Origin: Prochlorococcus sp. AG-363-O16
GTDB taxonomy: Bacteria > Cyanobacteriota > Cyanobacteriia > PCC-6307 > Cyanobiaceae
Assembly: GCA_003280095.1 (NCBI GenBank)
Contig: QCGA01000002.1
Span: forward strand, 1 to 64,000
Length of the DNA: 64,000 nucleotides
Direction: 5' to 3'
Shown piece by piece: positions 1 to 64,000 of this stretch. The position numbers were made by a program, and so were the translations under genes. A model generated the notes under the pieces. It searched no databases, was not told the DNA's origin, and was given only the letters and a program-made list of their open reading frames with translations. Position 1 is the first letter of the stretch. The number at the start of each line of letters is the position of its first letter.

Positions 1-2
1 GA

Positions 3-1454
3 AGGTCGGTTGCTCACCTTGAGGATTGGGATACGTATAGGGGAATTGGATTGGCTTATCTAAAAAAAGAGCAATTCAAAAATGCAATTAACGCCTTTAA
101 AAAATCAATAGCTTTGAGAGAAAGTCGAAGCTCCTACCATGGCTTATTCGTAGCTTTGCAAAAATCAGGAATTGATGGTAGATCAAAATACTTATCAAGA
201 AAGATAAGAACAATAAAAGAGGAAAAAGCTGGCTATAAAGAAATAGAATTAATAGAAGATAATTTTCCTAGAATAAATAATGTGTATTCGAAAATAATAG
301 AAGATAGGAGAGAGTTTGACTATGAAGAGTATTACAAGTTAAAGGATGATAAATTTTTGATTAATCGAGATGATAAGAAGAAAATAATAACGACTAATCC
401 TACTGTGCAACCTCTAGATTATTATGTAATTAAAAATGGAATCGTAACAAGTATATATGGTATTAATAATTCAAATGGCGATCCATATCAAGACAGTATT
501 TTAACTAGAGGTTTATCAGCTAAATATTTAGATTTTCCTCTTGGTTTTTACCATAAGCTAAATTTAGAAATATATGACAACTATAAAGATTTAAATTCTG
601 CTATTTGGATCAAATACTTGAATTTCAATCATATTGGTCACTCAATAACTGAGATGTGTGCGAATATTTATCCTCTTCTATTATGGAAAGAAAAAGGACT
701 AGATCTAAACAATATAAACATAATAGTACCTAATAGTTGTAGTGCACATAAAGAAAATCTAGCTAAACTAATAAATATAAATTCAAAAAATATTTTACAT
801 GTAGGTGAAGAAGATGTTCCTTTGTTAGTTAAGCGGCTTATTGTTCCTAAACCTACAATGGTTTTACGTAATTATATGAATATTAATCACTCAAGAATAG
901 TAAGAATATATTTAAGTTTATTTGTAAAAAATATTGAAAATACAGAAGATTTATCGAAAAGAGACTATTTTTCTAATAATGAAGGGAGTCTTCTAAGAAA
1001 AGATTACACAAAGAAGGTATACATATCACGTTCTAAACTACCTTGTCAAGAGAGAAGATTAGTTGAAGAAATAAATATTGAAGAAGAATTGATAAAGTAC
1101 GGATGGACAATAATTTTTCCAGAAAAAACAACTATTAATAATCAGCTAGCTATATACAAAAATGCTAAGTATGTTGCTGGGACCGAAGGAAGTGCATTTC
1201 ATATGCTATTAGGAATTGAGAATCAAAACCTTAAAGTTATTTTATTGTCCAAATTAATAAAAGAAAAAGAAAATGACCTGCACGATAATCTAAGAATTCA
1301 ATTCAATACGCTTAATAATAGTGTATATATAATTGATTGTTTGGAAAATACTGGTAGGAAGTTCGGCTCTCGTACTGATGTGAGGCTAATTAGAAAATAT
1401 AGCGTAAAAAGTATTTCGAAATTAATTGAAAATATAACTATTGAAAAAAAATAA
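3..1454 (+). CDS. TPR-GT61 (DUF563) glycosyltransferase, 5' end outside window
   Basis: The frame is open from base 3 without a stop, so the gene begins left of the window; the internal TTG at 51 is not needed as a start. The first ~40 visible residues (GLAYLKKEQFKNAINAFKKS) form a TPR helix pair. The rest resembles the GT61/DUF563 family: an NFNHIGHSITEM segment and, near the C-terminus, VYISRSK followed by VAGTEGSAFHMLLG, the usual DUF563 end motif. Such enzymes transfer sugars to polysaccharides or proteins; donor and acceptor cannot be read here. Neighbouring sulfotransferase-like genes suggest a role in surface glycan decoration (inference). Very AT-rich, as is the rest of the island. 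Confidence 0.75.
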   Translation, partial: RSVAHLEDWDTYRGIGLAYLKKEQFKNAINAFKKSIALRESRSSYHGLFVALQKSGIDGRSKYLSRKIRTIKEEKAGYKEIELIEDNFPRINNVYSKIIEDRREFDYEEYYKLKDDKFLINRDDKKKIITTNPTVQPLDYYVIKNGIVTSIYGINNSNGDPYQDSILTRGLSAKYLDFPLGFYHKLNLEIYDNYKDLNSAIWIKYLNFNHIGHSITEMCANIYPLLLWKEKGLDLNNINIIVPNSCSAHKENLAKLININSKNILHVGEEDVPLLVKRLIVPKPTMVLRNYMNINHSRIVRIYLSLFVKNIENTEDLSKRDYFSNNEGSLLRKDYTKKVYISRSKLPCQERRLVEEINIEEELIKYGWTIIFPEKTTINNQLAIYKNAKYVAGTEGSAFHMLLGIENQNLKVILLSKLIKEKENDLHDNLRIQFNTLNNSVYIIDCLENTGRKFGSRTDVRLIRKYSVKSISKLIENITIEKK

Positions 1455-1467
1455 AAAAAATTTTTTT

Positions 1468-1507
1468 ATTTCACTTTTGAGCGAATTGCAAATTCGCTTT
1501 GTGAAAT
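1468..1507. terminator. Stem-loop after the GT61 gene
   Basis: Two nested stems lie 14 bp after the stop codon: ATTTCAC (1468-1474) with GTGAAAT (1501-1507), and GCGAATT (1481-1487) with AATTCGC (1491-1497) around a GCA loop. The T-run lies before the stem on the + strand, so it is not a textbook intrinsic terminator for the upstream gene. Confidence 0.45.
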
Positions 1508-1755
1508 CAAGAATTGGAAGGTTTGAAGCAATGTTATTAAAGGGTTGTAATTTTTAAGAATATATTGTTGAAAAAAATCATTTAATTCCATAATTAGTAT
1601 TAGTTTGCTTTAAATAGTTAAAAAATGTATAAAAGATTATAATAAGAAAGCTGTTTCGTTTTAAGCTTTTTCCTAGATTATAAATTTTTCCAACCAGTAT
1701 GAGGTTACTAGTAAATAAATAATATGATAATTAATATCAAGTTGATCTGATTATT

Positions 1756-2688
1756 GTGGCAACATTCATTATTCACATAGGTACTCCAAGAACAGCTACT
1801 ACAACCTTACAAAAACATATATTTCCTAAGTGTAAAAATAAATTACTTTTTTCCAAAGTACCATTTGGATCATCTGCAGTCTTAATTAATAAGGGTCAAT
1901 CAATAGGAAAGTCGGATTCAGAATCTGCTCTAAAGTATGTACAATCTCTGAATAATAAAAAGGAATTTGATCATTATCAATTCGCTAAAGAAATTCTGTT
2001 TCCTGGCGCATCGTGCCTAGCCCATAATCCACTTTTAAGCAAAATGCCAAAAGAATGGAATCCAATAATGAAAACTGCTATTAAGTTTCTGTCAGAAATA
2101 TCAAAACGAGAGAAGAAAGATATACTTATTTCAAGTGAAAGGCTATGCGATACAGCTGCTTCCTTTGTGTGTCGTTCAAGGCATACATTATATAGTTGGT
2201 CATTCCCAATCTTTCCTTTATGTAAATTAATTAATCAATCTAATCAAAATAATTCAACTATTTTAGTTACACTCAGAGAACCATTAGCATATCTAAAGAG
2301 TAAGTACCTACGTACTCTCATACAGCGTAAATCAATGGGTGAAAGGTATATTAGTTGCAATGAATATATTGTAAAACAAGCGAAACTTGAAACTAACTAC
2401 CCTGGGACATCTGCAATCGCGCCTGCTATGCATTCAACATTTGTCAGGGAATTAATGAAGTGTTCGTTCTTGAAAGTAATAGGTTATAAAGAACTTATTA
2501 AATCCAAGGACATATTTTCATTGCTTGGATTAAAAGGGGAATATAAATTTTCTTTTAATGAGCTACCAAAAGAAAATAGACTAGGATTGAAATTTTCGCA
2601 AGAAAATGAAATTGAAAAGCAGATCAAGAATTCCCTAAAAGAAGGAGGTTTGTATAATCGAATACTAAAAGAGCAATTGTTTGAATGA
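1756..2688 (+). CDS. Sulfotransferase-like P-loop protein (paralogue 1)
   Basis: A 310-residue protein starting with GTG. Its N-terminus IIHIGTPRTATTTLQKH fits the 5'-phosphosulfate loop of PAPS-dependent sulfotransferases. ISSERLCDTAASF and VTLREPLAYLKSKYLRT (~160-190) resemble the 3'-phosphate binding region with its conserved Ser and Arg. It would transfer sulfate from PAPS to a sugar, peptide or lipid; the acceptor is unknown. Closely related genes of nearly identical length lie at 15157-16089 and 18695-19618. A different sulfotransferase family member follows at 2799 on the same strand. The ~300 bp upstream hold only a hairpin and no other gene. Confidence 0.7.
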   Translation: MATFIIHIGTPRTATTTLQKHIFPKCKNKLLFSKVPFGSSAVLINKGQSIGKSDSESALKYVQSLNNKKEFDHYQFAKEILFPGASCLAHNPLLSKMPKEWNPIMKTAIKFLSEISKREKKDILISSERLCDTAASFVCRSRHTLYSWSFPIFPLCKLINQSNQNNSTILVTLREPLAYLKSKYLRTLIQRKSMGERYISCNEYIVKQAKLETNYPGTSAIAPAMHSTFVRELMKCSFLKVIGYKELIKSKDIFSLLGLKGEYKFSFNELPKENRLGLKFSQENEIEKQIKNSLKEGGLYNRILKEQLFE

Positions 2689-2798
2689 TTTATCTCTCTA
2701 TTAACATCTATATGAAGGATAGTAATCAAAGGGATCTACTTCTAATTGACGCTCGATTTTGTAAAATAGTAGTATCTAAACTAACGGGTGGTTGAAAT

Positions 2799-3659
2799 AT
2801 GATTATAACTTCCTATCCAAATAATAAACAATTCGGCAATAAGTTCTTGTTTCACCACATAGGGAAAACTGGTGGTACTACCTTCTCTGCTGCTATTTAC
2901 GGAATATGTCAAACAACTGATCTAACTGAAGCATTCATTGCAAAAGGGTTGAATCCGCTTAAAGCAATAACAGGTTATCCACCAGGAAATAAGAAAAGGG
3001 TAACAACAATAGCTGATTTGGCCCAAAAACGTGATTTTATTTATGGACACAACTCACTATGCTTATGGGAACAAATTAAGTCGAGCCATAAGGCTATAAC
3101 TATAACAAGAGAGACTGCATCTAGAGTCACATCAATGTACTTCTGGATTAAGAAAGCATCTGATCTGTCCAATGAAATTTCTACAGAAGACTTTAAGCAA
3201 TTTATTTATAATAAAAATTATCAAAACCAAGCTTGTTGGAGTTTATTAAAATATTTTCCAAATTATATTAGCAAAAAGTACGACAATTATAACCAAAAAA
3301 AAATTGGAGAAGATGCTATAAAGATACTAAGAGAAAATTTCTATTTGATCTGCACTACAAATAATCTAAATAAACTTATATCACACATAGCAAGTTACTC
3401 TGGTTCCCAAAGCTTAAGTATTGAAAAACTAAAAGAAGTTGTTGATGAGAGAAAAATTGAATATATAGATAAGATGAAAGATATCATATTGGAATTCAAT
3501 TATGCTGACGTAATGCTACACGAATATGCTCTTTCCCGAAAAAAAGATATTGAAACAAAATTACCATTGAATAATACACTCAAAGCAAATAGAACCTATG
3601 CAGTCAAAGATCTTGGTAATAAATTATTCCAAGGAAGGTTTCTGAAGGATCTCGTTTAA
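2799..3659 (+). CDS. Sulfotransferase family protein (2-O-sulfotransferase-like)
   Basis: A 286-residue protein with FLFHHIGKTGGTTFSA at residues ~18-33. The HIGKTGGTT signature is the PAPS-binding P-loop of the Sulfotransfer_2 class, which includes uronyl and heparan 2-O-sulfotransferases. ITITRETASRVTSMY (~105-120) resembles the RDP-type 3'-phosphate motif, with RET in place of RDP. It belongs to a different subfamily from the preceding gene, 110 bp upstream on the same strand, with which it may be co-transcribed. Acceptor unknown. ATG start at 2799. It converges on the next gene with a 27 bp gap. Confidence 0.65.
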   Translation: MIITSYPNNKQFGNKFLFHHIGKTGGTTFSAAIYGICQTTDLTEAFIAKGLNPLKAITGYPPGNKKRVTTIADLAQKRDFIYGHNSLCLWEQIKSSHKAITITRETASRVTSMYFWIKKASDLSNEISTEDFKQFIYNKNYQNQACWSLLKYFPNYISKKYDNYNQKKIGEDAIKILRENFYLICTTNNLNKLISHIASYSGSQSLSIEKLKEVVDERKIEYIDKMKDIILEFNYADVMLHEYALSRKKDIETKLPLNNTLKANRTYAVKDLGNKLFQGRFLKDLV

Positions 3660-3686
3660 TTTCAAAATTCATTTAGAAACTAGGTT

Positions 3687-4139
3687 TTAACCTAATCCAA
3701 AAGGTTTAAAAGGTTTAGGTGAAGTATTCGCTCGATCTCTGTCTGCAAAACTAAGTAGATAGTCTTTAATTTGCTGCTCTGATATAGTTAAGCTTGGTCC
3801 ACATTTATCAAAAATATTTGTAGACAGTTCTGAAACCAATTCTTTTTTTGGAACTGCCATAAGTTCTTTAATAACCGGAGAAAATATTAAACCTCTTATC
3901 ATTTCTTTTGCGGCTATTTCTCCAGCAATCTCGGGCTCTGTACCTTCTGAAACCGAAAGACAAAATTTCTCTGAGAATGTCATACTTAAATCTGAAACTG
4001 AATCTGGGACATACGCCTCCATTGAATAAGTTTCGATGGGCATAAATACCAAATACAAACATAAGGTAAAGGTAAACAAAAGAGAAATGAATCTTCCAGA
4101 GATTAATTGGAAAAAATTAGAGGGTTGATGAGACGTCAT
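3687..4139 (-). CDS. Hypothetical membrane-anchored or secreted protein
   Basis: 150 residues. A hydrophobic segment (~15-33, FISLLFTFTLCLYLVFM) acts as a signal anchor or signal peptide. The mature part has two cysteines (in KFCLSV and DKCGPS) that could form a disulfide. I recognise no catalytic motif. The pattern FSEKFC...AGEIAAKEMIRGLIFSP recalls short hypothetical proteins found repeatedly in Prochlorococcus islands (recollection, not a search). Transcribed convergently with the sulfotransferase to its left. Confidence 0.6.
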   Translation of the reverse strand: MTSHQPSNFFQLISGRFISLLFTFTLCLYLVFMPIETYSMEAYVPDSVSDLSMTFSEKFCLSVSEGTEPEIAGEIAAKEMIRGLIFSPVIKELMAVPKKELVSELSTNIFDKCGPSLTISEQQIKDYLLSFADRDRANTSPKPFKPFGLG

Positions 4140-4340
4140 AATGGCAACATAAATTGATTAAAGAAGATTCCAATAGGAATTTGGTTTTTACACTTTAGTC
4201 CTCTATGAGTTCTTATCGTTCATTATGGCCGACTAATCTGATAAATAATCAAAAAAGCTAAATTAATACAATTTCCAATAAAGGTAAAGAACCCATCATT
4301 GTAGTCGAATCGGTATTATAGGATGATAATTAATTAGCAG

Positions 4341-5336
4341 ATGATGGCCAGTAAATTACTCAACTCAAATTGGAGAAAAGATAAAGATTGTAATGGCCTA
4401 GTAACTCCATCAATAAAAAGCCTATCATCAGACTTTCTAAGATCAAAAAAAAGAAATAGTTTCATCTTGACAACTTGTGATTTAACTTACTTAAAGGAAA
4501 ACATTAATTACCTTGAAAGTTATGAAAATTCTGCTTCAATGCTCTTTCTCTTGTGTGGTGTATATTTTGATGTTAAAGAAATTGATTATTGTGAGAAAAT
4601 CCTATGGGCAATAAAAATAAAACATAAATTCAAAAAAGTAATAATGTTCCCTTTTTATTGCAAAAAGTTATCTTGGATAACTAATCAGCAAAAAGATGAA
4701 GAAATACAGTTTGATTATATAATTAATTATATTAAGTGCGCAAGGTTTAATCTTGTCTCCCAACTATGGACTGCAACAGGTGCAAGTAAACTAGAAACAA
4801 CTATAAAAAATTCTGCTACATTTATAATTGATTTAGACGCAGAATTTCATCAGGATTTAATTTTGAAATTTAATGAATACTATGGAAACAAAAACATGGT
4901 TTTATCATGGGATAGTACTTTGGAATCTCAAATAAATAAAAATTCAGCTTTTGTAGAAACTTTAAATGCTTCATCAATAAAAATAAATAAAGATTCAGCA
5001 AATTTAAAAGTAATTTTATCCCATACGATAATTAAGGCTGGCTTTATGTGTTTATCACCTTCTTTTACTTCAAAGATTTTTCTTGAATTATTCGCTGCTT
5101 ATTCAATTGGAACACTAGAATCCCCAATCTATCATAGGCTTTTTACTTTTTACTATGGGGATCAAATATCAATCCTTCATTCGATGATGGATTTAAAAAC
5201 ATTAATACCAAAAGAATATTTAAATAAAATAGATTGGATAGATATAGGCACCTCCGAAATCGTAAGTTTATGTCGGAATAAACAAGCTTGTCTGTTCTTA
5301 CCCAAAGGCAACGCATTGAAATATTTAAAAGGTTAA
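4341..5336 (+). CDS. Unknown 331-residue protein, possibly GT-A-like
   Basis: I do not recognise this gene. It begins ATGATG, has no signal peptide and no clear membrane segment. Two features hint at a nucleotide-sugar transferase fold: an acidic strand end FIIDLDAEF around residue 160 and RLFTFYYGDQISIL around 265-280. The latter resembles the DQ segment seen late in many GT-A-like enzymes. This is weak, so function is left open. It stands alone between the small secreted protein at 3687-4139 and the VTT-domain gene at 5456-6100. Confidence 0.6.
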   Translation: MMASKLLNSNWRKDKDCNGLVTPSIKSLSSDFLRSKKRNSFILTTCDLTYLKENINYLESYENSASMLFLLCGVYFDVKEIDYCEKILWAIKIKHKFKKVIMFPFYCKKLSWITNQQKDEEIQFDYIINYIKCARFNLVSQLWTATGASKLETTIKNSATFIIDLDAEFHQDLILKFNEYYGNKNMVLSWDSTLESQINKNSAFVETLNASSIKINKDSANLKVILSHTIIKAGFMCLSPSFTSKIFLELFAAYSIGTLESPIYHRLFTFYYGDQISILHSMMDLKTLIPKEYLNKIDWIDIGTSEIVSLCRNKQACLFLPKGNALKYLKG

Positions 5337-5455
5337 CTGATATTTAGTAACTTATTATGGTACTCAAGCCAGAATTATATATGCTAAAATAATAGAAATA
5401 TAATCTTAACTAATTTCGATTATATTTGTAAGACAAATCAAGCGGAAATATGGAT

Positions 5456-6100
5456 CTATTGACTATTACGTGAGACTCTATTTTTTGTAATCCCTGCAAT
5501 ACTAGCAAGTAGAAACATACCAAGTAGTGCTGCTCCAAGCATCAATCCTGCTCCCTTACTGACTCCAGCACCGACCGCAACAATTATCGAATCACTAATC
5601 AAAAGACTTACAATTAAAGCTGGGGTAAAAAGACGCCATCGTGTTCCTCCTATTCCTATCGCATAGCTAAGGAAATCAAAAAGTCCGGTCATTAAAAGTC
5701 CAGTCATAAGGAAAAAATTTCCCTCTAATTGATTTTGATTAAAACCTTCTATTCTCTTCATTGCTTTCACTCCAACCAATCTTCGAACAGGCTCGCGTCC
5801 GTAGTTTCTAGCTATAAAAAATGCCAGTTGGCAAAAAATAAGATCTGCCAGGACAATACTTACATAGCCTGTTTTAAACCCAAGGAGAGATCCAGCTAGA
5901 AGAGAATATGCAGAACTAGGTAAGGCGGGCAAAATTATGCTGACACCTCGAAGTAGCATAATTCCCAAAGGAGCCCAAATACCCATACTTTCCACTGCAT
6001 TACGAAGTGGCTCAATTCCGAATCTCTGTATTAAATAAACAAATAGTACGAATAATCCTACGTAAAGCGCTATACTAAGAAACTTACGTAATTTATTCAT
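5456..6100 (-). CDS. TVP38/TMEM64 (VTT domain) membrane protein
   Basis: 214 residues with at least five hydrophobic segments. The central block (LPALPSSAYSLLAGSLLGF, then ADLIFCQLAFFIARNYGR) has the Gly/Pro-rich re-entrant signature of the VTT/DedA-like SNARE-associated family. Family members act in membrane homeostasis, probably as lipid scramblases or proton-coupled transporters; the substrate here is unknown. Length is normal for the bacterial family. It is more GC-rich and better conserved in appearance than its neighbours, so it may be a core gene embedded at the island edge (inference). Confidence 0.75.
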   Translation of the reverse strand: MNKLRKFLSIALYVGLFVLFVYLIQRFGIEPLRNAVESMGIWAPLGIMLLRGVSIILPALPSSAYSLLAGSLLGFKTGYVSIVLADLIFCQLAFFIARNYGREPVRRLVGVKAMKRIEGFNQNQLEGNFFLMTGLLMTGLFDFLSYAIGIGGTRWRLFTPALIVSLLISDSIIVAVGAGVSKGAGLMLGAALLGMFLLASIAGITKNRVSRNSQ

Positions 6101-6862
6101 AATGAAATTTCTCGAATGATTTTCATCTTTAACTCCAGGAAATGAAGAAGAAAATAGAAAGAATTTGAGGTCCTATTGCAGATTATAAGAAAACCGGTAG
6201 GAGAACAATATTTAGCCATAATCCGAAATCTCATCGAAAATCATTCCACACTCACTCATACAAAGACTCTAGATCTTAAAATCTCTAGGATTTTCCGCGT
6301 AAATCAATTTACTGTAAACTCCTGTCATAGCCAATTTATTCAATCATTGAAACGAATAAGTGCAAAAACAGAAACATTCACACAAAGGAGGGTTCGTTTG
6401 AAAAGGTGTTAATTAAAAAGCGTAAAGATACATCATAAACCTATTCCCAAGCCAGAAGAACAACACCAATAAACTGGGATCTTATAATTCTTGAGTGTAC
6501 AAACTACATCATTTAGGTGTCTGAAACTACTTAATTCTAATGATATCTTATCTTTGCCTAGTTTAATAAGTTAGGAGAAATTTGTGATAATTGATTTCTC
6601 TATTCAAAGAAATTATATTTTTAGTCCTTCTTATAGAGAGATAGGTACTTAATAAAATCAGAGTTGACTGTAGGTATGGATTATATTAGGGAAATAAAAA
6701 GCATAAGTTTTCAACCAACCTTGAGCTTAAGTATTCGATAAAAATTAAAATCACTCAAAATTTATAACATTGCTTGCAATACTTTTTTGTTATTACTTAT
6801 AAGTTTAGTACCTGAGTTGAACAAGATATAGTTTATAATCATGGTATTTATGGAGATTTGCT
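6101..6862. other. Gene-poor AT-rich interval
   Basis: About 760 bp with no convincing gene. A reading frame at 6176-6412 (TTG start) has no recognisable motif and a skewed composition. A 22-codon frame at 6584-6652 has a plausible AGGAG ribosome site but encodes nothing recognisable. Direct repeats or tRNA-like motifs of the kind seen after 16,000 were not found here. Confidence 0.5.
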
Positions 6863-7741
6863 GTGCAGAAACTCATAATTAATGCCTCTCTCAAAAAAAC
6901 AGGTACCACTTTCCTTCATAATCTTTTCAATCGGAATGCGCATTGTTTTGACTCATTAATTGTACCTCCTATAAAAGAATGGTATGTCATTCCTAGAGTT
7001 GAACCTATTGCATCACGCAACAAAGTTCATCTGCAGCATGCTTTAGGAGAAAAAGCAGAAATATTATATAAAGCAGAGTCAAACGACTCCCATAAAGAAT
7101 TTCTAAGAAGGGTAGCGAATAGGCCTTCTGGGTTTTATATGTCTAGTAATGAAATAGTAGAAAGGATTATCTATCTTCTCTCTGCTTACCCTAATCATTC
7201 TATTGTTATTAATGATCCGAATTTTCTAACTGATCTCTGTGCAATTTCACAGACTTTAAAGTTCAATCTCATTAGGCAACTTTCAAAACACTTTGATGTT
7301 AAAATTTTCTGTATACATAGAAATTTTTATGATCTACAAGTATCTTTTGCAAAGATGAGATTTTCAGTGGAAGGTTTAGTCGATCAAATTCCTCATAACA
7401 AAATTATAATGCCCTACATGTTCCTAAATGAACTTATAAATCTATCAGGGATAGATAATGTATTTGTGTATGACTTTGGTTACGCGATGAAGGAAAGTCA
7501 AAACCTTATAGTCGAAATTCTAGAATCAATTGGAATACGAAAAAGAAACAATTTCTATGTTGAATCAGTCCCAAATCCAAATCCTAAACAGGATTTTGAT
7601 TACTCAACAATCGATTCGCACCTCAAAATAATTTCCCAAAAATATGAGAAATATTCTCACTTATGTGAATTAGATATAAGGCATAAAGTAGCACTTTGTG
7701 ATTTCGTTAAATCTCTCAGAAAAATTGAAGGTATACATTGA
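6863..7741 (+). CDS. Sulfotransferase-like P-loop protein
   Basis: 292 residues, GTG start at 6863 preceded by GGAG at 6852-6855, a good ribosome site. The N-terminus LIINASLKKTGTTFLHNLF carries the KTGTTFL phosphosulfate loop. KIFCIHRNFYDLQVSFAKMRF (~150-170) matches the second PAPS-binding element (R-x-x-x-D...S). It is distinct from the three paralogues at 1756, 15157 and 18695. The target molecule is unknown; it is one of six sulfotransferase-like proteins in 20 kb. Confidence 0.65.
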   Translation: MQKLIINASLKKTGTTFLHNLFNRNAHCFDSLIVPPIKEWYVIPRVEPIASRNKVHLQHALGEKAEILYKAESNDSHKEFLRRVANRPSGFYMSSNEIVERIIYLLSAYPNHSIVINDPNFLTDLCAISQTLKFNLIRQLSKHFDVKIFCIHRNFYDLQVSFAKMRFSVEGLVDQIPHNKIIMPYMFLNELINLSGIDNVFVYDFGYAMKESQNLIVEILESIGIRKRNNFYVESVPNPNPKQDFDYSTIDSHLKIISQKYEKYSHLCELDIRHKVALCDFVKSLRKIEGIH

Positions 7742-8068
7742 TTAATAGAAGAGTCCAAGCCATTATCTGTTTTAAATCAATATTTATAATTAATTTGAAA
7801 GCAATTATTCTCTTATAAATACCCTCTACTTTGGACCAAAGCAATCAAATAATGTGATCATATTTTTTGTTTATGATTCGTTCCTTTCGTAGTATTATTG
7901 CGTATAGTTTGCTTTTATTAACCTCACTAAAATTTATAGAATAATTAAACCGAATTGGACTTTATTTACAAAATATAACTAAGTATTTATAGAGTTATGA
8001 AGACCTAAACTCTGAATCTAAAAATAGTATAGTCATATACTTTTCGAATACTAGGAATCATTAATTAT
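7742..8068. other. Non-coding AT-rich interval
   Basis: About 330 bp with frequent stops in all frames. No hairpin terminator, repeat or small gene recognised. Confidence 0.5.
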
Positions 8069-8215
8069 TCATTTGAGAGCGAGAACTAATTGCCTCTTGA
8101 GTTCCATATTCTCATCTTTTAGTTCTTTCATCTCCTTCTCGTACTTATCGATCAAGTCCGGTGTAAATCTCCAATTGCTTTCTTTGCAGTGGGCTCTTGC
8201 CGTGTTCCAGTCCAT
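8069..8215 (-). CDS. 48-residue coiled-coil micro-protein
   Basis: An ATG-initiated frame of 48 codons bounded upstream by an in-frame stop. The C-terminal half (residues ~21-47, beginning LIDKYEKEMKELKDENMELK) has a heptad-like pattern of Leu/Ile/Met with charged residues, typical of a short coiled coil. The N-terminal part (NTARAHCKESNWRFTPDL) is soluble. It is the last gene of the minus-strand cluster that begins with the serine recombinase at 9355. It could be a DNA-binding accessory or an oligomerisation peptide; function not recognised. Confidence 0.5.
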   Translation of the reverse strand: MDWNTARAHCKESNWRFTPDLIDKYEKEMKELKDENMELKRQLVLALK

Positions 8216-8267
8216 ATTATTAGCCAGTCACTTAGTGAAGAGGATGCCTACTTTGTAATGAATCCAT

Positions 8268-8393
8268 TCATTTTTCTCCTTCATCTACACAACTTTCCAT
8301 ATTTATTATTTCTATCTTTTCATGTCCTTTTGCGTCTAGCCCCCTAGCAACTAATACTAACCAAGCCCTTCCTGAATTAGCAGCATAGATAAT
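8268..8393 (-). CDS. Possible 41-residue micro-protein without a normal start
   Basis: The frame encodes a plausible peptide (AANSGRAWLVLVARGLDAKG in its first half, acidic tail) but lacks ATG, GTG or TTG at its head; the first possible start is ATT at 8393. It sits between the two better supported micro-genes of the recombinase cluster. Either a gene with a lost start or a chance frame. Confidence 0.25.
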   Translation of the reverse strand: MIYAANSGRAWLVLVARGLDAKGHEKIEIINMESCVDEGEK

Positions 8394-8454
8394 ACAAAAG
8401 CAAAAATAAGTGTGACTAGTTCATTTCATCGGTGTCACTATCTCTGTCCTTCCC

Positions 8455-8562
8455 TTAGCCGTTCTTAGTAAAAATGCTTGTGATCATAATGTTCATTGCT
8501 ATAAAGAAAATGACCAATACAATGGTGGGAGCAAATATGAACAAAGCATCGGAATAGTTCAT
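8455..8562 (-). CDS. 35-residue single-span membrane micro-protein
   Basis: The ATG (8562-8560) overlaps the TGA of the preceding gene as ATGA, which implies translational coupling. The peptide begins MNYSDALF and has one long hydrophobic helix (residues ~8-31), ending FTKNG. A single-span peptide coupled to a recombinase operon could regulate a membrane process, act as a toxin-like or holin-like peptide, or be a PSII-like small subunit captured as cargo. The sequence does not decide between these. Confidence 0.55.
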   Translation of the reverse strand: MNYSDALFIFAPTIVLVIFFIAMNIMITSIFTKNG

Positions 8563-8765
8563 AGCTTTATATCTGGCAGGTTTGGTGGTTGATTTCGCTT
8601 AAGTCGTTTGTATTCAGCATGCAGAGCACCTAGTCTCCATGCCTCTTTCATTGTTCTTGCTCCTTCATCCAACAATTTGAGGTCATCAATGGAAATAGAG
8701 CCTTTGAGTTGCTTGAACTCTTCACGCCACTCGATTCCATCTGATTCCTTCCAATCAACAGTCAT
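8559..8765 (-). CDS. 68-residue protein coupled to the serine recombinase
   Basis: The ATG at 8765 overlaps the recombinase TGA (8764-8762) as ATGA, and its own TGA overlaps the next start the same way. The protein is charged and probably helical (WREEFKQLKG, DEGARTMKEAWRLGALHAEY). No known domain was recognised. The tight coupling suggests a partner of the recombinase, for example a directionality factor or regulator (inference). Confidence 0.6.
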   Translation of the reverse strand: MTVDWKESDGIEWREEFKQLKGSISIDDLKLLDEGARTMKEAWRLGALHAEYKRLKRNQPPNLPDIKL

Positions 8766-9355
8766 ACGGCTACAGCTTGCTGTTCCACGATTATCCTTCT
8801 GATAGTTGAGAGAGCAAGACCTGTCTGTTCACTTATGGATCTGTAAGAGCAACCCTCATCCCTTAGACGTAATACCAATCCTTCTTTTGCATTACTGGTT
8901 TTAGGTCTGCCGCCCAAGTTCCCTCCTGTTTCTTTTCTATGCTGAATACTTTCAATGGTTCTCTCTCGAGTCAGTGATCGATCCACTTCGGCAAGACCAG
9001 AGATCAATCCCAGCAGAACAGGACCGAAGTGCCCAAGTCCTCTTGTATTGATTAGTCCATCAGCTGACCTGATATGAATGCCTTTCTGTTGAAGCTCATG
9101 AATCCGATTTACTACTTCAATTTGAGTTCTTCCCAATCGATCTATCTTGGAAACAACTAACTCATCTCCTTCACTAAGCACTGCAAATAGCGCCATTAAT
9201 TGAGGAAGTTCTTTCTCTTTGCCTCTGGAAGTAGTTGTTTCTTTGAAAACAACACAGCATCCTTCCTTCTGCAGATCAACAACCTGACTTTCGATGGTTT
9301 GGCTAGAAGTGCTTACTCGCGCATACCCAATTGATTTGTAATTGGGTTTATCCAT
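8762..9355 (-). CDS. Small serine recombinase (resolvase/invertase type)
   Basis: 197 residues from the ATG at 9355. The catalytic domain starts SIGYARVSTSSQTIESQ, where the Ser after ARV is the expected nucleophile, and SKIDRLGR supplies the Arg/Asp motif at ~75. A C-terminal helix-turn-helix (LRDEGCSYRSISEQTGLALS) gives Hin-like site binding. Length is normal for resolvases and invertases. The frame continues upstream to 9547 but the extra residues are hydrophobic and not family-like, so I reject them. Substrate sites were not found. It heads an ATGA-coupled operon and is divergent from the small-RNA candidate at 9662. Confidence 0.85.
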   Translation of the reverse strand: MDKPNYKSIGYARVSTSSQTIESQVVDLQKEGCCVVFKETTTSRGKEKELPQLMALFAVLSEGDELVVSKIDRLGRTQIEVVNRIHELQQKGIHIRSADGLINTRGLGHFGPVLLGLISGLAEVDRSLTRERTIESIQHRKETGGNLGGRPKTSNAKEGLVLRLRDEGCSYRSISEQTGLALSTIRRIIVEQQAVAV

Positions 9356-9607
9356 GAAGGATGGTCTATCGAATTGGCGCCTGTGAAATTTGCCCATTGA
9401 ACGTTTCAAAAAGAGGTACCCTAACCATGTTTTTAAACCTAACAACAAGAACGCCTTTATGGAACATAAAGTATCAGAATTTAATAGACTTAGAAGAAAA
9501 GAACTTAAAATGGTTAATGATCGGTAATCATACTCTTTAAAGAACACCTATTTGGTGATTCAAATTTCTGCTAACAATAGTTTCATCCTAAGAACAAATC
9601 AAAATCA

Positions 9608-9627
9608 CGAAACTCCTCACAAATTCG
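9608..9627. promoter_or_regulatory. Hairpin motif, divergent version in copy A
   Basis: CGAA (9608-9611) and TTCG (9624-9627) enclose ACTCCTCACAAA. It corresponds in position and loop sequence to the CTCCTCAC hairpins at 24093, 28421, 31400 and 16613, but with a different stem. It lies between the serine recombinase and the RNA candidate. Confidence 0.4.
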
Positions 9628-9661
9628 CGACATAAGAGCTACTGGATGATCGCGACTTTTA

Positions 9662-9793
9662 TGCGCTTGCCAAATAATGAATTATGAGTAAAAAATACCC
9701 AGCGTAAGGAGTCGAGCTCCTCCGAGCAGTGGAAAGAAAGAAACACTTGCTTTAGACCTCCAAGAGAACCTGTCTTTAGTCAGGTTCTCTTGG
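9662..9793 (+). ncRNA. Small RNA candidate, copy A of a four-copy family
   Basis: A conserved block starts GCGCTTGCCAAATAATGA and ends in a perfect intrinsic-terminator-like hairpin. Possible promoter: TTGCCA (-35) with TAAAAA (-10) 16 bp later, giving a transcript of ~100 nt. Inside, GGAGTCGAGCTCC forms a hairpin that persists, with changed bases, in the other copies (13931, 23929, 31236). The block has no conserved reading frame. Divergent from the serine recombinase. I do not recognise it as a known cyanobacterial RNA. Confidence 0.5.
9760..9793 (+). terminator. Perfect 13-bp terminator hairpin of RNA candidate A
   Basis: CCAAGAGAACCTG (9760-9772) pairs exactly with CAGGTTCTCTTGG (9781-9793), loop of eight. 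No strong U-tract follows in this copy. Confidence 0.6.
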
Positions 9794-9939
9794 ACCTTGC
9801 AATTCTTTCTAGCTTTTCATTGGTCGTGCCAACCATTCTGAAATTCACGAATTAATAGAGAATTGCAGAAACCTATGCATTTCCTTACTCGGGTGAAAGG
9901 GATAGGACAGATTTTGACTAAATCTCATCTTGAATACTT

Positions 9940-10056
9940 CTAACGACCCCCGCAGATGTCACAACCTAAGCCACTTGCCTTGCACCAATAACAGAAATCA
10001 CATACGAAACAATCAGCATTTACTTGACAGCACTCAGGCTCGTTAGTACATTTGTC
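9940..10056 (-). pseudogene. Cysteine-rich micro-protein frame lacking a start codon
   Basis: A 38-codon open frame between a TAG and its stop encodes a peptide with nine cysteines (CC, then DCFVCDFCYWC, later GCDIC). The spacing CxxCxxCxxC suggests metal binding, metallothionein-like or zinc-ribbon-like. No ATG, GTG or TTG is in frame, so either the 5' end was lost by a mutation or deletion, or the peptide is a relic. Such composition is unlikely by chance in AT-rich DNA. Confidence 0.4.
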
Positions 10057-10153
10057 CTATGAGGTGTTTCCTTGTGCAGCTAGTGCTAGTCAAATGTGCC
10101 GCTGAATTTAGCTGCAAGGAAAGAGCCTTTTGACGACTTGAATTATTGAACGT

Positions 10154-10426
10154 ATGACTGCTGAATTCAGAAGAGAACTACCTGCAAGTGCATGGTTGAT
10201 CCATCCTGAAAGAAAAAGGGTGATGTTTTTTATCAAGGATCCTAAGTCTCTTATCCATATGCCAAAAGTAATCACTCAACTCTGGTATTCCACTGCTGAC
10301 GGCATACCCACCCGAATGAAGAACACAAGAACCATGGATTTAGAAAATGCGCTAGAAACTTGGGGTGAATTACTGAGCAATGGTTGGGAATTAGTTGAAC
10401 ATCAAATTAATAACGATGCTGCTTAG
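10154..10426 (+). CDS. DUF1651 family protein
   Basis: 90 residues. The layout (SAWLIHPERKRVMFFIKDPKS near the N-terminus, then RTMDLENALETWGELLSNGW) matches my knowledge of DUF1651, a small family confined to marine Synechococcus and Prochlorococcus whose members end in a W-E-L-x-x-x-G-W motif. Function unknown. ATG start. It stands alone in a relic-rich interval. Confidence 0.65.
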   Translation: MTAEFRRELPASAWLIHPERKRVMFFIKDPKSLIHMPKVITQLWYSTADGIPTRMKNTRTMDLENALETWGELLSNGWELVEHQINNDAA

Positions 10427-10552
10427 GTAGGGTTCATTAAAAAAATAAATTTTCTCTACAATAAAACTCAAAAAAATTAAAAATACTTATCTTGATTTTT
10501 TAGTATTTCTAATTATTTGTTATCCTCTAAAAATATATGCTCTATCGCATGA

Positions 10553-10693
10553 TTGGGTTACGGTTCCAAAAGTCAGTATGGAAAGGAATTATGGGATAAA
10601 AATAATGTCAAGAAAAATCAAAACGGATCTCTAAAGGTATTCAGCAAATTTATTCCAAAAAGCACTACTAAAATTACACAAGATATCCTTTAG
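10553..10693 (+). CDS. Possible 46-residue protein or relic
   Basis: A TTG-initiated frame directly after an in-frame TGA encodes a basic peptide (GYGSKSQYGKELWDKNN at its start). Composition is protein-like but there is no ribosome site or recognised motif. Could be the tail of a decayed gene. Confidence 0.25.
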   Translation: MGYGSKSQYGKELWDKNNVKKNQNGSLKVFSKFIPKSTTKITQDIL

Positions 10694-11407
10694 ACAATGA
10701 AAATCGATTGTTCAGAAAACTCATTCAGAGATGTTGCGGTAGATGGAAAAGAATTTAATGAATTTAAAATATAAATTGTGAATAATAACCAACGGAGATA
10801 AGCTGCTATTGGGTCTAATCGATGAAGTTTGTACTTTTTCGGAAAATAAAGGTTTTGATTAGAAATCTCTCTTTAATTTCTCTGGATTAACTTTTTTGAA
10901 ATACATAGACAGAATACTGAAATAGGTAAAGTAAAAGACTGATTGAAATGAAATTACGAATGATATTGAATTCTCTGGAAAGCTGGGAGGAGCTAGGTAG
11001 GAGAAATTAACCTTCCGACATCAGATTGAGTTAAATTGTATTTCAAAGGATGTGTCCGGTTATTCTAGCTAGTGTGTCATATAGCCTGTCAGATAACTGG
11101 CTATATTTTTATATATCACTTTAGCTACTTATAAGTACTAACTCTACTAAAAAAGGAACAATCTATCCTTTTAGCAATAGTTCATGAATGAAAGTATTTT
11201 TTAAATCTGACTTAAACCAGAAAAATAATTTACACCTATTATCGTAAGATAGGAAGGCGAATGTACATTATTCCAGTTATTTTAACTGATCTTACGTATT
11301 CTTTACTCTTAATAAAGAGTTCTGTTGAAATTTTCTACTATATGTTGTAATCTTCTTTTACTTATTATGAGAATTTGATTAACTTTAAGGGACAAAATGT
11401 TGCCTAA
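10694..11407. other. Non-coding interval with one terminator-like hairpin
   Basis: About 710 bp without a convincing gene. A 25-codon ATG frame at 10697-10774 starts MKID, like the AlpA proteins, but shows no further similarity. The only structure noted is the hairpin at 11079-11106. Confidence 0.45.
11079..11106 (+). terminator. Intrinsic terminator-like hairpin
   Basis: ATATAGCC (11079-11086) pairs with GGCTATAT (11099-11106) and is followed by TTTTTAT. No gene lies directly upstream, so it may end an unrecognised RNA or be left from a deleted gene. Confidence 0.5.
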
Positions 11408-12061
11408 TTATACTATCTTCTTAAAATATTCTTCATATCGTTCAGAGTTAATATCCGTTTTAGTCTGCATTGAAATATCAATATTAGATTTTAAGCCAAA
11501 AAATGAATGAAGACTTCTAATATAGTTTTCTTTATCTAAAACCAAGCCTTCTGCAGACAAAATCAAGTAATTGACATTTCGTTTCTGAACAAAATCAAAT
11601 ATCCTTTTATAAGACATTTGATATTGATCAAAAGCCTTTCTGAAGTCTCCTTGAACTGACTGTCTTCTATTAGTCCAAGACATAAGATTTGGGATGGGAC
11701 TGCGAGATGTGATAAGGATAAACAAATCATATCTTATGCAATCACATAAATCCTTTAGTAAATCTAGCTTTGGAAAACTCATATATTCAGCATTCTGTCC
11801 AGGTTTCAAACCATGTGGGACGGATCTTCTTGTTAGTATGATTTTATTTAAAGGATTCCTTGGAAAAAGATTTATAGCTTTATCGATATTATGTTGCTCC
11901 AGTTCATACCATACATCGTCGAGAAGGTCAGCATGGTTATTACCTTTGATAGAATCATTTGACGGACCTAAGCTCAATACCTCCGAATGATTACTAAAAG
12001 CCAAAGCGATAGCTCGAGTAGCTGAGGATTCTGGTCCTATAACTAAAATCATTTGTTTCAT
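11408..12061 (-). CDS. Sulfotransferase-like P-loop protein, short
   Basis: 217 residues from the ATG at 12061, which places the phosphate-binding loop at the usual N-terminal position (MILVIGPESSATRAIALAF); an earlier ATG at 12085 adds only eight residues. The motif ITSRSPIPNLMSWTNRRQS (~118) resembles the second PAPS-binding segment. Shorter than typical sulfotransferases (250-320 residues). Substrate unknown. The gene points towards the sparse region on its left and follows an alpA relic on the same strand. Confidence 0.55.
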   Translation of the reverse strand: MKQMILVIGPESSATRAIALAFSNHSEVLSLGPSNDSIKGNNHADLLDDVWYELEQHNIDKAINLFPRNPLNKIILTRRSVPHGLKPGQNAEYMSFPKLDLLKDLCDCIRYDLFILITSRSPIPNLMSWTNRRQSVQGDFRKAFDQYQMSYKRIFDFVQKRNVNYLILSAEGLVLDKENYIRSLHSFFGLKSNIDISMQTKTDINSERYEEYFKKIV

Positions 12062-12123
12062 AATTATCTTAAGATATAAGATCATTGATTGTATTCAGAA
12101 TTAACCGTGACATATTTCTCAGA

Positions 12124-12320
12124 TTAACTACTGATCCATACTAAACGATAACCAGTCAATTTTCCAAAATTGCACCAAAAGGCCTCTATATTTGATACTC
12201 TTGGTACTTGTTTAGGAAAGATTTGGTTTTTCATTGTCTTATAAACCGTTGATCGAAACAGACGGTTTTCGTTAGAAAATTCTGGAATCAAAAGAATATT
12301 TCAGGATTATCAATCTTCAT
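12124..12320 (-). pseudogene. alpA-like regulator, frameshifted
   Basis: Starts ATGAAGATTGAT (MKID) at 12320 with a good AAGGAG site upstream, then loses frame within ten codons. In the second frame the protein aligns gap-free with the AlpA copies: LLIPEFSNENRLFRSTVYKT and FPKQVPRVSN match LRIPEIVHRTGMSRTTIYHR and FPKQIPLGSN. Adding one base near codon 8 would restore an MKID...IPE spacing identical to the other copies. The C-terminus differs (ends WISS). It lies 26 bp downstream of the radical SAM gene on the same strand. Confidence 0.65.
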
Positions 12321-12346
12321 GACTTAACTCCTTTGCGAAAAAAGTT

Positions 12347-13705
12347 CTAAGTATTTTTCCTCTGTAATACGTAACTTATCTTGGACGATTTCAAGGTCTT
12401 CATCGGACCCTGGAAATACGTGCATCCATTACATGGAGGTTTTGCTGAACCTCTTTTTAAATCATTAGGTAAGTAAAGTCTTACTTTTCTTCTATAAATA
12501 TCAAGTATATTTTCGGAGAAAGCATTTCCAATATTGTAATCTCTCACTCCAGAGTCCATACAGCAAATAGCAACTTTACCATTAGCCATTATATCTAAGT
12601 CAAACCATCTTCTGCATCCCAATTTTTGATAAGAGAGATAAGGGAAACCATCAGAACGTATAGATTCCGAGGAAAACTCATTTGTTCCAATCCAGTCGTT
12701 AAGCTTAAAAAGACCGAATCTGAAAAGTGGGTATCTGGATTTGACAAGACTTTTAAATTTAAGATCTTTAGTTGCATTAGTACTAACCCTTGTGATCTTG
12801 ATTATAGATGGGAGCTCCTTCTTTTCAACAAGAGAATGTATTTTATCTAGGTTTGAAATTGTTTTCTTAAAACTTAGTTTCATTAACCTTTCATAGTCTT
12901 TTTGATCTGATTCGTTTAGAGAGAAGCTGATGCTTAACCTAGGGACAACAAAAGTTCCAGATTTAATGTAGAAATTATCTTGTCTTGTTAAAGAGATTAT
13001 TTCTTCTAAAGTCTTTTCCCTTATAAAATTGGCATTTGAATTAATGCTGACTCTTGAATTTTGGTGCATATCAATAACTTTTTTACAGATTGTTCCTAAT
13101 CGTTCTTCAAGAAAAGGTTCTGAAATCTTATAAGGTTCTACTACAAATGTTCTCTCTGATGGGATTTCAGTTAGTTCATTAAGTATCTTATCTATCATTT
13201 CTGTACTCATTATTGTTCCTTTCCTGATGAGGTCATCATAATCACAAAAACTGCATTTTGCATTACATATCGCTTTTGATTCAATCTGAACGATTCTTGG
13301 GTACAGTAAATCTTCCTCTGAAATTTGAAAATCTTGTTTACATCCAGATAATGAAAAGAATGAAATATCTATATTTTTTTTGGTAGTGTAAGATGACATT
13401 TTGTTGGCAGAGATTTCGTTTAAAAGATGTTTACCTAAAGCTAATATTTCCTGATAGTCTACTAATAGCGGCTTAGAAGCTATTAGTTCTTCAAAAGCAT
13501 AGACCAATTTTGAAACCTTATTAGGTGAGAGGTCTAGCTTGGTCTTATATGAAAAGCAACTTAGAATACTTATTAACTTCAGACTTGATTCAAGCCTTTT
13601 ATTGATAGATAGCTTTAGATTTAGAGAGTCATTGGCCAAAGAGTTAACTTCTTCAAGATTGGCAGTATTTTGTTTTTGCATTTTTTTCTGATCGGTACTC
13701 ATCAT
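12347..13705 (-). CDS. Radical SAM/SPASM-type protein with N-terminal extension
   Basis: 452 residues. The cluster motif CNAKCSFC (Cys147, 151, 154) binds the 4Fe-4S that cleaves S-adenosylmethionine. A C-terminal cysteine-rich part (GCRRWFDLDIMANGKVAICC, later PPCNGC) resembles a SPASM or twitch auxiliary-cluster domain, common in enzymes that modify peptides or sugars. Residues 1-130 are helical and unrecognised. Substrate unknown; no precursor peptide was found next to it. Upstream, the divergent RNA candidate copy B (13931-14053) occupies the promoter region. Confidence 0.8.
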   Translation of the reverse strand: MMSTDQKKMQKQNTANLEEVNSLANDSLNLKLSINKRLESSLKLISILSCFSYKTKLDLSPNKVSKLVYAFEELIASKPLLVDYQEILALGKHLLNEISANKMSSYTTKKNIDISFFSLSGCKQDFQISEEDLLYPRIVQIESKAICNAKCSFCDYDDLIRKGTIMSTEMIDKILNELTEIPSERTFVVEPYKISEPFLEERLGTICKKVIDMHQNSRVSINSNANFIREKTLEEIISLTRQDNFYIKSGTFVVPRLSISFSLNESDQKDYERLMKLSFKKTISNLDKIHSLVEKKELPSIIKITRVSTNATKDLKFKSLVKSRYPLFRFGLFKLNDWIGTNEFSSESIRSDGFPYLSYQKLGCRRWFDLDIMANGKVAICCMDSGVRDYNIGNAFSENILDIYRRKVRLYLPNDLKRGSAKPPCNGCTYFQGPMKTLKSSKISYVLQRKNT

Positions 13706-13930
13706 GTAACCTCATTGAAGGTAATATTAATTTTGCGGAGATCTGTCGATGTTAGATAACTCTTGAAATCGCAAAACATGACTGATGTCTTAATTAATCT
13801 ACTGAAGTGTCGTTTTTTTGTCCTACTCCTCCATGGGAAGTTTTTGTTGACCTGGAGGCGTAGAAGAAAAGAACGGCTCTCCTCACAAAATTTTCGTCTT
13901 GGGAGCGACTCAATGAGGGTACCTTTTTCA

Positions 13931-14053
13931 TTCACTTGCCAAAAATCAATTATGAGTAAAAAAGCCTAGTGTCAGGAGTTGGATGCTCCGAGCAGTGAAA
14001 ATCAGGAACCCCGTTCTAGATCTCCAAGAAAACCTGCTTTTGAGCAGGTTTTT
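13931..14053 (+). ncRNA. Small RNA candidate, copy B (diverged)
   Basis: Begins CACTTGCCAAAAATCAATTATGAGTAAAAAA and keeps the order of blocks of copy A: promoter-like TTGCCA and TAAAAA, an inner hairpin GGAG-TTGGATG-CTCC, CGAGCAGTG, then a terminator AACCTGC (14031-14037) with GCAGGTT (14044-14050) and a T-run. It is clearly more diverged than C and D. Divergent from the radical SAM gene. An overlapping minus-strand frame at 13702-13935 is considered spurious. Confidence 0.45.
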
Positions 14054-14178
14054 TATGTCTACTCAAGAGTACTGCGCATGGAACTCAAGAGAATCATTGG
14101 TGATGGTCACCAATGATTACAACAAAAGCTAGCAGGATCTGCCTAACTTAAGAGAATCCTTTATTCAGTCTTTAGCAA

Positions 14179-14958
14179 GTGATGAATGAACTCCGTCTGA
14201 AAATCTATGAACAGATAATTAACAAGACTCCAGATGGTAGAACTTCTTGGTTCAATAAAATATGTGGTGTTACTATTTTTATTTCTATCTTTTTAGCAAT
14301 CATAGTTACTGAGAATTCAATAGACTATCGGTTTGGAGATCAAATTGACCTGTTAGATTGGATAATTGGTGGTTTGTTTTGTCTTGAATATATCTGTCGC
14401 TTATGGGTAGCACCTCTTGAAGATAAATATGGCAACGGATTAAAAGGGATTTTGCGTTACATGATTTCGCCAATGGCAATGATAGATATAATTGCCATTA
14501 TACCTTCATTTATTGGTGTTCGTGCTGAATTAAAGATTTTAAGAATAATCCGCCTTCTTCGAATATTAAAAATTGGAAGAAGTGAAAAGTTTAAACAAAG
14601 TATATTTCACTTCAACTATGCCCTTCGGGCAAAGAATCAAGAACTACAAATTTCTACCTTTTATACGATATTGCTCTTACTAATTAGTAGCACCTTTATG
14701 TATCTTGCTGAGTCATCTATCCAACCAGAGTTGTTAGGCTCAATTCCCAGATGTCTATGGTGGTCAATTACAACCGTATGTGCAGTTGGATATGGCGACT
14801 CAATTCCCATTACAGCACTTGGGAAAACAATTGCATCAGCAACATCTCTTATGGGTATTGGTGCAATAGCTATCCCTACAGGAATACTTGCTTCTGGTTT
14901 TAGTGAGTCACTTAGTGCTCAAGAAAAGATACTTAGAAAAGAAGCATTAGAAAAATAA
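14179..14958 (+). CDS. Voltage-gated-like potassium channel (6TM)
   Basis: 259 residues with six hydrophobic segments. S4 is visible as LKILRIIRLLRILKIGR (~115-131), with Arg/Lys every third position, and the pore has the selectivity filter TVCAVGYGD (~197-205). This is the KvAP/Kch-like architecture. It conducts K+ across the plasma membrane, gated by voltage; the N-terminus is short, so no regulatory domain is fused. Flanked by RNA candidate B upstream and a sulfotransferase gene downstream. Confidence 0.85.
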   Translation: MMNELRLKIYEQIINKTPDGRTSWFNKICGVTIFISIFLAIIVTENSIDYRFGDQIDLLDWIIGGLFCLEYICRLWVAPLEDKYGNGLKGILRYMISPMAMIDIIAIIPSFIGVRAELKILRIIRLLRILKIGRSEKFKQSIFHFNYALRAKNQELQISTFYTILLLLISSTFMYLAESSIQPELLGSIPRCLWWSITTVCAVGYGDSIPITALGKTIASATSLMGIGAIAIPTGILASGFSESLSAQEKILRKEALEK

Positions 14959-15156
14959 TTCAAAGCAAAATTTAGAGAAATAATCTTTAGTCCACAGGAC
15001 TAGTTGATTAAACAAATTATGTATAAAAAAATCAATCATATATAACTATGAACTTTGATACTAATATGAGGTTTATCAACCATGTGGCTTTAGTCATTTG
15101 CCCTAAAAGAAACAACAAACCACTGCAATTGCCCACTCCTTCTATTTATTATCATT

Positions 15157-16089
15157 ATGGCAACCTTCATTATTCATATAGGTGCTCCAAGAACTGCTAC
15201 AACAACCTTGCAAAAACATATTTTCCCATATTGCAAAAATAAGATGGTTTTCTCTAAGATACCTTTTAATTCATCTGGAACAGTAACAAACAGAAAAAAA
15301 TCAATAGGTCAATGGAACTCATATTCAACCCTTGCATACATTAATTCAATCTCAAAGATGAAAGAGATTGATCATTATGACTTTGCAAATCAAGTGTTAT
15401 TCCCATCAGCATCCTGTTTAGCACATGATCCAACTAAAAGTATAAGTCCTAAAAGATGGTATCCAGTAATGAAATCTGCTATTAATTTCCTACTTGAAAG
15501 GTCAGCAATTGAAAAGAAAGATATCTTTATTTCTAGCGAAAGATTATGCGATACTGCAGCATCATTTATATGTCAATCAAGGCATGAAGAATTTAGTTGT
15601 AAGTTCCCTATTATCCCATTTTGTGAATCTATAAACGAATTCACTAAGAGTGAATGCCTTGTCCTGGTAACTCTGCGTGAACCTTTGAGTTACCTTAGAA
15701 GTAAATACTCTCGAACTGTAATACAACGAAGATTAACGGGTGCAAGGTTTCTTACACCACATGAATATATTCAAAAACAATCAAATTTAGAAATTAATAA
15801 CCCTGGAACTTCAGCAATTACTCCTGCGATGCACTTAACATTTATAAAACTACTAATGAACTATTCTTTTGTTAAAGCAATAGGTTTTAGAGAACTTACT
15901 TGTTCTAAAGATATTTTTTCCCTTCTTGGTTTAAACGGTGAATCGAAGTATTCTTTCCAGAAATTACCTAAAGAAAATAAACTTGCATCATCACCTTTAG
16001 AAATCAATGAAATAGATGATCAGATTAAGAGTTCGCTAAAGCAGAATGGTTTTTATAATCGAATTTTAAATGAACAGCTATTTGATTAA
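15157..16089 (+). CDS. Sulfotransferase-like P-loop protein (paralogue 2)
   Basis: 310 residues, the same length as the protein at 1756-2688 and clearly its paralogue: both share IIHIG[TA]PRTATTTLQKH, ISSERLCDTAASF, TLREPL and NPGTSAI. The PAPS loop is at the N-terminus and the 3'-phosphate motif at ~170-190. Here the start is ATG. Two such genes 13 kb apart, with a third at 18695, suggest island-borne duplication or repeated acquisition. Acceptor unknown. Confidence 0.7.
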   Translation: MATFIIHIGAPRTATTTLQKHIFPYCKNKMVFSKIPFNSSGTVTNRKKSIGQWNSYSTLAYINSISKMKEIDHYDFANQVLFPSASCLAHDPTKSISPKRWYPVMKSAINFLLERSAIEKKDIFISSERLCDTAASFICQSRHEEFSCKFPIIPFCESINEFTKSECLVLVTLREPLSYLRSKYSRTVIQRRLTGARFLTPHEYIQKQSNLEINNPGTSAITPAMHLTFIKLLMNYSFVKAIGFRELTCSKDIFSLLGLNGESKYSFQKLPKENKLASSPLEINEIDDQIKSSLKQNGFYNRILNEQLFD

Positions 16090-16271
16090 TTTATCCTCTA
16101 ATAATTGAATTAGGAATCTAAATAGAGGTTTTGAGAACAATTCATATTATAAGCAATGCTGAAAGAATCCAACAACGAAATGGTCACATTTGTCGGCACT
16201 GTTGAGCACTCTTCAGCGAAGGTTTTTCTCTGAGGACCTAGTGACTGACAAAAATGACCAGCAGGAATTCG

Positions 16272-16526
16272 TCAGCGCTTGCTCTGAAAGGAGAGGGTGT
16301 CTGTCGAATTGAGCAACAATAGGACCTCTAAAATATATTTATCTAATTGTTCTTGCATCCATTTTTGGATATCTGTTTCCAACCAGACAACAAGATTAGA
16401 TCCTAATGCTATTTGCTTAGGGAATTTACCTACATTGATTCGGTCGTAGATAGTTGTTCTACTCTTTCAAATCCTATGAAGAACTTTCCATATGTGCAGG
16501 AAACGTTCTCTGATGTCAATTTTCAT
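16272..16526 (-). pseudogene. alpA-like regulator with in-frame stop
   Basis: Starts MKIDIRERFL, like the gene at 24205. Codon 20 is TGA (16469-16467); after it the frame is undamaged: SRTTIYDRINVGKFPKQ, then LGSNLVVWLETDIQKWM. The frame runs on through a tRNA-3'-end-like motif (16290-16308) and stops at 16272. The upstream leader is a diverged copy of the repeated alpA leader. One substitution or small event seems to have inactivated it. The AlpA family are small winged-HTH regulators of excision in satellites and prophages. Confidence 0.75.
16290..16308 (-). repeat. tRNA-Ser-3'-end-like motif, inverted copy
   Basis: On the minus strand it reads TTCGACAGACACCCTCTCC, a perfect match to 19 bases of the family consensus but without the final G. 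It is the only copy in this orientation and lies inside the alpA relic's reading frame. Confidence 0.5.
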
Positions 16527-16612
16527 GGGGTCTAAAAGAAGAAAAGAACCTCCCATTGCATTGTGCTTTTCCATGACAGCTAAAGGTCCCAGGGAGATGG
16601 AAAACATAAGAA

Positions 16613-16637
16613 CAACACTCCTCAAACAAGTTTGTCG
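16613..16637. promoter_or_regulatory. alpA leader hairpin, copy F
   Basis: Read on the minus strand, CGACA and TGTTG enclose a loop containing CTTGTTTGAGGAG; one pair is a G-T wobble. It is in the leader of the inactivated alpA. The attached RNA candidate is missing here. Confidence 0.4.
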
Positions 16638-16741
16638 GTATGCTCTCTACTAGATAAGAGAACATGTTTAATGCCTGTCCAACAATCCTTTCTGAAGGGA
16701 TCGATGCAATACCTAGAATATCCAGATAAAGACCACCCTTG

Positions 16742-17041
16742 ATGAAACTCCCTAGCACTACTATTGTTTTTCTAGCACTTTTCTTTCCTGCAAACCCAGC
16801 AACCGCAATGTCACAAAGCGATTATTCGTATGGTTATTGGTGGGGAGGGCTTAATGCAGTTTGCGGATTATACAAATTAGGATATCTCTCTGATAAGGAA
16901 GCAAGATTGGGTCTTAGTGTAATGGTGGATGGAGGTAAAGAGGGTATAGAAGATACAAAATTAAAAAATAAATTTATTGTATTACTTAGAACTGATGAAG
17001 GTCTTAAAAAGCAAGGATGTGCGAAACTTATAAATGATTAA
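16742..17041 (+). CDS. Small secreted hypothetical protein
   Basis: 99 residues from the ATG at 16742 (a TTG lies one codon before). A signal peptide MKLPSTTIVFLALFFPANPATA is followed by a mature domain with two cysteines (GLNAVCGLYKLGY and KKQGCAKL) likely joined by a disulfide. I recognise no family. The next gene is in the same frame after TAA and 12 bp, so the two may be co-transcribed. Confidence 0.6.
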   Translation: MKLPSTTIVFLALFFPANPATAMSQSDYSYGYWWGGLNAVCGLYKLGYLSDKEARLGLSVMVDGGKEGIEDTKLKNKFIVLLRTDEGLKKQGCAKLIND

Positions 17042-17053
17042 CCGGTCAACACT

Positions 17054-18439
17054 CTGAATAAGCAAGCCGTTGTTATTGGTTTTGTATTATCCCTCATTTC
17101 ATTGTGTCAAATAGATTTTCCTGGGAATTCTCAGGAATTGAAGCCTGATTTATCTAGGTATGATTCATATCGAACCTCTTCTTTGGCAAGATTATCTTCT
17201 GTTGAGATAATCATACCCAAAAAAGGATTTGGATCAGGAGTAATAGTTAATAAAGAAGGTAATAGATATACAATTTTGACTGCTTGGCATCTTTTTGATG
17301 ACCTTGAACCAGGATCAGAATTCAAAATTCGCACTGCACATAATAAGACATACAAAATAAATCAAGAAAGTATTAGGCGAATTAATAACTTGGACATAGC
17401 TATATTCCCTTTAGAAAGTGTTAGCAATTACGAAACTGCAAAGTTTACTGATCTAATAGACTTGAAGAGAAACGATATATTATTCTCCTCAGGCTTTGCT
17501 TCTGGAATATTTCATTTTAAAAAAGGCAAAGTAATTGCAAATGCTGGGGTTTATATAAAAGAAGGCAATCAGTTGATTTATACAAATAGAGTTATTTCTG
17601 GCATGAGTGGTGGTGCACTCTTTGATCTTAATAGCAATCTAGTTGGAATTAATACCATGTCAAATCTAAAGTCTTTTGATGACAAACAACAGCCTTATTC
17701 TATTGGTGTACCTATTTCTTATTATATAAATTATATAAATAGTTACTCTAAATTCTTTTCGAAAAAACTAATAACACTGGACGACCATTTAGCAAAGGCG
17801 GCTGAAATAAATAATGAAAATGGTGATCCAAAACTGATAGTTAATGTTTTAGAGGAATCAGTGAATTTGATTGATTTTGATATGAATGATATCTCGACTT
17901 GGTTTGCATATAAAAATCTATGCAATGCAAAAAGTAAACTTGAAGATTATATTAGTGCAGAAAAGAACTGCGCAAAGGCAATTGCTATAGCTCCCAATGA
18001 TATCCTTTCTTATATCCATCTTGCCATTTCAAGGTCTAAAATGAATGACGATTATGCCGCAATTAGTGATTATAATAAAATCTTAAAAATCGATCCAGAA
18101 AATAGTTTTGTTTATACTTATCGAGCAATTTCCAAAAAAGGGATTGGTGACCATCAAGGTGCAATATCTGATTTCACTAAAGCAATAGAAATTTCGCCTA
18201 ATAAACCTAATTTATTTTTAATTCGTGGAATTAGTAAAGATTATTTAGGTGATCATTATGGAGCAATATCAGACTTTAATCACGCAATAAAAATTAGCCC
18301 TAAAGATGGGAACTATTATCGTAGTCGTGGAGTTACAAAGATGAAAATAGGAGACAGTAAAGGTGCTTGTTCTGATTGGAAAAAGGCTGCAGATTTGGGT
18401 AATAAAGATGCTACGAAATGGGTGAAAGAGGATTGCTAA
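17054..18439 (+). CDS. Secreted trypsin-like serine protease with TPR repeats
   Basis: The recognisable protein begins at TTG 17102, but the same frame upstream encodes NKQAVVIGFVLSLISLC, an obvious signal peptide, after CTG 17054; the true start is non-canonical and uncertain. The protease domain shows TAWH (His), NNLDIAIF (Asp) and SGMSGGALFD (Ser), an HtrA/Do-like triad without a PDZ domain. It is followed by about five TPR units and the C-terminal KGACSDWKKAADLG tail shared by the island's TPR proteins. Probably periplasmic. Partners unknown. Confidence 0.75.
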   Translation: MNKQAVVIGFVLSLISLCQIDFPGNSQELKPDLSRYDSYRTSSLARLSSVEIIIPKKGFGSGVIVNKEGNRYTILTAWHLFDDLEPGSEFKIRTAHNKTYKINQESIRRINNLDIAIFPLESVSNYETAKFTDLIDLKRNDILFSSGFASGIFHFKKGKVIANAGVYIKEGNQLIYTNRVISGMSGGALFDLNSNLVGINTMSNLKSFDDKQQPYSIGVPISYYINYINSYSKFFSKKLITLDDHLAKAAEINNENGDPKLIVNVLEESVNLIDFDMNDISTWFAYKNLCNAKSKLEDYISAEKNCAKAIAIAPNDILSYIHLAISRSKMNDDYAAISDYNKILKIDPENSFVYTYRAISKKGIGDHQGAISDFTKAIEISPNKPNLFLIRGISKDYLGDHYGAISDFNHAIKISPKDGNYYRSRGVTKMKIGDSKGACSDWKKAADLGNKDATKWVKEDC

Positions 18440-18454
18440 TAATTGGATTTTTAC

Positions 18455-18529
18455 CTCGATTTCGACTTTTTGTTCCTCTTTATTCCCTGAATTGCTCTCC
18501 TGAGCACAAATCGACTTACACCCTCTCCG
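18455..18529 (+). repeat. Attachment-site-like repeat with left flank
   Basis: The core at 18510-18529 reads ATCGACTTACACCCTCTCCG. The ~55 bp before it (CGATTTCGACTTTTTGTTCC and on) match the left flank of the copy at 32620, so flank and core moved or were duplicated together. The right flank (18530-18570) resembles those at 26619 and 32640. A further degenerate core lies at 18650-18669. Confidence 0.45.
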
Positions 18530-18694
18530 TTTTTTTTTGAGGTGACATGGGGTGCCATCAAGTACCATAAGGTGACACTCTTCCTGCAATTTGGCGAATT
18601 TACGAGATTTTTACTCTTAGTTAGTTCCAGAAAGGACCAGTAGTCCCTCCTTATCGGACACGCTCTCCATTCAATTAATTTGTCAGGATCCTTC

Positions 18695-19618
18695 TTATTC
18701 AAACAACTGAGAATTTTTTATGTCTTCATAAAATCTGTATTTCTTTAGAGCAGATTTTATCTCAGTCTGAACCTGTTGTTCTTCAGCGTCAGTAAAGTTT
18801 AGTTTATTTTCTCTTGGGAAATCCTTGAATGCAAACTTACCCTCATTTAATAGACCAAGTAGAGAGAAAACATCATCTGATCTAAGTAGTTGCTGAAACC
18901 CAATTGATTTGACGAAAGCATTCTTTTGTAAAACCTTCAAGAAAGTTGAGTGCATAGCTGGAGTAAGTGCAGATGTACCAGGATTTCCTTCCTCTAGATT
19001 CGCTTGCTTTTCAATAAATTCAGTAGGAGTTATAAACCTTTTACCTGTAAGTCTCCTTTGAATAGTTGTTCGCAGATATTTACTTCTTAGATATGGAAAA
19101 GGATCTCTCATGACTACAATAATCATAGGTAGATTATTAGTCACAATTTGTATACGCCTACAAAGAGGAAAAATAGAGAACTCCCACTCAAATTTGGAAT
19201 GAATTGAATTACAAACAAAGGAAGAATCTGTTTCACATAATCTTTCACTAGAAATAAAAATATCCTTTTTTAATTTATTTGAGTGCTTTTCAAGGAATGC
19301 AATTCCTGAATCCATAATTGGTGTAAAAATTCTTCTAGAATTTCTAATTTTAGGATTATGAGCAAGGAAGGAACTAGTAGTAAATAATATCCTTCTAGCA
19401 AAGAAAAAGTTATCTATTTTATCCCCTGGAGAGAGAGATTTTACATATTTATAATATAAATTTGGATCTCCACCTCCAATGCCTCTTTTGCCTTCAACCA
19501 TCTCTCCAGATGTACCTATCTTTGAAAAAACTAATTTATTTCTACAATTTTGAAATAAATGTTTTTGCAAGACTGTAGTTCCAGTTCTTGGAGCACCAAT
19601 GTGAATAAAAAACCTCAA
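18695..19618 (-). CDS. Sulfotransferase-like P-loop protein (paralogue 3)
   Basis: 307 residues with a TTG start at 19618. FFIHIGAPRTGTTVLQKHLF is the PAPS loop. ISSERLCETDSSFVC, VVMRDPFPYLRSKY and NPGTSALTPAMH place it with the proteins at 1756 and 15157; here the REP of the others is the more canonical RDP. It lies on the opposite strand between tRNA-like repeats on both sides (18510, 18650, 19809), which makes it a candidate cargo gene. Acceptor unknown. Confidence 0.7.
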   Translation of the reverse strand: MRFFIHIGAPRTGTTVLQKHLFQNCRNKLVFSKIGTSGEMVEGKRGIGGGDPNLYYKYVKSLSPGDKIDNFFFARRILFTTSSFLAHNPKIRNSRRIFTPIMDSGIAFLEKHSNKLKKDIFISSERLCETDSSFVCNSIHSKFEWEFSIFPLCRRIQIVTNNLPMIIVVMRDPFPYLRSKYLRTTIQRRLTGKRFITPTEFIEKQANLEEGNPGTSALTPAMHSTFLKVLQKNAFVKSIGFQQLLRSDDVFSLLGLLNEGKFAFKDFPRENKLNFTDAEEQQVQTEIKSALKKYRFYEDIKNSQLFE

Positions 19619-20062
19619 AATAAAAATTATGCTTATGTTTATGATTATGATTTTATCATTATTTTATTTCGTCAAAAGCAACTTTGTTGTGGTATTTATA
19701 TGGCAAGAAATTCATGGAATCTTGTGATGGTGGATGTGCTGGCGGATCTTATCCCCGATTTGGGAATAGAGTGCTCATACCTTTCCAGGTCTACTCACTA
19801 GGCAACAATCCGACGGACACCCTCTCTGCTGTTTTGAGGTGAGAGGAGTTACCATCAAGTGCCATAAGGCGACACTTCCTCTTCATATCAACGAAAAATC
19901 AACTAATTAGGCACAAGTTAGCGCAACTAAGTGCAATAGAATTTCTCTAAACTTCGTTTATACGATAAAAATCCTAGTTAATAATAAGATTAACGCTAGG
20001 AAAATTATTTATCAGTTATTTTAATGTCTTAAATGCTAAAATTATAGAAATACTATTTTTCT
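19619..20062. other. Gap with attachment-like repeat and short direct repeats
   Basis: No gene recognised. It holds the core at 19809-19828 with a right flank like that at 18530. At ~19911-19937 the units GCACAAGTTA, GCGCAACTAA and GTGCAA lie 10 nt apart. Confidence 0.45.
19809..19828 (+). repeat. tRNA-Ser-3'-end-like motif
   Basis: Reads TCCGACGGACACCCTCTCTG: T-loop-like seven bases, GACAC, then CCTCTCT and G. Two or three differences from the family consensus. Confidence 0.4.
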
Positions 20063-20566
20063 ATGCTTAACTCCTATATATCTGCTTGGAAAAGACCCTT
20101 TGATTTTCAAGGAAAGTCAACCAGAAAAGAATATTGGCATTTTGTAATTTTAAATTTGATTGTCACTGTTATATCTTATGTCTTGTTTCTTTCTGCCATT
20201 GCTCTTACTAATGGTATTAATTCTAGTTTTTCAGTTGTCATGTCAATGCCTCTGTATCTCATATCTTCAATAGGTTTGTTATTGTTTTTTGGAAGTATTT
20301 GGATTGCTCTTCCACTAACTGTTAGAAGAATTAGGGATGTTGGCATGTCTTGGAAATGGATATTCTTAGTTTCTTTGCCATATGTAGGCGGTGCTTTTGT
20401 ACTTATATTCCTTACTAGACCGTCAATACTTTCTATTGATGGGAATGAATATTATTTCAGATACCCAACTAAAAAAAATCATATCGTTGGATATTGGATT
20501 GCAAGTGTATTAATAATTGCATTATTTTTAGTGATGTTTGCTATTTCTCTGATTGCTGCAATATGA
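20063..20566 (+). CDS. DUF805 membrane protein
   Basis: 167 residues. The N-terminus FDFQGKSTRKEYWHFVILNL is the DUF805 signature (F-x-G-x-x-x-R-x-E-Y-W), followed by three or four membrane spans and the RRIRDVGMSWKWI loop, also typical. DUF805 proteins are small inner-membrane proteins of unknown function, frequent in mobile regions. A frameshifted relative lies at 23591-23811. Downstream it is followed by an attachment-like motif. Confidence 0.8.
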   Translation: MLNSYISAWKRPFDFQGKSTRKEYWHFVILNLIVTVISYVLFLSAIALTNGINSSFSVVMSMPLYLISSIGLLLFFGSIWIALPLTVRRIRDVGMSWKWIFLVSLPYVGGAFVLIFLTRPSILSIDGNEYYFRYPTKKNHIVGYWIASVLIIALFLVMFAISLIAAI

Positions 20567-20669
20567 GTTTTTAAAATATATAAGATATAAAAAGTCGTAG
20601 TAAAAAAATCAAAGCGTCCCATGGAAAAGCATGAAATAAACTTATTTTTGTGCCATCAAGTGTCATATC

Positions 20670-20939
20670 ATGCCAACTGGACAATCACCCTCTCCGTATT
20701 TTGATGATCCAAGTATAAAAGGTGATTCAATAATTAACATGGTAAATGGATCAATCCCTTAGGATGGCACTACTGTTTTTGTTGCAATTCTTTTCTATTG
20801 TATAGCTCTTGTGGTTCTACAAACTGTATTAAAACTCAGAGGAAAAGATTTTTCTGCCTTAAAAGATTTTAATGATACAGATATGAGGTTATTAACTACC
20901 AGTATTATATTAGGTTTGGGTATTTCCTTTATTTGGTAA
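20670..20939 (+). pseudogene. Small membrane protein gene with in-frame TAG
   Basis: From ATG 20670 the frame encodes PYFDDPSIKGDSIINMVNGS, meets TAG at codon 31 (20760-20762) and continues in the same frame for 58 codons with two hydrophobic helices (TVFVAILFYCIALVVL and ILGLGISFIW), ending at 20939. Coding character is intact on both sides of the stop, so this is either a recent pseudogene or a readthrough case. Codons 4-9 coincide with a tRNA-3'-end-like motif, so the gene start may have been built from an attachment-site fragment. Confidence 0.55.
20677..20696 (+). repeat. tRNA-Ser-3'-end-like motif within a gene start
   Basis: ATCACCCTCTCCG (20684-20696) matches the acceptor part of the family; the T-loop half is degenerate. 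The left flank (TGCCATCAAGTGTCATATCATGCC) resembles what normally lies to the right of other copies. Confidence 0.35.
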
Positions 20940-21112
20940 TTTCTTTTCTTCTTAATGGAAGTTATTTTAATGCTACTAATAAAGGACTTATTTTAATAAT
21001 TAATTAATTAAAGTTGGTTCCATACTATTCCAATTTTGGTACTATGGAAAACTGACACTGAACAGTGCTAACAAGTCCCGTAGCGTATCTATGGAGTACC
21101 TTTTGAGGTCTA

Positions 21113-21132
21113 CTTGACGGACATCCTCTCCG
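21113..21132 (+). repeat. tRNA-Ser-3'-end-like motif
   Basis: CTTGACGGACATCCTCTCCG followed by TTTT; acceptor-like CCTCTCC and discriminator G intact. Confidence 0.45.
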
Positions 21133-21317
21133 TTTTAATAGTGATACAGGAAGTCCAATAACTTCAGGAACAACAGAAATCTGTAGTGAGGTTCTGGTTT
21201 CTAAGTTCAGGTGCGTCCAACAACATAAATCAGTCTTGAAAAATGTGTTATAGGAAATGCAACCCGATCAAGAAATAACGTCGAATAACTTCCAGTAACT
21301 TCCGAGTTAGGTTGACC

Positions 21318-21337
21318 CCTCACAACCCCCTCTGCGT
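21318..21337 (+). repeat. tRNA-Ser-3'-end-like motif, degenerate
   Basis: Ends CAACCCCCTCTGCG then TTTTTTG and AAGTGCCATGAC, as in the 26619 flank. Confidence 0.3.
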
Positions 21338-21405
21338 TTTTTGTAAGTGCCATGACTGATTGAAAGTTTTTAACATTAAATTGGTTCTTATTTTCAACTT
21401 ATTCA

Positions 21406-21555
21406 GTGAAAAAATATCTTCTTCCATTAGTTCTTTGTAGTAGTTTTATGGGCACTGCTGGTTATTCACAAGTTTTTAGAGCGGGTGGTTCTAGTGGCAC
21501 TGCTTGTCCATCAGGTGCTCAATACAAGGGAAATGGGTTTTGTAGAAGCAACTAA
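21406..21555 (+). CDS. Secreted 49-residue Cys-pair peptide
   Basis: GTG start at 21406. Signal peptide MKKYLLPLVLCSSFMGTAGY, then a mature peptide of ~27 residues, SQVFRAGGSSGTACPSGAQY and on, with two cysteines that can form one disulfide. The gene is followed by a strong GC hairpin. I know no family; a small exported peptide could be a structural, signalling or bacteriocin-like product, but nothing here decides this. Confidence 0.55.
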   Translation: MKKYLLPLVLCSSFMGTAGYSQVFRAGGSSGTACPSGAQYKGNGFCRSN

Positions 21556-21578
21556 TCAGACATCAAAAAGGCATTAAG

Positions 21579-21606
21579 AAGGGCGGGGTATTTCGATCCC
21601 GCCCTT
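21579..21606. terminator. GC-rich hairpin after the secreted peptide gene
   Basis: AAGGGCGGG (21579-21587) pairs with CCCGCCCTT (21598-21606), loop of ten. GC-rich against its AT-rich surroundings. There is no U-tract, so termination is likely but not certain. Confidence 0.55.
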
Positions 21607-21703
21607 TGAGTCAAGCACTTATTTTTTAGACCGTTCGTGCTCTGACTCCTGATTCAACTCTAGATCGCTGGGATCAAGATTCAATGGTGATAAACACCTG
21701 TTT

Positions 21704-21988
21704 TTAGGCGACTTCAGAGTCCCAACCAATCTCTAGTCCTCGCTTCTTCTGCCACTGCCTACAACGCTTGGTTAGGTGCTCTCCTTGTTGAATGAGACGT
21801 TGGTGAATCGGACAGGTCAAAAGAGTGATGCACTGCTTGGTACAGGAATAGGTGAAGTGCTCACAGGTCATGCAAACGGCACTACCTCTTGAGTGCTGTA
21901 GTTCTTCGTACTCGAAGTAGTCCCACTCTTCGGGTTCGTCAGTAACTTTGACTGGTGTGACTGGGGTTTTACGCTTTGCCCATGCCAT
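21704..21988 (-). CDS. Cys/His-rich hypothetical, picocyanobacterial type
   Basis: 94 residues with CMTCEHF, TKQCITLLTCPIHQ and KRCRQW, six Cys in total plus His residues that could bind a metal ion. Basic N-terminus (WAKRKTPVTPVKV), acidic middle. It resembles a conserved small protein I associate with marine Synechococcus and Prochlorococcus, function unknown. Its start codon is 4 bp after a 34-bp perfect palindrome that contains a LexA-box-like core and whose AGGGGA arm would serve as the ribosome site, suggesting SOS control or structural translation control. Confidence 0.6.
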   Translation of the reverse strand: MAWAKRKTPVTPVKVTDEPEEWDYFEYEELQHSRGSAVCMTCEHFTYSCTKQCITLLTCPIHQRLIQQGEHLTKRCRQWQKKRGLEIGWDSEVA

Positions 21989-21992
21989 AAGG

Positions 21993-22026
21993 TTCCCCTG
22001 CTAGTACAATTGTACTAGCAGGGGAA
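21993..22026. promoter_or_regulatory. 34-bp perfect palindrome with LexA-box-like core
   Basis: TTCCCCTGCTAGTACAA (21993-22009) is the exact reverse complement of 22010-22026. The centre AGTACAATTGTACT (22003-22016) fits the cyanobacterial LexA pattern AGTAC-N3-TGT-N-CT. It lies in the leader of the gene at 21704-21988. Confidence 0.6.
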
Positions 22027-22228
22027 GGGGTGTTTGGTCAAGTCTTTTATGAAGAGACTGATGAGTTTTGTTTGCTCGCTTAAGTTTGAATAGATTTAAA
22101 GAGGTCAGATCAGAAGAACCGGCATGTAAGTAAAAACTGTATTTATTCGCGCTACTGATGAGATAGAGGACTGTCTTCATGAAACTGACTTGACTTGGAT
22201 TTTCTCTGAAAACGCTGGAAATAATTAA

Positions 22229-22411
22229 ATAGATATTGATCCAGAAGACACCGAATCGTTTAAAAATCTTGGTAATACTAAAGAAAAAATCGGAGATATA
22301 GAAGGTGCATGTTCTGATTGGGGAAAAGCATCTTCCTTGGGGAATAAAAATGCTGCAGTTTGGGTAAGAAATCAGTGCCAATCAAATTCAGAAACACTAC
22401 TATTGTCCTAG
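22229..22411 (+). pseudogene. 3' fragment of an island TPR gene
   Basis: The frame encodes IDIDPEDTESFKNLGNTKEK, then DIEGACSDWGKASSLGNKNA and WVRNQC, the last TPR and C-terminal tail of the secreted TPR family (compare 32735-33412). An in-frame TAA lies just before 22229 and no signal peptide is present, so only the final ~50 codons survive. Confidence 0.7.
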
Positions 22412-22488
22412 GGGTTGCTGCTGCTGAATGAGTGCAATTTTTTTATACCTGTTTGTTCAGTACTGATTTTTTATTTTCCAAAAGGTTT

Positions 22489-22650
22489 TTATTTAAGAAC
22501 CCAGCGTGGGTGATAGTCTTCTTTTCCCCAAGGAGGAGCAACGCTTTCTAATACAAAGACAAATGAACCGATTAAAAAGAAAGCAATCTTTAACTTCTTG
22601 CTCCCAAGGACATCTTGTGTTATGTAATTAATGAATCTGTAGAAACCCAT
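22489..22650 (-). CDS. 53-residue single-span membrane protein
   Basis: Starts ATG at 22650, only 6 bp after the stop of the rhomboid gene, so probably in one operon. Short amphipathic N-terminus (MGFYRFINYITQDVLGSK), one hydrophobic helix (IAFFLIGSFVFVLES), then a polar tail with PPWGKEDYHPRW. Function unknown; a substrate or partner of the rhomboid protease is conceivable (inference). Confidence 0.6.
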   Translation of the reverse strand: MGFYRFINYITQDVLGSKKLKIAFFLIGSFVFVLESVAPPWGKEDYHPRWVLK

Positions 22651-22656
22651 TTTTTA

Positions 22657-23406
22657 TCAAAGTAGAAAAAGGATTGATCCTGCAGCGAATCCAGAGAGAT
22701 GACCGATTAAACTGATTCCAGGTCCAAATGAATAAAGTACTCCAATGACTGTAAGAACTGTCATTGTTTGTCGGCATTGATAATTACTCCGCAAACCTAT
22801 CTGAACACCGAGGAAAGTCTTCTTTCCATAAATGGATGCCAAAAGAATAAATGCATCTATGCCATAAAGTATTCCACTAAAACCTAAAGAGAGTGACATT
22901 AGATTCCTTGCTACAAAAATATCGTAGAGCCAATTTAAAAAGACCTGGACTGGGATCAGAGACACAATCAGTGTAAGAAAAAATGACCTACTACTTAGAC
23001 CAAGGGTCATAAAAAAGTATCGGGAAATTATAATTCCACCTGTATTTAATAGTAAATGTCTAAAATCACCATGAAAGAAATGTGAAGTAATTATTCTATG
23101 TGGTTGAGAAAGAAGTTTCCCTGACCAATAAGCAAAGTTTAATCTATCAATCAAACCAAAAATATCTGTTCCTATAAAAGCAACAAAACATATCAAGAAA
23201 GGTATTAAGTACTGCCAGTCATCCTTAGAAATATTGATACCTGAAGACAGGGACCTATATCCTTGGAAACCTTTATTAGCACTATTTCTTCCTTGCCTAA
23301 AACCTATTCTAAAAGAACCGCATTTTATACATACCAACCTTCCTCCTAAAGAACGATCATTCTTTATATTTGTTGAACCACATTCACAACACTTATGTAT
23401 CCCCAT
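22657..23406 (-). CDS. Rhomboid-family intramembrane protease with N-terminal zinc ribbon
   Basis: 249 residues from the ATG at 23406; a longer frame to 23469 adds a hydrophobic stretch I consider spurious. Residues ~5-30 hold CCECGST...LVCIKCGS, four cysteines of a zinc ribbon. The membrane part has the rhomboid pattern: HFFHGDFRHLLLNTG, a serine in LGFSGILYG, and a late His in GHLSGFAAG, giving the Ser-His dyad. It would cleave membrane proteins within the bilayer. The fused zinc ribbon is unusual and could bind a substrate or ribosome. Confidence 0.75.
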   Translation of the reverse strand: MGIHKCCECGSTNIKNDRSLGGRLVCIKCGSFRIGFRQGRNSANKGFQGYRSLSSGINISKDDWQYLIPFLICFVAFIGTDIFGLIDRLNFAYWSGKLLSQPHRIITSHFFHGDFRHLLLNTGGIIISRYFFMTLGLSSRSFFLTLIVSLIPVQVFLNWLYDIFVARNLMSLSLGFSGILYGIDAFILLASIYGKKTFLGVQIGLRSNYQCRQTMTVLTVIGVLYSFGPGISLIGHLSGFAAGSILFLL

Positions 23407-23590
23407 TTTAAGTAGTCCTAGGATTCGATGATGGTAGAGTATATAAATATATGATCCATATCCAACCAATTAAAGGAAAAAGTATTAATAGTATCCATTG
23501 CCATGATTTGCCGACATCACGAAGACGCCGTACCCCTATTGAAAGTTCAACAATAAATGAGCAATAATTATAAGAAACTACAAAAATTTT

Positions 23591-23811
23591 TTAGAAAGAG
23601 CAGAATAGAATATAAGATAAATATAAGGAATCAAATGATGTATCATATATACTTGATATTCCTATCAGAAATTTCTCACTTAAATAAAGTATTAAAGCGA
23701 AAATAATGCTTGCTAACTCGTAAAACCAAAAATCTCTACGAGTCGTTTCACCTCTAAAGTTAAAGGAAAGGCATTCTTCCAAGCAAGAATAAAAGGTTCA
23801 ATCAAGAACAA
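23591..23811 (-). pseudogene. DUF805 gene, frameshifted and truncated
   Basis: One frame gives LFLIEPFILAWKNAF and the next frame gives SFNFRGETTRRDFWFYELAS, joined at GCCTTTCCTTTAAC; one extra T would restore a DUF805 N-terminus (compare 20063-20566). After ~60 residues with two membrane spans the frame ends, well short of the usual 120-170 residues. Start would be TTG at 23811. Confidence 0.65.
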
Positions 23812-23928
23812 ATTATTTATATCTAGAGGACTAATTACACTACAATGCCAATCATATTGTGAGAAAGCAAGTCTGAACTGCAGGTTGAGTGGGACGTCTA
23901 CTGGAAAACTTGAAAGGATTGCAAGGCA

Positions 23929-24058
23929 CAAAAAAACCTGCTCAAAGGCAGGTTCTCTTGGAGATCTAGAGCGCGTGTTTCCTTGTTTCCACTGCTCGGA
24001 GGATCTCAACTCCTCACGCTGGGTATTTTTACGCATAACTCATTATTTGGCAAGCACA
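23929..24058 (-). ncRNA. Small RNA candidate, copy C
   Basis: Reads from GTGCTTGCCAAATAATGA (24058 leftwards) to the terminator AACCTGC/GCAGGTT (23935-23954) with a T-run of seven. The inner GAGGA/TCCTC hairpin and a possible outer GCGTG/CACGC stem enclose CGAGCAGTGG. The sequence is the same as copy D over the whole block, which indicates recent duplication or gene conversion. Confidence 0.5.
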
Positions 24059-24092
24059 TAAAAAAGGTGCCCTCATCGAGTAGCACCCATAT

Positions 24093-24117
24093 CGACAAAC
24101 TTGTGTGAGGAGTGTCG
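24093..24117 (+). promoter_or_regulatory. alpA leader hairpin, CGACA/TGTCG version
   Basis: CGACA (24093-24097) and TGTCG (24113-24117) close a loop containing CTTGTGTGAGGAG. The copy at 31400 has CGAGA/TCTCG: both strands changed together. An alternative pairing, GAGGAG...TAG with CTA-CTCCTC (~24126-24136), is mutually exclusive with it. Confidence 0.5.
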
Positions 24118-24204
24118 TAGTTCTGTTCTACTCCTCCATGGGAACTTTGGGAAGACCTGGACAAGCACGATGCAATGGGAGGTTCTTTTCTTCTTTGAGA
24201 ACCC

Positions 24205-24522
24205 ATGAAAATCGACATCAGAGAACGCTTTCTACGTATTCCAGAAATAGTTCATAGAACAGGAATGAGTAGAACAACTATCTACCACCGAATCAATGAA
24301 GGTAAATTCCCTAAACAAATTCCATTAGGTTCTAATCTTGTTGTCTGGTTGGAATCAGATATCCAGGTCTGCTGGTGGGGTATTACGAAAATACCACTCT
24401 CTGACAGTGATATTCGAGTATTAGAACCGAAGGAAAATCGGTTCAGAGTTTCTATTGAAGATGCGTTGCATATAAAGGTTTATCCAAAGGGAGGCAACTA
24501 TTTTGTATGGAGATACGCTTAA
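24205..24522 (+). CDS. AlpA-type regulator with replaced C-terminus
   Basis: 105 residues. Residues 1-53 are AlpA-like: MKIDIRERFLRIPEIV, a helix-turn-helix (TGMSRTTIYHRINEGKFP), then IPLGSNLVVWLESDIQ. In its relatives this ends EWMDNQI soon after; here it continues VCWWGITKIPLSD to RYA, about 50 unrelated residues. The junction at ~24370 looks like a fusion with the 3' part of another gene. AlpA regulates excision in satellites and prophages. The start at 24205 is forced, because the overlapping upstream ATG frame (24138) is out of phase here. Confidence 0.65.
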   Translation: MKIDIRERFLRIPEIVHRTGMSRTTIYHRINEGKFPKQIPLGSNLVVWLESDIQVCWWGITKIPLSDSDIRVLEPKENRFRVSIEDALHIKVYPKGGNYFVWRYA

Positions 24523-24555
24523 AAATTATAATATTCAAGATAAAGAAACTTTATA

Positions 24556-24936
24556 TTATAACGTTTGAATATTAGTTATTTTGCATTTTTTGAGATCAAT
24601 TTCATTGATTGTTTCCATAGTCATGCTACCCATTAACTCGCCCATATCAGTTGTAGTTTTCCTTGTATGAATTATCTTTGTTTCACCTTTACGTTCATAA
24701 ATTTCAGTTACCATACCTGTTTGTGACTTATATTGATACTCTTTGCCGATAGTAAAACTTTTGCCCTCATATACATATTGCCCTTTACTTGTTGATATCT
24801 TTACCGGAAACTTGATTCCCATTATTTCACCAGTTCCCTCACAAGAATAATTGTCAAAGTAATTGATCTTCTCCGAGGAACACCCAGAAGCACCTATTGA
24901 TATTGCCGCTAATGATAGATAAATAATCTTTTTCAT
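24556..24936 (-). CDS. Predicted lipoprotein, hypothetical
   Basis: 126 residues from MKKIIYLSL at 24936 (an earlier ATG at 24966 would add ten polar residues). The signal peptide ends with ISIGASGC, a good lipobox, so the mature protein begins at Cys. The remainder (YSCEGTGEIMGIKFPVKIST and a Thr-rich segment) looks like a beta-rich small periplasmic domain. No family recognised. Convergent with the alpA gene to the left. Confidence 0.6.
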   Translation of the reverse strand: MKKIIYLSLAAISIGASGCSSEKINYFDNYSCEGTGEIMGIKFPVKISTSKGQYVYEGKSFTIGKEYQYKSQTGMVTEIYERKGETKIIHTRKTTTDMGELMGSMTMETINEIDLKKCKITNIQTL

Positions 24937-25262
24937 TGATTTTTTAGTATTATCTACCATTAACACTAAAATATATATTAATTTTTTGGATAATTAGTTG
25001 CATCTCTTAAGGAGTTAAAGTAACGATCTAAATGCATTCTGCAGATGCCAAAGAAATTAACAGGTTGTACTTCTGTTCAGAATCATTGTGATTGTCATCG
25101 TTTATTACTGCTTCTTCTAAAAATGAATCTTTGAAGTATCATGTATTAAATTTAATATAAGGTTTTAAAGGGTCAGTTTTCAAGGAAGAAGGTAAAAATT
25201 CAATAAGCAATTAAATTATTGATTTCCAAGTATTATTTAATTATATTTACACAGGGAAAAAT
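24937..25262. other. Non-coding AT-rich interval
   Basis: About 325 bp between divergent genes at 24936 and 25263. No repeat, terminator or small gene recognised; it presumably holds two promoters. Confidence 0.4.
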
Positions 25263-25634
25263 ATGGCAAGATTCAAACTTGCAGAAGGCGAGACGTTGAT
25301 AATAAAACAAATGAATACTCCGATTTTGGGTTTTATGAATAATTTGAAATTAGTTGGTGCTGAACGTGGGACACTGTATTTAACTGATAAAAGAATTGCA
25401 TTCTGTTCAACTAGTCGACTTAAAACTTTAATAATATTTAATTTGTACGGTATATTACCGGAAATTGTTAGTTCGAAAAATATTCGTTTTGAAGCAGAAT
25501 TAAATCGTTTTGATATCCTAAATTTGAAATACTGGTGGGGCAATGGCGAATTCCTTGTTTTGGATGGTGAAAAGACCTTACTTATACCAAACAAAAGATT
25601 TAAAGAAGAATTCTTTAAATTGAAACAAGGATAA
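25263..25634 (+). CDS. GRAM/PH-like domain protein
   Basis: 123 residues, ATG start. After an N-terminal strand region comes GAERGTLYLTDKRIAFCST (~33-50), a pattern typical of bacterial GRAM or PH-like domains (G-x-L-x-L-T-x-x-R-I-x-F). A C-terminal stretch with WWGNGEFLVLDGEK may complete the barrel. Such domains bind phospholipids or form a membrane-associated scaffold. Substrate not visible. Confidence 0.55.
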   Translation: MARFKLAEGETLIIKQMNTPILGFMNNLKLVGAERGTLYLTDKRIAFCSTSRLKTLIIFNLYGILPEIVSSKNIRFEAELNRFDILNLKYWWGNGEFLVLDGEKTLLIPNKRFKEEFFKLKQG

Positions 25635-25809
25635 TCCAAGTTATAGTATATAGAATCTTAGGTCTTTAAAATATAATATTTGACTATAATCCCTGTGAAA
25701 TCCCAGATATAAAAAAGTAGTATCAGGAGTTCAATATCTTCTCGTTTAGGTGGCAAAGAAAATGCTAGAAAAAAAAACAAAAAATCAAACCAATTCGGAT
25801 TTTAATAAA

Positions 25810-26247
25810 TCACCAGCAATATTTCTTTAAATCTATTTCTGCATCTCGATGTCTTAGTTGGTATGCTTTTTCCCAATCAGAGCAGGCACCTTTTAGATCT
25901 TGAATTGCTTGCTTATATAGACCTCTGTTGTGATAGTGCAAAGCAACATTCCATGGTTCTTCTGCACGAAGTTCTATTGCCTTTGTACTATCTTGAATTG
26001 CTCCATAAGAGTCAAATAGATCATGTTTTTGTACTGCCCGATTATTGTAATTATGTGGATTAAGAGGATCAATTAATATCGCTTCATTGCAGTATTCAAG
26101 TGTTCTTTTTATATTCCTAAACATAAAAGCATTTCTGCATTTTCGTTCAAGTCTTTGGGACTCTATTCCTTGACAACCTGAAATCAAGATAAACAATAAA
26201 CTAAACTTTGCAAAATTGGTAAGTATTGGACATTTGATTCTAAACAT
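25810..26247 (-). CDS. TPR lipoprotein of the island family
   Basis: 145 residues. FAKFSLLFILISGC forms a signal peptide with lipobox; two to three TPRs follow (CNEAILIDPLNPHNYNNRAV, STKAIELRAEEP) and the end is DLKGACSDWEKAYQLRHRDA, the family tail. 20 bp separate it from the upstream gene at 26268-26519 on the same strand. Probably a periplasmic protein-interaction module. Confidence 0.65.
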   Translation of the reverse strand: MFRIKCPILTNFAKFSLLFILISGCQGIESQRLERKCRNAFMFRNIKRTLEYCNEAILIDPLNPHNYNNRAVQKHDLFDSYGAIQDSTKAIELRAEEPWNVALHYHNRGLYKQAIQDLKGACSDWEKAYQLRHRDAEIDLKKYCW

Positions 26248-26267
26248 AATTTTTAAGAGGTGTTGAT

Positions 26268-26519
26268 TTAGAAGTTACTAAAAATAAAACTAGAAACTAT
26301 AAGGCATATTGTTGCGATCCAACTAGATGCTTTTTGTTCAACACTAAAGGCAATGATAGGACCATAATAAAATCCTCCTATACCTCCAAGTATACCGCCA
26401 ACAATACATTCAGAAAACTCTTCACTGATCCCCAGGACTTTTGCGATAGGTGGAGCAAATACAGCATCGGCAACTGCCCATATCCCACTGAAAATTAAAA
26501 AGAAAAGAATTGACTCCAT
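26268..26519 (-). CDS. Small membrane protein
   Basis: 83 residues with hydrophobic helices at each end (ILFFLIFSGIWAVADAVFA and WIATICLIVSSFIF) and a Gly-rich middle (GGILGGIGGFYYGP) that could be a third span. No family recognised. In one orientation with the TPR lipoprotein. Confidence 0.55.
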   Translation of the reverse strand: MESILFFLIFSGIWAVADAVFAPPIAKVLGISEEFSECIVGGILGGIGGFYYGPIIAFSVEQKASSWIATICLIVSSFIFSNF

Positions 26520-26598
26520 TCTTTGTTAAAAGACACTAACTATCCCAAGATAGACGAAATGCCCTAACTCATCAGAAAGCAGTCTAATTTTTGCCGAA

Positions 26599-26618
26599 CT
26601 CGACAGACACCCTCTCCG
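26599..26618 (+). repeat. tRNA-Ser-3'-end-like motif with right flank
   Basis: CTCGACAGACACCCTCTCCG, one base from consensus, then TTTTTG. The right flank carries AAGTACCATGACGTGCC and AAGTACGAGAACGTCC 20 nt apart (26626-26663), as at 32646-32682. Continuing to ~26735 it matches 18570-18650. Confidence 0.55.
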
Positions 26619-26742
26619 TTTTTGTAAGTACCATGACGTGCCAGGAAGTACGAGAACGTCCCACTCTTACTGCAATTTGGTGAATTTACGAGATTTATAC
26701 TCTTAGATAGTTCCAGAAAGGATACGTAGGTCCCATTTTGGT

Positions 26743-26803
26743 ATTAGGGAAAATGTTAGGGAATTTCTCTCAGGTGTTAGGGAAAGAAAAAGGGTGTTAG
26801 GGA
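26743..26803 (+). repeat. Fourfold GTTAGGGA direct repeat
   Basis: (A/G)TTAGGGA at 26743, 26755, 26776 and 26796: spacings 12, 21 and 20, that is near multiples of a helical turn. This fits arm-type binding sites of a tyrosine integrase, though another DNA-binding protein is possible. Confidence 0.5.
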
Positions 26804-26867
26804 ACTATTTTTAGATTATATTTTTTGCCGTTTTTATGAGATCGATCATTGACAATTCTGTCTTGTT

Positions 26868-28313
26868 TTAATCTGGCATAATTCGACACCAAGCACCTTG
26901 CTCTCCTTGTAACCACTTAATTCGAAATTCACTTCCTAATGCTGCTGATTTTTTAAAGTCACTACAGGCACCTTGGTTATCATTTAATCCTGCTCCTTTA
27001 CTATAACCACGCAGACTATATGCTTCGGGAAAATTTGGATTAATTTCTATTGCTTTAGTTAGATCAGAAATTGCTCCTTCAAAATCCTTTATTTCAATTT
27101 TTGCATAAGCACGTTCGTAATAGACTTGGAAAGAATCTTTTTTAAGTTCAAGCGATTTTGAGTGGTCCGAGATTTCTCCAGAATAATCACCCAAAGCCCC
27201 CTTCGATCTTGCTCGTAAGTAGTATGCATAGTAATCATCAGGTGTGATATCTATTGCTTTGTCGTAGTCAGATATTGCACCTTTATGCTCTTTTAGTTCT
27301 GCTTTTCTTGCGCCACGATTTCTATACATAAGAGGATCACCAGGGTCTATTTCGATTCCTTTTGTATAGTCTTCTATTGCACCCTTGATATCACCTGAAT
27401 TACCTTTTGCTATCGCCCTACTATTATAGGCACGTTTGTTGTTAGGATTTAATTCTATTGCTCTAGTTAAATCATCTATTGCCTGCTTGTAATTACCAGA
27501 CCTTTCATTCTTTACACCCTTCGCCCAGTAAGAATTCGAAAGTATTATATTGTTTGAGTATTTTACTTTTAAAGAAGATATATTACCTCCACAATGCTCT
27601 TCTCTCAATTTAATAGCAAGGGAATCTCTAGAAATTTCTGGTTTATTTAAGTCTTTGCACGCCCCTTTGATGTCACCAAGCGTGACTTTAATGAACCCTT
27701 TAATTCTATAAATAGCATAATCACTCTTATCTAGTTTAAGTACTTGGTTGAAATCTTTAAGTGCTGATTTATAATCTTCTAAGAGCATCTTTGTGAAACC
27801 CCTCTTGCGATAATACTTTGCCTTTTTTGAGTTTATTGATATTGCCTTGTCAAAGTCTGAAACAGCATCTCTTCTGACTATAGATACTCGATCTTGGTCA
27901 TTTGTGGCGATCTTGTTGGAGGTATCAATACTTTCTAATTTTGCTTCTCCTCGGAAATAATAAGAATCATCATCGTTAGGATTGATTCTTATTCCACTTG
28001 TGAAATCTAATATTGCCCCTTCAAAATCTTTTAACTCTCGCTTGATCAATCCTCTTAAGGTATATGCAACATCACTTTTTGGATTTATTTTTATTGCTTG
28101 ATCTAAGTCTAATATTGCTTCTTCTAGTTTATTCCTATCATACTTATTAATAGCATTTTGTATATATTTTTTCTCAGTATCTGCCAGTGCTTTTTCAGGA
28201 ATAGAAAGCAAGACCGCAGTAGTTGTCAAAGCAGCACCAGTTCCTATCAGCAATGGTTGCCCTATAGGCATTAAGGAGAGAGCAGCAGCAATAGCAGTAT
28301 TTCTGAGTTTCAT
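26868..28313 (-). CDS. Large secreted TPR protein
   Basis: 481 residues. The signal peptide MKLRNTAIAAALSLMPIGQP...EKALAD is almost the same as in 32735 and 33726. About ten TPRs follow in two blocks (e.g. YNSRAIAKGNSGDIKGAIED), with an inserted low-similarity stretch at ~150-250. It ends DNQGACSDFKKSAALGSEF, the family tail. A probable internal duplication made the protein twice the usual size. Exported, presumably periplasmic scaffold. Confidence 0.75.
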   Translation of the reverse strand: MKLRNTAIAAALSLMPIGQPLLIGTGAALTTTAVLLSIPEKALADTEKKYIQNAINKYDRNKLEEAILDLDQAIKINPKSDVAYTLRGLIKRELKDFEGAILDFTSGIRINPNDDDSYYFRGEAKLESIDTSNKIATNDQDRVSIVRRDAVSDFDKAISINSKKAKYYRKRGFTKMLLEDYKSALKDFNQVLKLDKSDYAIYRIKGFIKVTLGDIKGACKDLNKPEISRDSLAIKLREEHCGGNISSLKVKYSNNIILSNSYWAKGVKNERSGNYKQAIDDLTRAIELNPNNKRAYNSRAIAKGNSGDIKGAIEDYTKGIEIDPGDPLMYRNRGARKAELKEHKGAISDYDKAIDITPDDYYAYYLRARSKGALGDYSGEISDHSKSLELKKDSFQVYYERAYAKIEIKDFEGAISDLTKAIEINPNFPEAYSLRGYSKGAGLNDNQGACSDFKKSAALGSEFRIKWLQGEQGAWCRIMPD

Positions 28314-28420
28314 TCAGACCGTCGGACCACCTAGAAAGTCTATTTGAGATAGTTGATCTCATCAGAAAGCAGTGGTGAACTGGCATGAAAAAGGGCACCC
28401 TCATCGAGCAGTGCCCATAA

Positions 28421-28445
28421 CGACAAACTTGTGTGAGGAGTGTCG
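28421..28445 (+). promoter_or_regulatory. alpA leader hairpin without alpA, copy E
   Basis: CGACA (28421-28425) and TGTCG (28441-28445) enclose CTTGTGTGAGGAG, as at 24093. The surrounding ~110 bp (28381-28490) match the leader, but neither the RNA candidate nor the alpA gene follows. Confidence 0.5.
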
Positions 28446-28517
28446 TAGTTCTGGTCTACTCCTTTATGGGAACTTTGGGAAGACTTGAAATGAAGTCTCA
28501 GCAGGTCCTATTTTGGT

Positions 28518-28610
28518 GTTAGGGAAAATGTTAGGGAAAAGACCGAAAAACAACCCGAAGTTGGTTCCAGGAAGGACCATGTAGTCCCTACTTAACGGAG
28601 ACCCTCTCTG
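28518..28610 (+). repeat. Arm-repeat pair and tRNA-Ser-like core
   Basis: GTTAGGGA at 28518 and 28530 (period 12), then the degenerate core CTTAACGGAGACCCTCTCTG at 28591-28610. The right flank has GGCGTC, GGCGTCC and CGGTCC spaced ~10-11 nt (28631-28658), shared with 31891-31930. Confidence 0.45.
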
Positions 28611-28766
28611 TTCCTCACTTTATGTCCGTAGGCGTCTCAGGGCGTCCATAGCGGTCCAAAATTTCGTCTGAATTTCACTTTTATCTGCAAGTTGAGGTTT
28701 GTGGATTGCTGGAAGCAAAGAATTGCAATTTGACCTTGACGATTAATTTTCTCATTCTCAGCAAAA

Positions 28767-30890
28767 TTATTTGTTCGTTTTACAAACCCAGAATTGATAC
28801 ATTCCACTGAAGGTTTTGGAATGCATTTCTTCAAACTTTGCCCAGTTTTGTAAGTTTATTTGCTTGTTATCTTCTGGGAAATATTTCTTATACATAGATT
28901 TAACTGATTGTTTGACTAAGAATCCAAGAAACTTTAACTCATTAGATTTGAAAGTTTCTTGTAGTTCTTGAATTGTGAATCGATATTCTTTGGCGTGAAA
29001 GCAAAGATCACGGCATTCTGACATCGTATAAAAATCATCCCAATCACTAAGATTACTTATTTGCTCATTCTTGTTAGAAAGAACATCTTCTCTAAAAACT
29101 TTGATGCCTTCATCATTCGGTTGGAGATTATTATTGGTTATATACTCTCTTGCTTTAACAATATCTTGTCTTGCTAGTTCGCTATATAAACCCAATTTAA
29201 GAAAACCGTTATTTTTTAAAACACTTACTAATGCTTTCAAACCTTTTGAGGGGTCATCCATATGGTGTAAAACACCCGAACATATAATGAGATCAAACTT
29301 TTTCTCTAGTAAACTAATTTCCAGGATATCCATCTGAATTAGTTCAACATTATCAATTCCAAGTTCATTTACCTTCCTTTGAGCATAAGCAAGACTAGAT
29401 AAACTCAAATCAATAGCAGTTATATGAGCATTTTTATAGATCTGTGTATGTAAAATTTGTTGACCTGTTCCACACCCAGCAACTAGAACTTGTAATTGAC
29501 TATCTCCAATATTGGAACTGATAGAATTAGGTTTGATTTCATTATTAATTCCTTGCAAAACAGATATCTTTTGACTTTCTGAATGATTTCCATATCTCCA
29601 TCTAGGATATGGATTTTCTTCATATTGAGATTTTACTTTTTTAGAAACATTATCATTAATTGACCCTAATCTTTTGATGGTTTGTGATAATTCAATTTCT
29701 TTTAGAGGTTCTATTATTTGTAATTCTATTAATTCTTTGAAACTTTGATTAGAAGAATTAAAAGATTTTAATAAGGGTATTCGATTAAGGAGTTTATATA
29801 GTGGAAAATAACAAGATAAAATTGATAAATGTATTTCACTGACTTCACCCTCTCTACATTTCTTGATAATGTTATCAACGGATATATTTTCTTCTTCAGT
29901 AACTGAATAAACATATTCATTTACGAAGCATTGCTCTCCTAATGCAATAATAAATTTCAATGCAGAATAATTAATATTCTCTGTATTTTTAGCGATAAGA
30001 TCGCATATGCTTCTTCTTGTTTTAGTTAGCAATTCCTCCAATTTATCATCGCAAAAGATAATCTTTTTAAGAGCATTAATTATGACTTTATCATTAATAA
30101 GCAATTCTATTCTAGAAAAATCTGAATCTAATTTTTCTAGATCATTGATTAATTCATTGCTCCATACAAAATTAAATGCTCTGTGTAATTCTTTATGAGG
30201 AACATCATTTCTCTTTAGAAGAAGATTTAATATTTTTTTTAAGTTTGATTTATTTAATTGAGATGGATCGGAATCTTGTAAAAATCTAGTTATAGAAGGA
30301 TAAATATTAGAAAATGATGGATTAATTTGAATTACTTTTAGATATGAATCAAACGCGTCTTGTAACTTGCAAAGATCACTCAAAATATTTCCCAGATTGT
30401 TATGCGCCATTGCGTAAACAGGATTGATTTTAATTGCTTTGCGATATGACAATTCAGCGTCTTGTAAGTTGCCAAGATCACTCAAGATATTTCCCAGATT
30501 GGAATGAGCATTAGCGAAATTAGGATTCAGTTCAATTGCTTTGCGAGTAGATAATTCTGCTTCTTTTAGTTTTCCAAGATCTCTCAATATATTTCCTAGA
30601 TTGGAATGAGCATCAGCGAAATTAGGATTCAGTTCAATTGCTTTGTGGTAGGATTTTTCTGCTTCTTTTAATTTGCCAATATTTTTCAGTATTATTCCAT
30701 AATTAGAAAAAACTCTGTGATCCTTGAATCCTTGACCTATAAAATGTTGATAATATTTTGCTGCTTCTGAAATATTTCCCTGAGAATGAAACTTGAATGC
30801 TTGTGAGATCAACTGTTCTGAAGTTCCATTAATCCTTTTATTGAAACTTGATTTTTTTTGTTTGTGTTGCGATTTTCCAAAACCTTTCAT
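28767..30890 (-). CDS. TPR protein fused to a class I SAM methyltransferase
   Basis: 707 residues. The N-terminal ~200 contain four or five near-identical TPRs (AIELNPNFADAHSNLGNILR). A helical linker (~210-420) precedes QYEENPYPRWRYG and the methyltransferase domain with motif I VLVAGCGTGQQ, then IDLSLSSLAYAQRK and DLIICSGVLHHMDDP. Protein, lipid or glycan methylation are all possible; the ENPYPRW region recurs in TPR-methyltransferases of polysaccharide islands. No signal peptide, so cytoplasmic. Confidence 0.8.
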   Translation of the reverse strand: MKGFGKSQHKQKKSSFNKRINGTSEQLISQAFKFHSQGNISEAAKYYQHFIGQGFKDHRVFSNYGIILKNIGKLKEAEKSYHKAIELNPNFADAHSNLGNILRDLGKLKEAELSTRKAIELNPNFANAHSNLGNILSDLGNLQDAELSYRKAIKINPVYAMAHNNLGNILSDLCKLQDAFDSYLKVIQINPSFSNIYPSITRFLQDSDPSQLNKSNLKKILNLLLKRNDVPHKELHRAFNFVWSNELINDLEKLDSDFSRIELLINDKVIINALKKIIFCDDKLEELLTKTRRSICDLIAKNTENINYSALKFIIALGEQCFVNEYVYSVTEEENISVDNIIKKCREGEVSEIHLSILSCYFPLYKLLNRIPLLKSFNSSNQSFKELIELQIIEPLKEIELSQTIKRLGSINDNVSKKVKSQYEENPYPRWRYGNHSESQKISVLQGINNEIKPNSISSNIGDSQLQVLVAGCGTGQQILHTQIYKNAHITAIDLSLSSLAYAQRKVNELGIDNVELIQMDILEISLLEKKFDLIICSGVLHHMDDPSKGLKALVSVLKNNGFLKLGLYSELARQDIVKAREYITNNNLQPNDEGIKVFREDVLSNKNEQISNLSDWDDFYTMSECRDLCFHAKEYRFTIQELQETFKSNELKFLGFLVKQSVKSMYKKYFPEDNKQINLQNWAKFEEMHSKTFSGMYQFWVCKTNK

Positions 30891-30956
30891 GCTTTTCCCC
30901 TTTTGGGGTCCATTGTGATTAAGTGAACACTCAATGCAATTGTTGGAAGAAGGAAA

Positions 30957-31220
30957 TTGACACTACACAGGTCTCCTCTTTGTCAAACTATCTTGAAAAG
31001 TCGACCCCTTCAGGAAGCATTAAGTTTTAGGAATGGACAAGAGAAGAAATTGATATTCCAATCAGATGGCGGCAAATCCTTTAACCACGAACAAGCAATA
31101 GACCTCCTGGTCTCCTTGGTTGCCACTGATGCGAACTCAGAAAAGAAGTGGAGAGGTTTCTATAACTCCTTATCAAGTGCTGAACTGCAGGTTGAGTGGG
31201 ACGTCTACTGGAAAACTTGA
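30957..31220 (+). CDS. Hypothetical 87-residue protein of the repeated module
   Basis: A TTG-started frame after GGAAGAAGGAAA. LIFQSDGGKSFNHEQAIDLL and AELQVEWDVYWKT give protein-like composition. The last 13 codons recur unchanged before copy C (23873-23913), so the gene's 3' end is part of the duplicated module. It converges on the RNA candidate, sharing its terminator. Function unknown. Confidence 0.45.
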   Translation: MTLHRSPLCQTILKSRPLQEALSFRNGQEKKLIFQSDGGKSFNHEQAIDLLVSLVATDANSEKKWRGFYNSLSSAELQVEWDVYWKT

Positions 31221-31235
31221 AAGGATTGCAAGGCA

Positions 31236-31365
31236 CAAAAAAACCTGCTCAAAGGCAGGTTCTCTTGGAGATCTAGAGCGCGTGTTTCCTTGTTTCCACT
31301 GCTCGGAGGATCTCAACTCCTCACGCTGGGTATTTTTACGCATAACTCATTATTTGGCAAGCACA
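31236..31365 (-). ncRNA. Small RNA candidate, copy D
   Basis: Same sequence as copy C over the block, with terminator AACCTGC (31242-31248) and GCAGGTT (31255-31261) plus a run of seven T. The possible promoter TTGCCA/TAAAAAT is conserved. Divergent from the intact alpA gene. Confidence 0.5.
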
Positions 31366-31399
31366 TAAAAAAGGTGCCCTCATCGAGTAGCACCCATAT

Positions 31400-31424
31400 C
31401 GAGAATCTTGTGTGAGGAGTCTCG
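31400..31424 (+). promoter_or_regulatory. alpA leader hairpin, CGAGA/TCTCG version
   Basis: CGAGA (31400-31404) pairs with TCTCG (31420-31424). Compared with copy C, a C-to-G change on one side is matched by G-to-C on the other, so pairing is kept. The loop CTTGTGTGAGGAG is unchanged. Confidence 0.6.
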
Positions 31425-31510
31425 TAGTTCTGTTCTACTCCTCCATGGGAACCTTGGGAAGACCTGGACAAGCACGATGCAATGGGAGGTTCTTTTTTCT
31501 TTTAGAACCC

Positions 31511-31714
31511 ATGACCAAGGCAACCGACATCAGAGAACGTTTTCTTCGTATGCCAGAAATAGTCCAAACGACTGGATTGTGTAAGGCGACGATCTACAAC
31601 AAGATTAATGATGGTTCATTCCCTAAGCAGATCCCGATTGGGTCCAACATCGTGGTCTGGTTGGAGTCCGAAATCAAAGAATGGATGGATAATCAAATCA
31701 AAATGTCTAGATAG
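31511..31714 (+). CDS. AlpA-type transcriptional regulator (intact)
   Basis: 67 residues from ATG 31511: MTKATDIRERFLRMPEIV, a helix-turn-helix TTGLCKATIYNKINDGSFP, then IPIGSNIVVWLESEIKEWM. This is the classic length and ending of AlpA proteins, which activate excision in P4-like satellites and cryptic prophages. A frame from ATG 31445 is in phase and would add 22 residues; because it is out of phase in copy C, the short form is preferred. A hairpin GGTTCT/AGAACC lies directly before the start. Possible targets are the repeats downstream. Confidence 0.75.
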   Translation: MTKATDIRERFLRMPEIVQTTGLCKATIYNKINDGSFPKQIPIGSNIVVWLESEIKEWMDNQIKMSR

Positions 31715-31728
31715 GTCATTTACAGATT

Positions 31729-31756
31729 GCACCCTACTTGCTAGCATTTAGGGTGC
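31729..31756 (+). terminator. Hairpin after alpA
   Basis: GCACCCTA (31729-31736) pairs with TAGGGTGC (31749-31756), 15 bp after the alpA stop. Only a short TT follows. Confidence 0.5.
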
Positions 31757-31787
31757 TTAACTATAGAGAAAAAACCCTGAAAAACGT

Positions 31788-31806
31788 GCTAGGGTAAGTG
31801 CTAGGG
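31788..31806 (+). repeat. GCTAGGG direct-repeat pair, 12-nt period
   Basis: GCTAGGG at 31788 and 31800. Same geometry as the GTTAGGGA pairs at 26743 and 28518 but a different word. It lies 65 bp before a tRNA-like core. Confidence 0.45.
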
Positions 31807-31871
31807 TATTTTTATAAACGATCTCTCAATCTTGCTCAAAGCGATCTAATAGAGTCCAAAAGTAGGTCGAA

Positions 31872-31930
31872 GTCGAAGGACACCCTCTCCGTTTAAAGCG
31901 GACCATCGGAGTCCATAGCGGTCCAGAATT
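31872..31930 (+). repeat. tRNA-Ser-3'-end-like motif with right flank
   Basis: Core GTCGAAGGACACCCTCTCCG (31872-31891), which preserves a TTCGAAG-like T-loop except for its first base. Right flank GCGGACC, GGAGTCC and CGGTCC at ~10-11 nt spacing, shared with 28611-28660. It is downstream of the intact alpA. Confidence 0.55.
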
Positions 31931-32020
31931 TGGTCTGAATTCGTGATTCTTCTGTCGAGTTGGAATTTTGATATTCAGGTGGAACTGATAAAATATAATT
32001 ACCTATTAAGTGCAATTAAG

Positions 32021-32305
32021 ATGCATATCACCTCTCTTGTTTTGATTCTATTAGCAACATTAGTAAACTTCATTGGTGGGATTATTAGTGTAATAGGTGG
32101 TTTTACAGGTTCTTTTCCCCCAGATTTTCTGACTATAACCCTTATTTGCATAGAAGTTTTCTTATCATTTCTTGCAACTGTTTTTTCATTAGTTAATTGC
32201 TTCACCAATAAAACAATAAAGAAATTGCATAAATTTCTTTTATTAGCAGTTTCCTCTGTATTATTTTTCGCAAATTTAAATTGGTTAATAACCTGTTTTC
32301 AATAG
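32021..32305 (+). CDS. Small polytopic membrane protein
   Basis: 94 residues from the ATG at 32021; an upstream GTG (31943) would add residues derived from the repeat flank. Three hydrophobic segments (LVLILLATLVNFIGGIISVI, ICIEVFLSFLATVFSLV, FLLLAVSSVLFF). No family recognised. Confidence 0.5.
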   Translation: MHITSLVLILLATLVNFIGGIISVIGGFTGSFPPDFLTITLICIEVFLSFLATVFSLVNCFTNKTIKKLHKFLLLAVSSVLFFANLNWLITCFQ

Positions 32306-32380
32306 TCCAATAAAGATAATCTGAATACTTAATCTTTTGAATATCATTTTGCGTTAAAGCGCTTATTGGAGAGCGATTTG

Positions 32381-32559
32381 TGCGAGGGGATATGCGAGGA
32401 ATTTTTTCAGTCCGGTAAACCAATTTGATGTTGGATATTCTTGTTGGATTTTTGCAATCTTGTTGGATCTCCTCAAAACCATTGATATGAGCTCTGCTTC
32501 CATTGTTGGGATTGATCTAATTCGACCGAGCAGAAATCTTGTTGGATTTCTTGTTGGAT
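32381..32559 (+). repeat. TGCGAGG pair and GTTGGAT repeat cluster
   Basis: TGCGAGG at 32381 and 32393 (period 12). GTTGGAT at 32430, 32443, 32462, 32541 and 32553 (spacings 13, 19, then 79 and 12). Third and fourth variants of the 12-nt-period arm-like design. Confidence 0.45.
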
Positions 32560-32564
32560 TTTCA

Positions 32565-32682
32565 ACCTGATTTCGACTTTTTGTTCCTATGTGTTCCCTG
32601 ACCTTCCCTGGTGGACTCATATCGACAGAACCCTCTCCGTTTTTTGGAAGTACCATGACGTTCCAGGAAGTACCAGAACGTC
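32565..32682 (+). repeat. Attachment-site-like repeat with both flanks
   Basis: Left flank shared with 18455. Core TATCGACAGAACCCTCTCCG (32620-32639), one base shorter than consensus. Right flank has GGAAGTACCA at 32646 and 32666 (period 20) and an inverted pair GACGTTC (32657) / GAACGTC (32676). Confidence 0.5.
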
Positions 32683-32693
32683 GCACTATTATC

Positions 32694-32732
32694 GACTGTC
32701 CTAACTAGACTGTCTAGGTAGTTAGACAGTCT
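32694..32732. promoter_or_regulatory. Palindrome just before a TPR gene start
   Basis: AGACTGTCTA (32707-32716) pairs perfectly with TAGACAGTCT (32723-32732), loop GGTAGT; a third half-site GACTGTC lies at 32694. It ends 2 bp before the ATG, so it replaces the ribosome-site region. The related leader before 28313 keeps part of it. Confidence 0.5.
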
Positions 32733-32734
32733 GA

Positions 32735-33412
32735 ATGAAACTTCGTAGCACTGCTATTGCTGCTGTTCTCTCCTTAATACCTATAGGACAACCGCTGATG
32801 GTTGGAACTAGTGCTGCTTTGACGAGTGCTGCGGTATTACTTTCTGTCCCTGAGAAAGTACAGGCAGAAAGTGCTGCGTTCTACTACAAGCGTGGCATTA
32901 AAAAACACCGCGCAGGAGATTATTCCGGAGCAATATCTGATTACACCAAAGCAGTTGAGATCAATCCAAGGTATGCAAATGCGTATGTCAACCGTGGCGT
33001 TGCAAAGAGAAAATTAGGAGATAATTACGGAGCAATCTCTGATTACAACAAAGCAATTGAGATCAAACCAAGGGATGCAGATGTGTATTTCAACCGTGGA
33101 AATGCAAAGGGCAAGATAGGAGATTATTCCGGAGCAATATCTGATTACAATAAAGCGATAGAAATCAATCCAAATTTTGCAGACGCGTATTACAATCGTG
33201 GATGGGAAAAGTATGAATTGAAGGATTATTACGGAGCGATCTCTGATTACAACAAAGCAATTGATATTAACTCTAAATATATAAGCGCTTATAAAAATCG
33301 TGGGATCGCAAAGGAAAACATAGGCGATATGAAAGGTGCTTGTTCTGATTGGAGAAAAGCATCTTCTCTGGGAGATCAAGATGCTGCCAAGTGGGTAAGA
33401 AATCAATGCTAA
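32735..33412 (+). CDS. Secreted TPR protein
   Basis: 225 residues: signal peptide MKLRSTAIAAVLSLIPIGQP...EKVQAES, five TPRs of the form YxNRGxAKxxLGDYxGAISDYxKAIEI, and the tail DMKGACSDWRKASSLGDQDA ending WVRNQC. The nearly exact TPR copies suggest recent internal amplification. Paralogues at 26868 and 33726. Predicted exported; likely a protein-binding scaffold. Confidence 0.75.
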   Translation: MKLRSTAIAAVLSLIPIGQPLMVGTSAALTSAAVLLSVPEKVQAESAAFYYKRGIKKHRAGDYSGAISDYTKAVEINPRYANAYVNRGVAKRKLGDNYGAISDYNKAIEIKPRDADVYFNRGNAKGKIGDYSGAISDYNKAIEINPNFADAYYNRGWEKYELKDYYGAISDYNKAIDINSKYISAYKNRGIAKENIGDMKGACSDWRKASSLGDQDAAKWVRNQC

Positions 33413-33425
33413 TGATCTGAAAATA

Positions 33426-33635
33426 ACTTCGCCGTCACTTCACCACGATATAATGAAGGTGCAAACCCAAGTCACTTAATGCTTTTTTAACTCAGGAACT
33501 ATTGAGTGGGAATAAGTAATATATAAAGAACTCAATCACTCCCTCAAAATATCACTTCACCGTGAGTTCAACGTGAAAATTAGGTGACGTAATTGCAAGG
33601 GTTGGGAGAGATTACTTCACCGCGACTTCACCGTG
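33426..33635 (+). repeat. ACTTCACCG pairs, 11-nt period
   Basis: Three tandem pairs with exactly 11 nt between units: 33426/33437, 33554/33565 and 33614/33625. The first pair begins an ~89-bp block (33426-33514) repeated at 34318-34407 after the next TPR gene. Confidence 0.6.
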
Positions 33636-33725
33636 GCACGTTGTCACCGTCTCTTAGGAGAAATCGTAGAAAGAAGATTTTCTCTACGCTTGTATTAAAT
33701 TAGTAGAAGTCGGAAGAGCACCCAT

Positions 33726-34304
33726 ATGAAGAAACGAATTGCTGTTATTGGTGCTGCTTTGTCTTTGATGCCATTAGGGCAATCTCTGGTTGTGGTAACT
33801 GGTGCTGCTTTAACGAGTGCTGCGGTGATACTTTCTGTTCCTGAAAAAGCACATGCAGAGAGTGCTGATTTTTACTACAATCGTGGAATTGATGCTCAAT
33901 CATCGGAGGATCATTATGGAGCAATATCTGATTTCAATAAGGCAATTGATATTAATTCAAACTTCGTAAATGCTTATTATGCTCGTGGATGGAGTAAAAA
34001 TCATTTAAAAGATTATAAAGGGGCGTTATCTGATTTAAATAAGGTGATAAAGATTGATCAGAAATACAAACAGGCATATATTGAACTTTCATTTTCTAAG
34101 ATTCAATTAGAAGATTATTACGGTGCAATTTCAGATCTCAATAAAGTAATAAAAATGAATCCTAATAATTTAAATATTGTTTTTCGAAATCGTGGAATTG
34201 CAAAAGAAGGAATAGGAGACATGAAAGGTGCTTGTTCTGATTGGAGAAAAGCAAGTTCTTATGATGATGAATTCGCTCCTGATTGGGTAAAAGAAGAATG
34301 CTAA
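33726..34304 (+). CDS. Secreted TPR protein
   Basis: 192 residues with signal peptide MKKRIAVIGAALSLMPLGQS...EKAHAES, four TPRs (e.g. DFNKAIDINSNFVNAYYARG) and the tail DMKGACSDWRKASSYDDEFA ending WVKEEC. More diverged than the neighbour at 32735, with the same architecture and a repeated 3' flank, so the gene and its downstream block were duplicated together. Confidence 0.75.
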   Translation: MKKRIAVIGAALSLMPLGQSLVVVTGAALTSAAVILSVPEKAHAESADFYYNRGIDAQSSEDHYGAISDFNKAIDINSNFVNAYYARGWSKNHLKDYKGALSDLNKVIKIDQKYKQAYIELSFSKIQLEDYYGAISDLNKVIKMNPNNLNIVFRNRGIAKEGIGDMKGACSDWRKASSYDDEFAPDWVKEEC

Positions 34305-34317
34305 TTCTCTGAAAAGA

Positions 34318-34407
34318 ACTTCACCGTTACTTCACAGCGATATAATGCAAGTGCAAACCCAAGTCACTCACTGCACTTCCAAATTAGGAACTATTGAGTG
34401 GGAATAA
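34318..34407 (+). repeat. Second copy of the post-TPR repeat
   Basis: ACTTCACCGTT and ACTTCACAGCG (11-nt period), then GATATAATG and GTGCAAACCCAAGTCACT, ending GGAACTATTGAGTGGGAATAA. Matches 33426-33514. Confidence 0.65.
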
Positions 34408-34738
34408 CAGATAATTACTGACTTAATTATCCGCTTAAAATCATAGATTTTCGATATTTATATGTTCCATTTTATGCGTGAGCACCAATTTGATTTCTTT
34501 GACAATATTCCAATCTGAACCATTAATGAGTCACCTGTTAGAGAAATAGAAGGCCTTTTGATTACCAATAGTCATTTCCCTTGGCAGTTGTTAATTTCTG
34601 TTAGAAGAAAATTTAAAAGGAATAGTTGCTCTAAACTTGATACATAAACATTCAGTAGTAGATCGTTATGCATTTTTACTCATAAGGTCTATTGTTTAGT
34701 ATCCTGGTTTTTTGAATCATTAGTCTATTTGTGTTGTT
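34408..34738. other. Island boundary gap
   Basis: About 330 bp with no gene, repeat or terminator recognised. To its right, gene density and conservation rise. Confidence 0.4.
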
Positions 34739-36229
34739 ATGCTTCATTGTTATCGACTGAAAAGGATCCTTTTAAAAAGTTTAGGATTTATTTTTTTATT
34801 TAGTGCAATTTCTTTGTCAGAGCCTTTAGGAGCTAATTCGAATAAAAATATCGCAAATCAATTCGTAGAATCAGGTATTGAGAGAGGTCGTTTGGGTGAT
34901 CATCAAGGAGCAATTACTAGATTTTCTAAGGCTTTAGAAGTTGATCCAATGTTAGCTAATGCTTATTACAAAAGAGGCTTGGCAAAGGCAAATCTTTTAG
35001 ATTATCGTGGAGCAATTGCTGATTTTAGTCAGACTTTATATTTAAAACCTAAGTATATACAAGCTTATGTTAGTCGAGCAAATGCAAAGGTCGATTTAGG
35101 TAATTTACAAGGAGCTATTAAAGATTATACTAATGCAATAGGGATAGAATCTCAAAATCCGAAATTATATATTTCACGTGCAAATCTTTTTAGCCAATTA
35201 AATGATCATATTGGAGCTATTAATGATTTAACTAAAGCGATAGAAATGGATTCTAATAATCCAGAAATACTTTACAAAAGGGCAATATCAAATAAAGAAC
35301 TCGGAAATTATAGAGATTCAATTAAGGATTTGGAGAAATCAATAAAAATTTCTCCTGATCAAGCAATTTTGTATTATGAAAAATCTCTTTTGCTATCAAA
35401 ATTAGACGATTTCGTTGGGGCAATTGATGATTTATCCTTAGCAATAGATATAGATACTAAAAACCCTGATTTTTATTTAAATAGAGGATTGCTAAAGTCA
35501 CAAGTTTTAGATTATAAAGGAGCACTTGATGATTTTAATTCAACCTTAGAACTTGAAAAACAAAATCATTATGGCTATTATAATAGAGGTCTGATTAGAG
35601 CCTTTAACAGAAATTATAAATCAGCAATTCGAGACTTTAGTCAAGCTATTAAATTCAATTCAGAGAATCCATTAGCATATTCAAATCGTGGACTTGCTAA
35701 ACTTAAAATTAAACAATATAAAAGTTCAATTATAGATTTAAATAGTGCAATTACCATTCAACCGAATAATTCAAAATTTTATTTAATTAGAGCATATGCT
35801 CGCAGTAAGCAAGGTGATTTTAGAGGTGTTCTATTCGATGTAGATTTAGCACTAAAATTAGATAGCCGCAGTCTTTATGGATATCAGCTAAGAGCTTTTG
35901 CCAATAGTATTTTGGGTAATTTTAGACAGGCAATTTTGGATACAGATAAAGCTCTTGAATTAGATTCTAAAAATTCATTTACTTATCAAATAAGAGGATA
36001 TGTAAAAGCTAAATTGGGTGATTTTCAAGGAGCGATTTCTGATTCAGATTTATCAATTGCATATAATCCAAAAAATTCATATGCTTATGAGTTTCGCGCA
36101 TATTCAAAAGGTCGATTAGGAGATAAGCAAGGAGCATGTAGTGATTATAAAAAATCTTCTTTTTATGGAGGCGACATCAAAAAATGGCTAGAAAGTGAAA
36201 GTGGAGAGTGGTGCAAAAAAATGCTTTGA
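34739..36229 (+). CDS. Large TPR protein with signal peptide
   Basis: 496 residues. N-terminal basic-hydrophobic segment (RLKRILLKSLGFIFLFSAIS) then about 12 TPRs with the pattern GDxxGAIxDFxxALxLxP, ending DKQGACSDYKKSSFYGGDIK. Repeat units are more varied than in the 32735 protein, pointing to an older gene. Secreted or membrane-anchored scaffold (inference); partners unknown. Confidence 0.75.
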   Translation: MLHCYRLKRILLKSLGFIFLFSAISLSEPLGANSNKNIANQFVESGIERGRLGDHQGAITRFSKALEVDPMLANAYYKRGLAKANLLDYRGAIADFSQTLYLKPKYIQAYVSRANAKVDLGNLQGAIKDYTNAIGIESQNPKLYISRANLFSQLNDHIGAINDLTKAIEMDSNNPEILYKRAISNKELGNYRDSIKDLEKSIKISPDQAILYYEKSLLLSKLDDFVGAIDDLSLAIDIDTKNPDFYLNRGLLKSQVLDYKGALDDFNSTLELEKQNHYGYYNRGLIRAFNRNYKSAIRDFSQAIKFNSENPLAYSNRGLAKLKIKQYKSSIIDLNSAITIQPNNSKFYLIRAYARSKQGDFRGVLFDVDLALKLDSRSLYGYQLRAFANSILGNFRQAILDTDKALELDSKNSFTYQIRGYVKAKLGDFQGAISDSDLSIAYNPKNSYAYEFRAYSKGRLGDKQGACSDYKKSSFYGGDIKKWLESESGEWCKKML

Positions 36230-36350
36230 TCACCTCATCCATAATCTGAATACTAGAAAACAAAGTAAATATTTGAAATGCAGCTTAAGTTATTATTTGC
36301 TAGAATTATTTTAAATAATTATCTTCCTCTAGTCAGGAGACATTTGCTTA

Positions 36351-36896
36351 ATGTTTAACAGATTAATTCATTTTCTTATTTTAACTGATTTTAAGCTTAG
36401 GCGGAAACAAATCAAAAAAGAATATAAACGAATACTTTCTTTTGGAGATTATTACTCAGATAGATGGGATAAAGCTAAATTTTCAAATTTTGGCAAAGGC
36501 ACCTCTGTTTATGATAATGTTTTGATTTTAGGAGATGTCAGGGTAGGCGATCATTGTTGGATCGGTCCAAATTGTATTTTGGATGGCACTGGGGGTAGTT
36601 TGCATATAGGAGATAATTGTTCAATTTCTGCAGGTGTGCATATTTATACTCATCAGACAGTTCAATGGGCGCTGGCAGATGGAGAAATGAATTATGAACA
36701 GCAACCAGTTTATATTGGCAGTAAAAATTATATTGGACCTAACTCTGTAATCTCAATGGGATCAAAAATTGGCGATAGTTGTGTGATCGGAGCTTTGACT
36801 TTTGTAAATGGCATTACTGTACCTTCTGGTTCTAAGGTTTATGGTTCTCCTGGCAAAGTTATGGGCTTAACAGATAGTTTTTTTGAAAAAAATTAA
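36351..36896 (+). CDS. Hexapeptide-repeat acyltransferase (LbH, WbbJ-like)
   Basis: 181 residues. Left-handed beta-helix repeats are visible: VLILGDVRVGDHCWIGPNCI, LHIGDNCSISAGVHI, YIGSKNYIGPNSVI and IGDSCVIGALTFV. The active-site His is probably in VHIYTHQTVQ. Such enzymes O-acetylate sugars of LPS or exopolysaccharide. It is 120 bp after the TPR gene on the same strand. Confidence 0.75.
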   Translation: MFNRLIHFLILTDFKLRRKQIKKEYKRILSFGDYYSDRWDKAKFSNFGKGTSVYDNVLILGDVRVGDHCWIGPNCILDGTGGSLHIGDNCSISAGVHIYTHQTVQWALADGEMNYEQQPVYIGSKNYIGPNSVISMGSKIGDSCVIGALTFVNGITVPSGSKVYGSPGKVMGLTDSFFEKN

Positions 36897-36975
36897 AATT
36901 TAACTATAGAATCATATAAAATATTCATTCTTACCATTTTTAATCTTACTGTGATTTAACCTCATGCTTTGATTT

Positions 36976-37650
36976 TTGGATCAGGGGCTGGTGCTATTGA
37001 CCAGTGCTCGATACCTTGGGTTACTGGCTAAAAGTCTCTTGATTGCAGCAAATCAGCAGGATCTTCAACTTCATCAACGACTACAACAAGACAGTATTCA
37101 AATTGGCGGAAAAACTATTTATATCAATCCATTTCTGTACTGGAGAAGATTTGATACCAATACGGATCGTTGGTTAAGAGAACCTGGACAGTTACGTGAG
37201 GATCAAATTACTGGAAATAGAACTAGGTTCTACCCAGAACTTGATTGGACGTTTTTGGATGATCAACAACGTCAGCTTAAAGATGCTTCCGTTGAGATGT
37301 TTCTCAAGAGTTTGGAGTTAATAGGAACCTTTCATCCTGAGTTGACATCAGGACAATTATTAGAGGTAGAGCGCAAAATGGCAGTTACTAAAAAGCGTGC
37401 TTTCGAAAGGTGGGTAGAAAAATCATTTCGCAAGCGTTTTAGGGAGGAGGAACGTGAAAGAAGACGTTTTGCTCGTGAGAGATTGGTTCGTAGTTGGAAG
37501 GAATGGATCAATCTTGAAACGACCCATCAGGCTTTAGGACCTATGGTTGCTCTTGTTGTGCTATCTGGCTTTAGTGGCTGGTCTATGGGTGTAGCAAATG
37601 TCACGTGTCCTACATTTCTAATGCCTTCCGAGCAGACTGGGATGCGGTAG
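36976..37650 (+). CDS. Conserved hypothetical, Arg-rich with C-terminal membrane span
   Basis: 224 residues from TTG 36976 (GTG 36991 is another option). The body is charged; a basic helix (RKRFREEERERRRFARERLV) precedes a hydrophobic segment (LGPMVALVVLSGFSGWSMGV) near the end, so it may be a tail-anchored protein. The following gene overlaps by 46 bp in another frame. No family recognised. Confidence 0.5.
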   Translation: MDQGLVLLTSARYLGLLAKSLLIAANQQDLQLHQRLQQDSIQIGGKTIYINPFLYWRRFDTNTDRWLREPGQLREDQITGNRTRFYPELDWTFLDDQQRQLKDASVEMFLKSLELIGTFHPELTSGQLLEVERKMAVTKKRAFERWVEKSFRKRFREEERERRRFARERLVRSWKEWINLETTHQALGPMVALVVLSGFSGWSMGVANVTCPTFLMPSEQTGMR

Positions 37651-38057
37651 ATATAAGAGACTTTATGGCCGAGGAACGATTGCATAATTTTCGCTTGTCA
37701 TTAATGCAGGATTTTTTACCTGTAGGTTTTGCGGTTGCTAAGCGCATTCGCAAAGGTGGTGCCAACAAAGTGTTTGAAGCTTTTTCTAAATCTAATGACC
37801 CTTTGAAGGATCTTCGTTTGGAAGGCGAAAGTGAGGCTACCGCTTTAAGGGAAAAATTAGATCAGGTAAGTCCAGGCTTAGGGAACCCAGTGATACCCGT
37901 GACAATTGATGTCACTGATGACCTTCAGGATCAGGAAGGAGATGCTTTACGTCAATTTCTTCAGAATCTTGAAGTTCGTTTAGATCGTCTTCAGTCTTTA
38001 AGCAGTGAATTGGATAATAATGACGAGCAATTTTCTAATACAACTGCCAAAGGATGA
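37605..38057 (+). CDS. Conserved hypothetical before the PBP2 gene
   Basis: Up to 150 residues from GTG 37605; an ATG at 37665 would give MAEERLHNFRL. Residues such as LMQDFLPVGFAVAKRIRKGG and LDQVSPGLGNPVIPVTIDV look well constrained. The 46-bp overlap with the preceding gene could mean a true overlap or a frameshift dividing one protein. Its stop is followed 5 bp later by the PBP2 start, so all three are probably one operon. Confidence 0.55.
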   Translation: MSYISNAFRADWDAVDIRDFMAEERLHNFRLSLMQDFLPVGFAVAKRIRKGGANKVFEAFSKSNDPLKDLRLEGESEATALREKLDQVSPGLGNPVIPVTIDVTDDLQDQEGDALRQFLQNLEVRLDRLQSLSSELDNNDEQFSNTTAKG

Positions 38058-38062
38058 GATAA

Positions 38063-39868
38063 ATGCCTAGAAAGGCGAACTTTGGATATGGAGAGCTACG
38101 TAAAAGTGGAAAGCGTCTCCAACCAAGTGTTTTGTTTGCAATAGTGCTGACTTTTTTTGGAGCGATGTCAGCTCGACTTTATTGGTTGCAGATTGTGCAA
38201 GGCGAGAGGTATCGAGAGTTATCAGCAGATAATCGTATTCGCTTAATGGCTCGTTCACCAATTCGTGGTCGTTTATTAGATCGAAATGGAGAGGTTTTGG
38301 CTAATAATGAACTCAAATACAATCTTTATATTCAGCCACGTTTAATTGATCGCTCAAAATGGCCTGAATTAAGTGTGAAACTTGCCAAAATTTTACAATT
38401 GCCTAGACGTGATTTGGATAAAAGATTTCGTAGAGGGTTCGATCGTCGTGATTATCGAATTAATTTAGCTGCAGATCTTAATAGTGAACAAGTTTTGCGT
38501 TTTAAGGAGGTTTCAAATTTAATGTTCCCTGCCCAGGTTGATGTTGATCTTGTTAGAAATTACCCTTATGGAACTCTAGCTGCGCATGTACTTGGTTATA
38601 CCCAACCTATTACAAATGAAGAGTATAAGATTCTTTATAAAAAAGGATATAAAATTAGAGATAGAATTGGTAGAATAGGTATTGAAGCTGCATATGAATC
38701 TCATCTTCGAGGAGAATGGGGTGGCGAGATGCTTGAGGTTGATGCATTTGGAACCGTCCAGAGAAGTCTAGGTGAGAAGTCAGCAGTACCAGGAAAGGAT
38801 TTAACTCTTACTTTAGATCTTGCTTTGCAGAAAGCAGCTGAAAATGCTTTGGCAGATAAAAGGGCAGGAGCAATTGTTGTTATAGATCCGCGTACAGGAG
38901 CTATTCGAGCAATGGCTAGTAAGCCGTCATTTGATCCAAATTTCTTCTCCAAATCTTTTACATCACAGAAGGAATATGAACAGCTTTTTTTATCTTCTAG
39001 TAAGCCGTTATTTAGTCGTGCTTTAAATGCTTATGACCCTGGAAGTACTTGGAAGGTTGTAACTGGTATGGCAGGTATGGAAACTGGTAAATTTCCTCCA
39101 GAAGTTCGTTTGAAAACAAAAAAATGTATTCAATACGGGGGATTTTGTTTCCCGGAACATAATGGTCGTGGTTTTGGAGAAATTGGTTATGAGGATGCAT
39201 TGCGAGTTTCGAGTAATACTTTTTTTTATCAGGTTGGTGTAGGTGTAGGTTCAAAAGCTTTGTATCAGGCTGCTATTAAGTTGGGTTTTGATTCTCTTAC
39301 TGGAATTGAAATTGCTTACGAAGAAAGTAAAGGGCTTGTAGGTAATGAAATTTGGGCTTCTAGAGGACGTGGATGGGCTAAGCCAGGCAGTACCCCTTGG
39401 ATTCCTGAGGATATGGCGAGTGCTTCTATTGGACAAATGGTTGTGCAGATAACTCCTTTACAACTTGCTCGTGCTTATTCGGTTTTTGCAAATGGTGGAT
39501 ATTTAATTACACCACACTTAGTAGATGGAGAAATTGATTGGACTGCATCCAACAAAACAACTAAAGTAAAAATGAAAATTTCTACTTTGGATACTCTGCG
39601 ACGAGGGCTTAGGAAAGTGGTTGAGTCAGGATCAGCTTGGACTCTTAATCTGCCACATTTACCAAAAATTGCTGGCAAAACTGGTACTGCAGAGGACAGC
39701 AGTACTGGGGGGGCAGATCATGCATGGTTTGCATGTTTTGCGCCGTATGATTCTGCGGAAATTGTAGTTATTGCATTCGCACAAAACACACCAGGTGGAG
39801 GTTCTGTTCATGCTGTACCTATGGCAAAGAAAATCCTTGAAGTATGGAATCAAAATCGTTCTAGTTAG
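38063..39868 (+). CDS. mrdA: Penicillin-binding protein 2 (class B transpeptidase)
   Basis: 601 residues. One N-terminal membrane span (~22-36), a dimerisation/pedestal domain (RGRLLDRNGEVLANN motif ~68-82), then the transpeptidase domain with S328-T-W-K331, S383-S-N385 and KTGT (539-542). It cross-links peptidoglycan during cell elongation with RodA-type glycosyltransferases. It could also be FtsI; the length and the MrdA-like linker order favour PBP2. The gene begins 5 bp after the previous one. Confidence 0.85.
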   Translation: MPRKANFGYGELRKSGKRLQPSVLFAIVLTFFGAMSARLYWLQIVQGERYRELSADNRIRLMARSPIRGRLLDRNGEVLANNELKYNLYIQPRLIDRSKWPELSVKLAKILQLPRRDLDKRFRRGFDRRDYRINLAADLNSEQVLRFKEVSNLMFPAQVDVDLVRNYPYGTLAAHVLGYTQPITNEEYKILYKKGYKIRDRIGRIGIEAAYESHLRGEWGGEMLEVDAFGTVQRSLGEKSAVPGKDLTLTLDLALQKAAENALADKRAGAIVVIDPRTGAIRAMASKPSFDPNFFSKSFTSQKEYEQLFLSSSKPLFSRALNAYDPGSTWKVVTGMAGMETGKFPPEVRLKTKKCIQYGGFCFPEHNGRGFGEIGYEDALRVSSNTFFYQVGVGVGSKALYQAAIKLGFDSLTGIEIAYEESKGLVGNEIWASRGRGWAKPGSTPWIPEDMASASIGQMVVQITPLQLARAYSVFANGGYLITPHLVDGEIDWTASNKTTKVKMKISTLDTLRRGLRKVVESGSAWTLNLPHLPKIAGKTGTAEDSSTGGADHAWFACFAPYDSAEIVVIAFAQNTPGGGSVHAVPMAKKILEVWNQNRSS

Positions 39869-39903
39869 AAATCAAGCAACGATTTAGGAATAATTCAAGA
39901 TTG

Positions 39904-41052
39904 TTATGCTGCATTACTAGTACTCCATTCTGTAAGAACTTGTTGATAGTAATTGCGCAGTTGATTTGTAGCTTTTGGCCATCCCCAGCGTTCTGCTTCT
40001 TCTCTTGCAGCGTTTCGCATGTTTTGACGCTCTAGGTCATTTCCAAGAATATTATTTGTTGCCTGAATAAGGCTTGCTGACCCATCATCTGGTCCGTCAG
40101 GTTCATATAGGCAGCCATTTATGCCATCAGTAATTATGTCAGGAATTCCTCCTTTGTTAGCCCCAACTACTGGGCATCCAGCTGCCATAGCTTCTAGGAG
40201 AACAAGTCCTAATGTTTCAGTGCTTGATGGAAAAAGAAAGGCATCACCACTTGCATACGCACTTGCAAGTTCTTCTCCTCCTAAATAGCCAATGAATGTT
40301 GTGGGCGTGTCTTGGAAGACTTTTTCTAGCTGTTGTCGATTCGGTCCATCTCCCACTAAAGCAAGCCTTGTTTGAGGTAATGCTTCAAGAACAGGTTTAA
40401 TCCTTTCGATTTGTTTTTCTGCGGATAGTCGGCCTACGTAGATCAATAAGGATCCTTCATCTGTGTGTTGGCCTAATAAGCGACTACGCATTGCATTGCT
40501 TCGAAGGTTGGGACGAAATATTTCTGTATCTACTCCCCTTTGCCATAACGCAGTGTGCTGGATACCTTTTTCACTTAGCTCATTCACCATTGCAGAAGAA
40601 GTACATAAATTGAGCGATGCTTGATTATGGGCGGCTTTGAGTAGTTCCCAAAGAAGCGGTTCCAACATGCCCATTCCATAATGTTCTAGGTACTTTGGAA
40701 GGTGAGTGTGATAACTCGCTATTAATGGAATTCCATTGGTTTTTGCAAGCCAAATTCCACCTAGGCCAAGAACCGCAGGATTGACAACATGAATTAAGTC
40801 TGGTTGGAAGTTCTCTAATGCTTCAGATACGGCTGCACCGGGGAGCCCTAGCTTTAATTCTGGATAAAGCGGTAAAGGCATTGCTGGCACCCCTACAACT
40901 TTCGCACCCATGTAATTGGTAGGGGCTCCTTCAGGGCAAAACACCATAACTTCATCTTCTGCTTCTACGAGGTGAGGTATGGTTTTGGTTAAACGAGTAA
41001 CTATTCCATCCACTTTTGGGAGGAAAGTTTCTGTAAAAAATGCAATCTTCAC
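39904..41052 (-). CDS. sqdX: Sulfoquinovosyl diacylglycerol synthase
   Basis: 382 residues, GT4 glycosyltransferase (GT-B fold). The N-terminal domain starts KIAFFTETFLPKVDGIVTRL; the C-terminal one has VYVGRLSAEKQIERI and the nucleotide-binding PSSTETLGLVLLEAMAAGCP. It transfers sulfoquinovose from UDP-sulfoquinovose to diacylglycerol, the last step of sulfolipid synthesis, at the membrane. Its neighbour sqdB makes the donor; a 29-bp gap suggests an operon. Confidence 0.9.
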   Translation of the reverse strand: MKIAFFTETFLPKVDGIVTRLTKTIPHLVEAEDEVMVFCPEGAPTNYMGAKVVGVPAMPLPLYPELKLGLPGAAVSEALENFQPDLIHVVNPAVLGLGGIWLAKTNGIPLIASYHTHLPKYLEHYGMGMLEPLLWELLKAAHNQASLNLCTSSAMVNELSEKGIQHTALWQRGVDTEIFRPNLRSNAMRSRLLGQHTDEGSLLIYVGRLSAEKQIERIKPVLEALPQTRLALVGDGPNRQQLEKVFQDTPTTFIGYLGGEELASAYASGDAFLFPSSTETLGLVLLEAMAAGCPVVGANKGGIPDIITDGINGCLYEPDGPDDGSASLIQATNNILGNDLERQNMRNAAREEAERWGWPKATNQLRNYYQQVLTEWSTSNAA

Positions 41053-41081
41053 TTGTTTAATGGTTTAGAGGAAGAGGCCCT

Positions 41082-42278
41082 TTAAGCATCTTTTTTAATT
41101 GCTTTCGCTTGGGTAGAGGTCCAGGCCGATATGCAAGGTATTCGATTGCGATCACATCTGTCAGACCATCGTCGTGCCACATCAACTACTTCTGATAAAA
41201 GACCATCATCCAGGGTGGTTGGTTTTAGGCCGAGTTCTATAAAGCATCGATTGTCCACTATTAAGTCATTTTCAACTGCTTCATTCCTGGGATTTGGTAA
41301 ATAGTTAACCTTTGCTCCAGTAAGAGCTGCAACTTTTTTGGCTAATTCACCGACTTGGTGACTTTCTGTCATTTGGTTGAAAATCTTCACTCTCTCTCCT
41401 GTCTCCGGTGGATTTTCTAGAGCGAGTTGTACACATTTAACTGAGTCTCTGATATGTATGAAGGCACGTGTTTGACCTCCTGTACCGTGAACAGTTAATG
41501 GATATCCAATGGCTGCTTGCATTAAGAAACGATTTAGCACTGTCCCATAGTCTCCGTCGTAATCAAATCGATTGGTAAGTCGTATATCTCTATTAGTGGC
41601 TTCGGTATTTGTTCCCCAAACAATTCCTTGATGTAGGTCCGTTATTTTGACTTTATCGTTTTTGTTGTAATAAAGAAAAAGCAATTGATCCAGAGTTTTG
41701 GTCATGTGATAAACACTTCCTGGACTGGCTGGATGCAGAATTTCTTCCTCAAATCGACTTCCATCAGGCTGAGGGACTTCTACTTTTAAGTATCCTTCTG
41801 GAATTGTTGCTCCACGGTGTGACCCATATCCATAAACGCCCATAGTTCCTAAATGGACTATGTGTATTGCTAAGCCACTTTCTACAATCGCTGCTAGAAG
41901 ATTGTGCGTTCCGTTGACGTTGTTATCAACGGTATATCTCTTAGTCGCGCTTGTTTTCATCGAATAGGGCGCGGCGCGTTGTTCAGCAAAGTGAACAACT
42001 GAGTTAGGTTTCTCTGCGAGAAGCAAATCTAAGAGTGCTTGATATTCATGGGCAATATCAAGATGCTTGAAGCGGATTGGTTTGCCGCCTATTTCGGCCC
42101 ACGTTTTTAATCTGTCGCCAATACTTGAGATTGGCGTTAATGACTCAACTTCGAGGTCGATGTCTATTTTGCGGCGGCTGAGATTATCCACGATGAGAAC
42201 ATCGTGTCCTTCGTCTGCAAGATTCACGGCGCAAGGCCATCCGCAGAACCCATCTCCACCGAGAACGAGAATTTTCAC
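41082..42278 (-). CDS. sqdB: UDP-sulfoquinovose synthase
   Basis: 398 residues, extended SDR fold with the NAD-binding GGDGFCGWP at ~8-16 and the catalytic YxxxK in SVYHMTKT. Contains the family-specific HFAEQRAAPYSM and TNRFDYDGDYGTVLNRF segments. Converts UDP-glucose and sulfite into UDP-sulfoquinovose. Length is that of cyanobacterial SqdB. Directly upstream of sqdX on the minus strand. Confidence 0.92.
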   Translation of the reverse strand: MKILVLGGDGFCGWPCAVNLADEGHDVLIVDNLSRRKIDIDLEVESLTPISSIGDRLKTWAEIGGKPIRFKHLDIAHEYQALLDLLLAEKPNSVVHFAEQRAAPYSMKTSATKRYTVDNNVNGTHNLLAAIVESGLAIHIVHLGTMGVYGYGSHRGATIPEGYLKVEVPQPDGSRFEEEILHPASPGSVYHMTKTLDQLLFLYYNKNDKVKITDLHQGIVWGTNTEATNRDIRLTNRFDYDGDYGTVLNRFLMQAAIGYPLTVHGTGGQTRAFIHIRDSVKCVQLALENPPETGERVKIFNQMTESHQVGELAKKVAALTGAKVNYLPNPRNEAVENDLIVDNRCFIELGLKPTTLDDGLLSEVVDVARRWSDRCDRNRIPCISAWTSTQAKAIKKDA

Positions 42279-42335
42279 CCAAAACTCCTTCAGGAAAGAG
42301 CGCTTCGCTCATTAGAGCAAGCTACTACAGGGTTT

Positions 42336-42503
42336 TCAGCTAATAGTTACAGTTACACCAATTAAGACTGCAATAAAAAGAGCTCCAGCGATAAAAATAA
42401 TCCAAGAAGTCTTGCTGTCACTAGTTTCTTTTTCAATCAACTCAATCTTTGGTTCTTTAGCAAAAGCGTTGAGTCGCCCTCCCTCTTCTTCTGTAATCGG
42501 CAT
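42336..42503 (-). CDS. psb34: Psb34-like (Ssl1498 family) PSII assembly protein
   Basis: 55 residues. N-terminus EEEGGRLNAFAKEPK matches the Ssl1498/Psb34 pattern (EGG-LN-F/YA-EPK), then a linker and one membrane span (WIIFIAGALFIAVLIG). Psb34 binds PSII assembly intermediates at CP47 and shares the chlorophyll-binding-like helix style of HLIPs. Between sqdB and thiG on the same strand. Confidence 0.75.
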   Translation of the reverse strand: MPITEEEGGRLNAFAKEPKIELIEKETSDSKTSWIIFIAGALFIAVLIGVTVTIS

Positions 42504-42593
42504 GGTTACAACTCATCTCGGCGGACACTATGCAGTGGATTGTCTCTAATGCCTATTCCGTTACGTTCCGTCATACGCCTTCATGCTTCGTTG

Positions 42594-43403
42594 CTATTCA
42601 ATTGTTCCAGTTTTAGGTGAACTTGGTGATGCTTCTTTGCGTTTAGGAAGGCGTCCTGCTAAGAATGCTGATCGACCAGCTTGTACGGCTTGTTTCATTG
42701 CTTCTGCCATTAGAGCAGGTTGTTTGGCCAAGGCAATGGCACTGTTTACTAATACAGCATCTGCTCCCATCTCTAAGGCTTGAGCAGCTTCGCTTGGTAC
42801 GCCAATTCCTGCATCGACAATTACTGGAACTTTTGAATTTTCGATGATTAAAGAGATGTTTGATGCATTTTTAAGTCCTTGACCTGAACCTATTGGAGAC
42901 CCAAGAGGCATCACAGTTGCGCAACCAATTTCTTCTAGACGTTTTGCAAGTACGGGATCTGCATTGATGTATGGCAATACGGTGAAGCCTTCTTTTACAA
43001 GTTTTTCAGCGGCTTCTAAGGTGCCTAAAGGATCGGGCAAAAGATATTTTTTATCGGGTATTACTTCGAGCTTGATGAAGGTATTTTCTTCTTGTCCTGC
43101 AAGTTTGGCTAATTCCCTGCCAAGTCTTGCTATACGAATAGCTTCTTCTGCATCTTGACATCCTGCAGTATTGGGGAGCATCCAATATTTTTCCCAGTTG
43201 ATTTTTTCGATCAGACCACTATGACCTGATTCGTTTGACTGAACTCGACGAACTGCAACGGTCACTATTTGACAGTTTGAGCCAATTAAACTTTTCTCCA
43301 TAATTGTGATGTTGGAATATTTACCTGTTCCCGTTAAAAGTCGACTTTGGAAGTCCAGTTTTCCAATAGTCAATGGATCATTAGAATTTTCAGAGAGAAC
43401 CAT
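42594..43403 (-). CDS. thiG: Thiazole synthase
   Basis: 269 residues, TIM barrel. The Schiff-base Lys is K111 in [17 protein letters not shown] (~22-30), [10 protein letters not shown] and [12 protein letters not shown] are family motifs. It makes the thiazole of thiamin from deoxyxylulose phosphate, dehydroglycine and ThiS-thiocarboxylate. Length is normal. Confidence 0.92.
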
Positions 43404-43490
43404 TTGTTTTCTTATTGAAGTTTTGAGGATGTAAATGCAAAATGGTTGAGTGCCTCATTGCTTTTGGCTTCCTGACAGCATCTCGCTTAA

Positions 43491-44117
43491 ATGATTTTTT
43501 TCTTTCTCCTGGAATTACCCATTGAAAGTCGATTTCAATATCATTCTCAAAAACCCTTGGAATTGATCTCTCAAGACACTGCACCTGTTTCTGACAATGT
43601 AGTTGACAAATCGGCATCATTTCAGCTTGATGACTCTCTTGAGGAGTCTGGAGACGATTCAGCGGCATTAGAGGTGGATATGTCTCTTGAAGCGGTTTCA
43701 AAGCAAGTACCTGTTGTTTTAGATGGATCAGTAGATCATTTTGATCCTATTGCTCGAGCAGCTGAGCTTGCGACAACCCTTCCGAGGATATGGTGCGGGA
43801 CATACACTCCTTTTGGCAGAGGATCGGATCAAAAGGTACGGTTTGAGCTTTCCCAAGTAGCTTCTATCGGTCAGATGGTTGATTTGAGAGGACAAATGAC
43901 TATTGGTTCTATTACTAGTCAGGTCCAGGGCAATTGGAATGCAAAATCGGATCAGTTGGACTTGGTGCCTTTATCTAAAAAATTGACTAATGGGTTTGAG
44001 TCAGGGGGTAAATTTGTAGGTTTGCAGGGAATTAAGCTGCTTAGCTGGGAATCAACAATTTTTGCAGATCCTGGTGGACGTTTAGATATGGATACAAATT
44101 GTCCTGTTAACAAATAA
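43491..44117 (+). CDS. Conserved cyanobacterial hypothetical protein
   Basis: 208 residues from the ATG after an in-frame TAA. A hydrophobic start (IFFFLLELP) may be a signal or anchor; a polar, acidic linker (~25-75) leads to a beta-rich domain with LPRIWCGTYTPFGRGSDQKV and DMDTNCPVNK at the end. Two Cys, possibly a disulfide. I know it only as a conserved protein without assigned function. Divergent from thiG, convergent with ycf37. Confidence 0.55.
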   Translation: MIFFFLLELPIESRFQYHSQKPLELISQDTAPVSDNVVDKSASFQLDDSLEESGDDSAALEVDMSLEAVSKQVPVVLDGSVDHFDPIARAAELATTLPRIWCGTYTPFGRGSDQKVRFELSQVASIGQMVDLRGQMTIGSITSQVQGNWNAKSDQLDLVPLSKKLTNGFESGGKFVGLQGIKLLSWESTIFADPGGRLDMDTNCPVNK

Positions 44118-44133
44118 TATTTTAATTTAGATA

Positions 44134-44676
44134 TTATTGCTTAATTTCTTTGTTCTTAGATATTATTTTTTTAACTTTTTCTAGTTGCTTTGATGCGGTT
44201 CTATTGTTGGGATCTAGTTGTAATACCTGTTGATAGATTTCATAAGCTTCTTTATATTTCATTAGACGTTCTTGGGCAAAAGCAAGATTATTGAGTGCTA
44301 CTGGATAATCTTCTTTTGCTTTTAGCGCTGATTGGTAATGACCAATTGCTGTTTTAAAATCATCTTGAGCTGCTAAAGCAAATCCAAGAGCATTTTCTAT
44401 TAGAGCTTTAGCTTCATCAGGTTCATTATCAAGTCTTTTTAGTGCTTTACGAAGACTAGCGACAGCTTGTGGATAGAGCCTTTTTCGAAGTTGTACAGAT
44501 GCAAGTTTATATAATTCAGACGCTTCTTTGGATGATGATGCCCCTTCTTTTTCTAGCTTAACTAGGTTTATTTCATCATTGCGGACTCGTAGTAGTTGGC
44601 GGCCTACAAGAGCTGCAATCACAGCTAACAAGCCTATAAGGCCCAGTAAGTAGGCCTGGGGCAGCTCAATGTTCAT
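44134..44676 (-). CDS. ycf37: TPR protein Ycf37 (PSI assembly)
   Basis: 180 residues. One N-terminal membrane span (AYLLGLIGLLAVIAALVG), then three TPRs (e.g. HYQSALKAKEDYPVALNNLA). Length and build match Ycf37, which assists photosystem I trimer accumulation at the thylakoid. The position next to rplT-rpmI also supports this (from memory of cyanobacterial gene order). Unlike the island TPR genes, it lacks the GACSDW tail. Confidence 0.7.
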   Translation of the reverse strand: MNIELPQAYLLGLIGLLAVIAALVGRQLLRVRNDEINLVKLEKEGASSSKEASELYKLASVQLRKRLYPQAVASLRKALKRLDNEPDEAKALIENALGFALAAQDDFKTAIGHYQSALKAKEDYPVALNNLAFAQERLMKYKEAYEIYQQVLQLDPNNRTASKQLEKVKKIISKNKEIKQ

Positions 44677-44725
44677 AGATGCTATTTCTAATGAATCATC
44701 ATGGATATTTCAACTAAACAGGTGC

Positions 44726-45073
44726 TTAATTTTTGACAGTTGAAACAACACTGTTGAAGGTTTGGGGATCGACTACCGCTAACTGAGCAAGCATTTTTCT
44801 GTTTAGAAGAACATTTGATTTTTTTAGTCCGCCTATCAAACGGCTGTAACTGATCCCATTAAGCCTTGCTGCAGCATTAACTCGTGCGATCCAAAGTCGA
44901 CGAAAATCTCTTTTTCTCCTTCTTCTATCCCTGTAGGCATTGCAAAGAGCTTTCATCACTCTTTGGTTGGCTGTTCGAAATAGACGTCCATTACTTCCTT
45001 GATAACCTCTGGCTAGGCGGAGGATTTTGTTACGACGTTTGCGGGCTACATTGCCTCTCTTGACGCGGGCCAT
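44726..45073 (-). CDS. rplT: 50S ribosomal protein L20
   Basis: 115 residues, very basic N-terminus [20 protein letters not shown], then NRQVMKAL-like and [13 protein letters not shown] motifs and a C-terminal VDPQTFN. Typical bacterial L20, binding 23S rRNA early in 50S assembly. Next to rpmI, as usual. Confidence 0.95.
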
Positions 45074-45136
45074 GGTTTAAATAACTAAGGATGGAATGCA
45101 GATAGATTTGAATAGACCTTAATGGAGAGTTGGTTT

Positions 45137-45334
45137 TTAGGCGTAAGGGATCATAAGTTTTACGTTATCTGCATCTCGTTCATCTACAACTGCCTTAGTG
45201 GCTAGGTGCCTCTTTAACTTGGGACTTTTGTGGTCTAGTAGATGATTGCGAAATGCTCGACGACGCAAGAATTTTCCGGTGCCAGTTGCCTTGAACCGCT
45301 TGGCGGCTGCTTTGCGGGTCTTTAGTTTTGGCAT
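45137..45334 (-). CDS. rpmI: 50S ribosomal protein L35
   Basis: 65 residues from [15 protein letters not shown] at 45334; an upstream in-frame start at 45367 would add an unlikely tail. [14 protein letters not shown] is diagnostic. First gene of the rpmI-rplT pair, 63 bp apart. Confidence 0.95.
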
Positions 45335-45438
45335 TGCATTTCTTACTGCATTTGCACAAGAAGCCACCCTACGACCTCGCCCTCCCTCTCGCCAACTTTT
45401 AAATTAAAAAAACAAATCGTTTTGCGCATCGAAGCCTA

Positions 45439-47010
45439 ATGAGAAATTCATTTTCTTCTTTGCTAGTTAAGTTCCCCTTCAGAGCAAGTTCGCTCTTGCT
45501 TATTGCATTTGCTTGCGGTTGTAAGGCAAAAGATCCTGTTCAAGATTTATCTGTTCAATCCCAAACACATTATGCTGTCCCTTTGCCACCAGAACCCAAT
45601 TTAGGTAAGAGATGGCTAAGAGTTTCCTTGCAGTCTTATTTAGGTCAACAGACTACGGAAAATATTTCTGCACCTGCTTTAAAGCTTGTTAGTACTGGTA
45701 GGCCACTAGTTATCAGAGATAAAAGTGGGCAAATTTTCGAAAATCAAGAAATTAAGCTTTCCTGGAGGCAAATGCCTTTGGCGACTCCCTATTTCTTAGA
45801 AAGGCAAGTACTTGGGCCTTTTGCAAGCTTCGAGTCGGCTGAAAAAGTTGCTTTGTTGTTTAGGAAGGAGGGAATTAAAGCTGTTGTTGCCCGTCCAAAA
45901 GAATGGGAAGTGTGGATTTCGGCCGAGGCTCAGTCTCTTTTCAACCTGAAAACGTCTTTTCTGCGCCAAGAAATCTCTTTTTTAATTGTGCCTATTCTTG
46001 AATTGGGTAATTCGGAACGGCTTTTGCGCGGGCCTATCGAGATTGAGGCTCCAGATGGTTTGCAATGGAATGGTGGGGTATACACAGGTTTTTTCCGTTT
46101 GCAAAGAGATTCATATGGAAGCTGGACGTTAGTGCACCAGACCAAATTAGATGATTATTTAGAAGGAGTTGTTCCTCATGAAATAGGAATAGGTTCTCCT
46201 TTTGTGGCGATGGCAGTTCAAGCTGTTTTGGCTAGGACCTGGGCAATTGCTAATCGCCACCGATTTGCGGTTGATGGTTATCACTTGTGTAGTGATACCC
46301 AGTGTCAGGTGTATCGCGATCCTTCAATAGCCTCTTTAAAGGTCAAACAAGCCATCAGAACCACTTCAGGGAACGTACTTAGTTGGAAAGGTGAGCCGAT
46401 CAAGGCTTTTTATCATGCCAGTAATGGTGGAGTAATGGCTTCAGCAAGTGAATCATGGGCAATAGGGTCTTTGCCATACCTGAAGGTTCAATTGGATGGA
46501 CCTGAAGATTGGAAAAAAAACTTTTCTGTACCTTTAAAGCAATCTTCAGAAGTTTTGAAATTGTTGGAAAATGGGACAGGGGCATATGGAGAACAACATT
46601 CTCGTTTTCGTTGGACAAGAACTATTACAACCAATCAAATTCAATCCTCTTTGAATTCGTTTGATTCCAGGCTTGTTAGTCCAATAGAAATGAGAATTTT
46701 GGAAAGAGGTAGAAGTGGTCGAGTTATCGCTTTGGAGTTGAGAGGTCAAGGCACTGAGAAGCCAGTGGTTTTACGTTTTGATGCTATTCGCCGCACCTTT
46801 CCACAGTTGCCAAGCACTCTTTTTGTCCTGGATTCACTAGGTAAAGGAAGTTGGAGTTTCTTAGGTGGAGGTTTTGGTCATGGTGTGGGACTGTCGCAAG
46901 CGGGAGCAATTGATCTGGCTGGTCAAGGTTGGAGTATTGAAAGGATTTTTAGTTATTACTATCCAGGAACAAAATATGGACCTTTGCAGTCATCGGCGAA
47001 AGCCCTATAG
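45439..47010 (+). CDS. SpoIID/LytB-domain lipoprotein
   Basis: 523 residues. LLLIAFACGC gives a lipoprotein signal. The SpoIID core is seen in VHQTKLDDYLEGVVPHEIG, AVQAVLARTWAIANRH and IKAFYHASNGGVMASASESW, ending with GGGFGHGVGLSQAGA. SpoIID enzymes cut glycan strands of denuded peptidoglycan; in non-sporulating cyanobacteria the LytB-like role in cell-wall remodelling or separation is assumed. Cyanobacterial relatives have a similar length. Confidence 0.75.
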   Translation: MRNSFSSLLVKFPFRASSLLLIAFACGCKAKDPVQDLSVQSQTHYAVPLPPEPNLGKRWLRVSLQSYLGQQTTENISAPALKLVSTGRPLVIRDKSGQIFENQEIKLSWRQMPLATPYFLERQVLGPFASFESAEKVALLFRKEGIKAVVARPKEWEVWISAEAQSLFNLKTSFLRQEISFLIVPILELGNSERLLRGPIEIEAPDGLQWNGGVYTGFFRLQRDSYGSWTLVHQTKLDDYLEGVVPHEIGIGSPFVAMAVQAVLARTWAIANRHRFAVDGYHLCSDTQCQVYRDPSIASLKVKQAIRTTSGNVLSWKGEPIKAFYHASNGGVMASASESWAIGSLPYLKVQLDGPEDWKKNFSVPLKQSSEVLKLLENGTGAYGEQHSRFRWTRTITTNQIQSSLNSFDSRLVSPIEMRILERGRSGRVIALELRGQGTEKPVVLRFDAIRRTFPQLPSTLFVLDSLGKGSWSFLGGGFGHGVGLSQAGAIDLAGQGWSIERIFSYYYPGTKYGPLQSSAKAL

Positions 47011-47034
47011 AGTCCATTAACTGCGGGATCATCC

Positions 47035-48348
47035 ATGGCCGTGGCTGCTGTGACTGAGGATCACCGACGAAGCAAGACGGCTTTGTTTTTGCTTGCTTGT
47101 GGTTGGGCGGGAGCAGCTCCCCATTGGGTTGATGCTGGTAGAAATTTGATACCTGCTATTACCTTGGCGTTTGTTTTAGGAGGATATGGCTTACAAGCTG
47201 TATTGAGTTCTAAATGGAGAGTTGGTAGTCATTTGTTGGAAGAAAAGCAGCAATCCTTCATTGATGATTCATTACCCAAAGTAGATATTTTAGTGGCTGC
47301 AAGAGATGAGGAATCAGTCGTTAAGAGATTAGTTCGCCGTATCTTTTCTCTTAATTATCCCGAAGAAAAACTTTCTATTTGGATCATTGATGATGGAAGT
47401 CAAGACGCTACACCAAAATTACTTGAAGCTCTTCAAGATCAATTTTCTCGGTTGAATGTAATTCGTCGATCTAGAGGTGAAGGAGGTGGCAAGTCAGGAG
47501 CTCTTAATTCTGCCTTTAAAAAGGGGACAGGAGATTGGTTGTTCATTCTTGATGCTGATGCTCAGTTTCAAGAAGATTTATTGAAGCGTTTGGTTTTGTT
47601 TGCGGAAGAGGGTGGCTGGTCTGCAGTTCAATTAAGAAAGTCAGTAGTAAATGCAAATTACAATTTTTTGACAAAAGCTCAGGCTATGGAAATGGCGATG
47701 GATGCTGTACTTCAACAAGGTCGTTTGGGTTTGGGAGGTGTTGCTGAGCTTCGTGGAAATGGTCAATTACTAAAAAGAAGTGTGCTTGAGCAATGTGATG
47801 GATTCAATGAATTAACGGTTACAGATGATCTTGATTTGAGTTTTCGAATTCTTGCAGTTGGTGAATCTATAGGGATTCTTTGGGATCCACCTATTCAGGA
47901 AGAAGGTGTTGAAACTTTGCCAGCGCTTTGGAGACAGCGCCAGAGATGGGCGGAAGGAGGCTTACAACGATTTTTTGATTATTGGCCAGTTTTGATTTCC
48001 AATAAATTGTCCTTTTCTATGCGAAGAGACATTGCTTTTTTCTTTCTCTTGCAATATGTACTTCCACTTGTATCTTTCTTTGATTTATTGATTTCTTTGT
48101 TTTCTCGATCGGCTCCAACATATTGGCCTCTTTCATTTGTAGCTTTTAGTGTATCCGGTTTAGCTTATTGGAGAGGATGCAACGCTCAAAGTGAGGGTCC
48201 AGATCTTCCTCAACCGAACTTTGGAAATTTAATAATGGCAATTGTTTATTTATCTCATTGGTTTATTGTTATTCCATGGGTAATTATTCGAATGGCAATC
48301 TTACCTAAAAGATTAAAATGGGTAAAGACAAATCATCGTGGAAATTAA
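47035..48348 (+). CDS. GT2 glycosyltransferase, probable lipid glucosyltransferase
   Basis: 437 residues. Two N-terminal spans, a GT-A domain with VDILVAARDEE, DADAQF and TDDLDLSFR, the QRQRW motif (LWRQRQRWAEGG, ~300), and four C-terminal spans. This is the architecture of processive or lipid-linked GT2 enzymes. The cyanobacterial monoglucosyldiacylglycerol synthase (Sll1377 type) is a good candidate, which would make the first step of galactolipid synthesis. I am unsure between this and other GT2 enzymes. Confidence 0.65.
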   Translation: MAVAAVTEDHRRSKTALFLLACGWAGAAPHWVDAGRNLIPAITLAFVLGGYGLQAVLSSKWRVGSHLLEEKQQSFIDDSLPKVDILVAARDEESVVKRLVRRIFSLNYPEEKLSIWIIDDGSQDATPKLLEALQDQFSRLNVIRRSRGEGGGKSGALNSAFKKGTGDWLFILDADAQFQEDLLKRLVLFAEEGGWSAVQLRKSVVNANYNFLTKAQAMEMAMDAVLQQGRLGLGGVAELRGNGQLLKRSVLEQCDGFNELTVTDDLDLSFRILAVGESIGILWDPPIQEEGVETLPALWRQRQRWAEGGLQRFFDYWPVLISNKLSFSMRRDIAFFFLLQYVLPLVSFFDLLISLFSRSAPTYWPLSFVAFSVSGLAYWRGCNAQSEGPDLPQPNFGNLIMAIVYLSHWFIVIPWVIIRMAILPKRLKWVKTNHRGN

Positions 48349-48362
48349 CTCTTTAAAAAACC

Positions 48363-50111
48363 CTAAATTTCTTGGTCAATAACTTTTCCATTGAAAAAAT
48401 CGGCCAATTGCTTTGCATTCTTATCAAGATTTCCATTACTTGAATTGGGTCTTTCATTCTTTACTTCTTCATTGGAATCAGGTTTTTTGGTTTCATTCAG
48501 AGACTGATTATTAGAAATCTCTTTGTCTAAGTCGTCGTTTTCGGCTGGCAATTCTATTGTTTTTGGCTTTGTTGTTGAGATTATTTTTGTTTGGTTTTTC
48601 TTATCTGCTTTTTTCGGGTATTGCTGCTGGTTGTTCCTGGGATTTTCTAGGATTACTTTTCTTTGACTTTTTAATGTTTTTGTTATTGCTTCTTCTAAAA
48701 GATTGACTCTTCCTTGCACCATACCCATCCAATTTTTAGATACTTCAATTACAGCTAAATCATTTGTTAACTTAATTAGGTGGGCTTGTTGAGATAGAAG
48801 CATGCGAGTAGAGGGGAGACTCAGACTGCCAAGAATCTGCTGCCACAATTCAGATAAATTACTAGCATTATCATTGGAATCAATATTATCTTTTGTAATT
48901 TCTGCATCAGTTTTAATGTTCGAATCTTCTAATAATCCATTGTTTGTTGCATATGAGAGGTCTCCTGAATTATTGGATAACGTTTCTTTTTTGGTTGGTA
49001 AATTAGATTTGATTTCAGGTTCTGCAATCAGTCCAAGTAATAAAACTTCTATCCATAGTCTAGGTTGCATGCTTTGTCTTAAGTGTATTTCAGAATCTTT
49101 AAGTTTTTCTTGAAATTGAAGCAATTTTTCTATGCTTATTTTGTTAGATAAATCTTTTAATTCTTTATGAGATTGAGACGAAATACTAGATAATTCTGGC
49201 CTTTCTGGAGCAACACGTGTCAGAATTAAATCTCTTAGAATAGCTGCAATACCTTGCAAGATTGCATTAGGCTCTCTTCCTCGATCGACTAATTCTCTGC
49301 ATCTTTCAATGAGGGTAAGAGGATTTTTTTCGGCTAATGCTGAGGCTAGATTAATAATTTCCTTTTCAGGTACAACACCTAATATCTCCCAGACCTCTTC
49401 TGCCTTTATTGGTGGTGGTAAAAGACTTAATTGATCAAGCATACTTTCTGCATCTCTTAATCCGCCTTCTGCATGTTGTGCGATCAGATTGATTGCATGT
49501 GAATCAATATTTATTTCTTCTTTAATGCTAATCATCTCTAGATGTTTTTCTAGACTCAGGAGTGGAATGGCTCTAAAATCAAAACGTTGGCAACGACTCA
49601 AAATTGTTGGTAAAACTCTTTGTGGATCTGTAGTGGCCAGAATAAAAACTACTTTTTCAGGAGGCTCTTCTAGAGTTTTTAGAAGAGCATTAAATGCTGC
49701 TGTTGATAGCATGTGACATTCATCTATTACGTACACTTTCCATCGAGCTTGTACTGGAGCAAATCGCGATCTTTCTATTAATTCTCTAATATTTTCAACT
49801 CCAGTATTTGATGCGGCATCAATTTCAATTACATCCAAGGCAAGGCCAGAAGTAATTGTGCTGCAAAGTTCACATTTGCCACAAGGTTTAGTTGTGGGGA
49901 CATCATTTTGTTCACAGTTTAGAGATTTTGCGAGTATTCGTGCACTTGACGTCTTCCCTGTACCTCTTGGACCAGTAAAGACATAAGCGGGTGCAATTTT
50001 ATTTGTGAGTAAAGCCTGCCTGAGAGTACTAGCAATAGCTTCTTGCCCTACTAGCTCATCAAAGCATTGCGGCCTATATTTGTGATGCAGCGGTTGGTAG
50101 ATTTTGTTCAT
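48363..50111 (-). CDS. dnaX: DNA polymerase III subunit gamma/tau
   Basis: 582 residues. AAA+ clamp-loader with Walker A GPRGTGKT (47-54), zinc cysteines 66, 77, 80 and 83, Walker B VYVIDECHML, and SRCQRFDF sensor region. After ~370 comes a polar, low-complexity tail rich in Asn and Lys. It loads beta clamp onto DNA. Convergent with the GT2 gene. Last in the tig-clpP-clpX-LRAT-dnaX series. Confidence 0.93.
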   Translation of the reverse strand: MNKIYQPLHHKYRPQCFDELVGQEAIASTLRQALLTNKIAPAYVFTGPRGTGKTSSARILAKSLNCEQNDVPTTKPCGKCELCSTITSGLALDVIEIDAASNTGVENIRELIERSRFAPVQARWKVYVIDECHMLSTAAFNALLKTLEEPPEKVVFILATTDPQRVLPTILSRCQRFDFRAIPLLSLEKHLEMISIKEEINIDSHAINLIAQHAEGGLRDAESMLDQLSLLPPPIKAEEVWEILGVVPEKEIINLASALAEKNPLTLIERCRELVDRGREPNAILQGIAAILRDLILTRVAPERPELSSISSQSHKELKDLSNKISIEKLLQFQEKLKDSEIHLRQSMQPRLWIEVLLLGLIAEPEIKSNLPTKKETLSNNSGDLSYATNNGLLEDSNIKTDAEITKDNIDSNDNASNLSELWQQILGSLSLPSTRMLLSQQAHLIKLTNDLAVIEVSKNWMGMVQGRVNLLEEAITKTLKSQRKVILENPRNNQQQYPKKADKKNQTKIISTTKPKTIELPAENDDLDKEISNNQSLNETKKPDSNEEVKNERPNSSNGNLDKNAKQLADFFNGKVIDQEI

Positions 50112-50140
50112 TCGCTGCGTTAGATTTTTCTCCCTCAGTT

Positions 50141-50815
50141 TTAAGTATCGACCGTTTTGAGGTGTTCATTCACAATAGCTGTTAAATCTTCAAATGCAGT
50201 AAGAGCATCTGCAATATTTTGAGCTGCTATTAACTTTTCCTTAAAATTCGAATTATGACGCTTTTGAGTTGAAGTCATTGGAATACTTTTAAAGAGGCAA
50301 TCTATTTGGTTTAGCATTAAATTAAGCTTGGATTCAGTATCTGATTTTTTATTATTTAGGTAAGTTAGAATTGTTTTGGCTTGTTTTAAAGAGAATTTTT
50401 CAACTTGATCTTTGTTTAGAGAGAATTCAATTTTTTTTAATACTTTAGAAGGAAATATTATTTGACTTATTTTTAGTAAGCCTAATGAACCTTGGTTTAT
50501 TAAATCGTCTATTTGTTTACTGTTATGGAATCCAGTTTTGCACCAATTAGCAAAGTGCTCACAGTTGTTAAATAACAGATTATATTTTTTTTCTCCTATT
50601 CTTTTTAAAGCACGATTCAGGGTCACTATTTTGTCTGATGATTTTTTATGATGAACAATTTTTATGCTTTGACCTTGTGTGAAAATATCAAGTGAACTTC
50701 TCGATATTTCACGTCCTTCTATGTAGTGAGCTACTGTTCCATCTCCCAAATAAATCCCATGATGCATAAATAATCCATGTTGTCTTGGGACTCTTATATG
50801 ATCTGCTGTGATCAC
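50141..50815 (-). CDS. LRAT-domain protein (NlpC/P60-like thiol acyltransferase fold)
   Basis: 224 residues. N-terminal ~110 form an LRAT domain: HHGIYLGDGTVAHY provides the His, NCEHFANWC the catalytic Cys. LRAT-like proteins acyl-transfer or hydrolyse lipids. The C-terminal ~110 are helical, with no known domain. It sits only 7 bp after clpX and 29 bp before dnaX, so it is expressed with them; it has no signal peptide. Role here unknown. Confidence 0.75.
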   Translation of the reverse strand: MITADHIRVPRQHGLFMHHGIYLGDGTVAHYIEGREISRSSLDIFTQGQSIKIVHHKKSSDKIVTLNRALKRIGEKKYNLLFNNCEHFANWCKTGFHNSKQIDDLINQGSLGLLKISQIIFPSKVLKKIEFSLNKDQVEKFSLKQAKTILTYLNNKKSDTESKLNLMLNQIDCLFKSIPMTSTQKRHNSNFKEKLIAAQNIADALTAFEDLTAIVNEHLKTVDT

Positions 50816-50822
50816 CGATTAA

Positions 50823-52184
50823 TTAGGCTGTTTCCTTTTGACTAACTTCTTCAGCTTTTGGCATTGGAAGGACTTTTGAGTCAGTATTCTTTTCAACCAT
50901 TTCTTTAGTTATTACAAAGTTAGTGATTTCTTTTTGAGAAGGAAGAGAGTACATTAAATCTAGCATTAGTTCTTCTACTATTCCTCTCAATGCTCTAGCA
51001 CCTGTTTTACGACTATGAGCTTCTTCTGCAATAGCTTCTATAGCTTCTTCATCAAATTCAAGCTGAACGTTGTCCATGCTTAGTAGTGTTCGAAATTGAT
51101 TAACAAGAGCATCTCTTGGTTCAGTAAGAATTGACTTTAGCGCAGCCGAATCTAATGGTTCTAGTGAAGCGTTTACAGGCATCCTTCCTATGAATTCTGG
51201 AATTAATCCATATCGGACTAAATCATCAGGTTCCAGTTGCAGTAAGACCTGTGAAGCGAGTAAATCTCGCTTGGCTCCTTTTCGACTTGTTTTGTCATTG
51301 GTCGACATAAAGCCAATCGAATTCCGACCTAATCTGCGTTGCACTATATCTTCTAGGCCCACGAATGCACCACCACAGATGAAGAGAATTTGGCTTGTAT
51401 CAATTTGAATACAGTCATGATAAGGATGTTTTCGACCTCCTTGTGGGGGGACGTTTGCAACTGTTCCTTCTAGCATTTTTAGTAATGCTTGTTGTACACC
51501 TTCCCCAGAGACGTCTCTTGTTATTGATGGGTTTTCGCTTTTTCTTGCAATTTTGTCAATTTCATCAATGTAGATAATTCCTCTCTGAGCTAGCTCTACA
51601 TCCATATCAGCTTTTTGCAGGAGACGTAAAAGAATGTTTTCTACGTCTTCTCCGACATAGCCTGCTTCAGTAAGTGTTGTGGCGTCAGCAACTGCAAAAG
51701 GCACATCTAATCGCTCTGCCAATGTTTGAGCTAGAAGCGTTTTTCCACATCCAGTGGGACCTATTAGAAGAATGTTCGATTTGTGGAGTTTTGTGGCGGT
51801 GCGATCTGCTTCTGCTTGGCCGTCTCCTTGCCAGGCAAGTCTTTTGTAGTGGTTATAAACAGCTACTGATAGAACTTTTTTTGCGGCTTCTTGGCCGACC
51901 ACTTGTTGGTCTAGGAATGTTTTGATTTCTAGTGGTTTAGGAATAGAAGCGAGTGTTGGAGCTGGTTTGCCACTTTTGCGTGTGACAGTTGAATTTTTTC
52001 GATTTACCTCATTGCCTTGGCGATTCGGGTTCTGATTATCCAGAAGTTCTTCGTCGAGAATCTCATTGCATAGATCTATGCATTCATCACAGATATATAC
52101 ACCTGGACCGGCAATTAATTTTCGTACTTGTTCTTGGGATTTCCCACAGAAAGAACATTTCAGATGGGCATCGAACTTTGCCAT
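50823..52184 (-). CDS. clpX: ATP-dependent protease ATPase subunit ClpX
   Basis: 453 residues. Zinc finger Cys 10, 13, 32 and 35; Walker A GPTGCGKT (142-149); Walker [11 protein letters not shown]; sensor motifs and the GARALRG arginine at the C-terminal domain. Unfolds substrates and feeds them to ClpP. Downstream of clpP (114-bp gap). Confidence 0.95.
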
Positions 52185-52298
52185 CGGACACTCATGACTT
52201 CATAAATGGGCAAGGATCTGACTTGGGCTGGTCAGCTTGAACTCACAGGATCGGTCGGAATTGGGGGTTAGTCATCCTTCCTTAACGATTCCTTTGTT

Positions 52299-52952
52299 CT
52301 AGAAGTTGCCGATCACCTTGTCGATCAGTCCATATTCAACCGCTTCTGGTGGGGAAAGGAAGTGGTCTCGGTCAGTATCTGTTGCGATTTTTTCTAGTGA
52401 TTGGCCGGTGTGATCAGCCATAAGCTGATTTAATGTTTCTTTGAGAAAGAGAATTTCTTTGGCTTGGATTTCTATGTCGACAGCTTGCCCTTGGGCTCCT
52501 CCAAGTGGTTGGTGAATCATTATTCGGGCACTTGGCAGTGCAAGTCGCTTTCCTTTTGTCCCTCCAGATAACAGGAAGGCTCCCATGCTTGCTGCTAGGC
52601 CGTAACAGATGGTCACTACATCAGGACTGACTTGTTGCATGGTGTCGTATATGGCTAAGCCTGAGGTAACGGAACCACCTGGTGAATTTATATATATCTG
52701 TATATCCTTTTCTGGTTCTTCAGCCTCCAGAAAAAGCATTTGTGCGACAAGTGCATCTGCTACTTGATCATTGATTTCTGTTCCTAAGAAAATGATTCTT
52801 TCTCTGAGGAGCCTAGAGTAGATATCAAAGGCTCTTTCACCTCGTCCAGATTGTTCAACAACTGTTGGAAGAATATCCGAGGTTGAAAGTGGGCTGCTGC
52901 CTTTCCAACGATTCTGTATGGGATGGTAGAACTGGGTATTAATCACTCGCAA
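52299..52952 (-). CDS. clpP: ATP-dependent Clp protease proteolytic subunit
   Basis: 217 residues from TTG 52952 (an internal start would be possible). The catalytic triad is S122 ([11 protein letters not shown]), H147 (IMIHQPLGG) and D196. Linked to clpX, so probably the ClpX-partnered cyanobacterial paralogue. A tetradecameric serine protease in the cytosol. Confidence 0.92.
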
Positions 52953-53013
52953 AGTTTCCTTGATCTAAGTTCACTATTGGTCATTCTATTGAATAGCCAG
53001 GTGATAGGTCGTC

Positions 53014-54417
53014 TCATGTCTTGCTTCCCTTTGAACTAGTAGATTTCGGTTTGTTGTTTTTTGCTTTTGCTTCGGTTTTAGGCTTATCAGCTCTATCTTC
53101 CTGAGGCTTTTCAGAAACCTTACTGTTTTGTTCAAGCCATTCCAGCAGCTTTTCTTTTAGGAGATCTTCTGTTACAGCTTGTCTTAACTTTTCAGTATCG
53201 ATATTTTTTTCTGCGCTTAATTCACGTTTAACTTCTTGATATTTGTTTTCTATATCAGATTCTTCAGCTTGAATCCCTTCCGCCAATGCTAAGGCTTTGA
53301 GAGCAAATGCTTGCCTAAGATTTTGTTTTGCTTCCTCTCTTGAAGATTCCATTAAAGAGTTAACTAGCTCAGGAGTGAAAATGGATTTTACGTCCATTCC
53401 TTGTTGTGCAAATTGACGGGCAGTTTGTTCTATTAATTGACGAATCTCTTGTTGGATAAGAGATTCGGGAAGCTCAACTTCTAATTGTTCTTCTAAAGCT
53501 TTTAAGAGTGCATCCTCTCTGTTCTTTTTGTTGCGTCTTGATGTGTCTTCTTTGAGCCTGGTTTCTAATTCTTTTCGGAGTTCATTCATATTGGATTGAT
53601 CGCTTGCTTGTTTAGCAAAGGCATCGTCTAATTCAGGGAGTTCTCTCTCTTTTAATTCCTTCACTTTGATGGTGAAATTAGCTTTCCTGCCTTGAGCTTT
53701 TTCATCCTGATAATCATCTGGGAATTGGCATTCAATCTTTTTTTCAGTACCAATAGACATACCAATGATGCCCTCTATAAAACCTGGAATCATTTTTCCT
53801 GTTTCTAGGTCGACATCCATTGACTCTGCTTTCCCACCTTCGATAGGACTTCCATCATCGCTATAGCTTCCTTCAAAGCTAACCACAGCCACATCCCCTT
53901 TCTTGGCTGAACGATTTTCTATTGGGACCAGAGTTGCTAGTTGATTTCGAGATTGTTCAATAAGTTCGTCGATTTTTTTTGGATCGAATGCAATGGTTTC
54001 TGCTTCAGCGTTGAGGTCTTTGGTGGATTTGAGCTTCGGAGTTGGAGTGATGTCTGTTTCAAAAGTCAGACTGATTGGTTGATTTGGATTGAAGTCTTCC
54101 AGGAGTGCTTCAAATCCGCCATTGATCTCTGGTTCGCAGAGGGGTTCAATTGAGGCTTGGTTGATGGCATCTTTCCATACACTTGAAAGAAGATTCTCTA
54201 GAGCCGAAGCTTTGATGCTCTTGCTGCCTACTTGTTGTAGTAGTACGGCACGTGGTACTTTTCCCTTTCTGAAACCAGCCAGTTTGACGGATCGACTTAA
54301 TCGAGTGATCGCCTCTTCATAACTTGCTTGACATCGTTCTGCTGAAACATCGATTTCTACAGCTAGGCGACTAGTGGGGAGGGGTTTCGTTTGAATTTTC
54401 AATGTCGCTTGACTCAT
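53014..54417 (-). CDS. tig: Trigger factor
   Basis: 467 residues. N-terminal ribosome-binding domain (GFRKGKVPRAVL, signature of trigger factor at ~49-60), a middle FKBP-type PPIase (KKGDVAVVSFEGSY...MIPGFIEGIIGM) and a C-terminal helical domain, then a Lys/Ser/Pro-rich tail of ~25 residues. Chaperone acting on nascent chains. First of the tig-clpP-clpX series. Confidence 0.93.
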   Translation of the reverse strand: MSQATLKIQTKPLPTSRLAVEIDVSAERCQASYEEAITRLSRSVKLAGFRKGKVPRAVLLQQVGSKSIKASALENLLSSVWKDAINQASIEPLCEPEINGGFEALLEDFNPNQPISLTFETDITPTPKLKSTKDLNAEAETIAFDPKKIDELIEQSRNQLATLVPIENRSAKKGDVAVVSFEGSYSDDGSPIEGGKAESMDVDLETGKMIPGFIEGIIGMSIGTEKKIECQFPDDYQDEKAQGRKANFTIKVKELKERELPELDDAFAKQASDQSNMNELRKELETRLKEDTSRRNKKNREDALLKALEEQLEVELPESLIQQEIRQLIEQTARQFAQQGMDVKSIFTPELVNSLMESSREEAKQNLRQAFALKALALAEGIQAEESDIENKYQEVKRELSAEKNIDTEKLRQAVTEDLLKEKLLEWLEQNSKVSEKPQEDRADKPKTEAKAKNNKPKSTSSKGSKT

Positions 54418-54595
54418 TGGTTCGCTTCGTCGTACTAGTAGCTCAACACCTTAAAGAATGAGGTGATGACGTTCGCAACGTATTGTGGCCTAACCATTGT
54501 CCATGTAGAAGGCTTTATTGCTTTACCTCATAGGACTCAGTTCTATTCCTAGCTCAACTCATTTGTTCTCCGTCTATACCTGAATACTTCATTCG

Positions 54596-55624
54596 TTGAC
54601 TGCACTCACCCTCCCTCAAAAACCACTCACAGTCGCTTTGCTTGGTTCAACTGGCGCTGTCGGTCAAGAGCTTCTAAAGCTTTTAGAGGAGAGAGCTTTT
54701 CCTGTGGGAGAACTTCGTTTGCTTGCGTCCCAACGTTCTGCGGGAACAATTCAATTTTGGAATGGTTCTTCTTTGAAAGTGAGAGAGGTTAATGAATCTG
54801 AATTTGATGGTGTTGATTTAGTGTTGGCTTCGGCAGGCAGTGGAATATCACGTAGGTGGAGAGAAGTTATCAGTAAAGCTGGAGCAATAATGATTGACAA
54901 TTCAAGTGCATTCCGAATGGAACCAGGTGTTCCATTGGTTGTCCCTGAAGTTAATCCTCAAGCAATTAAGACTCATAGAGGTTTAATTGCTAATCCAAAT
55001 TGCACAACTATTCTTTTGACTGTTGTACTTGCACCATTGGCCTCTTTGAAGCCAATTCGTAGAGTCGTAGTAACTACTTATCAGTCAGCTAGTGGTGCAG
55101 GTGCACGCGCAATGGATGAGTTGAAGCAATTGAGTCATGAGGTCTTACAAGGTCGAACACCTAAGAGCAAGGTCTTGCCTTATTCACTGGCTTTTAATTT
55201 ATTTCTTCACAACTCCCCTCTGCAATTAAATAGTTATTGTGAAGAGGAGATGAAGATGGTTAATGAGACTAGAAAGATTATGAATCTTCCAAACTTACTT
55301 TTGTCAGCAACTTGTGTACGTGTTCCAGTATTAAGAGCTCATTCTGAGTCAGTCAATATTGAATTTTCTGAATCACTTTCTCCCGGTCAAGCTAGAGACA
55401 TATTAAATACTTCTGAGGGAGTCGAACTGATTGACGATTTTAATAATAACCGTTTCCCAATGCCAATCGATGTTGCAGGGAGGGACCCCGTAGCGGTAGG
55501 CAGGATTAGACAAGATATTAGTGAGCCTAATGCATTAGAGCTATGGTTATGTGGAGATCAAATTCGTAAAGGTGCAGCATTAAATGCAATACAAATTGCT
55601 GAACTCTTGTTATCTCGATCATGA
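54596..55624 (+). CDS. asd: Aspartate-semialdehyde dehydrogenase
   Basis: 342 residues from TTG 54596. NADP-binding [11 protein letters not shown] (~15-25), the catalytic C136 in ANPNCTTI, and [13 protein letters not shown]. It reduces aspartyl phosphate to the semialdehyde for lysine, threonine and methionine. The stop overlaps the dapA start as ATGA. lysC, the preceding step, is also in this window. Confidence 0.93.
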
Positions 55625-56529
55625 GTTCTTTCGCTGAATTGTCTCCAATACCTTTTGGTCGATTGCTTACAGCAATGGTCACTCCGTTTGATGATTGTGG
55701 TTGTGTTGACTTTGCTTTGGCTGGAAGATTGGCTCGTTACCTTGTTGATGAGGGTTCTGATGGCCTTGTTGTTTGTGGAACCACTGGTGAGTCTCCAACA
55801 CTTAGTTGGCAAGAGCAACATCAATTGCTAGATGCAGTCAGACAAGCAGTCGGTCCGGGAGTGAAAATTTTGGCTGGCACAGGAAGTAACAGCACCGCTG
55901 AAGCTGTGCAAGCGACTTGTGAAGCAGCAGCAGCCGGTGCTGATGGTGCTCTTGTTGTTGTTCCCTATTACAACAAGCCACCACAAGAAGGTTTGGAGGA
56001 GCATTTTCGAGTTATTTCTTCATCTGCTCCAGATTTGCCATTGATGCTTTACAACATCCCTGGAAGAACGGGTTGCTCGATTGAGCCAAAGACAGTTGCA
56101 AGTCTGATGGATTGTAAAAACCTGGTTAGCTTTAAAGCAGCAAGTGGAACAATCGACGAGGTAACGCAATTAAGACTAGAATGTGGTTCTCGTTTGGCTG
56201 TATACAGTGGTGATGACAGTTTGTTATTGCCCATGTTGTCAGTAGGGGCTGTCGGAGTGGTTAGCGTGGCTAGTCATTTGGTTGGAAAACGTATAAAGGC
56301 AATGATTGATGCCTATCTCAGTGGTGAGACGGCTTTGGCTCTTGGATATCACGAGCAACTTCAGCCTTTATTTCAAGCATTGTTTGCTACTACTAATCCG
56401 ATCCCTGTAAAAGCAGCTCTTGAGTTGAATGGATGGCGTGTCGGCCCACCTCGTAGTCCTTTGATCCCTTTGAACCATGCAATGAGAGAATCACTTGAAA
56501 ATGTCCTTAACGCCCTTCGTCAAACGTGA
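55621..56529 (+). CDS. dapA: 4-hydroxy-tetrahydrodipicolinate synthase
   Basis: 302 residues, TIM barrel. Schiff-base Lys K172 (VSFKAASG), Tyr144 ([10 protein letters not shown]) and the GTTGES substrate loop (~53-58). Condenses pyruvate with aspartate semialdehyde in lysine synthesis. Translationally coupled to asd. Confidence 0.95.
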
Positions 56530-56606
56530 CGCATTGGCTTTTCGCATTGGCTTTGACCTCTTAGCGATCTATCTCCATTTTCCCAGTTAGTTTTATACGC
56601 GTTTCC

Positions 56607-58610
56607 ATGACGTCTAGCACAAACAATTCTTCGAATATCAGAACTAATACTTCTGTTTCCAAGTCATCTAGCAGCTCTCGATTGCGAGTTATTCCCTTGG
56701 GGGGCCTTCATGAGATCGGGAAAAACACCTGTGTTTTTGAGTATGGCGATGACATCATGCTCGTTGATGCTGGTTTGGCATTTCCAAGCGATGGAATGCA
56801 TGGTGTCAATGTAGTGATGCCTGATACGACATATCTTCGTGAAAATCAGAATCGGATTCGAGGAATGATCGTTACACATGGTCATGAGGACCATATTGGT
56901 GGAATTTCACATCATCTGAAGCATTTCAAGATACCTGTCATTCATGGGCCTCGTTTGGCTATGTCAATGCTTCAGGGAAAGATGGAAGAGGCTGGTGTAA
57001 CTGATCGAACCATAATTCAAACTGTTGGTCCGAGAGATGTCGTTAAGGTTGGCCAACATTTTTCGGTCGAATTTATTCGGAATACTCATTCGATGGCTGA
57101 TAGTTTTTCATTGGCTATCACAACCCCTGTTGGAACAGTAATTTTTACAGGTGATTTTAAGTTCGATCACACACCTGTAGATGGCGAATATTTTGATTTG
57201 GCCCGCCTTGCTCATCATGGTGAGAAGGGTGTTCTTTGTTTATTTAGTGATTCAACTAATGCTGAGGTTCCTGGTTTTTGTCCTTCGGAAAGATCAGTAT
57301 TTCCTTGTTTAGATCGTCATATTTCTCAGGCAGAGGGAAGGGTAATTGTGACGACTTTTGCAAGCTCTATTCATCGAGTTTCGATGATTCTTGAGTTAGC
57401 TCTTAAGAACGGTCGAAAAGTAGGGTTGCTTGGTAGGTCGATGATTAATGTAATTGCTAAAGCTAGGGAGCTTGGATATATGCGGGCACCTGATGATTTG
57501 TTTGTACCAATTAAGCAGATTCGCGATATGCCAGATCGTGAAACTTTGTTGTTGATGACTGGGAGTCAGGGAGAACCATTAGCAGCTCTTAGTCGAATTT
57601 CACGTGGAGAACATCAGCATGTTCAAGTAAAGACTACTGACACCATCATTTTCTCAGCAAGCCCTATACCAGGAAATACAATTTCAGTTGTCAATACAAT
57701 TGATAGGTTGATGATGTTGGGCGCAAAAGTTGTTTATGGAAAATCAGAAGGAATTCATGTTTCAGGACATGGATTCCAAGAGGATCAAAAACTAATGCTT
57801 GCATTAACTAAGCCAAAGTTTTTTGTTCCAGTTCATGGTGAACATCGCATGCTTGTTTGTCATAGTAAGAGTGCTCAATCGATGGGATTGCCATCAGATA
57901 ATATTCTGATACTTGATAATGGTGACGTTGTAGAGTTAACACCAGATTCAATTTCCAAGGGTGATTCTGTTAAAGCTGGAATTGAGTTATTAGATGCTTC
58001 TCGCAATGGAATTGTTGATTCTCGTGTGTTGAAGGAACGTCAACAACTTGCTGAAGATGGAGTCGTAACTGTTTTGGTAGCAGTTAGTACTGATGGCGTA
58101 ATGGTTGCGCCTCCAAGAGTAAATATTCGTGGAGTAGTTACTTCGGCTGATGCTCGTAAAATGTCTTTATGGACTGAACGAGAAATCTCTTGGGTTTTAG
58201 AGAATCGTTGGAGACAATTAACTCGTCAAACTGGAGGGAAAGTTCCAGAGGTTGATTGGATGGGAGTGCAGCGTGAGGTTGAGGTTGGTCTGGCTCGTCG
58301 AATGCGTAGAGAACTGCAGGTTGAACCTTTGATTGTTTGTCTTGTACAACCAGCTCCTGGAGGTACACCCGCCTACAAGGGTCGCCTAGATGATGAGGGT
58401 GAGAAAAAGTCTTTAACAACCCAAAGAGAGTCTGCTCCTAACAGAGGGACTCCAAAACCTTCGAAATCACTCAATAAAGGCAGTTCATCTAATGGTGATG
58501 TTGAGAATACAGAAAAGGCAGATACATCTAAGAGTTCAACAGCAAAAAGCGATTTAATTCCTGAAGTACCATCTGGTCGTACTCGTCGAAGGAGATCAGC
58601 AGTCGCCTAA
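56607..58610 (+). CDS. rnj: Ribonuclease J
   Basis: 667 residues. Metallo-beta-lactamase/beta-CASP domains: THGHEDH (His91, 93, Asp95, His96), FTGDFKFDH and the C-terminal VPVHGEHRMLV. A disordered Ser/Lys-rich tail of ~80 residues follows ~580. 5'-exonuclease and endonuclease for mRNA turnover and maturation. Ends 15 bp inside the convergent tilS gene. Confidence 0.92.
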   Translation: MTSSTNNSSNIRTNTSVSKSSSSSRLRVIPLGGLHEIGKNTCVFEYGDDIMLVDAGLAFPSDGMHGVNVVMPDTTYLRENQNRIRGMIVTHGHEDHIGGISHHLKHFKIPVIHGPRLAMSMLQGKMEEAGVTDRTIIQTVGPRDVVKVGQHFSVEFIRNTHSMADSFSLAITTPVGTVIFTGDFKFDHTPVDGEYFDLARLAHHGEKGVLCLFSDSTNAEVPGFCPSERSVFPCLDRHISQAEGRVIVTTFASSIHRVSMILELALKNGRKVGLLGRSMINVIAKARELGYMRAPDDLFVPIKQIRDMPDRETLLLMTGSQGEPLAALSRISRGEHQHVQVKTTDTIIFSASPIPGNTISVVNTIDRLMMLGAKVVYGKSEGIHVSGHGFQEDQKLMLALTKPKFFVPVHGEHRMLVCHSKSAQSMGLPSDNILILDNGDVVELTPDSISKGDSVKAGIELLDASRNGIVDSRVLKERQQLAEDGVVTVLVAVSTDGVMVAPPRVNIRGVVTSADARKMSLWTEREISWVLENRWRQLTRQTGGKVPEVDWMGVQREVEVGLARRMRRELQVEPLIVCLVQPAPGGTPAYKGRLDDEGEKKSLTTQRESAPNRGTPKPSKSLNKGSSSNGDVENTEKADTSKSSTAKSDLIPEVPSGRTRRRRSAVA

Positions 58611-59645
58611 CTTTTCTTCCATTGGTCTGATTAAGTAGATTGACTCTCGATCCCATTCCAATTTCCACCCTCTGGCTAAATGACTGGAGCTAGGGGGATT
58701 CCCTTTGTTAATTCTTTGACCGATATCTCTTATTTGTTGTGCGGTGGTAATTGGGCCTCCTGATTCTTGAAGCCAAGTAGTTAATAATGATGTTCTTAGT
58801 GATAATGGCAACTCAGATAATTGATTTCTGCATAGCCCCTTTGGGCGAGATAGTTGTTTTATAGCTAGTGAAGTGAGATGATCTTTATCGTTTTTATAAT
58901 TAGAAAGTCGTTCTGCTAAAGCTGCAATCCTAAGAGTGCAATTTGGATAAAGAGATTCCAATACTGGAAGTATTTCTAATCTGAGACGGTTTCTGGTGAA
59001 GTTTTTATTTTCATTTGTTGGGTCTAGCCAGATAGGTAAATTGAGTTCTTTACAGATTTGGGCAGTTTCATTTCTGCTAAAACAAAGCATTGGACGAACT
59101 AGAGAAACTTTTGGATTGGGTGAGCTGTTCAGTGATCTAGATTTCTTCATACTGCTCAATCCCGCCAAGTCTGCACCACGTGCAAGGTTGATGAGCAAGG
59201 TTTCAGTACGATCTGTAGCTGTGTGTCCTGTAACTACATATCTATAAGGTTTTTCTTTGTTTGTTGATGACAGTAATTGAACTTCTTGGAAAAGGTTCTG
59301 ATATCGCCAGTTTCTTGCTTCGGCTTCGTTATTTGTGCTGTGTGGTCCTGCCTTTTTAGATGAAAAAGGTAGATCTCGATTGTCACACCATTGCTTCAGT
59401 CCCTCTGAAATCTTCGTTGATTCCTGGTGCCAATTGTGGTTACCATGCCATATATGAAGTTTCCAGTTGTGTAATCTTCGTAGATCAATTAATAGTCCAA
59501 GGAGGGCCATAGAATCTTGCCCGCCGGAAATAGCAAGAAGTAGTGAATTACCCTTCGGAAGAAGACTTGGATTTGTTGTTAATTCGTGATGCAGCCGTTT
59601 ATGCCAAATAGTCCATGGCTTTTCACGGGAATGGGGTTGGTTCAT
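58596..59645 (-). CDS. tilS: tRNA(Ile)-lysidine synthetase
   Basis: 349 residues with the PP-loop SGGQDSMA (40-47). HTATDRTETLLINLARGA and PMLCFSRNE are family segments. Modifies C34 of tRNA-Ile(CAU) to lysidine so that it reads AUA. Shorter than E. coli TilS and without the C-terminal domain, normal for cyanobacteria. Overlaps rnj 3' end. Confidence 0.9.
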   Translation of the reverse strand: MNQPHSREKPWTIWHKRLHHELTTNPSLLPKGNSLLLAISGGQDSMALLGLLIDLRRLHNWKLHIWHGNHNWHQESTKISEGLKQWCDNRDLPFSSKKAGPHSTNNEAEARNWRYQNLFQEVQLLSSTNKEKPYRYVVTGHTATDRTETLLINLARGADLAGLSSMKKSRSLNSSPNPKVSLVRPMLCFSRNETAQICKELNLPIWLDPTNENKNFTRNRLRLEILPVLESLYPNCTLRIAALAERLSNYKNDKDHLTSLAIKQLSRPKGLCRNQLSELPLSLRTSLLTTWLQESGGPITTAQQIRDIGQRINKGNPPSSSHLARGWKLEWDRESIYLIRPMEEKLGDC

Positions 59646-59725
59646 GCAAGAGAGATTATCTATAAACGCAACTTTGCTGCTTGGCCTTGATTAATGGCAC
59701 AATCGGTTTATTCGTTTTTAGTTGG

Positions 59726-60502
59726 ATGAAGCGCTTAAGTCATTTGCCTGTGCCATTTAGGAAGAATCTTGCAGAACGTCGAGTTTTGAAGGTTATTTCT
59801 GGATTGAATAATTTTGAGGCTGCGTCAGTTAAAAAAATCTCTAAGGCCGCTGCATTTGGAGGAGCTGATTTCCTTGATGTGGCATGTGATCCTGATTTGG
59901 TTCGATTGGCTATCAAAACATCTGATCTTCCTGTTTGTGTTAGTGCGGTTGATCCGTTTCTTTTCCCAAAAGCTGTGGAGGCTGGCGCTGCAATGATAGA
60001 GATTGGTAATTTTGATTCTTTTTATGAGAAGGGTAGATTTTTTTATGCAGAAGAAGTTTTGGGTTTAACTAAGGAGTCACGAAAATTGCTCCCAGACACT
60101 CCCTTGTCTGTGACTGTTCCTCACGTGCTTCCATTGGATCAGCAGGAGCATTTGGCTTTGGAATTAGTTGATGCAGGAGCCGATTTGATTCAAACTGAGG
60201 GTGGGAAAAGTGCCAGGCCATTAAGTTCAGGAGTGCACGGACTAATAGAAAAAGCTTCACCAACCCTTGCAGCTACCGTTTCCATTGTTAATGCCTTGAA
60301 AAAGGCAAATAAAGTTGTCCCTGTGATATCAGCTTCTGGACTTTCAGCGATTACTTTGCCTCTAGCGGTTGCTTGTGGTTCTTCAGGCGGAGGGGTTGGT
60401 TCAGCAATAAATCGTCTTGATGATGATTTGTTGATGGTAGCTGAAGTCAAACGTCTGAGAGCGTCTCTAGATCAGGTTCAACAGCCAATCCCATTCTTCT
60501 AA
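59726..60502 (+). CDS. ycf23: Ycf23/DUF561 TIM-barrel protein
   Basis: 258 residues from ATG 59726, which removes 15 unlikely residues of a longer frame starting at 59681. KVISGLNNFEAASVKKISKA, AFGGADFLDVACDPDL and CGSSGGGVGSAINRL mark the Ycf23/DUF561 family, conserved in cyanobacteria and plastids of red algae. A barrel with a phosphate-binding glycine segment is expected; the enzyme activity is unknown. Confidence 0.8.
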   Translation: MKRLSHLPVPFRKNLAERRVLKVISGLNNFEAASVKKISKAAAFGGADFLDVACDPDLVRLAIKTSDLPVCVSAVDPFLFPKAVEAGAAMIEIGNFDSFYEKGRFFYAEEVLGLTKESRKLLPDTPLSVTVPHVLPLDQQEHLALELVDAGADLIQTEGGKSARPLSSGVHGLIEKASPTLAATVSIVNALKKANKVVPVISASGLSAITLPLAVACGSSGGGVGSAINRLDDDLLMVAEVKRLRASLDQVQQPIPFF

Positions 60503-60672
60503 GGTTTTGAGTTGGAGGCTTTGTACTTGTAGAAAAGAATATTTCTGCTTTTTTCGAGTTGAGGTTGCAGTGACGGTTGGTTTGTTGCTGAAAATGTTTT
60601 ATAGGTTTTGCTTTATATAGAAATTTTGTTGATGTTATTGCTTAATCTGTAACGTTGCCCTTTTAGCTGGAA
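60503..60672. other. Spacer before uvrB
   Basis: 170 bp without a gene. No LexA-box-like pattern was recognised. Confidence 0.3.
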
Positions 60673-62709
60673 ATGCCCCAATATCACCTTCAGGCTCCTT
60701 ATAGCCCTAAAGGGGATCAACCTAAAGCTATCTCTTCTTTGGTTCAGGGGGTTAATGAAGGACGGAAATTTCAGACTCTTCTTGGTGCAACCGGAACAGG
60801 GAAGACTTTTACGATTGCAAATGTTATTGCTGAGACTGAACGTCCAGCACTTGTTTTGGCTCATAACAAAACATTGGCTGCACAACTTTGCAATGAATTA
60901 AGAGAGTTCTTTCCTGAGAATGCTGTTGAGTATTTCATTTCTTATTATGACTACTATCAGCCGGAGGCTTATGTTCCTGTCAGTGATACTTACATAGCGA
61001 AAACAGCCTCAATTAATGAGGAGATAGATATGTTACGCCATTCGGCAACACGTTCACTTTTTGAACGTAAAGATGTCATTGTTGTTGCCTCAATTAGCTG
61101 TATCTATGGCTTAGGGATTCCAAGTGAGTATTTAAAGGCAGCTGTTCAATTCTCCGTAGGTAAGACAATTGATCTTCGAGTTTCATTGAGAGAATTAGTT
61201 AATAATCAATATACTAGAAATGATATTGATATTGCCCGTGGAAGATTCAGGCTAAAGGGTGACGTTTTAGAGATTGGACCGGCTTATGAGGATCGTTTGG
61301 TCAGAATCGAATTTTTCGGTGATGAGGTTGAGGCAATCAGGTATGTTGACCCAATTACGGGAGAAATAATTCATAGTGTTCAATCAGTTAGTATTTACCC
61401 AGCGAAACACTTTGTGACTCCAAAAGATAGACTTCAAATCGCAATAAATTCAATTAGTTCAGAGTTACAACTTCAATTAGATTTCCTTAAAGATAATGGA
61501 AAATTGTTGGAAGCACAGCGCTTGGAACAAAGAACTACTTATGACTTAGAGATGTTAAGAGAAGTAGGTTATTGTAATGGCGTTGAAAATTATGCTAGAC
61601 ATTTGTCGGGACGACTCAAGGGGAGTCCTCCTGAATGTTTAATTGATTACTTTCCTGATAATTGGTTACTTTTAATTGATGAAAGTCATGTTACATGTTC
61701 TCAACTACAGGCTATGTACAACGGGGATCAATCAAGGAAAAAAGTTCTTATTGATCATGGATTCCGTTTGTCAAGTGCTGCAGATAATCGACCTTTGAAA
61801 AGTGAGGAGTTTTGGGCGAAAGCAAAACAAACAGTTTTTATTAGTGCCACTCCAGGTGATTGGGAACTTACTCAAAGTGAAGGGAATATTGCTGAGCAAG
61901 TAATACGTCCCACTGGTGTATTAGACCCTATTGTTGAGGTTAGGCCAACACAAGGCCAAGTGGATGATTTAATAGATGAGATAAAAACTCGTTCAGAACG
62001 GAAAGAAAGAGTATTGGTGACAACTCTTACTAAAAGAATGGCTGAAGATCTTACCGATTATCTTTCAGAAAAAGAAATTAAAGTTAGATATTTGCATTCT
62101 GAGATACATTCAATTGAAAGAATCGAAATTATCCAGGATTTGCGAATAGGTACTTACGATGTATTAGTAGGGGTGAATTTATTACGAGAAGGTTTGGATT
62201 TACCAGAAGTTTCTTTAGTAGTTATTCTGGACGCAGATAAAGAGGGTTTTTTGCGGGCTGAACGATCATTGATACAAACTATTGGTAGAGCAGCTAGACA
62301 TGTTGATGGAGTGGCAATTATGTATGCTGATAATTTGACGAATTCAATGGCTAGAGCAATACAGGAAACTCAACGTAGACGAGATTTGCAAAAATCCTAC
62401 AATGATAAATATGGGATCACTCCTAAACCAGCTGGTAAGAAATCTAATAATTCAATATTATCCTTTTTGGAACTTTCACGTAGATTGCATCAGGATTTAA
62501 GCTCTAAAGATTTTATTCAGGTCGCTGATAAAGTATCGAAAGAACTTGTTGAAACTGGCTTATCAGAAGTTTCTCTTGATGCATTACCGGAATTGATTGA
62601 TAAACTTGAGATCAAGATGAAACATGCTGCAAAGGATCTTGATTTTGAGAAGGCAGCTATTTTTAGAGATAGAATTCAAAAATTAAGACATAAGCTCATA
62701 GGAAAATAA
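60673..62709 (+). CDS. uvrB: Excinuclease ABC subunit B
   Basis: 678 residues. Walker A GATGTGKT (38-45), [12 protein letters not shown] beta-hairpin, helicase motifs ([18 protein letters not shown]) and a C-terminal UVR domain ([18 protein letters not shown]). Binds damaged DNA with UvrA and recruits UvrC. Confidence 0.95.
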
Positions 62710-62766
62710 AAAAGTCAGATCTTTCAGAACTTTAATCTAAGTTAATCAAGCATGTTTATGAAATAT

Positions 62767-64000
62767 TTAATTAATTTTTCTTTTTCCTAATGAGAATTCT
62801 TCATGAACTGCTTGAAGACCCTCTATACCATTTTTTTCAGGTACAACACAACTGATCCTAATTTCACTTGTAGCTATCATTGCAATATTTATACCTTTGT
62901 TTGCTAAAGCTCTAAACATTCTTGCTGCGGTTCCAGCTGTTGAAGGCATCCCAGCTCCTACTGCACTAATTCGAGCAATAGATGGACCATCTTTGAGATG
63001 TGCACCTGGCCATTGCGCTAATAGAGGGGCTAGTGTAAATCCTGCCTTTTCGCGATCTTCTTTTTTTAGAGTAAAACTAATATCTCGACTTCCATCTTTA
63101 TGTTGTCTTTCTGATTGGACGATTGCATCAAGACTGATTCCACCTTCCGCTAAAGTTGAGCATAGAGCGGCAGCTGTTCCTGGTTTGTCAGGCACTTTAA
63201 TTACACTAAGTTGTGCTTGATCTTGGTCAAGTGCGACACCTCTAACATCTGGTTCATTGTTATTAATAATAGTAGGATTTATTTTGATTTCTTCTTCATT
63301 CAGTTCAAAAGAATCTGCGACTGATCGAAGAGCTTTAGTACCTAATGTTTCATTGATTACACAACTAACTTTAACCTCACTAGTTGCTATTAATCGAATG
63401 TTAATTCCAGCTCTTGATAATGTGTCAAATAGGTTTGCTGCGATCCCTGGACGACCCATTATTCCAGCACCACTAATACTCAATTTAGTCATGCCTGCTT
63501 CGGCTAAAAGTTGTCCTCCAATTGTTTCTAGAATATTCTTAGATATTTCAATGGCTCTAGTCATTTCTGATGCTGATACCGTAAAAGTAATATCATTGCT
63601 ATTTCCTTCATGTGTTGATTGAATAATTAAGTCAACATTGATTTTTTTTTCCGATAGAGTTTCGAAAAGCTTTGCTGCAACTCCAGGTGAATCAGGGAGA
63701 TGAGAGATTGCAATTACTCCTTGATTTTCTAAAATTTCAAGACCATCAACAGGTTTACCTAGTTCGAGTCCTTCTCGGCCTAATGATTTTGAAGATTTAC
63801 TTGTTAGTTTAGTTCCTTCTTCTGGAGTCAGACTGGATCTGACTACCAGATCAACTCCATAATTTCTTGCAATTTCTACTGCTCGAGGATGTAGTACTGC
63901 AGCACCTAGACTGGCAAGCTCTAGCATTTCATCGCAGCTAATTTCTTTCATTAGTTGCGCATCTGGAACCTTTCTTGGATCTGTGCTAAGGACCCCTGGA
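62767..64000 (-). CDS. lysC: Aspartate kinase, 5' end outside window
   Basis: The frame is open to the right edge (VLSTDPRKVPDAQLMKEIS precedes the first in-window ATG at 63951), so the kinase N-terminal part lies outside. Present are the end of the kinase domain (ASLGAAVLHPRAVEIARNYG) and four ACT-type regulatory segments (GVIAISHLPDSPGVAAKLF, GAGIMGRPGIAANLF, ISLDAIVQSERQH, GAGMPSTAGTAARMF). The double ACT pair is usual for cyanobacterial LysC, regulated by lysine and threonine. Convergent with uvrB. Confidence 0.93.
   Translation of the reverse strand, partial: PGVLSTDPRKVPDAQLMKEISCDEMLELASLGAAVLHPRAVEIARNYGVDLVVRSSLTPEEGTKLTSKSSKSLGREGLELGKPVDGLEILENQGVIAISHLPDSPGVAAKLFETLSEKKINVDLIIQSTHEGNSNDITFTVSASEMTRAIEISKNILETIGGQLLAEAGMTKLSISGAGIMGRPGIAANLFDTLSRAGINIRLIATSEVKVSCVINETLGTKALRSVADSFELNEEEIKINPTIINNNEPDVRGVALDQDQAQLSVIKVPDKPGTAAALCSTLAEGGISLDAIVQSERQHKDGSRDISFTLKKEDREKAGFTLAPLLAQWPGAHLKDGPSIARISAVGAGMPSTAGTAARMFRALANKGINIAMIATSEIRISCVVPEKNGIEGLQAVHEEFSLGKRKIN

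Follow-up and report, generated by a model that had tools for sequence, protein, structure and literature searches.

We found that a hairpin recurring in a 64,000-nucleotide stretch of Prochlorococcus DNA (hereafter the window) is very probably the stem-loop at the 5′ end of a minus-strand sRNA of the Yfr10 type, which stands in tandem with yfr2 and forms part of small integrative cassettes at tRNA-Ser. The preliminary description of this DNA had placed the hairpin in the leader of alpA, as one state of a two-state switch. Its sequence features identify it as a gene for a Yfr10-like regulatory sRNA on the other strand rather than a switch in the alpA message. This genome has six to seven related yfr10 copies, of which five are clear ones within the window (Table 1), and the gene appears to have been copied several times here because its position at one end of small mobile tRNA-Ser cassettes is fixed.

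Covariation in the stem and terminator

A compensatory change between two stems in almost identical DNA had been described, and we recovered both. Copy C (24093-24117) carries CGACA...TGTCG and copy D (31400-31424) carries CGAGA...TCTCG, within a 300-nt repeat (23873-24172 / 31180-31479) that contains four differences. Comparison of the repeats revealed that two of these form the compensating pair (24096 C/G with 24114 G/C), and the others lie at 24099 (A/T, in the loop) and 24146 (T/C). Three of the four differences fall inside the 25-nt stem-loop and two of those compensate mutually, for which a simple simulation with four substitutions placed at random gave P ~2e-4 for a compensated stem pair. 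The reported conservation of the loop was also borne out, with CTCCTCACA invariant in 26 aligned sequences. Copy F, which we took to be the 16.6-kb copy, keeps pairing by a wobble on the plus strand as described, but on the sRNA strand this is an A-C mismatch; the copy is decaying (37 bits; fold z −0.16) and adjoins an alpA pseudogene. The CGAA/TTCG stem assigned to copy A is present at 9608-9662, on the strand carrying ACTCCTCACA, in what we took to be the copy meant, which is very degenerate (21 bits).

Over many homologues, covariation was significant in both the stem and the terminator. In the 26-sequence alignment, which was unfitted, standard pairs made up 98.1% of pair cells, and two-sided changed cells numbered 20 vs. 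6.1 in shuffles and 0-1 in slid controls. Among 62 distinct sequences, model-aligned in a way that leans to structure, two-sided changed cells numbered 45 vs. 9.8 in shuffles and 3-9 in slid controls, and 9 of the 14 pairs changed on both sides. The terminator covaried through GGGTGC/GCACC, GGGCGC/GCGCC, and GGGCAC/GTGCC. The earlier proposal that the paired form is selected, either as RNA or as a protein-binding palindrome, is supported in its first version, selection on RNA, and not in its second.

Anatomy and strand of the sRNA gene

Read on the minus strand from 24117 to 24060, the element runs CGACA CUCCUCACACAAGUU UGUCG AUAU GGGUGC UACUCGAUGAGG GCACC UUUUUU, a hairpin followed by the GC-rich stem and U-run of a rho-independent terminator. 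The gene is 57-59 nt long, and its minus-strand fold was stronger than those of shuffles (z −2.6 for copy C and z −3.1 for copy D). The hairpin loop contains the Yfr1 undecanucleotide ACUCCUCACAC, with exact matches in the 24.1-, 28.4-, and 31.4-kb copies as well as on contig C37. Counts of G-U against A-C, a possible indicator of the strand, gave no clear preference by themselves, at 5 vs. 2 for the best copies and 22 vs. 21 overall. The motif in the loop, the terminator with its U-run, the −10 TAGAAC, and the tandem Yfr2 all lie on the strand opposite to alpA, and the assignment of the hairpin to the alpA leader is therefore not supported.

In a two-state switch in the plus-strand 5′ leader of alpA, the hairpin and a GAGGAG/CTCCTC pairing would exclude each other and control alpA. 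This second pairing can form and is even favoured by the isolated plus-strand fold, and alpA lies downstream of the hairpin on the plus strand in several copies of this genome; nevertheless, alpA is absent beside the hairpin in most relatives carrying it. The distal CTCCTC is GAGGAG on the sRNA strand, where it forms part of the promoter spacer that separates the −35 from the −10 region and immediately precedes TAGAAC (−10). A stretch of at least 6 nt complementary to the loop occurred in 8 of 13 alpA/att-type copies and in 2 of 25 copies with a TTGAC promoter, despite a loop that hardly changes. A riboswitch is expected to keep both alternative pairings in relatives, and here the second arm is not maintained. 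The strand, the terminator polarity, which agrees with the minus strand, and the unconserved second arm led us to reject an alpA-leader switch, which we consider extremely improbable; of the earlier claim, the ability to form the second pairing stands and the switch is unsupported.

A DNA palindrome bound by a protein such as AlpA or an excisionase, with the RNA irrelevant, is equally hard to reconcile with a terminator that is conserved with covariation of its own and with an asymmetric loop that is invariant. Proteins of the AlpA type bind DNA close to attachment sites, and att-like repeats lie near the hairpin, but the hairpin occurs in many genomes without alpA or att, and the separate TTCCCAAAG-TTCCCATGG direct repeat is the better operator candidate. 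We give this explanation next to no weight and read the hairpin as part of the minus-strand sRNA.

Identity as Yfr10 in tandem with Yfr2

Yfr1, an sRNA of cyanobacteria, has ACUCCUCACAC as its ultraconserved motif (PMC2190773), and the position of this motif in a loop atop a stem is the trait of Yfr10 as against Yfr1 (PMC6778093). In the window copies, folds and covariation place the motif in such a loop. Canonical Yfr1 is present separately on contig 15 (C15, 5927; RF01116, 64 bits), flanked by ORFs that read as IMP dehydrogenase (guaB) and thioredoxin (trxA), and RF01116 had no match at E≤1 in window positions 12000-33500, island copies included. The island copies share the identical 11-nt motif and a similar length with Yfr1, whose motif is unpaired between two stem-loops and whose gene lies between guaB and trxA, whereas here the motif occupies a hairpin loop. 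Membership of the island copies in Yfr1 is ruled out by the RF01116 non-match and by this structure.

Directly downstream of yfr10 on the sRNA strand, Rfam family Cyano-1 (RF01701) matched in two copies with 47.3 bits vs. a gathering threshold of 41. We equated Cyano-1 with Yfr2 because its GAAACAAGGAAA loop and GUGUGAGGAG 5′ end fit the primers and description in PMC2662882. Yfr2 is the neighbour of the hairpin under study, not the hairpin itself; it is the tandem partner at this locus and has a complementary motif. In the joint-transcript fold, the Yfr10 loop pairs intramolecularly with GUGAGGAGU of the Yfr2 at 23957..24023. The window holds two intact and two decayed yfr10-yfr2 pairs, and the tandem recurs in many relatives, though not at all copies.

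In MED4, Yfr10 lies upstream of Yfr2 in a genomic island and the two share a 270-nt precursor (PMC2518516). Expression of short Yfr10 RNAs has been published for MED4, WH8102, and SS120, and pairing with Yfr2 and mRNAs was demonstrated for MED4 (PMC6778093). The genes described here resemble the Yfr10 family, which includes Yfr12, Yfr18, and Yfr104 (PMC2518516, PMC6778093), in the ACUCCUCACAC loop atop a stem, the terminator, the same-strand place upstream of Yfr2, and the location in genomic islands. They differ in that up to seven related copies occur in one partial genome and in that one promoter class is tied to alpA and tRNA-Ser attachment repeats.

Promoter classes and distribution

The yfr10 copies have two main promoter classes. 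Many relatives carry a TTGAC-N17/18-TAGAAC promoter, with the stem starting 7 nt after the −10, and the window's intact copies belong to class P2, laid out as TTCCCAAAG-TTCCCATGG...GAGGAGTAGAAC. At 24118..24160, the elements are the TTCCCAAAG-TTCCCATGG direct repeat, GAGGAG, and the −10 TAGAAC. No clear −35 box is seen in P2-class copies, and the yfr10 promoter received no score in a simple promoter scan. Transcription would start at the base of the stem, immediately after TAGAAC, and stop at the GGGTGC...GCACC-U6 terminator. In many genomes, yfr10-yfr2 is followed by one and the same ion-channel gene (MNELRLRIYEQIINKTP...), both in the window (13874-14958) and in L098, L104, L106, L109, L128, and L131, and this holds for both promoter classes.

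A covariance model of the 57-nt gene detected yfr10 in 53 of 300 family genomes. The exact pattern occurred at 37 loci in named genomes, all Prochlorococcus and nearly all single-cell genomes. The viral contigs and phages searched gave no match, and a viral or phage origin was rejected on this basis. Two genomes (L077 and L085) carry a single Yfr10-like gene, GGACACUCC...UGUCC, with a −10 of TATAGA or TATAGT and no tandem yfr2. To our knowledge, SS120 and MIT9211 have been reported without Yfr1.

Cassettes at the tRNA-Ser 3′ end

On the divergent side of P2 copies, paired TGCTAGGGAA repeats are followed by CACCCTCTCCG, the tRNA-Ser 3′ end. Eleven copies have this tRNA repeat at 151-154 nt from the sRNA start, and 3 further copies, in which alpA is interposed, have it at 444-454 nt. 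All 24 TTGAC-class copies lack it within 1.2 kb, and its background is 0.03 per kb and strand. The cassette end block was found in 14 of the 20 genomes searched, (nearly) full-length in 10, and yfr10 adjoins it in all 10. Being copies of a single block, the end blocks demonstrate its spread as a unit rather than the independence of each copy; likewise, the fixed spacing stems from the shared ancestry of that block, and individual copies do not count as separate evidence. Intact tRNA-Ser genes of relatives have the same 3′ end, and their 3′ flank recurs at window positions 26620 and 32641, which provides, by way of these relatives, the border repeats and intact tRNA of a tRNA-targeted element. 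In the genome itself, which is 64% complete, we found a tRNA fragment at a contig edge and no intact tRNA-Ser.

Two neighbouring cassettes of the window are 2.0 kb (26605-28611; TPR gene and yfr10) and 3.3 kb long (28597-31892; TPR-methyltransferase gene, yfr2, yfr10, and alpA). The far border of the first, at 26605..26677, consists of the tRNA-Ser 3′-end repeat and the conserved sequence seen after the intact tRNA-Ser genes of relatives, with arm-like repeats again about 120 nt inside it (26744); the start codon of its TPR-protein gene lies 75 nt downstream of yfr10 on the same strand. Paired TTAGGG/GCTAGGG direct repeats, candidate integrase arm sites, occur near both cassette ends (26744-26761, 28518-28538, and 31788-31808). 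Further att-like repeats lie at 18516, 19815, 20683, 21119, 32626, and 16288 (minus), and together with the adjacent cassettes they suggest an array of inserted modules. Island cargo with TPR repeats was observed at 17102-18439, 26868-28313, 28767-30890, and 32735-36229, including one protein with a trypsin-like domain and one with a methyltransferase domain.

A search of the 64% complete genome for a tyrosine recombinase gave a weak match and nothing convincing, and the recombinase loci checked had neither an att repeat nor paired arm repeats around them; a recombinase adjoining the cassettes was not found. A small serine resolvase gene (8762-9547, minus strand) lies beside the degenerate yfr10 copy at 9608..9662, which is followed by a degenerate yfr2 at about 9729. 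An apparently similar resolvase gene comes right after alpA and arm repeats in L114 (after about 3180, plus strand). These resolvase genes are possibly linked to cassette movement.

Tycheposons are tRNA-targeted integrative elements of Prochlorococcus. The cassettes resemble them in the tRNA 3′-end repeats that bound island segments and in their tandem arrays, but differ in that only small cassettes, and no recombinase, were found here; we regard them as candidate members. A limited literature search yielded no earlier report of the yfr10-alpA-att link and nothing relevant on alpA with Yfr10 or on tycheposons with sRNAs. The kind of sRNA is known, and its mobile-element setting is apparently undescribed.

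Table 1 Features of the yfr10 loci and cassettes in the window
Feature	Position	Strand	Evidence or remark
yfr10-type sRNA, copy C	24060..24117	−	R1 model 89 bits; fold z −2.6; covariation
Parts of yfr10 copy C	24060..24117	−	5′ hairpin with ACUCCUCACAC loop, then rho-independent terminator
yfr10-type sRNA, copy D, stem CGAGA/UCUCG	31367..31424	−	85.8 bits; fold z −3.1
yfr10-type sRNA without following yfr2	28388..28445	−	87.6 bits
Decayed yfr10 copy, stem and terminator broken	16613..16669	+	37 bits; z −0.16
Decayed yfr10 copy, then degenerate yfr2	13874..13928	+	55.7 bits; z 0.24
Very degenerate yfr10 copy, CGAA/TTCG stem	9608..9662	+	21 bits, E 0.03
yfr2 (Cyano-1), tandem with copy C	23957..24023	−	RF01701 47.3 bits, gathering 41
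yfr2 (Cyano-1), tandem with copy D	31264..31330	−	RF01701 47.3 bits
yfr10 promoter region, P2 class	24118..24160	−	Comparison of about 70 copies; putative start site
alpA, divergent from yfr10, C-terminus recombined	24205..24522	+	Pfam Phage_AlpA 7.5e-17
alpA, divergent from yfr10	31511..31714	+	Pfam Phage_AlpA 7.5e-21
alpA pseudogene beside decayed yfr10	16356..16505	−	PF05930 match, internal TGA; stops
Paired direct repeats GCTAGGGTAAGTGCTAGGGTA, candidate integrase arm sites	31788..31808	+	
tRNA-Ser 3′-end repeat GGACACCCTCTCCGT, att-like	31878..31892	+	454 nt from yfr10 copy D
Paired direct repeats GTTAGGGAAAATGTTAGGGAA, candidate arm sites	28518..28538	+	70 nt from yfr10 start
tRNA-Ser 3′-end repeat, 2 mismatches	28597..28611	+	152 nt from yfr10 start
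Other cassette end	26605..26677	+	92% identity to tRNA-Ser 3′ flank
Cargo gene, TPR protein, of 2-kb cassette 26605-28611	26868..28313	−	Pfam TPR

Discussion

We propose that cassettes inserted at the tRNA-Ser 3′ end would consist of the tRNA-Ser 3′-end repeat, the TGCTAGGGAA repeats, an optional divergent alpA, and yfr10, followed by an optional yfr2 and then by cargo genes on the sRNA strand. The sRNA would be transcribed away from the cassette end, and its stem would display ACUCCUCACAC in the loop for base pairing with Yfr2 and mRNAs. Where yfr2 stands in tandem, its 5′ GUGAGGAG is predicted to be able to pair with the yfr10 loop. Presentation of the motif for pairing would explain why the loop does not vary and the stem keeps its pairing through compensatory change. 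AlpA may act as a directionality factor, with the TTCCCAAAG-TTCCCATGG direct repeat as its putative operator.

The sRNA(s) of about 18 of 22 P2 copies are followed by an ORF on the same strand, starting 62-107 nt downstream where yfr2 is lacking and about 250-900 nt downstream where it is present, and opposite-strand ORFs are rare; the promoter may therefore serve the cargo by read-through. This arrangement would also be expected if the sRNA segment were mainly a 5′ leader or attenuator through which cargo genes are expressed, with any role in trans secondary. Read-through of Yfr2b/c into downstream mRNAs in Synechocystis (PMC2662882) and the joint Yfr10-Yfr2 precursor in MED4 (PMC2518516) point in the same direction. 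However, the loop motif is frozen, as trans pairing would predict, and some yfr10 copies have no cargo gene close by; we judge a mainly leader-like function unlikely.

Even with its Yfr10 identity granted, the sRNA could have been captured by chance near an attachment site and travel as a passenger without benefit to the cassettes. Several copies in one genome have changed in sequence and yet kept their perfect pairing, their loop, and their terminator, which speaks against a mere passenger, but two window copies have clearly decayed, and cassette ends similar to these appear to exist without yfr10, as partial end-block matches. We regard chance capture as rather unlikely, though less so than the leader.

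Our own proposal, that small tRNA-Ser cassettes carry the antagonistic, host-type sRNA pair Yfr10-Yfr2 as a fixed attachment-end module with a divergent AlpA-type gene and that their spread rewires the host RNA network, is put forward tentatively, as a real possibility. If true, cassette spread would multiply a core regulatory sRNA and place it under other promoters, and the same promoter may drive a cargo gene, so that mobile DNA would rewire the RNA network of its host. The tie of Yfr10 to cassette ends would account for the numerous, poorly syntenic Yfr10-like RNAs in Prochlorococcus islands and for strain-to-strain differences in their copy number. These loci would offer a case, open to testing, in which a mobile element bears a copy of a central regulatory RNA pair of its host beside its own attachment site.
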